A stretch of 64,000 nt of DNA. Origin: Cymodocea nodosa. Lineage: Eukaryota; Streptophyta; Magnoliopsida; Alismatales; Cymodoceaceae. The stretch covers positions 13,089,501-13,153,500 of the forward strand of contig CM072339.1 in NCBI GenBank assembly GCA_036874045.1. The letters are read 5' to 3'. Positions 1 to 64,000 of the stretch are shown one piece after another. A model generated the notes under the pieces. The model did not search any database and had not been told where the DNA came from. It saw only the letters and a list, made by a program, of their open reading frames with translations. The position numbers were made by a program, and so were the translations under genes. How positions within the stretch are numbered: the first letter of the stretch is position 1; every line of letters begins with the position of its first letter.

Positions 1-580
1 CTTACCATATTTGGTTCTGTAATTTCAATAGGTATAGTAGAATACATCTGTTGGAAGAGAATATGATCGTTATGCATAATGTTATAAATACAAACTGCAA
101 ACAACAAAGTTAGATAGCTTCTTAAACATACAAATTCATACACCAAGCTTCACACATACAGTAGAACATCTTCAAGATCAAATATTCAGCAAATGCAAAC
201 TCAAGTCTAGAAGCTCTCCACACAATAAACTCTTATTTCTTCAAGCTAATGGTTTACTAAAGTGCACCAACTAAAAACTTTAGTGATAGGTTAGTTGGAG
301 CTACGACCAGAAAGCTCAGTCTAATTGATTGGTTCTTGCTTTGACCTTAAAGCAAGTGTTTGTAAGTTTTTGAAAGCTTAGTGAAGCCCAAGTATCCCTT
401 GGGAGGTGGACTAGCCGTTAGTAGTGAATCACCTAAAATCTCTACATGCATTATCTATTATTGTGTGCTTGCTAAATTACATTGTCAATTAGTCATTCAT
501 TGTTAATCTTTTGAATTTACATTTAAGAAATCAAAATATTACCATTCACCCCCCCTCTAGTAAGCCATTAGGTTCTAATA
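1..580 (+). mobile_element. Sirevirus-type Copia LTR (family A), 3' part
   Basis: Incomplete LTR running in from the left edge. It matches element 1's LTRs (6,943-8,511 and 11,891-13,481): the 'gtatagtagaa' block near 33, a TATAAATA box near 85, the repeated 'gaaagctca' segments, 'tagtgaagcccaag' and the terminal 'accattcacccccc' with a CTCTAG block. The end at about 580 is taken from 'ggttctaata', which replaces the usual CCTAACA. It is clearly more diverged than the other family A copies, so probably old. Confidence 0.7.
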
Positions 581-2660
581 GAAATGCTTGTTATTTTAGA
601 GGGTTGCATTTCATGTACCAGGTAGTTGTGTTTTGAACGCTTAAAGAGTATTTTATTATTATTTTAAGGACACGTGTTGTTACCTTAATACATGACTTAA
701 GTGATTTTTTGGTAAGTTAGATGCTAATTATTTGAAATGCGTCTAAGCATCAGATAGTTAGGTTTGCAAGTATCTAAAATACCCTTTTTCTATAAAAATT
801 ACTAAGGACACGTGTTGTGATCTGAAAACCTGATTTAAGTGTGGCTTTATAAAATTAAGCATAATCTGTTTTATTTGCACATATTTATATCATGTACAAT
901 GCACAGTAATAACTCATTGAGTTAGTGTTCTTTTTGTTAAAAGATCACGTGCCAACTCGTTGGGTTACAAGTTTAAAAGTGTAATATGATCACGTGAGAA
1001 CTCGTTGAGTTAGCAAGTAAAACTGTAAGTTGTATATCTGAACTCGTTAGTTAGAATTATGCACATGTGAATTTAAATGTTTTATTATGTCACGTGAGTT
1101 GCACATGTTTAACTCGTTAAGTTAGCATATGCATTGAGTTATTTGATTACATACTAAGGTAACGTGTTGAGTTAGTGTTATAAGTTTATAAGTTATTTTT
1201 TTATTTCACATGGTATATTATTAGTATTTTATCAAGTTTGTTGAGTTAAGCTTTACTCAATGAGGGAAGTCCGTTGAGTTAACAGTTAAGACAATGGAGT
1301 AAGTCCATTGAGTTACACTAACTCCACAGACTAGTTATTTTCTAACATGCCACTGTTAGCAATTGTAGGAAACAGGAAATTCGAAGGAAAACCACGATTG
1401 CATGTATCACGTAGGAATTAACTAGTGAAATGAAGAAGAAATCACCATCGTTGATATGAATGAAGGAAATCCAAATAATCATTTAAGCAAAAGTAGATAC
1501 TATTGAAAAAAATATAAAAGGAAGAGGAGAAAGATGAAGAAAGAGATGGAGAACCACAACTATAGGAAGCGTCGAAAGTTCCCTAAAGCTCCACAACACC
1601 ACCACAATCACCAACCATTGAAGGTTTGTGAGGATACTTTCTGAATGTCGGGTCAATTCCGAGCCAAACATGGTGACTGACAACCATTGTGAGGAGTGAT
1701 CGCATCATAGGAAGGAAAGTCATTTTCACCAAGCATCGACTCATATCTTAGGTGATCATAAAGCTTCTAGCCTTGGTTTCAGGTTGATGCCAATATACCA
1801 AAGAGGAGATCAACTTACAAGTCTTGGTTCATGATTCTATAGGGAGAGGAGGTGTGATTGTAAGTGATTAAGTTTTCAGTGGTGTAATCACGTCGCATGT
1901 AATAACAAAAGTTCTTACTATTGATAGAGAATTTTTACATTTCACCTTTCGTTCATCTTTAGGAACATATCAAAACAAAAATACCAAAAACTAATTATTT
2001 GTGTTTGTAGTTAGTATTTATATGTTGTATTGTTTATTTTGTATCATGATTAACGTTATCATTGTTAGTATTGTAAATGTTTCGTATTTATTTGATTCAG
2101 AAAATAGAAAATAGTTTTATTGATTACTGAAATTAATTCATACAGAATACTCAAAAATCTTAATAGTTACTATTCGAAATATTTGAATATTAGTGTTGAT
2201 TAATGATAAATATCAGATTAACTAACATTAAAAAACCTTAATTGATGTTATTTACATTTTGTGAAATTGCCCAATGGATGGCCAAATTCCTTTGTGAATA
2301 GCAAAAACTTAATTGGAAATTACTAGGTAGGCTCATGGAGTTATCTTAAGTCCACGAGGATAATCTGTTGAGTTAATTATAACTCCACGAAATAAGTTTG
2401 TTGAGTTAATTGTAAATCAATGGAGAGCTTAATTGAACACATATAAAACTCTAGTTATAAAAATCAAAATAGTAAATTATTCTTACTCAATCTTTGTGGG
2501 ATCGACCTGTACTTGCACACAAATACAATAGACACTATGCACTTACAGTTAAAATACAAATTGGAGTTAATAGCTAATTTGTGTGAAAGGTTGTTTATTT
2601 ACTTCTAAAAGAATTTATTAATATAAGTATAAAAACAAATCAAACAAGTTTTCCCAATTA
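581..2660 (+). mobile_element. Athila-type LTR, old copy
   Basis: Degenerate + strand LTR of the family seen whole at 41,608-44,117. Shared marks are the 'aactcgttgagttag' series with CACGTG boxes (930-1,180), the inverted GTTGAGTTA/ACTCAATG motifs (1,240-1,330), the diverged 'gaagaggag' leader (about 1,500-1,870) and the conserved 3' block 'gatcgacctgtacttg' near 2,500. Both ends are approximate: the left abuts a Sirevirus LTR and the right abuts Athila gag sequence on the other strand. It carries the LTR block also found in Sirevirus LTR D. Confidence 0.65.
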
Positions 2661-3539
2661 ACAGTACCTCATTTTCTTTTTGAATTCTAGGTGACACACA
2701 GGTTCTAGATCTCAATGTTACATATACATTTTCTATATTCTTAGAAATTTCATGGTTTTTTTGCATTTCTTCAAGTGGATTAATTTTCTCAATTCCTATT
2801 TCATTTGTAATTTCATTTATCTTCATGTTTGTACTTGATGCACATTTTTGAGTTCTAATTGTTCATTTATATTATCTTGTTGATCTTGCATGACTTGTAA
2901 TTTCATTGTTTGTTCATCAAGTGCATTTAGCTTTCTTTCCAAATCATCTAATCTCATTGCATTAAGCTTTTGATCAATTTTCATTATAGTTTTCTCAGTT
3001 TCATAAACAATATCTATTTTAGGTTCTGAATAATTTTCCTAATAATTTACTTGGCTAACTTCTTAATGATAATACATGTATTCTTCCAGTTTGTCAAGGT
3101 TTTGGTCTAAACTTCATTCAAGTTTATCATACCAATGCCAAATTTCTTTTTTCCTAGACATATTACTTGTCCTGAAGTGATTATTAGTTTGGTAAACTAT
3201 AGGTATTTCATACTCAATCTTATATTGGATATAATTCATTTGTTGCTCATTTAATTTAGTCATCTGCAATCATCTCAACTTTAAACAATCAGTAATGTCA
3301 TGTCCTTTTAAATTATAGAATTCACATATGCTAACTACAAGTTTCAAAAATCTTTGAACATATGCATCTATCATATTCTGAATGATAAAATTATACTACA
3401 CTCTTACTACTATGAAAAGACTTGTCTTGTCAACTTAAGTGTATTTTTTTATAAGTAACAAGTAATTTAACAAACAATTTCTAATTTTACAACTTAGTTT
3501 GTTAAATTGACTACAAATGCACAACATCTATTGTATAAG
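2661..3539 (-). pseudogene. Athila-type gag fragment (zinc-knuckle and linker part), fossil
   Basis: Read on the - strand, this piece parallels 46,525-47,465 of the large Athila element. Shared stretches are the C-x-F/Y-GHD zinc-knuckle-like segment, the 'QQMNY' linker, the helical 'MRLDDLERKL' region and the 'VYVTLRS' segment before the protease. Protease and pol are absent here. It is broken and heavily decayed, with several breaks. Family assignment rests on the parallel copy. Confidence 0.6.
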
Positions 3540-3716
3540 TGTTGATAGGAAAGGTTTATACTTAAGAGGGGGTGAATTAAGCATACTACACATTTCGTAG
3601 TATTTTTAGTCCCTTTTTAAATCTAGGTAATGCAGAAATAAAATAGAGATTAAAACACACAAACAATTTATGGTGGTTCTCCTCAACCAGGGTACGTCCA
3701 CTCCTTGAATCTCTAT

Positions 3717-5423
3717 TATTAGTTCATTATTTTATAAGTTAATTTTGATGATGAAAAATGTGTGTTTAATATCTCTGAAATAATTTTAATAAATTGTCTA
3801 ACTACTATATATTTAGAAATCTTTTGAAAATAGATTTCGAAAGGTTTTCATTTTTATCTAGTGGTTGATCGGAGAGTTACACTACAAGTCACCGAAAAAA
3901 AAAGGTAAATCGAATAGTTAGCTTTTTCTCCTAGTTGACCAAAGAGTTATTTCTGTAACTATCCAAAAAGAATTTTTCTTCAGTGAGTTAAGTTTTTCTC
4001 CTATTCAAATGGTTTTATTTCTAAGTATCCAAAATACCTTTGTTTTTGGATAGTTAAGTTTTTAAGTTCTAGATAGTTAGCCTTTTTCTGATTTAATGTA
4101 TTTTCGGTTACTTCCTTCTAAAGGACATGTGTCATGCCCTTAATGCATGACTTAAGTGGCTTTTTAGAAGGTTATAAATGTAACTATCTGAAAACCCTTA
4201 AGAATTGGAGAGTTACCTTTAGTAAGTATTCGAAATCTGTTTTAACCTTCGGATAGTTAATTTTAATGTTTATTTTTGACTTAAGTGGCTTTTTAGAAGG
4301 TTACGAATGTAACTATCTGAAATGACTTAAGAATTGGAGAGTTATCTTCTTGAAGTATCCGAAACATATTTTCTCTAACGGATAGTTTATTTTTAATATT
4401 TTATGCTACTGTTTCAGAAGGACATGTGTTTTAATTTAAATGCATGACTTAAGTGGCCTTTCAGAATGTGCCCTAACTATCCGAAATGATTTTAAGGTTT
4501 GGCAGGTTAACATTCTAAGTTTTTGATTTTCTAAAAGTCTTTGAAGATTTTATTTTTACAGAATCTACAACTACTATTTATTGACTAACTCTTTTGGTAG
4601 ATATCTCTTGATTGTAAATCTCAAATTAATTATGATTGAACGTTGCTGGAAATGGATTACTGCACAAGGAATCTAACCATTTCAGAATCCTTTCCATATA
4701 TGCAAATCTCGAAGGAAGAATAGAAAGGATTTGTAGAAAACAGAAGAATTGATAACATAGAATTTTAGCACATAGAAGGAGAAATTGATTTTTCAATAAT
4801 CTTGCAAACACTCTGAAGATTCATCTACAACAAAGCACTGAAGATTAAAGCATGTAGTCAATCAAGATTTCTCCCAAAGCTTCATCAATCGACTCCCTAT
4901 AGGAGTTGTCTTTGTGCTGTGTGTTTTAATCATTTTAAGTTAATGACTCCTGCAATTAAACTATTTTCTCATTTGTTTGAAAATCCTAACTCACAAGGGT
5001 GTTGTGAGTATACCTTCACAATGTTAGGGCCTTGGTGAAGAGAGTGAAGTGTAATACTTCATTTGCTCAAGATTAGGGTCTTGAGTACACAAAGTTGGTG
5101 CTTTGTGTGAGCTTTTTGTTCAGCCTATAAAAACATTTGTAAGGTTGTTGCTTAGCTTGCAAAAGTAACTTGTTTAAGGTTTGTGCTTAGTCTTAAAAGC
5201 ACTTAGTGGAATTCTCAAGGTTGTGACCTTAAGGAGTGGACTACCTAGTTTAGAAAACCACTATAAAATCCTTTATACTATTTACTTTCTGCTTTACATT
5301 TTATAATTATAAAATCAATTAATTAGGGTTCATTAGTGTCAATAGCTTCCAAAAATTTAAAAGCAAAATAAATTTTATTAGGACACTATTCACCCCCTTC
5401 TAGTGTGCCATTTGATTCCATCA
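3717..5423 (+). mobile_element. Solo Sirevirus-type LTR (family B)
   Basis: About 1.7 kb, resembling the LTR that starts at 14,256: 'ttagttc' start, 'aatcctaactcacaagggt' near 4,983, 'ggtgaagagagtgaag' near 5,033, 'tcaagattagggtcttgag' near 5,067. It ends 'ctagtgtgccatttgattccatca'-like, as family LTRs do. Flanks TCTAT (3,712-3,716) and CCTAC (5,424-5,428) could be a decayed 5-bp target duplication. With no internal sequence it is best read as a solo LTR left by LTR-LTR recombination. Confidence 0.6.
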
Positions 5424-6104
5424 CCTACGCAAGAATTCACTATCTTCAAGAGTTTTTGGTTCACTCAAAACCCGATGTAATACAGCTTTACTCAAAGTAA
5501 AATCAACTTGACAATGCACTGATCCTTCGTCAAGTTCTCCCTCTAACTATATAAACCCTCGTATAGCTACCGTGCTAACTATACCAACCCTTATAGTTAT
5601 CTGCACAACTTTACATGCTCTTGTAAAGTTATCTGAAACTCTTCTGAAAGAACACCTTTCAAAGTTTTTTCCACAACACCTCTTATGGATAGATTCTCTT
5701 TTTCAATTAATGATGTAATGCAAAGAGGAATTAATCATGAAAGCATAAACATAATAAAACTTTCCTCTTGTAGATATGGCAACCCTTAAATCTTCAGGTA
5801 ATAACTTTGTTGCCACGGAGTTCCTTTAGATGACTTTTAGCTCTCATTCTCCAAGTATCTTCAAGTCTTCTAAGAATTTTCTTTCTAGAGTTTTTATCGA
5901 AAGGGAACTCACACCAAACATCAATTTTACTCAATTTATTTTACATTGAGAAAATCTAACTATTTACACACAATCCTACAACACATTCTTTTTCTTTCAG
6001 ATTTCCTATAACCACTTGCTACATGATCGTCAAGAAATAACTAGTTCATGGAGTTAGTGAAACTCAATGAACTTATTCTATGGACTTAACTATAACTCAA
6101 TAGG

Positions 6105-6204
6105 CCTACTTCGTGGAGTTAACTTTACTCAATAGACTTACTTCATTGAGTTAACTTTACTCAATGGACTTACTTCATTGAGTTAACTTTACTCAATGAA
6201 CCTG
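6105..6204. repeat. 32-bp tandem repeat, self-complementary unit
   Basis: About three copies of a 32-bp unit containing 'cattgagttaac' followed by 'tttactcaatg'. Each unit is an imperfect inverted repeat (CATTGAGT ... ACTCAATG), so the array could fold into serial hairpins. It lies inside LTR C. Confidence 0.8.
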
Positions 6205-6426
6205 TTCAGTTTAAGATTTTTTTTGAACCACGATCTTTAATCTTGACTTTGTCAAATCGATCTCTGATTGTCATCTATAAATATTTCATTAAGTCTTTAG
6301 GAATATGGTGGAATGTGTGTGAGTACGTGTGTGTCACATGTCATCTGCAAAATAAATAATCCTACAACAAAACTTTGATTAAATATAAAAATATAATAGT
6401 TAAATAAAATCATCAAAGTGCTAACA

Positions 6427-6842
6427 TTATGACCATTCGTAAAGTTATACTCATAACTTTACGAGCTTATACATGGTAAAACATTAGGAACATCCATAAA
6501 CTTATCTCCTTAACTTTACAGACTCTTACAAGCTGGCATGTGTAACGTATAATTCTTTATCTTTTATAAAACTACCTATACTAGACTTATAACTTTATGA
6601 ACCTCTTAAGAGATAACCTTACAAAGGTCTGTCAAGTTTACCTTATAACTTTACGGATTCTATATATTATAAGTTTACGAAGATCCATAACGTTAAAGTC
6701 ATAACTTTACTAGATTAAGATTTTAGCATATAAAAGTAACTTCATAACTTTACGATTGTCCATGAATTTATCATTGTAACTTTACAAGTCTCCATAAAAT
6801 TATATACTTGGATAAATTATCAAAATTGATGAAGAGTTTCTA
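6427..6842. repeat. Array of TAACTTTACGA-type motifs
   Basis: No gene is visible. About ten copies of 'ataactttacga' and close variants, on both strands, are spaced roughly 30-60 bp and often followed by 'ccataaa' or 'tcataac'. It looks like motif-rich regulatory (LTR-like or intergenic) sequence of element 3, but uses a different motif from the AACTCAACGGA family of the other LTRs. Confidence 0.6.
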
Positions 6843-6937
6843 CAGTAATTGTTTAGATTATCCAATAATGGCATTGATATCTCCCTTTCCACTACTGCAT
6901 TGGGTTGGAAAGAGGAAGATATGAATCAACTCATCTA

Positions 6938-6942
6938 TAAAT
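6938..6942. repeat. Target-site duplication of element 1 (left)
   Basis: TAAAT, identical to 13,482-13,486 just outside the 3' LTR. A perfect 5-bp duplication is what Copia integrases leave. Confidence 0.85.
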
Positions 6943-8511
6943 TGTTAGAACCCTTATATTTTGATAATGCAAAAACCTATGTGAGGAAACAAATTGTATT
7001 TCATAGATATCACAAGACAATTCAGCAAACTGCTAAGGATAATTCAAAATTGCTACAAGAGAAAGACAGGATTTTCAAAAGGTTACCAAGATTAAGTATC
7101 TAGAAGAAATGGATCTTTAGTGAGTTATAGGCTTAAGTATCCAAAAAGTTAATTTAAAGCAATAGATACATCATTAAATAGTTAGAATGATAACTATCCA
7201 AAATTACAATGCTTTCAAAAAGTTTGAAAGATAGCTAGTTGAATAATTGGAGGTTTAGGAAAGCTAACTATCCGAAAATTCAAGGAAATCGAAAAGTTAG
7301 GAAGGCTAACTATTCGAAACTTAAGTCATTCAATTACTCACGTGTAGAAATTCAATCGGAAGCTTATGAGAAAATTCAAAAGGTTACTGTAGCTAACTAT
7401 TCAAAAGTTAAAATACTTTGGTAAGTTAATAACTACAACTATTCGAAAGTTAAGTTACTTAAATACACACGTGTAGAATTCAGAAATCCAGTCGTAAGCT
7501 TAAAAGGATTTTTAGAGAGTTAGAAAGCTTACTATTCGAAAAACATGAAGTTTCGAAAGGTTATAGATTTAACTATCTGAAACTTAAATTATTCAATTAT
7601 GCACGTGCAGAAATAAAAAAATACATGTCGAGTAGTCAAAAGCCTTGAAGTATAACTGTTCGAGTTTTTTAGAGGGTTACAAGATAACTGTTCAAGTTTT
7701 TCAAAGAGCTACAAGCTAACTGACCGAAACTAAGAAGCCTCATGTGTATGACTTAAAATCTCACATGACATAGACAAAAGGACTTAAGTGGATTTTCGGT
7801 GAGTTACGACTATCCTTTGGAGAGTTACACAGCTAACCATTCGAAAATCAAAGGAAATCGAAAGATTATAAGCTTGATAGTATACAGAATGGTAACTTAC
7901 TATTTTTGGGATTGACTATACAATAAGTATAGTAGAAAACATCCATTAGAAGTGAATATGATCATTATACCTCTTGGTATAAATATGATAAGTAAAGGGA
8001 AGATAAAAACAACGATAATCATATATTGAAAGCTACTCAAAAATTCCAGAAAAATACTCAATCTGCTAATACAGAAGTGATACACTCTCAAGCATACTGA
8101 AGCACAAAAGCTCCATATGCTCAAGTTCTGATTCAAAGCTCAAAGATGTTGGTTTGTGAGTTTGTACTTGAAAACTCACTATTGGTTAAGAGCTTGGACC
8201 TGAAAGCTCAAGAAAGGTTGGTTGTTGAGCTTCTACTTGAAAGCTCAAGTGTTGGTTCTTGCTTCAACTTGAAAGTAAGTGTTGTAAGTAGTTATATACT
8301 TAGTGAAGCCCAAGTGAATCTTGGGGGTGGATTAGCCAAGTTGGTGAACCACCTAAAATCTCCTTGTGTTCATTATTCTTTATTATTTTGCATGCATATT
8401 CATTATTTAAGCTCATAATTTAATCAAATCAACTAATAAAGTTTAAAAAGAACCTAATATTACACATAGATCACCATTCACCCCCCTCTAGTGAGCCATA
8501 CAATCCTAACA
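6943..8511 (+). repeat. 5' LTR of element 1
   Basis: 1,569 bp, TGTTAGAA...CCTAACA. U3 is dense in CGGATAGTTA / TAACTATC-like motifs and CACGTG-like boxes (7,100-7,850). The 3' part has three successive 'gaaagctca'-type segments (8,160-8,250) and the terminal CACCCCCCTCTAG block. Pairs with 11,891-13,481. Confidence 0.87.
7978..7985 (+). promoter_or_regulatory. LTR TATA box, element 1 5' LTR
   Basis: TATAAATA downstream of the motif-rich U3 and about 530 bp before the LTR end. The same box is at 12,946-12,953 in the 3' LTR and near 85 in the LTR fragment at the left edge, so it is the likely family A core promoter. Confidence 0.6.
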
Positions 8512-8513
8512 AT

Positions 8514-8525
8514 TGGTATCAAAGC
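8514..8525 (+). other. Primer-binding site of element 1
   Basis: TGGTATCAAAGC two bases after the LTR end. It differs by one base from the initiator-Met tRNA complement TGGTATCAGAGC that Copia elements use. Confidence 0.85.
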
Positions 8526-8564
8526 TTAGTTAATCCATTTAAAGATTTAACTATCTAGATTCTT

Positions 8565-9330
8565 ATGGCACAATTTGTTGAAGGGAAAAACATCCACAGA
8601 CCTCCTCTATTCGATAGTTCCAATTATAATTATTAAAAGAATATAATGGAGTATTTTCTCAAGAGTTCTAATGTAAAACTCTAGAAGATTATTGTTCTTG
8701 GAACTACACTTCCTACTAGTAATGTTATGGACTGGACTAAGGAGGATGAGAGAATTATCTAGTTGGATGCTTGAGGGCTGAATGCTATGTATTGTGCACT
8801 AATAGCTGAATAGTATAATAAAGTTTATACATGTAAATCAGCACATGAAGCTTCGAAAATCCTTCAAGTTACACACAAAGATACAAGCCAAGTAAAAAAC
8901 ACAAAAATCAGCATCTTATTGAGAAAATTAGAACTATTCAAGATGAATGAAAATGAATGCACAACTGAAATGTTTTCCAGATTTATTAAGATTATTAACG
9001 ACCTAAGAGGCTTGGAAAAGGAATTTTCTATGCATGAATAGGTACAAAAGATTTTGAGAAGTTTAACTGTTGAGTAGAAACAAAAATCCACTTCCATTCA
9101 AGACTCCAAGGACCTCAACAACTACACTGTTGAAGAGTTGTTGGGCAATCTACTAGTCTACGAGGTTTAGATGAAAGATTGAAAGGAACAGGAGGGAATG
9201 GTTGAAAAGAAAGCTGAGAAGAAAAAGGAAATTACATTTCCTTCAACTAAAGATGCTTTGAGCTCAAATGATAATGAGATTATGTTGTTGGCAAGGAATT
9301 TCAAAAAATTCATGAAGAAAAATAAAACAT
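8565..9330 (+). pseudogene. Element 1 gag, fossil
   Basis: Copia-type Gag of the UBN2 class. The start reads MAQFVEGKNIHRPPLFD, the classic first segment of Sirevirus Gag, followed by the CKSAHEA and KISILLRKLELFKM segments and 'LRGLEKEFS'. It parallels element 2's gag (19,248-20,778) almost segment for segment. In the living family Gag forms the cytoplasmic virus-like particle. This copy is broken in several places. Confidence 0.8.
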
Positions 9331-11441
9331 TGCAAGAAATAGCTAGAACTATGTTGAATGCTACTGATCTACCAAAATTTCTTTAGGTTGAAGCTGTTGG
9401 TATAGCTTGTCACGTCTCCAATAGAACTCATATCAAATATATGTTGAATAAGACACCATTTGAACTTTGGTATGATAAGACACCAAATGTTGGATATTTT
9501 AAGACATTCTAATGCAAATGTTATGTCTTAAACACTAGAGATGCTAAAGATAAGTTTGACTCAAAATCTAAACTTACCATACTTGTTGGGTATCCTTTAG
9601 AAGCAAAGCATATAGAGTATATTTTACTAAAGACAGAAGAGTAGAGGAAAGTATAAATGTTCAGTTTGATGAAGATTTCATACAGAACATAAGAAATCTA
9701 AAGATTGTTAATGAAAGTGAAAATGAAGAATATGAAACAAATAAATGCAAGCTGAAATCCAAGTCCCAAGCATCAGATCAAAATCAAAATAATTGGAACT
9801 TCAAATCAAATCATCCAATGAAACAAATAATTGGAAGTATAACCAAAGGAGTACAAACAAGAAGCAAGACACAAGATATTTGTAATTATTGGGCATTTGT
9901 GTCAGAATTTGAGCCAAAATTAGTAGATGAAGCTTGTAAGGATAATTACTAGACAATGGCTATGCAGGAAGAATTAAATCAGTTCCAGAAAAATAATGTC
10001 TTAGAATTAGTGAAGAAACTAGTAGGAAAATCCATCATTGAAACCAAATGAATTTTCAAAAATAAATTAAATGAAGAAGGAAACATTCTCAAAAATAAAG
10101 CTCGACTAGTTGCACAAGGATATAATCAGCAAGAAGGCATTGATTATGAAGAAACTTTTGCACCTATAGCTAGAATTGAAGCTATCAGAATGTTACTTGC
10201 TTTTGCAAGTAGTATAAGAATAAAACTCTTTCAAATGGATGTAAAGAGTGCATTTCTAAATGGAGAAATACAAGAAGAAGTATTTGTTAAGCAACCTCCT
10301 GAATTTGAAGATGAAGAAAAATTAGATCATGTATACAGATTAAACAAGGCTTTGTATGGTTTGAAATAAGCACCTAGGGTATGGTATGAAAAATTGAAGA
10401 AATTCTTAACTGATAATGATTTCAACATAGGCAAAGTGGATAACACTTTCTTTATCAAAACCTTTGATTTGCATATGTTGATTGTTCAAATCTATGTTGA
10501 TAATATTATTTTTGGGGGTATATCAGAAAAACTATGTCATGAATGTTAGAATTTGATGAAAAATAAATTTGAAATGAGCATGATGAAAGAGTTGAAGTTT
10601 TTCTTAGGACTATAGATCCATCAAGTGAAGAATGACATCTTTGTTAATCAAGAAAAATACTATAAAGAAACTCTGAAGAAATTTGGCTTTGAAAATATCA
10701 AATCTGCAAACACACTAATGAGTTCAAATATTAAACTTGAAAATAATAACCTAAGTGTTGCAGTGGATCAAAATAAATACAGAGGCATGATTGGTTCTCT
10801 ATTGTATTTATCAACAAGTAGGCCAAATATCATGTTCAGTGTATACTTGTGTGCTAGATTTCATGCATCACTAAAAGAATCTCATCTGAAATCAATCAAA
10901 AGAATCTTCAAGTATTTACAAGGCACTAAAGATTTTAGATTATATTACTCAACTAATAGCAGTCTAACTTTAACAGGTTATAGTGATGTAAATTATACAA
11001 GTAGTAGATTAGACAGAAAAGTACAAGTAACACATGCCAACTACTTGGAAATTCTTTAATTTCATGGTTCAGTAGGAAACAAAACTGTATTGCATTATCC
11101 ACTATTGAGGTAAAATATATTACAATAGGACTATGTTGTGTTCAAATTTTATGGATACAGCAAACTTTAGTAGATTACAAACTGAAAATTCAAAATAGAG
11201 AAATATATTATGATAATAGTAGTACAATAAGTTTATCCAAGAATACAGTACTTTACTCCAAAGCCAAGGATATCGAGATTAGACATCATTTTTTGAGAGA
11301 TCATGTGGAAAAAGGGCATATCTCACTTAAGTTTGTTCCAATAGAAAATCAGCTTGCAGACATTTTCATAAAACCATTAAATGAATCAACATTTAATCAT
11401 ATTAGAAGAAATCTAGGCATATACTCTATACATGACTTATA
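9331..11441 (+). pseudogene. Element 1 pol: integrase part, reverse transcriptase, RNase H (fossil)
   Basis: Copia-type pol remnants in normal Copia order (integrase before RT). Integrase is represented by 'NRTHIKYMLNKTPFELWY', the conserved part after the catalytic core. RT shows [20 protein letters not shown], '[13 protein letters not shown]', 'ALYGLK', the YVDN-I-FGG box (Copia YVDD position) and 'MIGSLLYLSTSRPNI'. RNase H shows the 'KAKDIEIRHHFLRD' and 'NQLADIFIKPL' segments typical of Copia. These enzymes copy and insert the element. Many breaks; not functional as it stands. Confidence 0.88.
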
Positions 11442-11890
11442 ATGCATTCATATTGGTTTTATGATTATTACCACTCAAGCTCACTATATGGGAGCTTGTT
11501 TTTTCCACTAACATGTACTCTTGCAGGATTTTAAAGTATGTTAGGAAATAGCAGGGATCAACAAGAGAAGATCTATCCAACTCAAGGTTAGAAGAGAAAA
11601 AGATTTTTGCTTACAAGAGTTGTGGTATCAGAAATAGAGATCTCCTTTTATCTAATGACAAAAGGGGGGAGAAGAATAAAGAGAAATTACATGGAAGGTA
11701 GGGGGAGAATTCTCAATACACAGATAGGGAGAGAAATCTACTCTAGTATTCTGTACTCATTGTAAATCATGTAACTCTAGAAATCTGTTTCACTTATTTT
11801 CTATATGACTGAATGTATTGAAATAAACTAAGGAGTGAAATACATGTAATTAAATGTAAAAGATTTTGTCATTATCAAAAAGGGGGAGAT
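11442..11890 (+). other. Element 1 3' untranslated region with multiple polypurine tracts
   Basis: No gene. It holds 'aaaaggggggagaag' (about 11,659), 'tagggggagaa' (about 11,699), 'agggagagaa' (about 11,727) and the terminal PPT 'aaaaagggggaga' directly before the 3' LTR. Repeated PPT-like tracts before the 3' LTR are a known hallmark of Sireviruses. Confidence 0.75.
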
Positions 11891-13481
11891 TGTTAGAATC
11901 ATTATATTTTGATAATGCAAAAACCTGTGTGAGGAAACAAATTGTATTTTAGAGATATCACAAGAAAGTTGAGTAAACTAAAGATCAAAAGGCTGATAAG
12001 TTGATACACAGTTCAGAAATTGCTGCAAGAGAAAAATAGGATTTTTGGAAGGTTACCAAGCTTAAGAATCCGAAAGAAATGGATCTTCGGTGAATTATAG
12101 GCTTAAGTATCCGAAGAGTTAGTTTAAAGCAACAAATACACCGTTGGACAGTTAGAAGGATAATTGTTTGAAATTACAATGCTTTTGGAAAGTTTGAAAG
12201 ATAGTTGGTTGAATGATCAGAGGGTTAGGAAAGCTAACTATCTAGAAATTCAAGGAAATTGAAAAGTTAGGAAGGCTAACTATCCGAAACTTAAGTCATT
12301 CAATTACTCATGTGTAGAAATTCAGTTGGAAACTTACGAGGAAATTTGAAAGGTTACTATAGCTAAATCCAAAAGTTAAAATACTTCGGTAAGTTAACAG
12401 CTACAACTATCTGAAAGTTAAGTTACTTAAATACACACATGCAGAATTCAGAAATCCAATTGGAAGCTTAAAAGGGTTTTCAGAGAGTTAGAAAGCTAAC
12501 TATCCGAAAAATAGAAAGTTTCGGAAGGTTACAAATTTAACTATTTGAAACTTAAGTCATTCAATTATGCACATGCAGAAATAAAGAAATACATGTCGAG
12601 TAGTTAGAAGCCTTGAAGTATAATTGTTCGAGTTTTTCGGAGGGTTACAAGATAACTGTTTGAGTTTTTTGGAGAGTTACAAGTTAACTGACCAAAACTA
12701 AGAAGCCTCATGTGTATGACTTAAAATCCCACGTGACACAGACAAAAGGACTTAAGTGGATTTTCGTTGAGTTATGGCTATCCTTTAGAGAGTTACACAA
12801 CTAACCATTTGAAAATCAAAGGTAATTGGAAGGTTACAAGCTGGACAGTATACTAAATGGCAACTTACTATTTTTGAGACTAACTACACAGTAAGTATAG
12901 TAGAAAACATCTGTTAGAAGTGAATATAATCGTTATACCTCCTGATATAAATATGATAAGTAAAGGGAAGATAAAAACAACAATAATCATATATTGAGAG
13001 CTACTCAAAAATTCTAGAAAAATACTTAGTTTGCTAATATAGAAGTGATATACTCTCAAGCATACTAAAGCACAAAAGCTCTCTACACTCAAGTTCTGAT
13101 TCAAAGTTCAAGGCTGTTGATTCGTGAGTTCGTACCTGAAAACTCACTATTGGTTAAGAGCATGGACTTGAAAGCTCGAGAAAGGTTGGTTGTTGAGCTT
13201 CTACTTGAAAGCTCAAGTGTTGGTTTTTGCTTCAACCTGAAAGTAAATGTTGTAAGTAGTTATATACTTAGTGAAGCCCAAGTGAACCTTGGGGGTGGAC
13301 TAGTTGAGTTGGTGAACCACCTAAAATCTTCTTGTGTTCATTATTCTTTATTACTTTGCATACATATTCATTATTTAAACTCATAGTTTAATCGAATCAA
13401 CTAGTAAAGTTTAAAAAGAATCTAATATTACATAAAGATCACCATTCACCCCCCTCTCTAGTGAGCTATACGATCCTAACA
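11891..13481 (+). repeat. 3' LTR of element 1
   Basis: 1,591 bp, TGTTAGAATC...CCTAACA, the partner of 6,943-8,511. Most differences look like transitions, as expected for old methylated DNA. TATA box at 12,946-12,953. Confidence 0.87.
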
Positions 13482-15362
13482 TAAATCTCAAGACAAAAGA
13501 TTTAAATTGGTTAAGCAAGTTGATCTTCATGGTCTAGCTAGAATAATAGCCTCAATTTTAACTTGCATCTTTTTCCCAAAGAGAGGTCATGTAGATGAAT
13601 TGGAATGCAAAGTTTATCAAGCCACCTATGTTGTTATGGCTGGCATAAAAGTAAACTAGGCAAAAGTGATCATTGCTTAGATTTCTCATCTACAAAGTTT
13701 TTTATTCTATGGAAATTTGATTTTTTAGTTGATGGCTCAATATTTCAATATATCAAGCAAGCCTTTGAAATCTATTAGGACAATATTTTTGAAACTCAAA
13801 GATCTATAGTGCATGTTTGTATCAGATCCTATTGTTGTACCCAAGCCTACATCACTTCTTGAGCCATAGCTTCCTCTAGTTGTTGAGTAGCCTCCACTTG
13901 ATCGTATTTTAGCTTCTCAACATGTAGACAGTTCTATTTCTCTCCTCAACCAAAATGAGCAATTACTAATACACAATCAATTGTTATTGGAATAGGTTGC
14001 TCATTTAGAAGAAACCCTAAGAGAGAAAGATGCATTAATTCAAGAATTGTTACAATGTTTGTTTACTAATTTTTGAATCTGTTTGCACTTCTGTATTTGA
14101 TTCTACATCCTATTTGTTTTTATCCTCTACTTAAAATGAAAATTGATTTTATATTGTCCTGATTGTTCTTTGCATTACAATTATTTCTTTTTAATTGTGA
14201 CAAAGGGGGAGAATATATATGTTGAAAGTTTTGTCATCATCAAAAAGGGGGAGATTGTTAGTTCTTAATTTACAGGTTGAGTTTTGATAATGAAAAACCT
14301 AAGCTAATATTATTAGACAAATGTTTAAAGACCTATTTTAATTATATGGTTCTTGCCTAGTTGGTTTATCCAAAAATATTCCTACAAACCTTTGAAAATG
14401 GGTTTCAAAAGGTTTCATTTTTCTTAAGGTATAGAATCGAAAACTTTGTCACCGAAATTTAAGTTTAATTGGAAGGTTTCAACTTTTAACTTCTTTTCGA
14501 ATGGTTTCATTTAAAAGTATCCGAAATATATTCAACTATTGGTGAGTTTCAATTTTTAATTTTTCGGAATGTTTATTTTTGAAAGTCATCGAAATGCTTT
14601 TCAGAATTAGAATGTTTCATATTTAAATATCAGATGGTTTTGCTAAAATGTTTTAAAAGTATTTTTGTTACTCTATTTTTAGAAGGACATGTGTCATGAT
14701 TTTAACACATAACTTAAGTTTTATTTTTTGGAAGGTTTCAATTGAAAGGTTTCATTTTTCCTGAAAGTATCCAAAATGTTCCTTTTGTTTTTCTTGAAAG
14801 CCTCCAATATGTTTGAATTTGGTAATTCTACAATTGTTATACGATATATTACTCTTTTGGAAAGATATCATTTTTATTACAAATCTGATTTGTAAGAGTA
14901 CCAATTATACTTGGTAATTAGCTACTACTCATGAAATCTAATGAATATAGAGTAATTGCCTGATAAAGAAAATCAGAGAAGAATTGAAAATCAAAATATA
15001 GGATATACAGAAAAACAAGAGAAGAAAGAAAAGAAGAATGATTCTTTTAGTGAACCACTAAAGCATTTTTCAATGAGAATCATGTTAAAAGCTTACTGAA
15101 GAAAATTTTCTAAAGAACAAAAAAAGAGAGTCTACAATAATTACAAAAGATTAAATCATGTAGAATCATCTAGATTTTTGTTGAAGTGTTTCAACATTCA
15201 AATATCTTTATAAGGAGTTTTCTATGATTTTTTTTTAATCATTTTGAGTCTTATACTCATGTGCTAAAAATCCTTTTTCAATTTCTAAAAATCCTAACTC
15301 ACAAGGGTATTGTGAGTATACTTTTACAAGGTCAAGGCTTTGGTGAAGAGAGTGAAGCGTGT

Positions 15363-17954
15363 TGTTAGGAACGAATGGCTTCACCAGAAGGGGGGTGAAT
15401 GGAGAACAGTGTGAATTTATGCCTATTTTTCACTTTACTAACTAATTTGATTAATCAGTTTGCACAAGTAATAATCAAATAAAAATATCATGCACAGCGG
15501 AAATAAATGTAAGAAACACAAGAGAATTTTAGGTGGTTCACCAACTCGGCTAGTCCACCCCCAAGGGTCACTTGGGCTTCACTAAGTGTCTCAACACTTA
15601 TACACTTGCTTTCAGGTCGAAGCAAGAACCAACCACATAGATGTTTTCAGGTATAAACTCCAGAAAACCAACACTTAGAAGTTTTCAGGTATAAACTCCA
15701 GAAAACCAACCTCTTGAGTTTTCAGGTCGAAACTCAAACCAACAACTGAATGTAGCTTTCAAGTTGAAGCCACGAACTAAATGATCCTTCTTGGATCAGA
15801 CTTTCAGCACATGGAGAGCTTTAAGAATCTTCTTTTAAATCCAGCTTTCAATCGATTCTTTGTTGAACTGAATTTGGGCTTTCTTCTATATCAGTAATTG
15901 ATCTGCAATGTATATTGTATCTCTGTATGTATATGAGCAAAAAGTTGTCTAAATCCGTTGTCTGTATCTTGTATATATACTTGATATGTACAACGATCAT
16001 ATTTTCTTCCAATGGATGTATTCTACTGTACTTGATTAGGATCAAGTCCCAATACGGCAAGTGACCGTTTAGAAAATCGTTTCAAGATAACTTACCGATT
16101 TTCCTGTTCATTCGGATAGTTAGCTATGCAACTCTCCGAAGAGAAACTGTAATTCACTGAAAGATTACTTAACCTTTACTGCCAGGTAGGATTCTAGAAT
16201 ATTTAAATGTGAGTTGTCATCCAATCAGATACTTATAACTGTAACTCACCGAACAGTTAAATACTTGTCGAATAGTTTGACTCTGTCAACTTTTCGATTG
16301 CTTTAATTCAGCACATGCATAAAGGCTGACTTAAGTTTCAGATGGTTATCCCTGTAACTTGCTTTCAGGTCGAAGCAAGAACCAACCACATATAAGTTTT
16401 CAGGTATAAACTCTAGAAAACCAACCAGAAAACCAACCTCTTGAGTTTTCAGGTCGAAACTCAAACCAACAACTGAATGTAGCTTTCAAGTTGAAGCCAC
16501 GAACCAAATGATCCTTCTTGGATCAGACTTTCAGCACATGGAGAGCTTTAAGAATCTTCTTTTAAATCCAGCTTTCAATCGGTTCTTTGTTGAACTGAAT
16601 TTGGGCTTTCTTCTATATCAGTAATTGATCTGCAATGTATACTGTATCTCTGTATGTATATGAGCAAAAAGTTGTCTAAATCTGTTGTTTGTATCTTATA
16701 TATATACTTGATATGTACAACGATCATATTTTCTTCCAATGGATGTATTCTACTATACTTGATTAGGATCAAGTCCCAATACGGCAAGTGACCGTTTAGA
16801 AAATCGTTTCAAGATAACTTACCGACTTTCCTGTTCATTCGGATAGTTAGCTATGCAACTCTCCGAAGAGAAACTGTAATTCACTGAAAGATTACTTAAC
16901 CTTTACTGCTAGGTAGGATTCCAGAATATTTAAATGTGAGTTGTCATCCAATTAGATACTTATAACTGTAACTCACCGAATAGTTAAATACTTGTCGAAT
17001 AGTTTGACTCTGTCAACTTTTCGATTGCTTTAATTCAGCACGTGCATAAAGGCTGACTTAAGTTTCAGATGGTTATCCATGTAACTCACCGAAACGCTTT
17101 AGGATTTCGGATAGTTATCTTTCTCTGAAAACTTATTTGCACTTCTTTCTGGAATTCTGCACGTGGAAAATTCAGTGACTTAAGTTTCGGATGGTTAACC
17201 TATAACTCATCAAAACTCTTTTGAAATTTCGGATAGCTATCTTTCTAACTCTCCGAAAACCCATTTGAGCATCTGTCTAGAATTCTACACGTGGGAAATT
17301 CAATGACTTAAGTTTTGGATGGTTAACCTGTAACTCACCGAAACTCTTTTAAAATTTCGGATAGTTATCTTTCTAACTCTCCGATTTTCCCTTTTAAGCT
17401 TTCAACTGTCGGCTTCTCCATTTTGCATGTGTGTAATAAAATAACTTAAGTTCCAGAAAGTTATGCCTGTAACTTACCGAAAAACTCGAATAGTTATCTA
17501 ACTCTCCGGAAAGAAAACTCGGATAGTTATCTAACTCTTCGACAAGTCCTTCTGTTCTGTATTTCTACACATGGTTTATTGAATGACTTAACTTTCGGAT
17601 AGTTATAGATGTAACTCTCTGAAATGTCCTTTAAGCTTCCAGATAGTTAACTCCTTAACTATCCGATCATTCAATCCCCTTAACTGTCTGATTAAATAAC
17701 TCTCCAAAGGCTTTGTAAAATCGGATAGTTATTCTTCTAACTATCTGATAGTATTGCTACTGCTTTGAACTTGCTCTTCGGATATATAGACCTGTAACTG
17801 TCCGATTTTCCTGTAGCTCTATAGCAATACCTTTTGAAACTTTCTCCATCTATTCGTCTGCTTTCTGATCTTTTGCTGAGCTATCATATCTGTGAAATAC
17901 AATTTGGTTTCTTCACATAGGTTTTTGCATTATCAAAATACTAGGGTCCTAACA
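15363..17954 (-). repeat. 3' LTR of element 2, with internal tandem duplication
   Basis: 2,592 bp against 1,864 bp in the partner LTR. The extra length is a direct duplication (15,605-16,357 repeated from 16,358 to about 17,084). The rest of U3 is a dense series of CGGATAGTTA, TAACTCTCCGAAAA, TAACTCACCGAAAC and CACGTG motifs (17,080-17,830). Confidence 0.88.
15605..17084. repeat. Tandem duplication of ~0.75 kb inside element 2's 3' LTR
   Basis: Both copies open with 'cttgctttcaggtcgaagc' (15,605 and 16,358) and close near 'gatggttatcc-tgtaact'. The first copy is 753 bp and the second about 727 bp; they differ in the number of short 'gttttcaggtataaactc' subrepeats near the start. The other LTR (20,832-22,695) has the segment once. 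The duplicated piece spans the U5 side and the TATATATA promoter region. Confidence 0.88.
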
Positions 17955-19247
17955 ATCTTCTCCTTTTTGATAATGAAAAAATCCTTTACATTAAATTACA
18001 TGTATTTCACTCCCTAGATTGTTGCTATACATTCAATCACATAGAAACTAAGTAAAGCAAAGATTTACAATGAATATAATACAATGAAGTTAAATACTTG
18101 CCTTGTTTGTGTGCTAGGAATGCTCCCCCTACCTTCTATGTAATTTTCTATATTCTTCTCCCCCTTTTTGTCATTAGATAAAAGGAGTTCCACAATTTTC
18201 TTTTGTTGAATTTTCTTCTCCCCTTTTTGTCATTAAATTTGTATCTGATGATATACCAATTTTCTGATTTCTGTAATCCCGTCAGATATCAGTTGTTGAC
18301 ATTCTATCATCTAAGAAGTCAGTAATTGCTCTCCTGATTTGTGATATTTCTACCTTTGTTTTCGTGTAATTATTGCAACATCTGAGAAAACTGAAAATAG
18401 TGAAATGCCAATAGTTAATGTAGCAATTTTATAAATATGTAGTTAATATTTGTAATTTCTGCCACATGCTCTCCCCCTATCTGCATGGAGGTTCTCTGAT
18501 TTATAATAGTAGGCTATAGGCTCTCCCCCTATATGCATGCCCTCTTTATACACTTTTATTTTGTACTGAAGTAACATTCTGAATTCTCTTCATATAGTAG
18601 GTTCTCCCCCTACTTATATGTTTTTCTTTGAAGAAAAATTTGTTGCACCTGTTCTGCAAAATGAATGTCATATATGATACCAATTGAACTAAATACCAAT
18701 TGTTAATCAAAAATATCATAAAAGATTTTCAATCAATTTGCTTCTAACTCCAATTCGTTTATCTTCTCCTGGATCTTTGTTTCAAGTGGTTCTTCTATTT
18801 GTAGAAGATAATTTGAAGACTGTAATCTGTCTACTGCAAATTTTGGTTGTCCTTTGATGAATCTGATTTCCCTACAATTATAGTCATTCAACTTGACTCG
18901 TGCAAGCCTTGTTTCCTTTAAAGAACATGATTCAATCATTGATGCTACTTTTGATGTCAATTGTTAATTTCAGAATATCATAACTGATTCTTAACTGGTT
19001 ATCAACTGTTTGGCTTTTAAAAAAAAATTTCTCTTCAAGAGATTCTGCTTATTCTGATAACACTTGTTTCTAATTATTGCACATATTTCTCTCCTTGAGC
19101 ATCAAGATTTTAGGCACAATTTTCACTTAGTCTAAGTGAGCACTTTCTACCAATTTATGGTGCCTCTTGTAATACCAAAATTTTACTATCATAACTGGTT
19201 TGGAGCTATAGATCAATTACTCCCCCTAAACCATATAATCCTGCAAT
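17955..19247 (-). other. Element 2 3' region: multiple polypurine tracts, no pol
   Basis: On the - strand this follows gag. At least six AGGGGGAG-like tracts occur (complements near 18,124, 18,154, 18,219, 18,471, 18,520 and 18,601), plus the PPT at the LTR. One 75-codon frame at 18,733-18,960 (RLARVKLNDYNCREIRF...) has no resemblance I recognise; it could be a relic of whatever followed gag. Otherwise no gene is seen. Confidence 0.7.
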
Positions 19248-20778
19248 TCAAATAGAAATAGATTTTGGTACCCACATCTTCTTGGGTCCATAAGTGTTAG
19301 TCATGACAATATTTAGTTTATTGCCTTTTGCCAGCCACATTGAACCAAATCTTCTTTTGATGGCAAACACCGTTGTACCATCTCTATAAGATCGGATAAC
19401 ACCACCACAATAGGGTATTTCATGTGGAGTAGCATACCCTAGGCCAAATCTATTTGAGCCATGTCTCTGTGAACCAATGATTTGATCTAATCTTTTCTGT
19501 CCATTGGTAAATTTATGCATAGTATTTTTCAAATCAGTGATTTCAGATTTCAATTTTTCATTTTCATTTATCAGTTCATCATTATAGCATTTCCTATCTT
19601 CAACATGTAGATTTTCAAGTTCAGTATGTGCTTCTTTTAAACATGCAGTTAAATGCTTAATTTCCTTTTTATACTTTTTGCATTTAACATATAAACTGTC
19701 AACAGTAGACAAAAGAATATTTACATCTAGATTATCATTGTCTACATCAGAATCACTTTGAGATGAAGTGGAACATACCTCTTGTGCTGTATAGCACACG
19801 TTTACTGGTACCTCTTCATCTGAACTTAGATGAGCTACTAGAAGAACTACTGTCATCCCAAGCAGTCTTCAATGCCTTTTTCTTTTTGTAGCTCCTCTTC
19901 TTCTTCTTTATTTCTTTTTCTTCTTCTTGTTGCAGTGGACAATCAAGTTGTATATGTCCCTGCTTCTTGCATTTAAAGCATATTGGTGCATTGCTTTTTG
20001 ATGTGCTAGCATAATTCTTTTTCTTCATCCATTTTCTGAATTTTCTAGCCAATAGCACAACTTCATCATCATCCGAGCTTTGAAGTTCCTATGTTGATGG
20101 AAAGGCTAGTTCTTTCTTTGTTTCAGTTTTCTTTTTACCACTACCTTCCTCAACTTTCCATTCCTTCATTTGAACTTCATGGACCAGCAGGTTGCCCATT
20201 AGATCCTCTACTGAGTATTTGTTGAGGTCTTTGGAATCTTGTATCGATGTGGACTTTTGCTTTCATTCCACAGTTAAGCTTCTGAGGATTTTCTGTACCT
20301 GTTTACGGACAGAAAATTCCTTTCCCAAACCTCTTAAACCATTAATAATCTCAGTGAATCTTGAAAACATATCAATGATAGTTTCATCATCAAGCATTTT
20401 AAATAATTCAAGCTTTCTAAGTAAAATACTTATTTTAGTGTCTTTCACTTGGCTGGTTCCTTCAAAGGTTATTTGAAGAGTGTTCCAAGCCTCGTGAGCA
20501 GATTTACAAGCTGAAACTTTATTATATTGTTCAGTAGATAAGGCACAGTAAATAATATTCAACCCTCGAGCATCCATTTGGATGATTCTCTCATCCTTCT
20601 TAGTCTAGTCATCCTCATGACTAGGTGGAATAGGTGTTCCTAGAACAACCATTTTCCATAAACTCACATCTGAGCTTCTGATGAAACATTCCATCTTGTT
20701 TTTCCAATAATTATAATTAATACCATCAAATAGGGGAGGACGATGGATGTTCTGACCCTCTCTGTGAAAAGATGTCAT
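19248..20778 (-). pseudogene. Element 2 gag (UBN2, zinc knuckle, coiled coil), fossil
   Basis: Starts MTSFHREGQNIHRPPLFDG on the - strand and follows the Sirevirus Gag plan. There is a UBN2-type domain with 'KSAHEAWNTLQ' and 'KLELFKMLDDE'. A zinc knuckle CFKCKKQGHIQLDC follows (C-x2-C-x4-H-x4-C complete), then a basic tract and a poly-serine stretch. Next comes an acidic, heptad-rich segment ('ELENLHVEDRKCYNDEL') that looks like a coiled coil, and finally 'NTYGPKKMWVPK', the segment that normally leads into the protease in Sireviruses. Gag ends there with no pol after it. A few breaks are present. Confidence 0.85.
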
Positions 20779-20817
20779 GATCTTAGATGGTTAAATCTAT
20801 AAAAAGAGATCAACTTG

Positions 20818-20829
20818 GCTCTGATACCA
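20818..20829 (-). other. Primer-binding site of element 2
   Basis: Reads TGGTATCAGAGC on the - strand two bases after the 5' LTR. It is a perfect complement to the 3' end of plant initiator-Met tRNA, as in Copia elements. Confidence 0.9.
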
Positions 20830-20831
20830 AC

Positions 20832-22695
20832 TGTTAGGAACAAATGGCTTCACCAGAGGGGGGGTGAATGGAGAACAGTGTGAATTTATGCCTATTTTTC
20901 ACTTTACTAACTAATTTGATTAATCAATTTGCACAAGTAATAATTAGATAAAAATATCATGCATAGCTGAAATAAAGGTAAGAAACACAAGAGAATTTTA
21001 GGTGGTTCACCAACTCGGCTAGTCCACCCCCAAGGGTCACTTGGGCTTCACTAAGTGTCTCAACACTTATACACTTGCTTTCAGGTTGAAGCAAGAACCA
21101 ACCACACAGAAGTTTTCAAGTATAAACTCTAGAAAACCAACACTTAGAAGTTTTTAGGTATAAACTCTAGAAAACCAACCTCTTGAGTTTTCAAGTCGAA
21201 ACTCAAACCAACAACTGAATGTAGCTTTCAGGTTGAAGCCACGAACCAAATGATCATTCTTGGATCAGACTTTCAACACATGGAGAGCTTTAAGAATCTT
21301 CTTGTAAATCCAGCTTTCAATCGATTCTTTGTTGAACTGAATTTGGGTTTTCTTCTATATCAGTAATTGATTTGCAATGTATACTGTATCTCTGTATGTA
21401 TATGAGCAAAAAGCTGTCTAAATCTGTTGTCTGTATCTTGTATATATACCTGATATGTACAGCGATCATATTTTCTTCCAATAGATGTATTCTACTGTAC
21501 TTGATTAGGATCAAGTCCCAATAAGGCAAGTAACCGTTCAGAAAATTGTTTCAAGATAACTTACCGACTTTCCTATTCTTTCAGATAGTTAGCTATGCAA
21601 CTCTCCGAAGAGAAATTGTAATTCACCGAAAGATTACATAACCTTTATTGCCAGGTAGGATTCTAGAATATTTAAATGTGAGCTGTCATCCAATCAGATA
21701 CTTATAACTGTAACTCACCGAACAGTTAAATACTTGTCGGATAGTTTGACTCTGTTAACTTTTCAATTGCTTTAATTCAGCACGTGCATAAAGGCTGACA
21801 TAAGTTTCGGATGGTTATCCTTGTAACTCACCGAAATGCTTTAGGATTTCGAATAGTTATCTTTCTCCGAAAACTTATTTGCACTTCTTTCTGGAATTCT
21901 ACATGTGGAAAATTCAGTGACTTAAGTTTCGGATGGTTAACCTGTAACTCACCGAAATTCTTTTGAAATTTCGGATAGTTATCTTTCTAACTCTCCGAAA
22001 ACCCATTTGAGCATTTGTCTGGAATTCTACACGTGGGAAATTCAATGACTTAAGTTTCAGATGGTTAACCTGTAACTCACCGAAACTCTTTTGAAATTTC
22101 GGATAGTTATCTTTCTAACTCTCCGATTTTCCCTTTTAAACTTTCAACTACCGGCTTCTCCATTTTGCATGTGCGTAATAAAATGACTTAAGTTCCGGAA
22201 AGTTATGCCTGTAACTTATCGAAAAACTCGAATAGTTATCTAACTCTCCGAAAAGAAAACTCGGATAGTTATCTAACTCTTCGATAAGTCCTTCCGTTCT
22301 GTATTTCTGCACGTGGTTTATTGAATGACTTAACTTTCAAATAGTTATACCTGTAACTCTCTAAAACGTCCTTTAAGCTTCCGGATAGTTAACTCATTAA
22401 CTATCCGATCATTCAATCCCCTTAACTATCTGATTAAATAACTCTCGAAGGCTTTGTAAAATCAGATATTTATTCTTTTAACTGTCCGATAGTATGGCTA
22501 CTGCTTTGAACTTGCTCTTCAGATACATTGACGTGTAACTGTCTGATTTTCCTGTAGCTCTATAGCAGTACCTTCTGAAACTTTCTCCATCTATTCGTCT
22601 GCTTTCTGATCTTTTGCTGAGCTATCATATCTATGAAATACAATTTGGTTTCCTCACATAGGTTTTTGCATTATCAAAATATTAGGGTCCTAACA
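20832..22695 (-). repeat. 5' LTR of element 2
   Basis: 1,864 bp; on the - strand TGTTAGGACCC...GTTCCTAACA. Its start resembles element 1's LTR start ('gataatgcaaaaacctatg'), so both belong to family A in the wide sense. A TATATATA box lies near 21,447. From 21,590 to 22,520 the U3 is a run of the shared motifs CGGATAGTTA, TAACTCACCGAAA, GACTTAAGT and CACGTG. Confidence 0.88.
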
Positions 22696-22821
22696 CATGT
22701 GACTTCACTTACTCAAGATTAGGGTCTTGAGTGTACAAGGTTTGTGTTTTATGTAGGATTATTGTTTAGTCCATGAAAAACAACATCTATAAGATTGTTG
22801 CTCAACCTGTAAAAGTAACAT

Positions 22822-23666
22822 AACTCAGGTCCATGAAGAGACTGATGGACCATAGAAAGAGCACAAAAAGTGAGGTATTAACACCCATGTTCCTAGAACT
22901 CATGGAAAGAGCCCTAACCACTTGTACTAACTCCTCAATGGTTGCTTAGTTCTCTTGCTACATTTGGTAATTTGTAAACATCCATTGGTAGAGATTGTTG
23001 GTTGGAGTCCGTAATACATTAGACATCACTAGGTTTAATACCATGTTAATTGAAGGTAAAAGGCGTTAGAGTATTAAAATATACAAAGTGGTTAAGTTTG
23101 ACCAAAGATAAATTTGGTTAAACCAAAGGAAATTTTGGTTGACTGATTTTTCAATTTGACTAAAGTAGTGTTACAATTATACCGAAGAAGTGTAATTTAG
23201 TCGATAAAAAAAAAATCATGAGAGAGAGAGTAATGAAGTGTGATATGATGATGATGTGGTGTGCCAATGTTGCAACTAACATGGTGTGCTGACGAAGTAG
23301 CTAACGTGGTGTGCCAATATAGCAGTTGCGTGGCTTGAACCACCACATATCATCACTTGATTGACCCAAAATGTTGACATCAAAAATAAGGATCAATTAC
23401 AAAATGTCATGTGTCGTTGACATATCAAATGCCACGTATCAGATGGCATGGCAAATGAATTCAATTGAAATTGAAAATCTAGAGAAAATATTAAAATATG
23501 CTAGAAGATTGGTTTAATCGAAGATAAATTTGGTCTAACCAAAGAAAATTTCAGTCGATCGAATTTTTAGTCTAACAAGAGAGACACCAAGGGAAGTGTT
23601 CGAAGGTATATATACCCACATAGAATTGCTCTTCGTGAGATGAGATGAAGGCGATGAAGAGATTGA
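22822..23666. other. Non-coding region with LTR-like motifs
   Basis: No gene seen. A phrase 'gataaatttggttaaaccaaag' (about 23,107) recurs as 'gataaatttggtctaacc' (about 23,523). A ~26-bp degenerate tandem repeat built on 'gtggtgtgccaat' covers about 23,255-23,335, and (GA)n is near 23,220. A 'ggtatatataccc' TATA-like palindrome lies at about 23,605. This could be the LTR of an unrelated old element, but I cannot find its ends or its partner. Confidence 0.4.
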
Positions 23667-23936
23667 ATGTCAAATGTACGTTTTAGACAAACTTATGGTT
23701 TCCACTGGAATAAATGGTCGCTCCTGAGGGCTGGTTTTTTAAAGCTAAATATGGACAAGGCTTGGTCGATCTCCTCACAAGTAGGAGGAGGCGGTATAAT
23801 GTTTTCAATGGCCTCTTATTTTGCAATGGAGTTGGAATTGATTTTGGGTAGGTTACTGTGGTGCTTGATTGCAAGGACGCGATGGATAAGATATCAATGG
23901 AGGCTTGCGAAGTTTGGCAGGCGCAGAAATTCATGA
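23667..23936 (+). pseudogene. Possible LINE-type RNase H fragment
   Basis: The frame contains 'WSLLRAGFLKLNMDKAWS' followed by a GGGGI segment. Many plant LINE ORF2 proteins have, at their C-terminal RNase H domain, a W-x-P-x-x-G-W-x-K-L-N-x-D-G-A start followed by a GGGG-V-I-R-D stretch. The fit stops after about 35 residues, and the rest of the frame (rich in Arg and Leu) does not continue the domain. If it is a LINE, it is a tiny 5'- and 3'-truncated relic downstream of the host gene. It could also be chance. Confidence 0.3.
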
Positions 23937-24052
23937 TGCAGCGCATGAGAAGGACGCACACTGTTAACACGTCTACGGGGAATGTAATGGCCACCGTAAC
24001 ACTGTCTAAAGACGCTATCTTATCTTGTAAATCGATCGAAAATTTTACTTAG

Positions 24053-24277
24053 AAAAATATATTATATATTTTTTTTTAAACAACACAGTACTACGCAATT
24101 CAGCAACTCAGATTTCCCAAGAAACACTGTCCAAAAGATGGGCAAATGAATTTTTTCAGAAATAAAATATGTTATTTGATTCATATCTTATAGGGTAGAC
24201 CACAATCTAACAGGCAAGTAACGGAGGTAACAAATGTAGAGATGAGTCCACGCTGCATCCTTGAGAAGCAGCATCTC
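24053..24277 (-). other. 3' flank of the GAT1_2.1-like gene
   Basis: Directly after the stop codon the - strand can form a short hairpin (GCTGC/GCAGC around 24,255-24,275). I see no perfect AATAAA in the next 150 bp on this strand; 'aatcaaataac' near 24,175 is the nearest variant, so the polyadenylation site is undefined. Confidence 0.35.
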
Positions 24278-25944
24278 TCACTCCGGCATGAGTTTCCTCT
24301 CTAACACTTGTGAGCAAATCTCCCCCATCATGTGGTAGAAGGAAAGGAGTTCGGACAAATGCTCTATGGACATCTTACCCATCGCATTCCTTGCCATTGC
24401 TTCCCTGTCGTCGTTCATCTTCAACCTCTGGAAGTAGGAAGAAGCGTTCCTCACGGTGGCACCCATCTGCTTCAGCCTCTTCTCCTGGTGCAAGCTCAAC
24501 GCCATGTTCGACTGAACCATCGTCAAACGAAAAGGTTGCATCAGAACAACACCCCAAACGATCGATCAATAGGGTTCTGTGTTCCAAGCCCATGTATAAA
24601 TAAATAAATATATACATATATATGGATGCACACATAACATACCTCAAGGAACTCAGCCCCGGGCTGAAGTTCTGGTTCTTGGGAAGGAGGCATGTCCGGC
24701 CTCCTTGCCGCATACAAGTTCCTGGCGAGGGAGAAACTTCTGACTATGACCTTCCTCTTCTTCTCAATCTCCACGTCCAGCTTTGGGCCCGACCTTGGTA
24801 CGGAAGCATTCAGCTTCTTCTGGTAAGCGATCACTGCCTTCACGAATTCCTAAAAGGGAACAAGCATTTTATCAAACAAAACCCTCAAGGTATGTACGTA
24901 TGTATACCACCTACCATATAAGCAGATGGACAGCCCGGGTAGTCAAATTCATCAGAGCCAATCCGCCTCATTCTCTCTGGGTGGAACTGCAAGCCCATGA
25001 TGAACTTGCCTTCCTCAGGATTGTACGCGTCTGGGTCGTAGAATCCTTCGACCAGCCCGTCTTTGGCGTACGCCATCGGAACGAATCTCTCCGCCAGCCT
25101 CTTGACACCCTGGTGGTGGTAGCTGTTCACCTCCATCTCCATTGCTTCTTCGTCGAGAGACTCCTTGAACCAAGCGTGCAGGGGTGTCTTCCCCACGACT
25201 TTCACTGGATGCCTGTGCCCGTCGTAGTTGTCGTAGTCAATGTGGATTTCCGGATCTATTCCCCTTCTCGACGTTTCCTTCTCCACGTCGTGGTACAGTG
25301 TGCCTCCACAGGCAACGTTTAGGACCTCAAAACGAACTCAACTTAATTAATTGATGCCTTGTCGTGTTGCTATTGTCGATTTTGATTAGCTAAAATACCT
25401 GGGAGCCACGGCAGATGCCGAGGTAGGGGATGTTTCGTTCGAGGCAGAGCTTGGCGAGGCCCAGCTCGATGGAGTCCTTCTCTCGGTCGATGGCGGTGTC
25501 ACTGGTGTGGAGGCGGCAGATGTCCTCGAGCTCGTCGTGCGAGAGGCTAGAGATCTCCGACTCGTAGAGAGAAGGGTCGATGTCTTCGCCCTCGCAGAGG
25601 AGAACGCCGTGGATCGGCTCGAAGCTGTCCAGGAGCATGTGAACCCCGGAGACGCGGGGCACAATGACCGGCACGGCGCCATAGCCCACGATCAGGTCAA
25701 GGTGGTATTCTCCTGATCATGGATGGATATTAATTACTCTCTCAAAACGAACCATCAGCTTCGGGAAGAAAAATCGTTCTAAGAGACCAGCAACTTCAAT
25801 TTGCCGACCCTTCAACATGTTAAGACATAGAAAATTAATTTCCTCACCGACGAAGTCCACGAACTTGTTCTTACGGACACATCGTCTGGAGACGATGATT
25901 ACCCTGGCGAGTAACTTCGATAACACGTCCGTCGTCATTGCCAA
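24278..25944 (-). CDS. GAT1_2.1: Class-I glutamine amidotransferase-like protein, GAT1_2.1 / peptidase C26 type
   Basis: Host gene of five exons: 25,848-25,944, 25,399-25,712, 24,915-25,325, 24,643-24,849 and 24,278-24,511. All four introns (65-135 bp) are GT-AG and the joined frame gives about 420 codons. The catalytic Cys lies in GICRGSQ (about residue 133, at the end of exon 2); His and Glu are in QFHPER (about 252 and 254). This completes the C-H-E triad that removes ammonia from glutamine or cleaves a gamma-glutamyl bond. The N-terminal '[17 protein letters not shown]' and '[10 protein letters not shown]' and the 145-residue helical C-terminal tail ([15 protein letters not shown]...) match plant GAT1_2.1 rather than shorter bacterial PuuD proteins. 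In Arabidopsis this gene is nitrogen-responsive and linked to glutamine catabolism and shoot branching. All key residues are present and the gene looks intact. Exon 5's start (after GGTTCAG) is the least certain junction. Confidence 0.93.
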
Positions 25945-25960
25945 GGACCTTCTCTTCTTC

Positions 25961-25990
25961 TTTCTTCTCCTCCTCCTCCTCCTCCTCCAA
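25961..25990. repeat. GGA/TCC microsatellite in the 5' UTR region
   Basis: (TCC)n on the + strand, hence (GGA)n preceded by GA-rich sequence in the probable leader of the GAT1_2.1-like gene, between TATA box and ATG. GA/CT-rich leaders are common in plant genes. Confidence 0.85.
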
Positions 25991-26018
25991 CCTTTGATTT
26001 GTTCTCTGCACCAAGGGC

Positions 26019-26026
26019 TATTTATA
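26019..26026 (-). promoter_or_regulatory. TATA box of the GAT1_2.1-like gene
   Basis: TATAAATA on the - strand, 75-82 bp upstream of the ATG. Transcription would start near 25,990, giving a leader of about 45-50 bp that includes the GGA repeat. Confidence 0.7.
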
Positions 26027-26764
26027 AACCTTTTCTTGTGGTCTACACGGTGTGCTCGTGTTTGCGAGTTAATTTTTATAGATCATGGTCAATGGAACGC
26101 TATAGCTGTCGCCAAGCAATAAATTAATAAGAAGCCGGCCCCAGGAAGCGCAGATGCGTCTAGAATTTCTCATTTGGCGTGATGTGCCGGCTCTATCCAG
26201 ATCGATGTGTAGGCAGTGACATGTAATAAATAGATTATTGCCATGTACAATTAAGCAAGAGGTGGAACTTGTCTTGCTTCCGACTTAAGGATAAGCCATG
26301 CATCATCCCGTGTGCTAACGAAGAGAAAAGTATTTGTTTGATTTGGTCGTAGCCCACAGCGTCGATTCTCCTCGTCCGCTATATAATCTAAATGTTGGTT
26401 GTCAACTGAGATTATCGAATTTATTATGCAAGGCCATGAAGTACATACATACATATCAATAATTTCGAAAGTACAAACATATCACTTAGATTTGAAAAAT
26501 AAGCGCGTCTAAAGCCGTCCCGAGAATTCATTTTTTAAAAGGAGGGTTGGGAATTTATGTGTATAAGCAAATTTTATGTTTTTTAACGGTTGAAATTAAT
26601 GAAGTTGATGCGGTCTAAGTTGACGAAAGAAATATTAATTTAACAATATAATACAACAAAAAGCATCTCAAAAGGAGAATAAGAATAATTGTATCCGAGA
26701 AATAAACCTTATATGTGAGTTGTTGTATCTGACTGATTGAGTTTTTAGGCGGTATTAGAGAACT
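26027..26764. other. Upstream region of the GAT1_2.1-like gene
   Basis: About 740 bp without a gene or an obvious transposon. It has the highest GC of the non-coding stretches near the gene up to about 26,400 and becomes AT-rich further right, towards the Athila LTR at about 26,765. I see no repeated motif here, so it is the likely native promoter. Confidence 0.5.
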
Positions 26765-28484
26765 TGTTTAATTTTTCGACAACGGTACTAGAAAACTTAT
26801 TTGTCTTGTTAACTTCTATTTGTAACTTAGTTAATTTATTTTTATGCTTATCAGTAATCCCTTTTTAGAAGTCAACAAATCATCTTTCACACAAATTAGA
26901 TATCAATTCTAATTTGTATTTTAACTGCAAGTGCACAGTGTATATTGTATTTGTGTGCAAGTACAGGTTGATCCCATAGAGAATTGAGGAAGAATTGTGT
27001 ATTGTACCGTTTTTAATAATAAAATTTATATATTCAGTAAGCACTCCGTTGAGTTATAGCTAACTCAACGAACTAACCTCGTGAAATTGAAATAACTCAA
27101 TGAACTAACCTCGTGAAATTGAAGTAACTCAATGAAGCTATCTATCCAGTTTAATACTACTATTTACAGAGAAATTCGGTCAACCATTGAGCAATTCCAC
27201 AGATTATAAATAACATCAATTAAGCTCTTTAATGCTAGTTAATATTAGATTTATCATTCAGCAATACTTACATTCAGATATTTCAAACAATAACCACTAA
27301 AATCTTTTAAGTATCAGGAACGATTCAATTTCAGTAAATTGTAATACTATTCTTTATTTTCTAAATTAAACAAACATGAAACATTTCAAACACCGACAAT
27401 GATAACATTAATCACGATACAAAACAAACAATACAACACTCAAATACTAACTATAAACACAGATAAGTTGTTTTTGGAATTTTTGTTTTTATATGATCAT
27501 GAAAATGGGCAAAAGGTGAAATGTAGAAGTAATCTCTATCGATAGTAAAAACTTTCGTTACTACATGCGACGTGATTACACCACTAAAAATTTAACCACT
27601 TACAATTCTATCTCCTCTCCCTATAGAATCGTGAGTCTAGAATTGCAAGTTGATCTCCTCTTCAGCATACTGGCATCAACCTGAAACCAAGGCTAGAAGC
27701 TTTACAATTTCCTACGATATGAGTTGGTGCTTGGTGAAAATGGCTTCCCTTCCTGCGACGCGATCACTCCTCTTAGTGGTTGTCAGACACCGTGTTTAGC
27801 TCGGAATCGACCCAACATTAGGAAAGTATCTTCATAGACCTTCGATGGTTGGTAATTATGGTGGTGGTGGTGATGGTAGTGTGGAAATTCAGGGAACTTC
27901 CGTCGCTGCTTGTAGTTAGCGCGGTCCTCCTCCTCTACACACACATTGGCCACCACCCCCTTTCATTTTTTTTCTCCTTGTCTTTTATATTTCTTAGTAG
28001 TAACTACTTCTACTTTGATAATCGATTGGATTTCCTTCGTTCATATCAATGATGGTAATTTCTTCTTCCTTCCACGAGCGATTTCCTACGTGATACATGC
28101 AATCGTGGTTTTCCTTTGAATGTCCTATTTCTGTAACTGCTACAGTGACATATTAGAAAATAAATGGTTCGTGGAGTTATAGATAACTCAACGGACTTAC
28201 TTCGTTGATTTAACTATAAAACACACGTGCAATAAAGAAATAAGCCACTAACATAACGTGTTACCTTAGTATGTATTCATGTAACTCAACGCGTACAGTT
28301 ATGCTAACTTAACGGGTTAAACATGTGCATCTCACGTGATATACTAAAGCATTTAAATTCAACACGTGCATAATTCTATCTTAACAAGTTCAAATATTTT
28401 GGACACTTACGAACCTAACTATCCGATGCTCAGATGCATTTTGAATAGTTAACAAATAACTTACCAAAAATCCACTTAAGTCAT

Positions 28485-30672
28485 TGTTTGTGTTTTCCCA
28501 GCACTACACCAAAAAAACTTGGATTTGCTACTTCTGTTTTTACTTAGTTAATTTATCTTTATGCCTATTCTTTCTTTTAGAAGTAAACAAACAACCTTTA
28601 ATACAATTTAGATATTAATTCCAATTTGTACTTTAACTACAAGTGCACAGTGTCTATTGTATCATTGTGCAAGTACAAGTCAATCCCATAGGGTATTGCT
28701 AAAGAACTTGAGAACTGTTCGTTTGTTAATAATCAAATTTATATATTCAATAAGCTCTCCGTTGAATTACAGTTAACTCAATGGACAAAGTTTGTTGAGT
28801 TATGACTAACTCAACGGACTAACCTCGTGGACTTAAGTTAACTCCATGAGCCTGTCTTTTCTTTTTAATACTGCTATTTATAGAGGAATTCGGCCAACCA
28901 TTGGGCGATTCCACAGATTGTAAATAACATCAATTAAGCTCTTTAATGTTAGTTAACATAGGATTTATCATTAAGCAATACTAACATTCAGATAATTCAA
29001 ACAGTAACCATTAAAATCTTTAAGTCTTTTGAACGAACCAATTTTTGTAAACTGTAAAACTAAAACAATCACAACATTGACAAAGATAACATTAATCACG
29101 GTACAACACAAACAATACAACACTCAAATACAACATACAAACATAGATAAATTATTTTTGGTATTTTTGTTTTAATATGAACATGGAAATGGGCGAAAGG
29201 TGAAATGTAAAGTAATCTCACTTGATAGTAAATACTTCCGACACACTTGCAATACGATTACACCACTGAAAATTAAACCACTTACAATTTTGTCTCCTCT
29301 CCCTATAGAATTGTGAGTCTAGAATTGCAAGATGATCTCCTCTTCAGCATACAGGCATCAACCCGAAGCTAAGGCTAGAAGCTTTACGATCTCCTAAAAT
29401 ATGAGTTGGCGCTTGGTGAAAATGGCTTCCCTTCCCACGATGCGATCACTCCTCATAGTGGTTGTCAGGCACTGTGTTTGACTCAGAATCGACCCAATAT
29501 CAAGAAAGTATCCTCACAGACCTCCGATGGTTGGTGATTGTGGTGGTGGTAACGATGGTTGGTGTGGTACTTCGGAAAATCGCCGATACTATCTGCAGAA
29601 AGCTCGGTGCTCCTCCTCTGTATACATTGGCCATCCATCGATCACACACTTTACTTCTTTTTCTTCTTCTCTTTTATATTTCTTTAGTAGTAACTACTTC
29701 TGCTTGAATGGTCGGTTGGATTTCCTTCATTCATATCAACGACGATGCTTTCTTCTCCCTACACGATACGTGCAGTCGTGGTTTTTCTTCCAACTATCCT
29801 ATTTCTGCAACTGCTACAGTGGCATATTAGAAAATAAATAGTCCATGGAGTTACAGATAACTCAACGGACTTTCTTCGTTGATTTAACTATAAAACACGT
29901 GCATAAATTTAACTATCTGATGCTTAGGTGCATTTCGGATACTTATAAACTTAACTATCTGATGCCCAGATGCATTTCAGATAGTTACAGATAACTCACC
30001 GATATATAACTTAAGTAAATCTACCAGATCTCGACACGTGTCAGCAGCAGTTTAATCATAAAATAACATTTTGGAGAGTTACAAAGCTAACTATCCGATG
30101 CTCAGACGCATTTCGGATAGTTAGAGATAAGTCACCGAAAATCCACTTAAGTCACTTTCCTAGAACATGACATGTGTCCTCAGCTATTTTAGAAATAAAA
30201 AGAGATTTTAGAGAGTTATACATATAACTGTCCAATGCCCAACTGCAATTTCGGATAATTATAGATAACTCACCGAAAGTTCATTTAAGTCATGCATTAT
30301 GGTTTTGACACGTGTACTTCAGGAAATAATAAAATATTCTTTCAAAACATAACTGTTCGAAAATTTAAACATAACTATCCGACATGTTCAATCTGTTAAA
30401 CATAACTGTCCAAAATATGTTCGGTATGTTAAACATAACTGTCTGAAATATCAGAAAATTTGACTACTTAAGAGTTTCACAGCCTACAACTTACCGACAG
30501 TTCAGAAATGTACTAAATTGACATTAATTCTCCAAAATTAAGCAGATTCTTCAATTAAAGCATATAACAGTGCAATTATAGCATAATGGCTTAATTCTCA
30601 TATGATAAGCTAAATATTATGCAATTAACCATCATTTAACCGTTAATAATATGCACTTTTTCATTCTAAACA
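28485..30672 (-). repeat. 3' LTR of the Athila-type element
   Basis: TGTTTAGAATG...AACACAAACA on the - strand. It contains GTTGAGTTA / AACTCAACGGA inverted motifs near 28,760-28,850 and 29,853-29,892, then a U3 with CGGATAGTTA, TAACTCACCGAAA, ACTTAAGTCA and CACGTGT boxes (29,890-30,480). The conserved 'gcaagtgcacagtgtctattg' block lies near 28,640. Confidence 0.88.
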
Positions 30673-32402
30673 CTTCCCTCATACCTAAATTTTGCTAGTC
30701 CCTTAGCAAACTAAGATCTAATTAATTGGTCTTTCAAAAAGTGCTAGAATTAATTCTTCATCTTTCTTTTTTTCTTCTGTTTAGCATAAAAATATATTCT
30801 GTATTTTTTAGTAATCAACCTGCAAATATACTTAGAATATATGTAAATTACATACAAAGTATATCATCATCACATAGGTGTTAATTATATTATCGTTTGT
30901 TTTTCTTTTCATCATCTGTCATCTTGAATTTTCCAATAAGATTTCTAGAAGAAATTTCAACAACATACGAGTCAAAGTACAATCCAATTCAATATGATTA
31001 AGACTAGAATAAAGAATTGTATCTCCATTAAACAACTTCAAAAGTCAATTCTAGATAACAGAAAATATACTCGATTCATAAGATATCTGTATTTCACAAA
31101 ACACTTGTATCTTTTCAGAACAATATTTTTTTTTTTTTTCGTACTTTAAAAGTTAATTTGACAAGCTTGAATCAAACAAGAGCTTTCTAATGTACCCATG
31201 TAATGAGCTTTCAGTCAACAATCCCAGATCTAATCAGGATCTTAGGTTGCCAGATTTCAAGAGTCCTTTTTCCGGTCAACAATCCTTACATACCTATCTA
31301 CTCAAGTACAAAAGGCTCGTGATCAAACAAGTCAATAAACTCTCAAATTTTTCCTTTTTTTTAAAAAAAAAAAAATACAAACATTAAACAAAACATTAAT
31401 CACATACTGTATATGTATATATTTCATTAATACAGATGTAGTAAAACATCAATCTCATATAGTTCTACTTCTATCATTTACTGTAAATATGAATCCATAA
31501 CAATAAGCTCATACTTTTTCTGTAGTTTAATAAGATCTACACATAAATCATTCTACAAGTTCAATCAGTCAAATTAAATGTATCTTTCATCATATATGTT
31601 TCATTTAATCTAGAATTCACATCTCAGCTCCTTCAGGACTTCAAATAATTTACTGATTTTTCATTAAGCATTCTGATTTCATTTTAAAATCGTGAAACTG
31701 TTAAACTCATGAAATTCAAAAAAAACATAAGAAATTGTATCTAGATTTGCATAAATAGTAAATTCTATAGCATCTTATATAGCCTTCTAAATATAACATA
31801 CAAGCAGTTACAGTTTATATAAATTTTACCGTCTCAATTATCGGATAGTTATAGCAAGTTCATAAAAATTTTTAATTTCCATAACTTTGCAGTACCATTT
31901 TAATTCCTTTAATTAACAAACTTACATGATTGTTACTTTAATTACCTCCCCCCCATACCTACATTTTGCATTGTCCTCAATGTAAAATATTTGACAATAA
32001 GTACAGTAATTGTAGCAGGCATGAATACAGTGTTGTTTGATTTAAAATTCAGGATATGTAATTGGTTACATACCTTGTTATGTTTGTATCTCCTTCTACA
32101 TATTCTGATTTTTAATTCTGAAAAACTTTTCATTCATAGATAAAAGCAAAATATAAAAAAAAATAACACTTAATAGATATTAATAAATCAGTGTCTTATG
32201 TGGAACCCAGGCTCCTATGCCTTTGGCGGCTCACAAGCAAGCTAGTTAGTTTCCCAGAACAAATACTAACAAACTGGATTGATATTTTGTTTTGTTTTTT
32301 TTTTCTTTTAAAAAAATAAACATGAAAACTTCAAAAAAACAAAAAAAAATTTCTAAACATAAACGTAGAATACACACAACATTAAATACACAAAATCATA
32401 GC
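30673..32402 (-). other. 3' region of the Athila-type element
   Basis: No gene seen. The - strand has 'TTGAGGACAATG' (complement at 31,970-31,983) followed by a GGGGGGGGAGG tract (complement near 31,946-31,955). This pair is typical of the 3' non-coding region of plant Athila/Tat elements. The LTR-adjacent tract is 'tatgagggaag' at 30,673-30,683, a weak PPT. The rest is AT-rich with a T-run near 31,125 and an A-run near 31,365. Confidence 0.6.
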
Positions 32403-33540
32403 TTAAGAACATGATTGAAAAGTAGGAACAAATGGAATAAATGTATCAGTCCAAGCAAACTTTTTAAGCATAGTTCTTCTTGCTATTAATTCTGTTTTAA
32501 TGCAGTTCTTGTTCCTTGTTAATTTGTAAACATGTAATATATTATAAATTCCAAATACAAGTGTATTACCATTAATGATATGAAATGCAGAAAGGGATCC
32601 TTTTTGATTCCAGGGTAATGTAGAAATTTCTATTTCTACATCTATTTCAATATACTCCTCTTCCCACTTCCATTCATTTATGTCTTTCATAATCCATATT
32701 TGAAATTTCATCAATTCATCCAACCATCTTATTAGACATAAAGTAGGATCATCTTCGTCATTATACCACATTCCTATTTGAATTTTATTAAATTCTTCAG
32801 ATGGTGGTTTAGCTATTTCTCTCGATATAGGTAAAATTTCTATATATTCATCATAACTGTCTATGCTCATTATATATAAATCAGATCCAAATGCTATTGA
32901 TATATTTGTGATTAGATATATATATCCATCAAGTATGACATGTGTTTGGTTAATTAATAATTTCCATCCTAGATATATCATAATATTTTCATTCCAAGAT
33001 CTATTTAGAAAGTTATACACACTTAAGCGTAAATCTTCACCCCAATTTCCTATAGGTCTCCAATAATATAATTTTTCAGGAATTGCAGAATTTTTATCAG
33101 AAAAAATCAAAGCTGATCCACAATTTACAGTTGGTACTTCAAATCTATTAGGTCTTCCTATATTCCATTCTTCTCCTTATAGGATTTCTTATCAAAATAT
33201 CAGGTAATAATAAACTTGCATACCTTGGTCTCGTCCTGTATATGATTAATCCTTCATCTATCCCCATGATATGATTTATTCCTTCTAATGTATTGGGTGG
33301 AATTCCAGTAGTTTCTTCCATAGCCAAATATTCATGGGTATTTGAACTATGATTAAATGACCTCCATATAAATCCATCTCTAATCTTAGTCATTTTTGCA
33401 CCTTGTAGTCCCTGAAAATATTTTTCTTCAATACAGTCTTTAATTTCTTTTGATACACAACACAGTCTGCACAGATCTTTAGCTGATAAATTACTCAGTA
33501 CTTCCCTTAGTGCATCCAATGGTAATTGCATCAATTCCAT
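32403..33540 (-). pseudogene. F-box protein ORF carried by the Athila-type element
   Basis: The N-terminus has an F-box: LPLDALREVLSNLSAKDL, then 'CRLCCVSKEIKDCI' (about residues 6-38), matching the plant F-box pattern of LP-x-D-x-L-x-x-x-L, a lysine-leucine pair and a CVSK segment. After it come about 330 residues with aromatic and beta-rich segments ('YYWRPIGNWGEDL', 'LYIMSIDSYDEY') that look like an F-box-associated domain, but no Kelch or LRR repeat is evident. F-box proteins bind SKP1 and hand targets to SCF ubiquitin ligases. The ORF is on the element's coding strand, 304 bp after the capsid gag, and a second gag copy (53.6 kb) is followed by the same F-box start. About one break is apparent. 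Confidence 0.72.
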
Positions 33541-33599
33541 TTTTCGATTCTGTATAACACAAACAAAAATTTAGCAAAGACAAAAATTAACATAACTAC

Positions 33600-33670
33600 T
33601 ACACACCCTTGTGGAGTTAAAGAATAACTCAACGGACTAAGTTCATTGAGTTAAGGACTAACTCTACGAT
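33600..33670. promoter_or_regulatory. AACTCAACGGA motif cluster before the F-box ORF
   Basis: 'ggagttaaagaataactcaacggactaag' and 'cattgagttaaggactaactc' form inverted pairs 60-130 bp upstream of the F-box ATG. The same motif family is in the LTRs. The matching site of the second copy is 53,755-53,815. Confidence 0.5.
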
Positions 33671-33843
33671 ACTATTAACTAAAAATAAAAACATATATAC
33701 ATATAGATAGTTGCTTCAGATATGCTGCTTCATTCAGCTATCCTCCTAGAAGAGGTATCAATTTCATTAACAGTTCTATTGATAGGATTAGGTATTGTTT
33801 GTATTAGCAATCCTCTAGTAGGTCTACCTTCCATTGGTTCCTT

Positions 33844-35007
33844 CTATCTAAGTGGTATATTTCTATTTTGATTTTGAATTGCAGCATTTCCAAATACAAA
33901 ATCTAGACAATTGTTTAATTGTTGGATTATCTTTTCTAATTTCTCTATTCTAGATCCTTGTTCAATTAATGCTTCATAACTTATGTTCTTCTCATTTATA
34001 TTTTCTCCTCCTTGAAAATTATTGTTTCTCCAAGATAAATTCGGGTGATTTCTCCAATTAGGATTATAAGAATTTCCCAAGTTATCTCTCTCGTTTCTAG
34101 CATAAATAATATCTAAATCATTTATGTTTGCATTCTTTTCTGCTAGTTTTTGATTTAATGATAACTCTTCTATTTTCTTTGTTAATTAATTTAATTTCAC
34201 CTCAAGCATTGTACTTGAATCTATTTCATGCATTCCTCTTGGCAATATTTTTTTATCTACAATAGCTTCAGCTAAGTTTTCCCACTATGCAGTTCTTTTT
34301 GCAAAGTTTTCTAAATATGCCTATGCTTCTTCACTACATAACTTTAAAAATACATTTTGACAAGTAGATTCTAATAAAGATTTTGTTGAAACATCTACGC
34401 CTTCATAAATTATACCTATTAATTGTGCTTTACTCATTGCATGATGTGGACATTGAGTAAGTAAATCTTTAAATCTTTCAAAATATTTCCAAAATGATTC
34501 ACCCTATTTTTGGCTACACATTAATATTTCTTTTTTCTTTTTAATCGTTTGATGTGTTGGATAATATTTTTCTAGAAAAACAGAGCAAAATTCAGTCCAT
34601 GTAGAAATTGAATTAGGCGATAGAGTATATAACCATCTCTTAGGTGTGTCTTTTAAAGAAAAAGGGATATATCTAAGTTTAATAGCATCTATACTCATGT
34701 TTGGCATTTTCATCATTTGACAAACTTCATTAAATTCTCTAAGGAAATAATAGGCATCCTCTCTTTCTAATCCATGAAAATGTGGCAATTGACTAATATA
34801 GTTAGATTTCAGTTTAAACCTATCTCCCTCAAAGTTTGGCAATCGAATACAAGAAGGTTCATCAACTAATTCAGGATACAGAATCTCTCCTAATGATTTT
34901 TCTACTGGAGCAGCCATCTCTACGTTCTCTTTTAAAGAAAGGTTAGCTACACCCCAAAGAATTTCGTTAAAGTTCAATTCAAAAAATTTTTCAGTACTCC
35001 TTTGCAA
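33844..35007 (-). pseudogene. Capsid part of Athila-type Gag, fossil, located downstream of pol
   Basis: Retrotransposon Gag domain of the Athila/Tat type: 'LPHFHGLEREDAYYFLREF', 'IKLRYIPFSLKDTPKRWLY', 'FLEKYYPTHQTIKKKKEI', followed in other frames by the expected 'GESFWKYFERFKDLL' and 'CPHHAMSKAQL' segments. The end is Asn-rich ('NPNWRNHPNLSWRNNNFQGG') as in Athila Gag. No zinc knuckle follows; that part is found at 47.4 kb, next to the 5' LTR. In a normal Athila the whole Gag precedes the protease. Several breaks. Confidence 0.82.
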
Positions 35008-36011
35008 TGAAAATTCCTAGGTAGGTGTTCTTACTAATTGTTTAGTGCTTAGAGAACGGGTCCATGTGCTCATAAATAAATAGTAGAAGATTAATTACAT
35101 ACCAGTCTAAAGCTTTCCATTCAATAAATATTTGTTGTCGGATGAAGTTGAATCAGTTGCTTCTCCTTTTAGTTCCTCCAACGCATTCTCCTTTCTTTTA
35201 AAAGTGTTGGTAACTCGTAAATAATATTCTGTTTTATATATATACTGCACATCCATAAAGTGAATAAATCTCGTTACAAGAATGTGTCTTGCAACGTGCA
35301 TCGTGGTTCCTGTTTTTATGGGTACATGTATCACTACTAATTTCAAATTTTGGTAACCACTAAATCGACGAAGTTTCGTTCGTGGTTAAAAGAATAACTA
35401 TTCTGCTTAATCCACGAACTAACCTCGTTGAGTTACAAATAACTCAATTGAACACAGTCGATTACTGTTGCTAACACCACGGACTAACTTCGTTGAGTTA
35501 CAGATAACTCAACGGAGTGACCTTATATTATATTACTGACCTCGTAGAGTTACGTTTAACTTAATGAACTTACTTCGTTGAGTTAACACTTGGCAACTTC
35601 TAAGTTTTACTCTCGTAAGTTCCTCTCTATTCTTTTCTTTATTTATTTTGCTAACTGAAATAAAGTTAAATCTATGTCATTAATGCATCATTCTAATTAA
35701 AATTCATTTAAATCTAAACATTATATAAAGATTTAACTTGCAGGTCATTTTATGTTATGCAGAATTTACATTTTACCTTGCAACATGCAGAAATTTTTAA
35801 GCATTTATCCTGTCATTCAGTAAATTGTAAATTTGTTAAACATTCTTTCATAATATTCCACAAAATATATATAATAGTCAATACATTCCATTCATTTTCA
35901 CATCCAAAACACGTATGAAAATTGCATCTGAAAAATTTACATTCATTAATATGAATCAATTACATTACAAGTACATCATACAATTTTACACAAGTAGACG
36001 AACAATACAAT
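35008..36011. promoter_or_regulatory. Leader of capsid gag with motif array and TATA-like box
   Basis: No gene I can support. Inverted GTTGAGTTA / AACTCAACGGA motifs lie at about 35,395-35,590. A TATATATAAA on the - strand (about 35,236-35,246) is roughly 230 bp before the gag ATG. The same ~0.7-kb leader precedes the second gag copy (55,160-55,960), so it travels with this gag. Confidence 0.5.
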
Positions 36012-38230
36012 TTAATCTCTATTCCTTAGTTCATCTACTTCCTTCTAGAGTTTTTCTAATTGAATCCCTAATTGATTAATCCTTTCTACTGCTCCCGTAA
36101 TTCCTCTAAACGGTACAGCTAGTTCTGCAGCTACAAAATTTCTGTATTCTTTCACTGAAATGGTTCTAGATCTGATCCTTTTTTATGCCCATTTCGTGAA
36201 ATCAATACAGTCCACCATCAGCAGTGGAATCAAATCTCCATAAAATAATTTCTTCTTCACTATTTTCAGCTTGGAGATAAAAACTACAGACCAATTTATT
36301 TGAATCCTATTTACAACTGCATATGTGGCCCATTTGACAAATTGACTTAATTCTATGTCATGGCCCTATCGTTGGTAGACATTTTTAATCAAAATGTTAG
36401 CTACCATGTGTGCTTTACCATTTAAATGCTTCAATCTGTTTAATAAAGGCACACCAGGATTGATAGCTAAATAATCCTTAATTTGCTATTCTGTCCACTC
36501 GACTATAGTTGTATCTTCCAAAATTTTTATACCTTCATTCTTTAAACCAAAAATGTTGTGGAGAAGCTCTAGTGTTATCTGTACATCAGCTTCCTCCACG
36601 TTGGAAATTAATCCTCCTTCTCTTTCTCTTAAATTTGCATAAAAATAGGGCACTAAATTCTCATAAACTGCGTGCCCTCTTTCTTAAGAAATGAATTGCA
36701 GTAGACCTTGGAATTCAAATAAATCTTTGATTTCTTGCATTCCATCCCAATTTACTGGTCTACTGTAAATAATGTCGTAACCCCTTATTTCTTGGTATTT
36801 GGTATAAGCTTCCCGACTACAAAAATGTACTTTATTCAAAATTGTTGTTTCAATCGGGTCAGGAAGGTGACTTTGTTGTTCTAGAGGGGTTTGTACTTAC
36901 TCTTCCTCTAACATAGGCTGCATTTGAACATTCTCTACAGATTCTTGAATTTTTGCTTTTGCTTTTGTCTATGGTGGTGAGCTAGCAGAACTCTCCACTC
37001 TATCTTAAATTCTTTCCATAAATTGCTGAAGAGTTTCTTGCTCTTCAATGGAATCTGTAAAGTTATTTTTGTCCAAATGGCTTCTTTCAACCTCTTCATG
37101 TTCTGCTCTTTCTTCTTCCTCCTGACTACCAATCTGTTCTGTTACTGTTCTTTTTGATTCTGTAATAGGTTGGGATGGAGTAACGGGCAATTCAATTTCT
37201 ACCCTAATTTTTGTTCTTTCTTCTTATACAGGCTGTAGACTAATTTCAGCCTGATTTTTTTCTTTTCTTTGCTCCTGCTGCTACAACTCCTACTCCTCCT
37301 CAAAATTGAATAGTAGGTTTATAAATATTTGCTCCATAGGCCCTGTAAAAATTGGTACTTCAGATTTAATTTCCTCATATTCAGGCACTTTTTCTTTTCC
37401 TTTCTTTTTTCTGATTAGTTGTGCCTATTCTTCCTCTTCATCTTCTGAAATTAAATCTACAAAATAGGCTCTACAGGCTTTCGAGCCACAGGTACTGGCT
37501 CTTCCTATTTAACTCTTTTTATAACTACTGGTCTCGAAGGACCAGCCTCTCCGACAGCACTTGATTTAGTTACTGCCTGATACTATTCAACTTTTATTTT
37601 GTACTAGGCCCTTATCCTTTCTTCGACCCTTTTTTTCTTAATGGCATCATATAAAATATGTGCCTTAGCCGTAGCTATTTCTTGAGTATCACCTTGGTCT
37701 CTTATTGTTTTGACCAAGCTAGTAAATTCTTTCTCTTCTTCTTCAATTCTTGGCCAAGCAAATGCAACTCGTGGCACTAGCTCTATTGGTCGAATTAGAG
37801 GTCCTAACTACTGTTCCTCAGGAACAGGTCTTTCAGCAGTTGGTTCTTCCTATTCTTCAGTTGCCTCTTCTTCATTTTCTTTCCTTTCTTGCTCCCAAAT
37901 CGCCCATCTAGCTCGTCTATAGATTCGTCTTTTGAACCAGAGCTGGGACTTACGTTGGATTAATTCTAGGGCAACTTCATTACTTGGCCTTATTTTTCTT
38001 TCCTTGCTTATAGCAATTTCTGTTGCAACCTTTATGCTTGTTTCCATTATTTGAGGTATTTGTATACTCAATTCTACTAAATCTCTTCTGAAATTGAAAA
38101 GTTCTGATTCTACCTTCTATAGCTCTTTCTCTCTTGTCGTATTTCTGATCTTCTACTGCACGTGCCATTCTTCTGATTGCTTCAGAAATTCTGATGTGTC
38201 AACAGCCTCTTCCTAGAACTCGGGTGTCAT
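36012..38230 (-). pseudogene. Envelope-like ORF of the Athila-type element, fossil
   Basis: From ATG at 38,230: an acidic/basic, low-complexity N-terminal half rich in Glu, Lys and Arg, then a folded C-terminal domain with IKDLFEFQGLLQF, 'YAVVNRIQINWSVVFIS', 'KKLFYGD' and a terminal heptad-like coil. It clearly parallels the Sirevirus copies at 56-58 and 61-63 kb (IRDLFEFQGLIKF, NRIQINW, KLFYGD). It resembles the plant 'putative transposon protein' domain common after pol in Athila and Sirevirus elements. No signal peptide or membrane span is evident, so a true envelope role is unsupported. Several breaks. Confidence 0.7.
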
Positions 38231-38799
38231 CTTCCTCATCGTGGAGTTACACAACAACACAGAATCACTCTGATTTCTACTGTTCTAGATTCTAAATGAT
38301 TTGCCAGATAATGCCCCCAAAACCCTAGGTTTTAGTTTAAATAAGCCCTAAGTTTAGGCGAGTAATCGAGTCATTTCCCGAACCAACTATTACTATTTTA
38401 TCCGTGGTCTTAGCTACAGTACTCCGTTGAGTTACAGTTAACTCAACGGAATAAGCTCGTTGACTAACTCAAGGAGTAAGCTCGTTGAGTTAAGCGTAAC
38501 TCAACGGACTCCCCCGTACAAACAAATATAATAATAAAAATACTATAGATAATAGTTTTTCTATTTTTTACCAGTTTAATCGATATGATGTTTCGGTCAG
38601 ACCTAAATATTTTTTCCAGTTGAACCAATACTATGTTTTGGTAAAACCAACACTTTTTCTGAAAATTAATATACATATTTTTGATGTTCCGGTCATATCG
38701 ATAGATTCAGTCGATTGAACCGCAACAATTTTTATATTATATATATATATTATTATTATTATTTTTTTTCTGTATAAACATAAAAACTAATTTCTTACT
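38231..38799. promoter_or_regulatory. Promoter-like spacer between pol and the envelope-like ORF
   Basis: A TATTTAAA on the - strand (38,336-38,343) lies about 105 bp before the envelope-like ATG. GTTGAGTTA / AACTCAACGGA motifs are packed into 38,425-38,512. Further upstream are three 'ggtcagacc' / 'ggttcaac' type segments (38,590-38,720) and a (TA)n(TTA)n microsatellite at about 38,736-38,768. Confidence 0.5.
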
Positions 38800-41602
38800 A
38801 AATAAAGCTCGAGTAGTCCTCCACTCTAACTTCTTCTATAATTCCAAAGGAGCTTTTTGGTGTTTTTAGAATAGGTTTCAGTCTTTGTCCATTTACTTTA
38901 AATATATTCTGATTTTTAGGATTTTCAATTTCAGTAACTCCATAAGGATAAATGTTTCGAACTATGTAAGGTCATGCCCATCTAGATCTTAATTTTCCTG
39001 GATGGTTATGGAGTCTAGCCATATAAAGATATACTTCTTGTCCTATTTCAAAGCTTTTTGGAATAATTATTCTATCATGCTAGAATTTAATTTTTTCTTT
39101 TTCTCTTACAGTCTTCGAATAAGCTTTATTTCTAAATTCTTCTAATTCAATTAATTACATTTTTCTATTTTCAGCAGCTTGACTTAAATTAGTGTTCAGA
39201 GTTTTTAATGCCCAATAAGCTTTATGTTCTATTTCAGTAGGTAAATGACAACTTTTTCCATATACTAGCCTAAAAGGTGGCATACCTAAGCTCATTTTAT
39301 AAGTAGTTCTATAAGCCCAAAGTGCATCTATCAATCTATTAGCTCAATCTGTTCTAGTAGGATTTACTACTTTTTCTAAGATTAACTTAATTTGTTTGTT
39401 TGCACTTTCTACTTGTCCACTTGTTTGCAGATGATATGATGTTGCAATTTTGTGGTTTACTCCATATTTCTTCATTAAAACTTCAAAACTTCTATTACAG
39501 AAATGAGTTCCTCTATCACTGATACCACCCCCAACAATATGTAATTAAATTAATTAGATATAGGAAATTGACCTATAAAATCTATTCTCTACACATCAAA
39601 GATTTCAACCTCAACAATAGGATTAAGAGTCATCATATTCCTCTTTGATATTCTTCCTATTTATTGACATCTTAAACAACTTAAGCAATATTTATGAGCA
39701 TCTTTGAATAGTGTTGGCCAATAAAACCCACATTGTAGAATTTTTGCAGTAGTTTTCCCTAAACCAAAATGCCCTCCACAAGCTTGGTCATGAAAGAAAG
39801 ACAATATGCTCGAATATTCAGTTTCTGGAACACACATCCTTAAAATCAGATCAGGACATTCTTAAATAAGTATGGGTCTTCCCAATAGTAATATTTTACT
39901 CTTGACAATATTTCTTATCCTGTTTATTCCAATCCTTAGGTGTTAGACCAGTAACTAAGTAATTAACTATGTTTGCATACCAAGGTATTGTGTTGATGGT
40001 CATTAATTGTTCATTAGGAAAATTATCCTTAATTTCAATATTTGATTTTTCTATTTGTAATCTTCATAAATGATCTACTACTACATTCTCACAACCTTTT
40101 TTATCTTTAATTTCTAGATCAAATTCTTGCAATAATAATATCCATCGGATCAATTTAGGTTTAGTTTCTTTTTTCTTTATTAGATGTTTTAAAGCTGAAT
40201 GATATGTGTATACTGTTACTTTAGATCCAATCAGATATGATCTAAACTTTTCTAAGGCAAACACAACAGCTAATAATTCTTTTTCAGTAGTTGTGTAATT
40301 AACTTCAGCATCATTTAAGGTTTTGCTTGCATAATGAATCACTCTAGGAGATTTTTCTATCTTCTGTCCCAACACTGCTCCTACAGCAAAATCAGATGCA
40401 TCGCACATTAATTCAAATGGATGGCTCCAATCAGGTGCTTGAATTATAGGAATTTAAATTAAGCTAGTCTTAACTTTGAAAAATGCTTCCTTAAAATCTT
40501 TATCAAAGTTAAATGAAACATCTTTTAATAGATTAGTTAAAGGTCTAGCTATCTTGCTAAAGTCTTTAATAAATCTTCTATAAAAACCAGCATGTCCTAG
40601 AAATGATCTTATATCTTTTACTGATTTAGGTTCTGGTAGATTAGAAATTACTTCTATTTTAGCTTTATCTACTTCCAACCTTTTCTTAGAAACAACATGC
40701 CCTAAGACTATTCATTGTTTTACCATGAAGTGACATTTTTCCCAATTTAAAACCAGATTTTTTTCCACACAACGTTTTAATATTAAGTCTAAATTTTTTA
40801 AACATACTACATATGAATTGCGATATACAGTAAAATCATCCATAAATATTTCTAAAAAATCTTCAGTCATTCTAGTAAATATGCCCTACATACACCTTTG
40901 AAAGGTAGCTAGCGCATTGCATAATTCGAATGACATTCTCTTAAAAGCATAAGTTCCATTATGATAGGTGAAAGTTGTTTTCTCTTGATCCTCTAATGCT
41001 ATTGGAATTTGATTATACCCTGAATACCCGTCTAGGAAACAAAAATATTTTTTCCCTGCTAATCTTTCCAGCATTTGATCTATAAAAGGTAAGGGAAAAT
41101 GATCTTTCCTAGTCACAACATTCAGTTTTCTATAGTCTATACATACTCTCCAACCTGATTGAATTCTAGTAGGTATCAAGTCTTGACTTTCATTCCTAAT
41201 AATTGTTAATCCTGATTTCTTGGGAACTACATGGATTGGACAAACCCACGAGCTATCAAAAATCGGATAAATTATGTCATTATCTAACCATTTAATTATT
41301 TCCTTCCTGGCTACTTCTTTAAGGTTTGGATTTAATCTCCTCTCAGGAATTGTAACAGGTTTAGCATTCTCTTCTAAATATATGTGGTGACAGCATAAAG
41401 TTGAACTTAACCCTTTTATATCAGTCATAGTCCATCCTATTACTTCTTTATAACCTTTTACTACATCTTTTAATTTAGCTATTTGATCCTCTTTTAAATC
41501 TGAAGCAATAATGATTAGACAGGTTCGTTTATCTTCCAGAAATATATAGGTTAATTCATGAGGTAAAGGTTTTAATTCTAAATGTTGCCCATTAGAAGCT
41601 AG
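38800..41602 (-). pseudogene. Athila-type pol: RT, RNase H, integrase (fossil)
   Basis: RT (41,600-40,450) has 'PLPHELTYIFLEDKRT', 'GWRVCIDYRKLN', 'DHFPLPFIDQMLERLAGK' and 'CFLDGYSGYNQI', the diagnostic Athila wording. RNase H (about 40,408-40,064) has [15 protein letters not shown] and '[20 protein letters not shown]'. Integrase (about 39,900-38,820) has the HHCC-type 'HKYCLSCLRCQ', 'TSYHLQTSGQVE' and the C-terminal 'PGKLRSRWA' segment. Order RT-RH-INT is that of Ty3/Gypsy. Several breaks; not functional. Confidence 0.9.
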
Positions 41603-41607
41603 AGCTC

Positions 41608-44117
41608 TGTTTAGAATGAAAAAGTGCATATTATTAACAGTTAAATGATGGTTAATTGCATAATATTTAGCTTATCATATAAGAATTAAGCCATTATGTT
41701 ATAATTGCACTGTTATATGCTTTAATTAAAGAATGTGCTTAATTTTGGGGAATTAATGTTAATTTAGTACATTTCTGAACTATCGGTAAGTTGTAGGCTG
41801 TGAAATTCTTAAGTATCCGAATTTTCTGATAATTCAGACAGTTATGTTTAACAGACCGAACATGTCGGATAGTTATGTTTAAATTGTCGAGCAATTATGT
41901 TTTGAAAGTTTCCTAAAGTTAATAACTAGTCGTTTCGTTGCATTAATTTCTCATTTAGCTAAACGTTAAGTTAACGTGTGTTTTTATTGAAAAGCATGAT
42001 ATGTTTTAAAGTTATATCTTCTGTATCATGAACAGTGCACGTTTTGATAACTCGTTAAGTTAGTGAGTAAAAGAAGAGACGAACTCGTTAAGTTAGTATT
42101 ATACACGTGGTGAAATTATAAGTTACGAATGTTGTATTGTATCACGTGAGATGCACATGTTTAACTCGTTAACATAACTAAATGCATTGAGTTGCTATAT
42201 TGAACACTAAGGCAACGCGTTAGGTTAGCATTATAAACTTAAGTTGTTATTTTTGCATGTGGTAAAATTCTTATTATAAAAACATTTGTTTATTACTGAA
42301 TCAATGAGTTATCTATAACTATCCAAAATTGCAGTTGGGTCGGACAATTATATATATAACTCTCCGAAATCTCTTTTTATTTATAAAATAGCTGAGGACA
42401 TGTGTCATGTTCTAGTAAAGTGACTTAAGTGGATTTTCGATGAGTTAGCTGTAACTATCCGAAATGCATCTGAGCATCGGATAGTTAGACCTGTAACTCT
42501 CCGAAATGTTATTTTATAATTAAAATACTGCTAACACGTGTCAAGATCTGGTAGATTTACTTAAGTTATATATCGGTGAGTTATTTGTAAATATCCGAAA
42601 TGCATTTGAGCATCGGATAGTTAAGTTTATAAGTATCCAAAATGCACCTAAGCATCGGATAGTTAAGTTTATACACGTGTTTTATAGTTAAATCAACAAA
42701 GAAAGTCCGTTGAGTTATCTGTAACTCCACGGACTATTTATTTTCTAATATGCCACGTAGCGGTTGCAGGAATGGACAGTTGGAAGAAAAACCACGTTTG
42801 CACGTATCACGTAGGAATTCACTCGTCGCAGGGAGAAGAAATCATCGTCGTTGATATGAATGAAAGAAATCCAACCGACCATTCAAGCAGAAGCAGTTAC
42901 TACTGAAGAAATATAAAAGGCAAGAAAAAGAAGAAGAAAAGTGTGTGATCGATGGACGGCCAGTGTATACAAAAAAGGAGCACCGAGCTTTCTACAGACA
43001 GTATCAACGATTCTCTGAAGTATCACACCAACCATCGTTACCTCCACCACAATCACCAACCATCGAAGGTCTGTGAGAATACTTTCTTGATGTCGGGTCG
43101 ATTTCGAGCCAAACATAGTGCTTGACAACCACTGTGAGGAGTGATCGCATCGCGGGAAGGGAAGCCATTTTCACCAAGCACCGACTCATATTTCAGGAGA
43201 TCGTAAAGCTTTTAGCCTTGGCTTCGGGTTGATGCCTGTATGCTAAAGAGAAGATTATCTTGCAATTCTGGACTCGCGATTCTATAGGGAGAGGAGACAG
43301 AATTGTAAGTGGTTTAATTTTCAGTGGTGTAATCGCGTTGCAAGTAGTGTTGGAAGTATTTACTATCAAGTGAGATTACTTTACATTTCACCTTTCGCCC
43401 ATTTCCATGTTCATATTAAAACAAAAATACCAAAAATAATTTATCTATGTTTGTATGTTGTATTTGAGTGTTGTATTGTTTGTGTTGTACCATGATTAAT
43501 GTTATCTTTGTCAATGTTGTGATTGTTTTATGTTTGTTTTAGTTTTACAGTTTACAAAAATTGGTTTGTTCAAAAGACTTAAAGATTTTAATGGTTACTG
43601 TTTGAATTATCTGAATGTTAGTATTGCTTAATGATAAATCCAATGTTAACTAACATTAAAGAGCTTAATTGATGTTATTTACAATCTATGGAATCGCCCA
43701 ATGGTTGGTCGAATTCCTCTGTAAATAGCAATATTAAAAAGAAAAGACAGGCTCGTGGAATTAACTTAAGTCCACGAGGTTAGTCCGTTGAGTTAGCCAT
43801 AACTCAACGAACTTTGTCTGTTGAGTTAACTATAATTCAACGGAGAGCTTATTGAATATATAAATTTGATTGTTAACAAATGAACAGTTCTCAAATTCTT
43901 CAGCAATTCCCTATAGGATCGACCTGTACTTACACATTAATACAATAGACACTGTGCACTTGCAGTTAAAGTACAAATTGGAATTAATATCTAAATTGTA
44001 TTAAAGGTTATTTGTTTACTTCTAAAAGAAAGAATAGGCATAAAGATAAATTAATTAAGTAAGAACAGAAGTAACAAATCCAAGTTTTTCTAGTGTAGTG
44101 TTGGGAAAACACAAACA
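41608..44117 (+). mobile_element. Solo Athila-type LTR inserted in pol
   Basis: TGTTTAGAATG...AACACAAACA, 2,510 bp, opposite in orientation to its host element. An exact target duplication AGCTC lies on both sides (41,603-41,607 and 44,118-44,122). No internal region, so an LTR-LTR recombination product. It is about 0.32 kb longer than the host element's own LTRs because of an extra block at 41,916-42,310 that is also in Sirevirus LTR D. Confidence 0.9.
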
Positions 44118-44132
44118 AGCTCCTAATTGAAC

Positions 44133-44180
44133 ATCATCATTTTCTAAATTAATTTCTTCTAGATCTCCTTCTATATTTAT
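44133..44180. repeat. 48-bp direct repeat flanking an LTR insertion (left copy)
   Basis: Identical to 45,745-45,792 over 48 bp. Both are - strand Athila sequence just after the protease. They bracket the insertion at 44,181-45,744. Confidence 0.9.
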
Positions 44181-45744
44181 AATTTATCTATGTTTAAGTG
44201 TGGGGGGGTGTTCAAGCTTTAATTTTGCCCATTTTTAATGAATTTTATAAGTAATTTTGCATGATATTATATATCTATGATGGATAAATGATATTAATTA
44301 TGGGTAATATAAGTCTTGAAATATAGTGCAATATAGAAATTTAATTAACAAGTGCATCCCCCATTGGATATAATTTTACATGAAACACATTGATTTATTT
44401 TGCATGTCCTATGTTAGCTAACGTCTCTTGGAGTTCAACTTCCATTAATTATAGGTAACATATATATGGGAGGAGCTTAATGCAAAAGACCAAAGAAGAT
44501 GTAAAGAATCAAAAGTTGGTGGACTAAACTTTAAAGAAGAAGACATGCCAACACCTTATTGGCCCTCCTAGATCTATGGCATCTTATTGGCTTGGTGATA
44601 AAACCAAGGTGCCACATCAAAGAGAGAGAAGACAAAACAACATAAATACAAGGGGAGAGGATTTTCGGCCAACACCTTGGTGCTTCCAATGAGAGAAAGA
44701 AAGAAGAGAAGAAAGCTTGGAGGTGAGGCTTATGCTTGCAAGGAGACCATCCATTGATGCTATTCACCATTCCAAGGGCTAAGGAGAAGACGTCCAAGCT
44801 TGGAGGTGGATTTGCTGCCAAGTTCCATTGAATTCAAAGCTCTAGAGAAGAAGATAAGAAGCTCCTAAGGTAGTGACAACTCTTAGAGTTTATTATTTTC
44901 TTGTATATAAGGAAGAATTGATGAGAAATGGTGGTGAATATCTCAATTATATGTCTTCTTAGCTAGATAGAGTTCAATGAATGTATATGAATGTTTAATT
45001 CTTCTTTTCAACTTCTAATTTGCATCCTCTATTCACATGTATTGTTGGGGCTGTTGGTGAGGCTTTCACACGAGTGAATGACACTCATCAATGGTGGCTT
45101 GGCGCATTTGAGAAGAAGGTGTGAATTCAAAGAAGAAGAAAATAAGTGTTGATGTTCATTTGAATGAAGAACCTATCACTTATATCTAGTTGTTAATTTT
45201 AATTTCAATAGTTAATTGAGTTTGTTATATCTTATATTGATCACATTTTGTCCTAATCAATCTCCAAAAAGAATTTCTAATGCAAGTAGTATGGTATAGT
45301 TTAGCTAGATTAGCAAATAGCATAGTTGCATGCATTTAGTATAAATTAGAATAGAGTAGTATAGTCTATTGAACCTTGTTGTTTTATTTTTCTTTCCTTA
45401 ATATTGATGCATTGATATCACTTCTGAAATCACGTGGAACTTGTGTGCATGTTATAATTGAATGAGTTGATAGATTTACAAGTAAAGAAATTGATTCACA
45501 TCACCATTTTCCACTACAAATTGCCTTGAAATTGCATGATTTGTGAGCTTGTGTTAACTTTGATTATTCTACATTCACATGTCATTAATTTACTGAAGTA
45601 TACCTAAGAGCTTGAAGAACAAGTTGAGTAATTGTTGATTAAGTCATAAACACAATCCTTGTGGAAGAATGACCTGTATTTGCCATGTACACCAAAAGAA
45701 CTATGCACTTGCAGTAAAGCTTGAGCTAAAAATATAGCTCAACA
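44181..45744 (+). mobile_element. Truncated Gypsy element: PPT plus LTR 'X'
   Basis: Only 28 bp of internal sequence ending in 'aagtgtggggggg' (an Athila-style PPT, 44,195-44,208), then an LTR TGTTCAAGC...GCTCAACA (44,209-45,744, 1,536 bp). The LTR end shares 'actatgcacttgcagt' with the Athila LTRs but is otherwise a different family. There is no 5-bp duplication; instead 48 bp of target are repeated. The LTR holds no gene I can support. Confidence 0.75.
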
Positions 45745-46524
45745 ATCATCATTTTCTAAATTAATTTCTTCTAGATCTCCTTCTATATTTATGCTTTCAC
45801 TTTCCTCTAAAGTTTCAGAATTGATTTGCCTATTTAATTCTTCTTGAATCACATCATCTAACATATCTCCTTCATCTTCTAAAAAGTCTATGGTATGTAA
45901 GGACATTTCTAACTCTTCAAACCTTTCTGGTTTGAAAATATTTAATTGAGTATCCTCATTACCATATGCTAACTTCATTACTCTAGTTTTACAATTTATA
46001 ATAGCCCCTGATATTGCTAAAAATGGTCTTCCCAAAATTAAAGATGTATCACTATTTTTATGCTTAATTTGTTGGGAATCCAAAATTACAATATCAATAG
46101 GATATATAAAGTTTTTGATTTTAATTAAGACATCCTCTATTTTTCCTCTAGGGTATCTTATACTTCTATCAGCTAATTGAATAACCATACTAGTAGGAGT
46201 TAAGTCTTCTAATCCTAAGGATGCAAATATATCACTTGGCATAATATTTATACCTGCACCTAAGTCTATTAAGGTTCTTTCTAGAATGGCATTTCCTATG
46301 GTGCATGATATAACAGGGATTCTAGGATTAGATAACTTTTTAGAAATTTGTGGCAGAAATAGGGAACTACTTTGCTCAGCTAAAAAGACATTTCTAAGAA
46401 CTTTTCGCTCTCTTTTCTTAGTACACCAATCCTTCAAAAATTTAGCACAAGGTGGCATTTTCTGCAATAGATCTAACAAAGGAATGTTAACTTGTACTTT
46501 TTCAAAAATTTCTCTGATTTTTTC
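45745..46524 (-). pseudogene. Athila-type aspartic protease, fossil
   Basis: Retropepsin with the active-site segment 'RTLIDLGAGINIMPSDIF' (D-L-G-A box), the flap-side 'IQLADRSIRYPRGKIEDVL' and 'SLILGRPFLAISGAIIN', which together are the standard Athila protease signature. It is preceded by 'KMPPCAKFLKDWCTKKRE', also typical. In the living family it cuts Gag-Pol. Breaks exist in the surrounding polyprotein. Confidence 0.88.
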
Positions 46525-47465
46525 TTATTTTTCAGGTATTGTTTGTTGTAATCTTTCAGGATAGGGTGCTAAAAATTTTGATTTAAAAGATTCTTTTTCT
46601 TTCAGTTGATTTGTTTGATCATTTTTAGCCTCATTAGCAAATTCAAATTGTTCTTTAGTGATTTCTAGATTTTTAGCTATTACATTTTCATTGTCATTTT
46701 GATTTTTACTCTTATCCACCTTCATATCATTTTCATTTTGAATTCTTGGTAGTATATCAGTTCCAGATCTTAATGTTACACATACATCTTCCAAATTTTC
46801 ATTACTCTTATGATGTTTTTGTATATCATTTTCGTAATTATGATCTTCAATTGTTTTTAGTTTTAAAGTGCATTCTTTAAATTCTCTTGCATTAATATTT
46901 TCTGTTTACTGTATATTTTACAAATTATGCAGGTTTATAACATTATAATTTTCATCGTCCTATTGCATAACCTGTATTTTCATTGTATATTTGTCTAATG
47001 CTTTTAATTTTCTTTCTAGATCATCTAATCTCATTGCATTCAATTTTTGATCAATTTTCATTATGGTTTTTTCAATTTCGTAAATTATATCCTTTTTAGG
47101 TTCTGAATATGCTTCCTAATAATTTAATTGGTTAACTTCTTGTTGTTGACACATAAAGTATTCTAGTTTGTCTAGATTTTACTCTATACTACGCTCCAGT
47201 CTGTCATACCTATCCCAAACTTCAATGTCTCTCAACATATTACACATTCTATACTGACCATTAGTTGGGTAAACTATAGGATTCTCATATTCGGATCTAT
47301 TATACTGAGGATAATTCATTTGTTGTTCATGAGATCTAACCATCTGTAAACATCTCAATTTCAAATAGTTAGAAATGTCGTGTCCTTCAGAATTGTAGAA
47401 TTCACATATGCTAATTATAGGTTTCAGAAATCTTTGAGCATAAGCATATCCATATTCTCAATTAC
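46525..47465 (-). pseudogene. Zinc-knuckle (nucleocapsid) part of Athila Gag, fossil
   Basis: Begins just after the PBS. 'ICEFYNSEGHDISNYLKLRC' is a C-x-x-[CY]-x4-H zinc-knuckle-like segment; then come 'QQMNYPQYN', a helical 'MRLDDLERKLKALDKY' and 'VCVTLRSGTDILPR'. These all normally follow the capsid domain in Athila Gag. Here no capsid domain precedes them: only about 110 bp separate this part from the PBS. The capsid lies 12 kb away at 33.8-35.0 kb. Some breaks. Confidence 0.72.
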
Positions 47466-47523
47466 AGAAGAAAACACACAACTCTGGCTATTAAAATGAA
47501 ACAGCTCTAATAGTTGCTTATAT

Positions 47524-47572
47524 CTATTCAATTCTATTCTATTCTATTCTATTCAATTCAATTCAATTTCAA
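47524..47572. repeat. (ATTCT)n / (ATTCA)n microsatellite
   Basis: Pentanucleotide tract, about nine units, between PBS and gag of the Athila-type element. Confidence 0.9.
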
Positions 47573-47573
47573 T

Positions 47574-47591
47574 TCCCTAGCGATGGCGCCA
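47574..47591 (-). other. Primer-binding site of the Athila-type element
   Basis: Reads TGGCGCCATCGCTAGGGA on the - strand, seven bases after the 5' LTR. It is close to TGGCGCCGTTGCCGGGGA, the tRNA-Asp-type PBS usual in Athila/Tat elements. Confidence 0.85.
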
Positions 47592-47598
47592 TAAAACT

Positions 47599-49780
47599 TG
47601 TTTGTGTTTTCCCAGCACTACACCAGAAAAACTTGGATTTGTTACTTTTGTCTTTACTTAGTTAATTTATCTTTATGTCTATTCTTTCTTTAGAAGTAAA
47701 CAAACAACCTTTAATACAATTTAGATATTAATTCCAATTTGTACTTTAACTGCAAGTGCACAGTGTCTATCAATGTGCAAGTACAGGTCGATCCCATAGG
47801 GAATTGCTGAAGAACTTGAGAACTGTTCATTTGTTAATAATCAAATTTATATATTCAATAAGCTCTTCGTTAAATTACAGTTAACTCAATGGACAAAGTT
47901 CATTGAGTTATGGCTAACTCAATGGACTAACCTTGTGGACTTAAGTTAACAACACGAGCCTATCTTTTCTTTTTAATACTGCTATTTACAGAGGAATTCG
48001 GCCAACCATTGGGCGATTCCATAGATTGTAAATAACATCAATTAAGCTCTTTAATGTTAGTTAACATTGGATTTATCATTAAGCAATACTAACATTCAGA
48101 TAATTCAAACAGTAACCATTAAAATCTTTAAGTCTTTTGAACGAACCAATTTCAGTAAACTGTAAAACTAAAATAACATAAAACAATCACAACACTAACA
48201 AAGATAACATTAATCATGATACAACACAAACAATACAACACTCAAATACAACATACAAACATAGATAAATTGTTTTCGTATTTTTGTTTTAATATGAACA
48301 TAGAAATGGGTGAACAGTGAAATGTAAAGTAATCTCACTTGACAGTAAATACTTCCGACATTACTTGCAACGCGATTACACCATTGAAAATTAAACCACT
48401 TACAATTCTGTCTCCTCTCCCTATAGAATCACAAGTCCAGAATTGCAAGATGATCTCCTCTTCAGCATACAGGCATCAACCCGAAGCCAAGGCTAGAAGC
48501 TTTACGATCTCCTAAAATATGAGTCAGTGCTTGGTGAAAATGGCTTCCCTTCCCGCGACCTGATCACTCCTCACAGTGGTTGTCAGGCATTATGTTTGGC
48601 TTAAAATCGACCCGACATCAAGAAAGTATCCTCACAGACCTCTGATGGTTGGTGATTGTGGTGGTGGTAACGATGGTTGGTGTGGTACTTCGGAGAATCG
48701 ATGATACTATCTGCAGAAAGCTCGATGCTCCTCCTCTGTATACACTGGTCGTCTATCGATCACATACTTTACTTCTTTTTCTTCTTCTCTTTTATATTTC
48801 TTTAGTAGTAACTGCTTCTGCTTGAATGGTCGGTTGGATTTCCTTCATTCATATCAACGGCGATGCTTTCTTCTCCCTACACGATACGTGCAGTCGTGGT
48901 TTTTCTTCCAACTATCCTATTTTTGCAACCGTTATAGTGGCATATTAGAAAATAAATTGTTCGTGGAGTTACAGATAACTCAACGGACTTTCTTCGTTGA
49001 TTTAACTATAAAACACGTGCATAAATTTAACTATCCGATGCTCAGGTGCATTTCGGATACTTATAAACTTAACTATCCGATGCCTAGATATATTTCGGAT
49101 AGTTACAGATAACTCACTGATATATAACTTAAGTAAATCTACCAAATCTCGACACGTGTCAGTACAGTTTAATCATAAAATAACATTTCGGAGAGTTATA
49201 AAGCTAACTATCCAATGCTCAGATGCATTTTGAATAGTTAGAGATAACTCACCAAAAATCCACTTTCCCAAAACATAACACGTGTCCTCAGCTATTTTAG
49301 AAATAAAAAGAGATTTCAGAGAGTTATACATATAACTGTCCGATGCCCAACTGCAATTTCAGATAATTATAGATAACTCACCGAAAGTTCACTTAAGTCA
49401 TGCATTACGGTTTCGACACATGTACTTCAGGAAATAATAAAATATTCTTTCAAAACATAACTATTCGACAATTTAAACATAACTATTCGACATGTTCGGT
49501 CTGTTAAACATAACTGTCCAAAATATGTTCGGTATGTTAAACATAACTGTCCGAAATATCAGAAAATTCGAATATTTAAGAGTTTCATAGCCTACAACTT
49601 ACCAACAGTTCAGAAATGTACTAAATTAACATTAATTCCTCAAAATTAAGCAAATTCTTCAATTAAAGCATATAACAGTGCAATTATAACATAATGGCTT
49701 AATTCTCATATGATAAGCTAAATATTATGCAATTAACCATCATTTAATCATTAATAATATGCACTTTTTCATTCTAAACA
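47599..49780 (-). repeat. 5' LTR of the Athila-type element
   Basis: 2,182 bp, partner of 28,485-30,672, with the same motif series (GTTGAGTTA pairs near 47,870-47,950; CGGATAGTTA / TAACTCACCGAAA / ACTTAAGTCA / CACGTGT near 49,000-49,440). Confidence 0.88.
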
Positions 49781-50507
49781 ATCATGCATTATGGTTTCAA
49801 CACGTGTACTTCAGGAAATAATAAAATATTCTTTAAAACATAACTATCTCGTACATTAAACATAACTCTCTTTAATGACAAAAAATTCAGATACTTAAGA
49901 ATTTCATAGCTTGCAATTTACCGACAGTTCAGAAATGTACTAAATTAATATTAATTTCCTGAAATTATGCAGATTCTTTCATTAAAGCATATAATAGTGC
50001 AATTATAACATAATAACTTAATTCTCATAAGATAAGCTAAATATTATGTATTTAACCATTAATATTATGAACTTTTTCATTCTAAATACTGATATATCCA
50101 GCATTTTTGCTTCATTGTCAATTGTCTGGCTATACCATACTCTCATATGATATACCCTAGCATATTTCGCAAAAAAATTTTAAAAAAATCAGCCTATTGT
50201 TTTATATCTAGCTTTTAAATTTATGGTTTGATACATTATAATAAATTAAGTGTTCTATACACATTTTTTTTAGCCTGGACAAGGAGATAAGACTTTTCTT
50301 CCAATTTTAGAATTAATTCTTAGAAAAAATTTCCTAATGTCAATGGCAAGAAAAGCTTCCTGATGTTAAAAATCAATGGTAAACAAATGAATGATAAATT
50401 TAAAATTACTGGTCAAGATTTTTAATGAATAAATAAATAAAACACTATCCATCTTTTTCAACAAGTGCCCTCCCCTCTCCATGTTCGAATGCTATCTTCT
50501 ATAATTT

Positions 50508-50690
50508 TTAAAAGTTATGTTACAAGGAAGATGGGAACCGACCAAGTGCTATCGCTTGTAATTTCTAAAAATTATATTACAAAGGAAGATCAGCACCAAC
50601 CAAGTGTTATCTCTTGTAGTTTCTTAAAAATTATGTTACAAGGAAAGTGGGTGCTAATAGAGTCATCCATTTTCCCTTGTTTTCTTAAAT
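50508..50690. repeat. ~58-bp minisatellite, about three units
   Basis: Units start near 50,508, 50,566 and 50,625 with 'aaa-ttatgttacaaggaag' followed by 'accaagtg-tatc'. Copies are imperfect. Confidence 0.7.
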
Positions 50691-51464
50691 GTAGGAAAGA
50701 ATTATGAAACAAAAAAAAAATATGTGCAAGGAAGATGAACACTGTCAAAGTATTATCACCCAATATTTTTCTTGGCTTCCAAGAATCACGAAAAGGCATA
50801 TGTTGGTGAAGTTATTTTTCTTCTAGTACCCAACTATAGAATATAAAAAAAGAAGATGAATGTCATGTTAACATTTAAGTATAACAATCACATGACATCT
50901 ATAAAATGTCGAGTAACATTCAATGCAAACTAATGAAATGTATGCGCTAAAATATAAATATATATATGTATATTTATAAATAAGAGAGAAAGCCACTTGA
51001 CATTTACAAAAGCATCAAGTGTGTTCAACATAAATGCATAGGAAATGTATATGTTAAGATATAAAAAAAGGGGTGGGAGAAAGAAAAAATGAAGTCAAAT
51101 GTAAATCTACAAATTATAAAATGTTTGATAAGTAACAATAAATATATTTTAACTTCGCTTGAAATAAAAAAAAGATCCAACTTAAGGGTGTATTCCACAA
51201 AATATATCAATGAATTGTTTATAACTCTTCAATAGAAAACATTAAGTTGTCTGTAACTCTTCATAGAAATACGTTAAATTATTCATTAGGCATGTGAAAA
51301 CTTAAATATTCATGTGACATACAAAAGTTGAAAGAAATTAATGAAAATAATATATATATATAGACTCACTAATGAATTTATTAAAAAGGGAGAAGATTTA
51401 GTCCAAACAAAATTCTCTTTGGTCCAAGCACCAAAAAAAAAAAAAAAAAGAAAGAGAGGAGGAA

Positions 51465-51530
51465 GTGCTACCTGACATTTATAAATATTAAGTCAATATC
51501 ATCTGACTTTGCAAATGTCAAGTGACATTT
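51465..51530. repeat. Small palindrome, copy 1
   Basis: 'ctacctgacattt' is matched in reverse by 'aaatgtcaagtgac' across about 35 bp. Same design as 52,481-52,539. Confidence 0.55.
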
Positions 51531-52480
51531 AAATATATTCTTGTTAAAAAATATATAATAATAAAAATAAATAAGTAATAAGAATAATAATATATATAGA
51601 ATAAGCTTCAGTTGAATTGAAGACATCCTCCAATCCAATCGAAGATATAAATATATCTATATAAGCATCGATTAAGTCAACCCCTACTTTCGATCTAATT
51701 AGAATAAAAGAATTTATATATAATAATATATATATACATTTTGTCAAAATTAAAAATATATCTATTAAAGAAAGGAAAAAATTGGTCCAATTACAACTTT
51801 TCTTTAGTTCAACCCAAGGTTTTAATATATATTTATAAAATTTTAGTTTGTTAACTTTACTTAAACATAATAGATTTAGTCTAGTGCATTTAGGTATGAT
51901 CCGTAAGGTCACTTAAACCTAATGGATTTTATGAGTAAAGTTTTAGAAAAACATATTTTCGGTAAAGCATAGATATTTAGAATATAATTAAATATCTTGG
52001 ATATAAAATATAAAAATATTTAAGAAATTAAAGTCAAAATATCTTGGGTTCATTTGCTAGGTTTGTGTAAACTCAACACACGAATTTAAACTCAATGTAT
52101 TTATTCTATAATATTTATTTAAATTTGATAGATTAAATTCATGAATAATGTCGATGATATTAAAGAAATTTGCGACATCAAAATATAAATATAGCTAAGG
52201 AGTTTTAAAATCTAAAAGTATTACAGACTAAATAAAGGTATCTAAAATTAAATATAAAATATAAGTATCAAAGATTAAAATATTTGAGGTATCAAATATG
52301 AATATCTAAAATATATGTGAAATATAAGGTTTAAAATAAAATATAAAAAGTTTAAACATTTTAGATATGGAAGTAAATAGAAAAAAAATGTTTATGATAC
52401 AAAAATATAAATATTTGAATTAAAATCAAGTATTGGCATTTAGGAAAAATTTATAAAAAGAAAACAACAAAAGGAGAAAT

Positions 52481-52539
52481 GCCACCCGACATTTATAAAT
52501 GTTGGGTTAGCACACCCAACTTTGAAAATGTCAGGTGGT
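52481..52539. repeat. Small palindrome, copy 2
   Basis: 'gccacccgacattt' pairs with 'aaatgtcaggtggt', and inside it 'gttgggt' pairs with 'acccaac', giving a two-stage hairpin of 59 bp. Confidence 0.65.
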
Positions 52540-52595
52540 ATTCAAATATATAATAAACAAGATAATAAAATATAATGAATATATACATATGTAGA

Positions 52596-53000
52596 ATAAG
52601 TTTCAATTAAGCCAAAACCATCTATTGGTCCAACTTGAAGGATAAAAATAAAAATAATAAAATAATATAAAAATCGATTGAACCAAAGTTATCTATCGAT
52701 CTGATCGAAAGATAAAATTAATAATAATAATAATAAGATAAAGATCGGTTAAACTGAAAATATCCTTCAACCTGATAAAAATGTAAAAATAATAAAAGTA
52801 ATATAAAATTTAGTTGAATTGTAGCTATCCTTTGGTCAGATCGAAAAGATAAAAAATAAAATAAATAATAAAGATATAAAAATCAGTTGAATCGAAGTTA
52901 TGTTTCATACGATCATAAAATAAAAAAATAAATGATAATAATAATATAAATATAAAACAGTTCAACTGAAGCTTGCTTCGACTTGACAATAGGATCTTTT
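52596..53000. repeat. ~70-75-bp minisatellite, about six units
   Basis: Degenerate units made of 'cagttgaact-gaag-tatcc' plus 'tcgaaagataaaa' and an AT-rich spacer, starting near 52,600, 52,670, 52,742, 52,806, 52,881 and 52,956. A further related unit lies near 51,605. Confidence 0.65.
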
Positions 53001-53621
53001 ATAAAAACAAATATATATATATTATGCGTAAATGAAATTCAATCTAACCAAACGTTCCATCGAAAGATGCTTTCATTATAACAAAAGTAACAGTGATAAT
53101 ATTACTTTAAAAAGGAATAGTCGACTCAAATAAATGTGGTCGATCGTACTCTAATAAAATATATATATTATAATAATAAAATAAGGAACAACGAGATAAT
53201 GAATATATATATATATATATATGAACACATTTAATTTATGTTTAAAAAAAAATAAAGGGAACTTATGATGTTTTCGAAGGAAATACATATATTTAAAATA
53301 TAAATTTAGATACTTAAAAGGTAACATAAATATATAAAAGATCCAAGTGGAAATTGTTAACATGATAAAAAATATATTCAAAACTCATGAGTATAAACTA
53401 TCTATAAAAATTTATTGATTTTGGCTTGAATAAAACATGATAATGCCAAAATATGTAAGATATATTAAATACTCCTAGATAAAAGTATAAACTATCTATA
53501 AAATTTATGTTTTGGTTTAAATATAATGATGATGCCAACGTACGTATAAAATATGTTCAATACTCCCAAATAAGAGTATAATTTTTTTACATATAAAAAA
53601 CATATATAAAATATATTAGAT

Positions 53622-55962
53622 ACCTGATAGGTTACTCATTACTTTCCTTAGTGCATCTAGTGGTAATTTCGTCAATTCCATCTGTTGAGATTCTGTATAA
53701 CATAAACAAAAATTAAATAGAGACAAAATTAACATAGCTACTTCACACCCTCGTGGAGTTAGGTCATAACTCAACAGACTAGGTTTGTTGAGTTAAGTAA
53801 TAACTCTATGATACTACTAACTATAATTAAACTTACATTTTTTTATTTATATTTTTCTACTTACTATATTATACATAGTTACTTCAGTTATACTGTTTCA
53901 TTCAGCTTCCCTCCCAAAGGAGGTATCAATTTCATTAATAGTTCTATTGACAAGGTTAGGTACTACTTGCATTGGCAACCCTCCTATAGGTCTAACTTCC
54001 ATTGATTCCTTCTGTCTAGGGGGTATATTTCTATTTATATTTTGATTTTGAATTGCAGCATTTCCAAATACAAGATATAGATGATTGTTTAATTGTTGGA
54101 TTATCTTTTCTAATTTCTCTATTCTAAATCCTTATTCAATTAAAGATTCATAACTTATATTTTTGTCATTTATATTTTCTCCTCCTTGGAAATTGTTGTT
54201 TCTCCAAGATAAATTTGAGTGATTTCTCCAATTAGGGTTATAAGAATTTCCAAAGTTATATTTCTGATTTCTAGCATAAATAATATCTAAATCATTAACG
54301 TTTGCATTCTTTTTTCCTAGCTTTTGATTTAATGATAACTCTTCTATTTTCTTTGTTAATTCAGTTAATTTAACTTCAAGCATAGTGCTTGAATCTATTT
54401 CATACATTCCCCTTAGCAATATTCTTTTATCTATAATAGCTTTAGCTAAGTTTTGCCACTATGCAGTTTTTTTTGCAAAGTTTTCTAAATATGCCCATGC
54501 TTCTTCACTACACAGTTTTAAAAATCCATTCTAACAATTAGATTCTAATAAAGATTTTGTTGAAACATCTATGCCTTCATAAATTATACCTATTAATTGT
54601 GTTTTACTCATTGCATGATGTGGACATTGAGTCAGTAAATCTTTAAATCTTTCAAAATATTTTCAGAATGATTCTCCCTATTTTTAGCTACACATTAATA
54701 TTTCCTTTTTCTTTTTAATCGTTTGATGTGTTGGATAATATTTTTCTAGAAAAATAGAGTAAAATTCAGTCCATGTAGAAATTGAATCAGGCGATAGAAT
54801 ATATAACCATCTCTTAGCTATGTCTTTTAAAGCAAAAGGGATATATCTAAGTTTAATAGCATCTATACTCATGTTCGGAATTTTCATTATTTGACAAACT
54901 TCGTTAAATTCTCTAAGGAAATAATAGGCATCCTCTCTTTCTAATCCATGAAAATGTGGCAATTGACTAATATAATTAGATTTCAATTCAAATCTATCTC
55001 CCTCAAAGTTTGGCAATCGAATACATGAAGGTTCATCAACTAATTCAGGATACAAAATCTCCCCTAATGGTTTCTTTACTAGAGTAGTCATATCTTCGTT
55101 CTCTTTTAAAGAAAGGTTAGCTATACCCCTAAAGATTTCGTTAAAGTCCAATTCAGAAAATTTTTCAGTACGTCTCTAGGTTGAATAATCTTGTGTAGCT
55201 GTTCTTACTAATCGTTTAATGCTAGGAGAACGAATCCATGTGCTCATAAACTCTTACATAAAGTAAAATAGCAGAAGATTAATTACATATCAGTCTAAAG
55301 CTTTATATTCAGTAAATAGTTGTTGACGGATGAAGTTGAATCAATTGTTTCTCCTTCCAGTTCCCCAACGAATTTCCTTTTCTTCCACAAGTGCTGGTAA
55401 CTAGTAAATAACATGCTATTCTATATTTAAAATGTACGTCCATAAAGCAAATGAATCTCGTTGCAAGAATGTGTCTTGTAACGTGCAGTATAGTTCCTAT
55501 TTTTATGGGTACGTGTGTCACTTCTAATTTCAAATTTTCAGTAACCACTAAACCCACGAAGTTTCATTTGTGGCTAAAAGAATAACCGTTTAGCTTTATC
55601 CACGAACTAACCTCGTTGAGTTATAGTTAACTCGACGGACTAACTTCGGTTATTGTTGCTAACTCCACGGACTAACTTCGTTGAGTTATTTGTAACTCAA
55701 CGTAGTGACTTTATATTTTATTATTGACCTCGCGAAGTTAAGGTTAACTCAACGAACTTACTTTGTTGAGTTAACACTTAGCAAATTTCTAAAACTTACT
55801 CCTCGTATTAACTTCTATATTTTTTTTCTCTCCTGCATTTTGTCAACTTAAATAAAGTTAAATACATGTCATTAATGAAGTGTTCTAATTAAAACTCAAT
55901 TAAATCTAAACATTATATAAATATTGAACTTGCTGTTCCTTTCATGTTATGCAGAATTTATA
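53622..55962 (-). mobile_element. Second fragment: capsid gag plus start of F-box ORF
   Basis: - strand fragment parallel to 33,480-35,760. From right to left on the + strand: leader with GTTGAGTTA motifs (55,600-55,780), capsid Gag (55,151 to about 54,015, 'LPHFHGLEREDAYYFLREF', 'IKLRYIPFALKD', 'LEKYYPTHQTIKKKKEI'), spacer with the inverted motif, and the first ~60 bp of the F-box ORF (ATG at 53,681). Similarity ends at about 53,622 on one side and 55,962 on the other. Several breaks. Confidence 0.82.
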
Positions 55963-58841
55963 TATTTGAAGTATATTTGTAGGGGGAGGATTAACAATGT
56001 CGAAAACAGATTAATATATTTTAGAATACAAATCTTAGTTAATCTGAATTAATGTCCTCTTAAAATCTTGATGAAATAATTTAAAAAGACAAATAAACTA
56101 TTTTAGATTCAAAGGACAAAATGTTCAAATAGTTTACAATGTTCTCAAGATAATGTTAAGTTTAGCATGTGTGTTGTTTTCAAAACGTTTCAATTGGAAG
56201 CATCCGAAAATTGTTTCGTGTACTAACTAGACGTTATGTTAGATAAGGTAACGTTTAAAACTACCTTTAGACAACATTTTATTCGTTAGGTTAGTTAACT
56301 CAACGAGTTATACTTGAATATTCCGGGTACCTTTATTGGATAAGCTTTATTCAATATTTATTTTATTTCTAAACCAGACTTCTCTTCACGTTGAGTTATA
56401 CGCCTAAAAACCCTATTTAAACACTTATTACACGGGCACTTAGGTTATTTGTAAACTTTGTCAAGAAAATCTTTCCCGCTTGTTGTTATTACAACCTGCG
56501 ACGATGGTCTCCAAGTTCTACAAAGGTCGTGGCAAAGGAAAAGGCAAAAGCAGAAGAAATGCAAAAGGAAAAGAAATAGAGAATGATGAAGTTCCACGTA
56601 CTTGGTTCAAGAAAATATTTCGAGTGGACAAAAGGTTAGTAGAACTTTATAGAGATTACTTCTTTCTTGAAGGTATACTAAATGAAGTTAGACAAGAACT
56701 CCAAAATACTGATGCTAGTATTACATACATGGGTATTCGTAGTAAATTTGATAGAGAATACAGAATGAAATGTGCTAAGATTACATTTTTGGAACAGTAT
56801 GAAAAATATTTGGAAAAAGGTGTAGGTTCATCAAATAGAACTCCTCAAACTCCTATAAATGGTACAAGACTACATGCATTTGAGGAAGAGTATGAGTCAG
56901 CTATCCCTACTCCTTTATATTCAAAACAAGTAGAATCAGATATTGCTGTAGACAAAACAAAAGTTGAGAGTCTTCAAAAGGCCGTTGCAATAGAAAGTGC
57001 CTTAGAAGAATTAAAGCAGAAAACTTTTATGGAGCAATTTGAAAAGAAAATAGCAATACTTGAAAAGGAGAAATAGAAATGTTATAGAAGAAGGAAAGTT
57101 AGAAAAATTATGTCTAAGGAAACAAAGTCTATTGAAAAAGGAAAATCAGATGAAAATTTATTTCCAAAGGACAATGTATGTCTAGACATTGTACCTTATT
57201 GTGCATCTGATAAACTCATCAGTTCTGAGCATACTGAAACTGATGAAGATAATGAGACTTTATTTTCCCTTGCTAGAAAGCTTGAGAAGAAATACAAGTC
57301 AAATATGAGCTCAAGTTTTTCTATTAGTACAAGTCTTGATGATGCAGAAATTGACAAATCAGAGCATCAAGCACCAGACATTGAACAAATTATTGTAGAT
57401 ATAATTGACAATGTTGAGGCAGTAACTAGTTCAAAGGATGAATTAACTAGAGTAGCAGATATTGAAAATGTTAAGACTCCAAAAGAGCTAAAAGTTAACC
57501 AGCCTTCTACAGAATCTATAGAAATAGAGTCTGAGAATTCACAGCATGAATCAATGGAATTATCTGTTGAACAAAATGAACAATTATAGACAGACACACC
57601 GACTGTAGAATTTGTGGAAAAATTGAAATCTGGACATTCTATAGAGACTGAACAGATGAATGTTAAGCATATTGACAATGTTCCTAACACTATTGAAGCT
57701 GAAGAATCAAGCTTACCTGAGCAACTTCAAGATAATATTTTGGAAGAGGAACAACATGACATTCATTTTGAAGAAGAGGTTCCTGAAGATGAATTAAACT
57801 CTGAATCACGGCTTTAGGTATCACCTTCTTTGTATACAATATTAAACATTCAAGGTAATGCAATTCATTTTAGATTTGAAGAAGCATTGCAGAAATACAC
57901 TAATCTGATTACATGTCAGATTCTGCATGCTCGTCCAATAAAATTCAGACATTTGATGAAAATAAGAGATCTATTTGAGTTTCAAGGCCTCATTAAATTC
58001 TTGCTAGTAGGAATGAAATGGAAGAAATACACAAAGCTTATTGCAGCTTTTTATAGCAATCTGGTCAAGAATGGAAATTTTTTGAAAACTCAAATAAATG
58101 AATAGGAGTTTATATTATCTCCTGAGTTAATTTTTGAAGTTTTCAGATTAAAGAATGAAGGTGTTGTTGTTACCAACAGATTTGACATGATAAGACAACT
58201 GGAATGGAACATTTAGTCTTTATCAAAAATTCCAGATGTATATTCTGAAATGAGATTAATGGAAAATCTGAATGTAGAGGCAATATTTATTACAAATATA
58301 TTGCATGCAAATTTATTTCAGAGAGTTGGACACAATTTGGAAGTTAGCAGAAGCTGTTTATATGCAACTTATGGCCTGCTGAATAGAATTCAAATAAATT
58401 GGTTTGATGTATTTATGTCTCAATTACAGCATATGAGTTCAAAGTTATTTTATGGTGATGCTGTACGTAGAATCCTTGCAAGCCAATTGACTTTATCCGA
58501 CTGGCCCTCTGAAACTAAAGGCATGAGAGAATTTAGTGTCAAAGATTTGCAAAAATTCCAGGCTATGCATAAACCTCAACGATAACAACAACAACCTGAT
58601 ACAGACCATATACAACAATAACAACAGAGTTATTCAGTTCAAGCAGAACAGCAAACCCAGCTACCTCCTGACTTAGATGTAGTGCTTAATGACATCAGAA
58701 ATGATATTAGGCATCTAGGAGATAAAATATGTAATGCTATAAGTGATATACTTAGGAGGGGTCGATAATTGTTTTTGTTTGTTTCTGAATACAAAATGTA
58801 TTGTTTGTATTACTTGTTTGATTCATTGAACAATACATTTT
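55963..58841 (+). mobile_element. Sirevirus-type fragment with envelope-like ORF (arm 1 of an inverted pair)
   Basis: Contains a GGGGGAGG tract (about 55,981), a promoter-like stretch and an envelope-like ORF from ATG 56,504 to 58,767. The N-terminus is basic (KFYKGRGKGKGKSRRNAKGK), the middle is acidic and Glu/Ser-rich, the C-terminal domain has IRDLFEFQGLIKF, 'NRIQINWFDVFMSQL' and KLFYGD, and a Gln-rich stretch precedes a terminal coil. It is cut at 58,841 by LTR D. Several breaks. No membrane span is evident, so the protein's role is unknown. Confidence 0.75.
56414..56421 (+). promoter_or_regulatory. TATTTAAA box before the envelope-like ORF
   Basis: TATA-like box 83-90 bp before the ATG at 56,504. 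It is kept in the inverted copy (63,435-63,442) and has a counterpart before the Athila envelope-like ORF (38,336-38,343). Confidence 0.5.
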
Positions 58842-60593
58842 TGTAGGATCGTATGGCTACACAAGAGGGGGGTGAATTGTGTATCTTTACTATTTTCTGA
58901 AATATAATTGAAACTTTAAAACTCAAAAACAAGTCGAGACATTGTTTTCATAAAATCATTTTTATTCAAGGTTTCAATTACAATATACAATTCAATTCTC
59001 CTCAGAAATTGTAGATGCAATTATATCTCGATACCATGTATCATCTAAACAATTTCATAAATACAAACAGAGAAAACTAATTTGCAGAATTTAAAACATT
59101 TCTCCCAATTTGAGATCTTTCTTCTTCTTCTTTTTCTTCTACAGCAATTCTTCAGTGACGAATATCTTGTCTTTCTCTGCTTCACTGAATTTTCTTTCTT
59201 CTAATACTTCAAATCTTCAATGACATAAATTTGACCTTTTCTGCTTCACTGAATTTTCTTCCACTTGAGATATTTTCCCCGAGAAGGTGTTTTTGATCCC
59301 TGAAAAAGATTTTTCTTTTGGTGTGCAGGGATGATTTGATCCTTGAAAAGATTTTTCTTTTTGTGTGCAAGGATGGTTTGATCAACGAGAACTCTATGCC
59401 TTTTATACTATATCTTCATTTCATGCATATCCTCCACATTTAATCACTACCAGTTTTCCACTTCTCCACGTCTTTCCTTTTTCCTTCATCGAAACACACA
59501 CGTTCCAACCCAAGTTTATATTTCGAATTTCCTTTAATCATCAGTCTTGGATCTCTGAAAAATTTCCTGCAAAATAAACTTTCTCGTCTAAAATTTTTTC
59601 ATTAGTGTAATAAGAAGTCATTACTTTAATGTTAACTAAACGAGTAACTCAAGTATATATATATAACTTAACGTTTCTAACCTAACGATTTCCTCATGTG
59701 CCATTTCACGTGACAAGTACTGTAGCTAACTCAACAAACTAAGTCCGTGGTGTTATGCTACCTCAACGAACCAGCTTAACCTTTCTTTCAAAAGGTTAAA
59801 TGATAACTCACCAAAAACAGTTTAAGTTTCGGATAGTTACGGATGTAAGTCACCGAAAAACTCTTTATATGATAAAACTAGTGAGACACATGTCAAGACC
59901 TGAAAACATGACTTAAGTTACCTTTCGGATAGTTACGACTGTAAGTCTCCAAAAAAGCTTTAACTCACCGATTCAGTAATAAACAAATGTTTTTATAAGA
60001 AGAATTTTACCACGTGCAAAAGTAACAAATTAAGTTTATAACGCTAACCTAACGTGTTGCCTTAGTGTTCAATATAGCAACTCAACGTGTTTAGTTATGT
60101 TAACTTAACGAGTTAAACATGTGCACCTCATGTGATACAATACAACATTCGTAACTTATAATTTCACCACGTGTATAACACTAACATAACGAGTTCGTCT
60201 CTTCGTTTACTCACTAACTTAACGAGTTATCGCATGACCTATTTTAACCTTTAAGCCTCTAACTTAACGAGTTCTCACGTGACCTCTATACAAACAAAAC
60301 TCTAACTTAACGAGTTGTCTAAACGTGCACTGTTCATGACATAGAAGATATAACTTTAAAATATATCATGCTATTCAATAAAAACACACGTTAACCTAAC
60401 ACTTAGTTAAATGAGAAATTAATGCAACGAAACAACTAGTTATTAACTTCAGATCCAATATAGACAAGTATTTATATCAGTAAGCTTTTTCTATATTAAT
60501 TGATGATTTTAATTTCTTTTCACAAGCAATAGTAATTGAGCAAATATGATTATTTTCATTCAACACACATCATCAAAACAAAAATACTCAACA
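58842..60593 (-). mobile_element. 3' LTR 'D' of a Sirevirus-type element that runs off the right edge
   Basis: On the - strand TGTTGAGTATT...CGATCCTACA, 1,752 bp, preceded by the PPT 'aaaaatgggagatt'. TATAAAAG box at 59,400-59,407 (- strand). Two short direct repeats lie near 59,146-59,270 and 59,288-59,390. U3 holds CACGTG boxes, 'aactcgttaagttag' series and CGGATAGTTA-type motifs. It lies inside arm 1's 3' sequence, so its element is nested there. The expected target duplication ATTTT (58,837-58,841) should recur beyond 64,000. Confidence 0.8.
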
Positions 60594-61093
60594 ATCTCCC
60601 ATTTTTGATGATGACAAAACCATAATAAATCAATTATGAAATATGTTTAACTCAACAAAGCACATTCGTTGGGTTAACTTCTAATTCAACAAACTTGTTT
60701 GTTGACTTAAGTTCACTTAAGCTTATTTCTATTGTTTGTGTAAATTTTACCTCTCAGAACTAAAACTCTCAGATGTCAATAATTATATAAGTATTAGTTT
60801 TCTAATTATCATCAGTCAGATTACAATAACCATTTAAATAACATCTCCTTTTATAATATATATATGCAATTAAGATCATAATCATCTTTTTATAATATTT
60901 CTCCCCCTTTTTGTCATTAATCAAAAAGATAATTATAGAGAATATATATATATATATAAGAGATATAATTACAACAACTCTTTCTATAAACAAGAATAAT
61001 AATTGAAGACATTTACAGAAAAATGTATTGTTCAATCAAATCAAATAAGTAATACAAACATTACATTTTGTATTCAGAAACAAACAAAAACAG
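60594..61093 (-). other. 3' untranslated region with polypurine tracts
   Basis: Between the envelope-like ORF and LTR D: PPT at the LTR, a second tract 'aaaaagggggagaaata' (complement near 60,899-60,915), a (TA)n run near 60,942-60,958 and GTTGAGTTA motifs near 60,650-60,700. No gene. Confidence 0.65.
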
Positions 61094-63352
61094 TTATCGT
61101 CCTCTCCTAAGTATATCACTTCTATCATTACATATTTTATCTCCTAGATGCCTAATATCATTTCTGATGTCATTAAGTACTACATCTAAGTCAGGAGGTA
61201 GCTGGGCTTGTGGTTCTGCTTGAATTGAATAACTCTGTTGTTATTGTTGTATATGGTCTGTATCAGGTTATTGTTGTTGTTGTCGTTGAGGTTTTTGCAT
61301 GGCCTGAAATTTTTGCAAATCTTTGACACTAAATGCTCTCATGCCTTTAGTTTCAGAGGGCCAGTCGGATAAAGTCAATTGGCTTGCAATGATTCTACAT
61401 ACAACATCACCATAAAATAACTTTGAACTCATATGCTATAGTTGAGACATAAATACGTCAAACCAATTTATTTGAATTCTATTCAGCAAGCCATAAGTTG
61501 CATAGAAATAGCTTTTGCTGACTTCCAAATTGTGTCCAACTCTCTGAAATAAATTTGCATGCAATATATTTGCAATAAACCTTGCCTCTGCATTCAAATT
61601 TTCCATTAATCTCATTTCAGAATATACATCTGGAATTTTTGATAAAGACTGAATGTTCCATTCTAGTTGTCTAATCATGTCAAATCTGTTGGTAACAACA
61701 ACACCTTCATTCTTTAATCCTAAAACTTCAAAAATTAACTCAGGAGACAATATAAACTCCTATTCATTTATTTGAGTTTTCAGAAAATTTCCATTTTTGA
61801 CCAGATTGCTATAAAAAGCTGCAATAAGCTCTGTATATTGCTTCCATTTCGTTCCTACTGGCAAGAATTTAATGAGGCCTTGAAACTCAAACAGATCTCT
61901 TATTTCCATCAAATTTTTGAATTTTATTGGACGAGCATGCAGAATCTGACATGTAATCAGATTAGTGTATTTCTGCAATGCTTCTTTAGATCTAAAATGA
62001 ATTGCATTACCTTGAATTTTTAATATTGTACACAAAGAAGGTGATACCTCAAGCCGTGATTCAGAGTTTAACTCATCTTCAGGAACCTCTTCTTCAAAAT
62101 GAATGCCATGTTGTTCCTCTTCCAAAATATTATCTTGAAGATGCTTAGGTAAGCTTGATTCTTCAGCTTCAACAGAGTTAGGAACATTGTCAATATGCTC
62201 AACATTCATTTGTTCAGTCTCTATAGAATGTTCAGAGTTCAATTTTTCCACAAATTCTACAACCGATGTATTTGTCTGTAATTGTTCAACAGATAATTCC
62301 ATCTATTCATGCTGTGAATTCTCAGACTCTACTTCTATAGATTCTGTAGAAGGCTGGTTATCTTTTAGCTCTTCTAGAGTCTTAACGTTTTCAATATCTG
62401 CTACTCAAGACAATTCAACCTGTGAACTAGTTACTACTTCAACATTGTCAATTATATCTGCAATAACTTGTTCAATGTCTGGTGTCTAATGCTCTAATTT
62501 GTTAATTTCGGTATCATCAGGACTTGTACTAATAGAAAAACTTGAGCTCATATTTGACTTGTATTTCTTCTCAAGCTTTCTAGCAAGGGAAAATAAAGTC
62601 TCATTATCTTCATCAATTTCAGTGTGCTCAGAACTGATGAGTTTATCAGATGCACAATAAGGTACAATGTCTAGACATACATTGTCCTTTGGAAATAAAT
62701 TTTCATCTGATTTTCTTTTTTCAATAGACATTGTTTCCTTAGACATAATTTTTCTAACTTTCCTTCTTCTGTAACATTTCTATTTCTCTTTTTCAAGTAT
62801 TGCTATTTTCTTTCCAAATTGCTCCATAAAAGTTTTCTGCTTTAATTCTTCTAAGGCACTTTCTACTGCAACGGCCTTTTGAAGACTATCAACTTTTGTT
62901 TTGTCTACAGCAATATCTGATTCTACTTGTTTTGAATATAAAGGAGTAGGGATAGATGATTCATGCTCTTCCTCAAAGGCATGTAGTCTTGTACCGTTTA
63001 TAGGAGTTTGAGGAGTTCTATTTCATGAACCTACACCTTTTTCGAAATATTTTGCATACTATTCTAAAAATGCAATCTAAGCACATTTCATTTTGTATTC
63101 CCTATCAAATTTACTTCGAATCCCCATGTATGTAATACTAGCATCAGTATTTTGAAGTTCTTGTCTAACTTCATCTAATATACCTTGAGGAAAGAAGTAA
63201 TCGTTATAAATTTCAGCTAACCTTCTATCCACTCGAAGTATTTTCTTGAACCAAGTACGAGGAACTTCATCATTCTCTATTTCTTTTCCTTTTCCATCTC
63301 TGCTGCTTTTACCTTTTCCTTTGCCACGACCTTTGTAGAACTTGGAGACCAT
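61094..63352 (-). pseudogene. Sirevirus-type envelope-like ORF (arm 2), fossil
   Basis: Inverted near-copy of 56,504-58,767 with the same plan: basic N-terminus (MVSKFYKGRGKGKGKS), acidic middle, C-terminal domain with IRDLFEFQGLIKF, 'YGLLNRIQINWFDVFMSQL' and Gln-rich tail (complement of CAA repeats near 61,235-61,285). It belongs to the - strand element whose 3' LTR is 58,842-60,593. Fewer breaks than arm 1 in the central part, but not whole. Confidence 0.78.
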
Positions 63353-64000
63353 CGTCGTAGGTTGTAACAGCAACAAGCGGGAAAGATTTTCTTGACAAAG
63401 TTTACAAATAACCTAAGTGCCCGTGTAATAAGTGTTTAAATACGGTTTTTAGGAGTATAACTCAACGTGAAGCGAAGTCGGGTTTAGAAATAAAATAAAT
63501 ATTGAATAAAGTTTATTCAATCAAGGTACCCGAAATATTCAAGTATAACTCGTTGAGTTAACTAACCTAACGAGTAAAACGCTGTATAGAGGTAGTTTTA
63601 CACGTTACCTTATCTAATATAACGTCTAGTTAGTACACTTAAAACAATTTTCGGATGCTTCCAACTGAAACGTTCCGAAAACCACACACATGCTAAACTT
63701 AACATTATCTTGAGAACATTGTAAACTATTTGAACATTTTGTCCTTTGAATCTAAAATAGTTTATTTGTCTTTTTAAATTATTTCATCAAGATTTTAAGA
63801 GGACATTAATTCAGATTAACTAAGATTTGTATTCTAAAATATATTAATCTGTTTTCCACATTGTTAATCCTCCCCCTACAAATATACTTCAAATATATTC
63901 AATCAAAATACAAAATATTCTTGTAGTGACAATAGATGTTAAGTATAACTATACTTTTAAATTTTCTTTTCAGAGACTTCCGTTATCCTGAAATCATCAA
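63353..64000 (-). promoter_or_regulatory. Upstream spacer of the arm 2 envelope-like ORF
   Basis: Matches 55,963-56,503 in reverse up to 63,897 and continues beyond it. Contains TATTTAAA (63,435-63,442), GTTGAGTTA / AACTCAACG motifs (63,455-63,600) and a CCCCCTAC block (63,872-63,879). In the intact family this would lie between pol and the envelope-like ORF. Confidence 0.55.

What the first reader, a model, noticed from the sequence alone, without database searches (positions are those of the whole stretch)
32403..33540. A retrotransposon carrying an F-box protein gene, linked to gag in two separate copies
A plant-type F-box ORF (LPLDALREVLSNLSAKDL, then CRLCCVSK) lies on the coding strand of the 21.3-kb Athila-type element between the capsid gag and the 3' LTR. 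A second gag fragment 20 kb away (53,622-55,962) is followed, after a similar spacer, by the start of the same ORF, so the linkage was probably present when the family spread and is not a one-off insertion. Plant virus precedent exists: polerovirus P0 is an F-box protein that drives degradation of ARGONAUTE1. A captured F-box could therefore have worked against host silencing. Its role here is pure inference.
Basis: partly seen in the sequence, partly recalled or inferred. Interest (0 to 1): 0.87.

Follow-up and report, generated by a model that had tools for sequence, protein, structure and literature searches.

The report
Retrotransposon family with resident F-box gene
A family of plant jumping genes carries, besides its virus-like genes, an F-box gene (a part that can tell the cell which proteins to destroy) and has its shell-protein gene moved next to it, which suggests that the element may steer the host's protein disposal.

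Summary
Minus strand 33540-32403 encodes an F-box/FBA-type protein (F-box over Pfam's cut-off, FBA below; one frameshift) inside a real 21.3-kb LTR element. When the host genome (374.6 Mb) became searchable, 18 of 20 gag copies, sampled from the 150 best without regard to the F-box, carried it at the same spacing; the other two show a deletion and an LTR junction. gag and F-box distances correlate (r 0.81). Codon ratios are low in the F-box domain (0.20; neutral simulation 0.34-0.68) and in one C-terminal stretch (0.19), looser elsewhere. So the F-box is a resident gene of the family, not a one-off capture. New: gag is split. None of 20 sampled 5' ORFs has a capsid upstream and 18 follow the LTR end by 117-203 nt; the capsid lies 3' of pol, beside the F-box. 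A palindrome shared with the LTRs precedes the 3' genes. Most likely the protein is an SCF substrate adaptor serving the element; an anti-silencing target is untested. I found no F-box in plant LTR elements in the papers examined. New variant of a known kind; function unproven.

The parts
47599..49780 (-). 5' LTR of the 21.3-kb element
   Evidence: 94.0% identical to the 3' LTR; TG..CA ends; followed by the primer site
47574..47591 (-). primer binding site TGGCGCCATCGCTAGGGA, 7 nt after the LTR
   Evidence: calling it tRNA-Asp/Athila type is recall
45742..47462 (-). 5' ORF: zinc-knuckle-like start (my reading), end of gag, protease; no capsid
   Evidence: protease PF13650 4.3e-4, 21.4 bits, below cut-off 24.3; matches the L001 excerpt from residue 668 on; 0 of 20 sampled genome copies have a capsid match in the 650 nt upstream
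41608..44119 (+). inverted solo LTR of the same family inside pol, target duplication AGCTC
   Evidence: later nested insertion
38801..41671 (-). reverse transcriptase, RNase H, integrase (broken by stops and frameshifts)
   Evidence: PF00078 1.1e-22, PF17917 4.8e-35, PF17921 3.1e-12
36048..36956 (-). Transposase_32-like ORF (an extra ORF also seen in a sunflower Athila element, PMC11728184)
   Evidence: PF20167 5.4e-4, 20.3 bits, below cut-off 45
33730..34917 (-). capsid gag gene, 395 codons plus stop, five internal stops in this copy, no zinc knuckle
   Evidence: PF03732 6.1e-20; aligned to L001 gag with a gap at its zinc knuckle; stops and end
33625..33668 (.). palindrome pair in the F-box leader, shared with LTRs and the other leaders
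   Evidence: in 40 of 44 genome F-box leaders
32403..33540 (-). F-box/FBA-type gene (pieces 33540-33151 and 33176-32403, one frameshift)
   Evidence: unbroken 379-aa frames exist in 3 of 44 genome copies
30673..30680 (-). purine tract GAGGGAAG directly before the 3' LTR
   Evidence: read
28485..30672 (-). 3' LTR
53621..55966 (-). second gag plus spacer plus first 20 codons of the F-box, from an older element
26765..28484 (-). left part of an older LTR split by the element (right part 49781-50090)
   Evidence: empty-site alignment runs through the junction

Best explanation
The F-box ORF is a resident accessory gene of an abundant plant Ty3/gypsy (Athila-like) LTR retrotransposon family whose gene order is LTR - primer site - [zinc knuckle/protease/RT/RNase H/integrase] - Transposase_32-like ORF - capsid gag - F-box - purine tract - LTR. 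SHOWN on samples: profile hits, position, linkage in genome copies, co-divergence with gag, codon constraint on the N-terminal half and on one C-terminal stretch, capsid absent from the 5' end, shared palindromes before the 3' genes. INFERRED: an ancestral element took up a host F-box/FBA gene and moved its capsid gene 3' of pol; the palindromes act as promoter elements so that capsid and F-box are made from mRNAs of their own, co-regulated with the LTR transcript; the protein joins the host SCF (SKP1-cullin-F-box) ubiquitin ligase and sends a protein that limits the element, most likely a silencing or defence factor, to the proteasome. The confidence below is for the resident-gene and SCF-adaptor reading; the host-defence target alone is about 0.4.
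For: Element frame. Domains. Genome: gag piece 5538 loose first-look candidates, 150 of 150 scored match; 18 of 20 sampled copies have the F-box downstream in sense at 1373-1400 nt; the other two show a deletion and an LTR junction about 30 nt inside the F-box. F-box-centred loci: 27 of the 28 top-ranked are this family; 16 of 19 with a full start have gag upstream (this includes L027-L029, which look like one stretch three times). Co-divergence r 0.81, 0 of 2000 permutations, 31 copies. dN/dS medians: F-box residues 1-45 0.20, N piece 0.30, C piece 0.49, gag 0.32; frame+1 controls 0.49 (N), 0.54 (C), 0.53 (gag); simulated neutral medians 0.34-0.68, 0.57-0.72, 0.70-0.86, 0.67-0.78; C residues 145-174 0.19. 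Split gag: capsid match in 0 of 20, LTR 3' end 117-203 nt upstream in 18 of 20. Palindromes.
Against: The C piece as a whole is close to its frame+1 control (0.49 against 0.54) and only moderately below the neutral median (0.70-0.86; single-pair 5% tail 0.35-0.52); C residues 121-150 stand at 1.05. For the short F-box domain the neutral single-pair 5% tail reaches 0.06-0.31. Most copies are broken: 3 of 44 have a frame of 370 aa or more. In the window copy the lack of stops is no evidence: 1.5 expected, P(0) about 0.2. No host source gene or homologue was found. FBA hits are below curated cut-offs. RT could be compared in 3 copies only (ratios 0.39-0.71). Samples come from best-150 lists. Nothing shows expression, SKP1 binding or a target.
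Confidence: 0.8

Rival explanations
1. The F-box protein acts on the element itself: as an SCF adaptor it controls the stability or stoichiometry of capsid or Pol, or nuclear entry, rather than a host defence factor. (A variant of the best explanation with another target.)
For: It sits beside the relocated capsid gene and co-diverges with it (r 0.81); capsid and F-box leaders share the same palindromes.
Against: Co-divergence is expected of any two linked genes; the F-box/FBA architecture is that of host adaptors for host proteins (recalled).
Confidence: 0.3
2. Dominant-negative decoy: the F-box domain alone binds SKP1 and clogs host SCF complexes; the C-terminal part has no substrate role.
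For: The ratio is lowest in residues 1-45 (0.20) and near its frame+1 control over the C piece (0.49 against 0.54).
Against: C residues 145-174 are as constrained as the F-box (0.19), and the three unbroken copies keep 379 aa.
Confidence: 0.12
3. Passenger: a host F-box gene was taken up once, early, and has hitch-hiked since without function.
For: Most copies are broken; ratios by this method fall below 1 without selection (neutral medians 0.34-0.86; frame+1 controls about 0.5).
Against: N piece 0.30 against 0.57-0.72 neutral and 0.49 in frame+1; C residues 145-174 0.19. In-frame stops per 1000 codons are 4.1 (N), 7.8 (C), 9.8 (gag), 12.4 (Transposase_32-like), not corrected for codon make-up.
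Confidence: 0.13
4. Local or segmental duplication of one chance gag/F-box junction explains the two copies in the window.
For: Both lie within about 20 kb.
Against: Sampled copies on many contigs share the junction; the window copies differ by 17% in spacers, as the LTRs do from the older LTR, with gag dN/dS 0.35.
Confidence: 0.01

Closest known systems
Athila-type Ty3/gypsy elements of plants with extra 3' ORFs (PMC7264820, PMC2410132, PMC11728184: passages seen)
   Same: primer-site type (recalled), an ORF with Transposase_32 similarity as in a sunflower Athila element (PMC11728184), extra sense ORFs between pol and the 3' LTR, families built by recombination of modules
   Different: capsid gag lies 3' of pol, and an F-box gene follows it; neither appears in the passages seen
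Phalaenopsis 25-kb gypsy elements with an AlkB/2-ODD domain (PMC9289625: passages of the abstract, section 12 whole)
   Same: giant plant gypsy family that fixed a host-type accessory gene
   Different: other domain (RNA demethylase). The survey of 121 angiosperm genomes reports 15 extra domains passing its filter; the word F-box does not occur in its main text; its supplementary chart was not seen
Burro giant gypsy elements of planarians (PMC6431247: passages seen)
   Same: extra domains linked to ubiquitination and apoptosis in an LTR element
   Different: animal host, other domains; F-box has no occurrence in the text
Polerovirus P0 (recalled, no paper read)
   Same: an F-box protein made by a viral genome
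   Different: no sequence similarity tested; no evidence here for an ARGONAUTE target
Sirevirus palindromic repeated motifs (PMC2829016: passages seen)
   Same: palindromic boxes, in some elements at the 5' side of env
   Different: Ty1/copia, CGG-CCG core in most; here CGTTGAGTTA/TAACTCAACG before the 3' genes and in the LTRs

Membership tests
F-box protein family | F-box domain over the curated profile score | tested here: met
   PF00646 42.5 bits, cut-off 20.5
F-box protein family | FBA-type C-terminal domain | tested here: inconclusive
   TIGR01640 E 8.6e-7 but 28.5 bits, cut-off 37.9; PF07734 0.032, below cut-off; single-sequence fold model unusable, pLDDT 36
F-box protein family | binds SKP1/ASK in an SCF ligase | not testable with these tools
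   only indirect: F-box residues 1-45 mostly shared by 43 copies and with a low codon ratio
LTR retrotransposon (Ty3/gypsy) | LTR pair, primer site, purine tract, target duplication, RT-RNase H-integrase order | tested here: met
   target duplication 4 of 5 bases
Athila lineage | RT phylogeny places it with Athila | not tested
   no reference tree was built; named best RT hits are flowering-plant proteins, apart from one bacterial MAG; many rows are unnamed
Athila lineage | Athila/Transposase_32 extra ORF | tested here: inconclusive
   PF20167 E 5.4e-4, below cut-off
Athila lineage | gag with capsid directly after the 5' LTR, then pol | tested here: not met
   capsid match in 0 of 20 sampled copies; L001 shows the usual order. 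Hence Athila-like, not filed as a canonical Athila
Silencing suppressor of P0 type | targets ARGONAUTE for degradation | not testable with these tools
   no target data

The most novel reading that the evidence does not exclude
An abundant plant retrotransposon lineage has rebuilt itself as a multi-transcript, virus-like genome: capsid and an SCF ubiquitin-ligase adaptor were taken out of the polyprotein order and put under LTR-type palindromic promoters at the 3' end, and the adaptor, with a conserved SKP1-binding half and a faster-changing target half, is a transposon-encoded weapon that degrades host silencing or defence proteins.
Probability: 0.3. Interest if true: 0.95.

Novelty: new variant of a known kind. 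Interest (0 to 1): 0.85.

Why it matters
Whether plant transposons fight host control with proteins of their own, as viruses do, is largely open (recalled). A resident F-box gene under codon constraint, in a family with thousands of loose first-look candidates (150 scored per search), gives a concrete protein to test. The split gag departs from the usual plan in which capsid and Pol come from one 5' reading frame (as in L001) and offers a natural case of separate capsid expression. A practical point: F-box 'genes' counted in such a genome may often be element genes (27 of the 28 top-ranked PF00646 hits).

Tried and rejected
Protein database: the C piece (81 candidates, none at E 0.01) and the F-box half (60 candidates, none at E 1) gave no homologue, although the same database holds many plant RTs. 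Viral contigs gave nothing for F-box, gag or RT pieces. A structure model of the C piece alone was too poor to use (pLDDT 36); no fold search was made. The idea that the window copy's open frame shows selection was dropped after computing 1.5 expected stops. Two in-frame TAG codons shared by both window gags (codons 138 and 211) first suggested a dead ancestor; constraint continues past them (pN/pS 0.28 for codons 138-300), so parallel decay or read-through remain possible; unexplained. That the older LTR is the 3' LTR of the second copy was not settled: I see no purine tract before it and found no homology between 53621-50091 and 33480-30673 beyond 24 nt. Whether the inverted repeat at 55960-63898 was inserted into copy 2 could not be shown within the window. 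One Pfam scan used wrong frames for two stretches and was redone. Rows dropped: L028 and L029 (same match layout as L027; identity not computed) were left out and of the distance test, but are inside the counts 16 of 19, 40 of 44 and 3 of 44 (14 of 17 without them for gag, by subtraction); L007 has no family F-box; L015 was not counted in the 19 because its match starts at residue 4; codons with stops were skipped in codon counts. The primer-site count (16 of 20, up to 5 mismatches of 18) has no chance control.

Full report
WHAT IS THERE. On the minus strand, 33540-33151 encodes an F-box (PF00646, 42.5 bits, cut-off 20.5) and 33176-32406, in another frame, an F-box-associated region (TIGR01640, E 8.6e-7, below its curated cut-off). 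One frameshift separates them in this copy. The region lies inside an LTR element: LTRs 47599-49780 and 28485-30672 (94.0% identical), primer site 47591-47574, a purine tract before the 3' LTR and GTCAT/ATCAT flanks (read). The two flanks, joined in a script, give an older LTR of the same family that aligns through the junction, so what lies between the LTRs belongs to this insertion or is nested in it. One nested piece is an inverted solo LTR in pol with a perfect AGCTC duplication.

GENE ORDER. Reading 5' to 3': a zinc-knuckle-like start and protease (46.3-46.0 kb; below cut-off), RT/RNase H/integrase, a Transposase_32-like ORF (below cut-off), capsid gag (PF03732), F-box, 3' LTR. A plant-like element found in a bacterial assembly (L001) has gag, protease, RT and integrase in that order in one 2004-residue frame. 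Compared with it, the window's 3' gag carries the capsid region and has a gap where L001's zinc knuckle lies, and the 5' ORF lacks the capsid and matches from before the protease on; that its first residues are a zinc knuckle is my reading of the sequence, not a profile hit.

I took every 7th row from the 2nd on, 20 of 150, with no regard to the F-box: 18 of 20 have the F-box downstream in sense, 1373-1400 nt from gag start to F-box start (1377 in the window). L032 reaches about 30 nt into the F-box and then joins an LTR; L034 has a deletion from within gag to beyond the F-box. From the F-box side, 27 of the 28 top-ranked PF00646 loci are this family; among L011-L030, 19 have a full F-box start, 16 of these have gag within 2.6 kb upstream and 7 have the Transposase_32-like ORF within 5 kb; L027-L029 look like one stretch three times, so 14 of 17 is the stricter gag count. 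The lists are the best-scoring 150, so old copies are under-sampled. For the 5' ORF (4598 first-look candidates, 150 of 150 scored match) I fetched 751 nt around the start for 20 of 150: a stretch of family LTR lies upstream in 20 of 20, its 3' end 117-203 nt before the match in 18 (another LTR stretch in L065 and L070), a primer-site-like word in 16, and a capsid match in 0. So the split gag and the F-box are the usual state in these samples. Only the window element shows every part from LTR to LTR; L012, L016 and L023 join pol pieces to the F-box module in one stretch.

SELECTION. Between the two window copies gag has dN/dS 0.35 (pN/pS bootstrap 0.25-0.60) while spacers differ by 17%, as LTRs do from the older LTR. 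Across copies (44 for the N piece, 43 C, 40 gag, window included): F-box residues 1-45 0.20, N piece 0.30, C piece 0.49, gag 0.32, Transposase_32-like 0.23 (10 copies); frame+1 controls 0.49, 0.54, 0.53 and 0.63 for N, C, gag and Transposase_32-like. Simulated neutral medians are below 1 with this method (0.34-0.68 for residues 1-45, 0.57-0.72 N, 0.70-0.86 C, 0.67-0.78 gag), so a plain comparison with 1 would mislead. Constraint is clear for gag; for the N piece it is clear against the simulations of similar divergence (5% tails 0.45-0.46) but not against the pure-decay one (0.17-0.30); for residues 1-45 alone it is likely (tail 0.06-0.31); for the C piece moderate (tail 0.35-0.52). Along the C piece the ratio runs from 0.19 (residues 145-174) to 1.05 (121-150). 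RT could be compared in three copies only (0.39-0.71). Pairs are not independent. gag and F-box distances correlate (r 0.81, 31 copies, 0 of 2000 permutations), as expected of long linkage. Unbroken 379-aa F-box frames exist in 3 of 44 copies. In the window copy the absence of stops means little (1.5 expected).

PALINDROMES. CGTTGAGTTA-N4-TAACTCAACG, alternating with the reverse order at N9, occurs in 32 pairs in the window against 0 in each of five shuffles. By position, 31 of 32 lie in this family's LTRs or in the stretches before the Transposase_32-like ORF, both gags and both F-box starts. Leaders and LTRs share little beyond this array. In the genome 40 of 44 F-box leaders have it with at most one mismatch per arm, 43 of 44 with two; the shuffled control for two is 0.05%. 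As RNA the window's leaders fold better than shuffles in element 1 (z -5.3, -3.7, -7.0), less so in copy 2 (-1.7, -2.6). I favour a DNA promoter role; hairpins in mRNA leaders are the alternative. Both are inference.

HOW IT MAY WORK. The best reading is an SCF adaptor: the F-box binds SKP1, the C-terminal part picks a target. Why an element would keep it: to remove a host factor that limits it (about 0.4), to tune its own capsid and Pol (0.3), or as an SKP1 decoy (0.12). No step of this was tested. Moving capsid to a gene of its own could serve the need for more capsid than Pol; that need is recalled.

KNOWN OR NEW. Extra ORFs between pol and the 3' LTR are known in plant elements (PMC7264820, passages). 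A 121-genome survey reports 15 extra domains passing its filter, with no F-box in its main text (PMC9289625, section 12; word search). F-box has zero occurrences in the main texts of PMC7264820, PMC11963269, PMC11728184, PMC3726574, PMC6431247, PMC6317226 and PMC5408684. In PMC8764390 (passages) F-box and SKP1 families of Thlaspi expand by retroduplication, with an 'LTR-gene' in the F-box family; the passages do not say that it is a resident gene of an element family. Literature searches. Subscription papers and supplements were not seen, so an earlier mention is possible.

Noticed in passing
window 2366-60676, 32 pairs: 33-bp-period palindrome array, 31 of 32 pairs in LTRs and gene leaders of this family; candidate shared enhancer or leader hairpin.
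   Followed up: partly
window 41608-44119: Solo LTR of the same family inserted inverted into pol with perfect 5-bp target duplication AGCTC.
   Followed up: yes
window 44130-44201 and 45742-45813: The end of the protease ORF is present twice (75% identical over 24 residues) with about 1.5 kb between; origin unexplained.
   Followed up: no
window 55960-58842 and 61019-63898: 2.9-kb inverted repeat, 94% identical, each arm with a Transposase_32-like ORF only 35-45% identical to that of the element; it abuts copy 2 just upstream of gag.
   Followed up: partly
window 28485-30672 against 47599-49780: LTR decay is dominated by C to T changes at CG (15% per branch), CHG (9%) and CHH (2.6%) sites, the mark of methylation in the three plant contexts.
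   Followed up: partly
window 34504-34506 and 34285-34287 (gag codons 138 and 211) and their counterparts in copy 2: Both gag copies share two in-frame TAG codons although codon constraint continues past them.
   Followed up: partly
L001, L002: Near-identical (99.7%) 9-kb stretches of a plant-like retrotransposon sit in two unrelated bacterial assemblies (Solirubrobacter, Geminicoccus): probably contamination.
   Followed up: partly
L027, L028, L029: The same gag/F-box layout appears near the end of contig C3 and on the small contigs C26 and C28, possibly duplicate assembly contigs; identity not computed.
   Followed up: no
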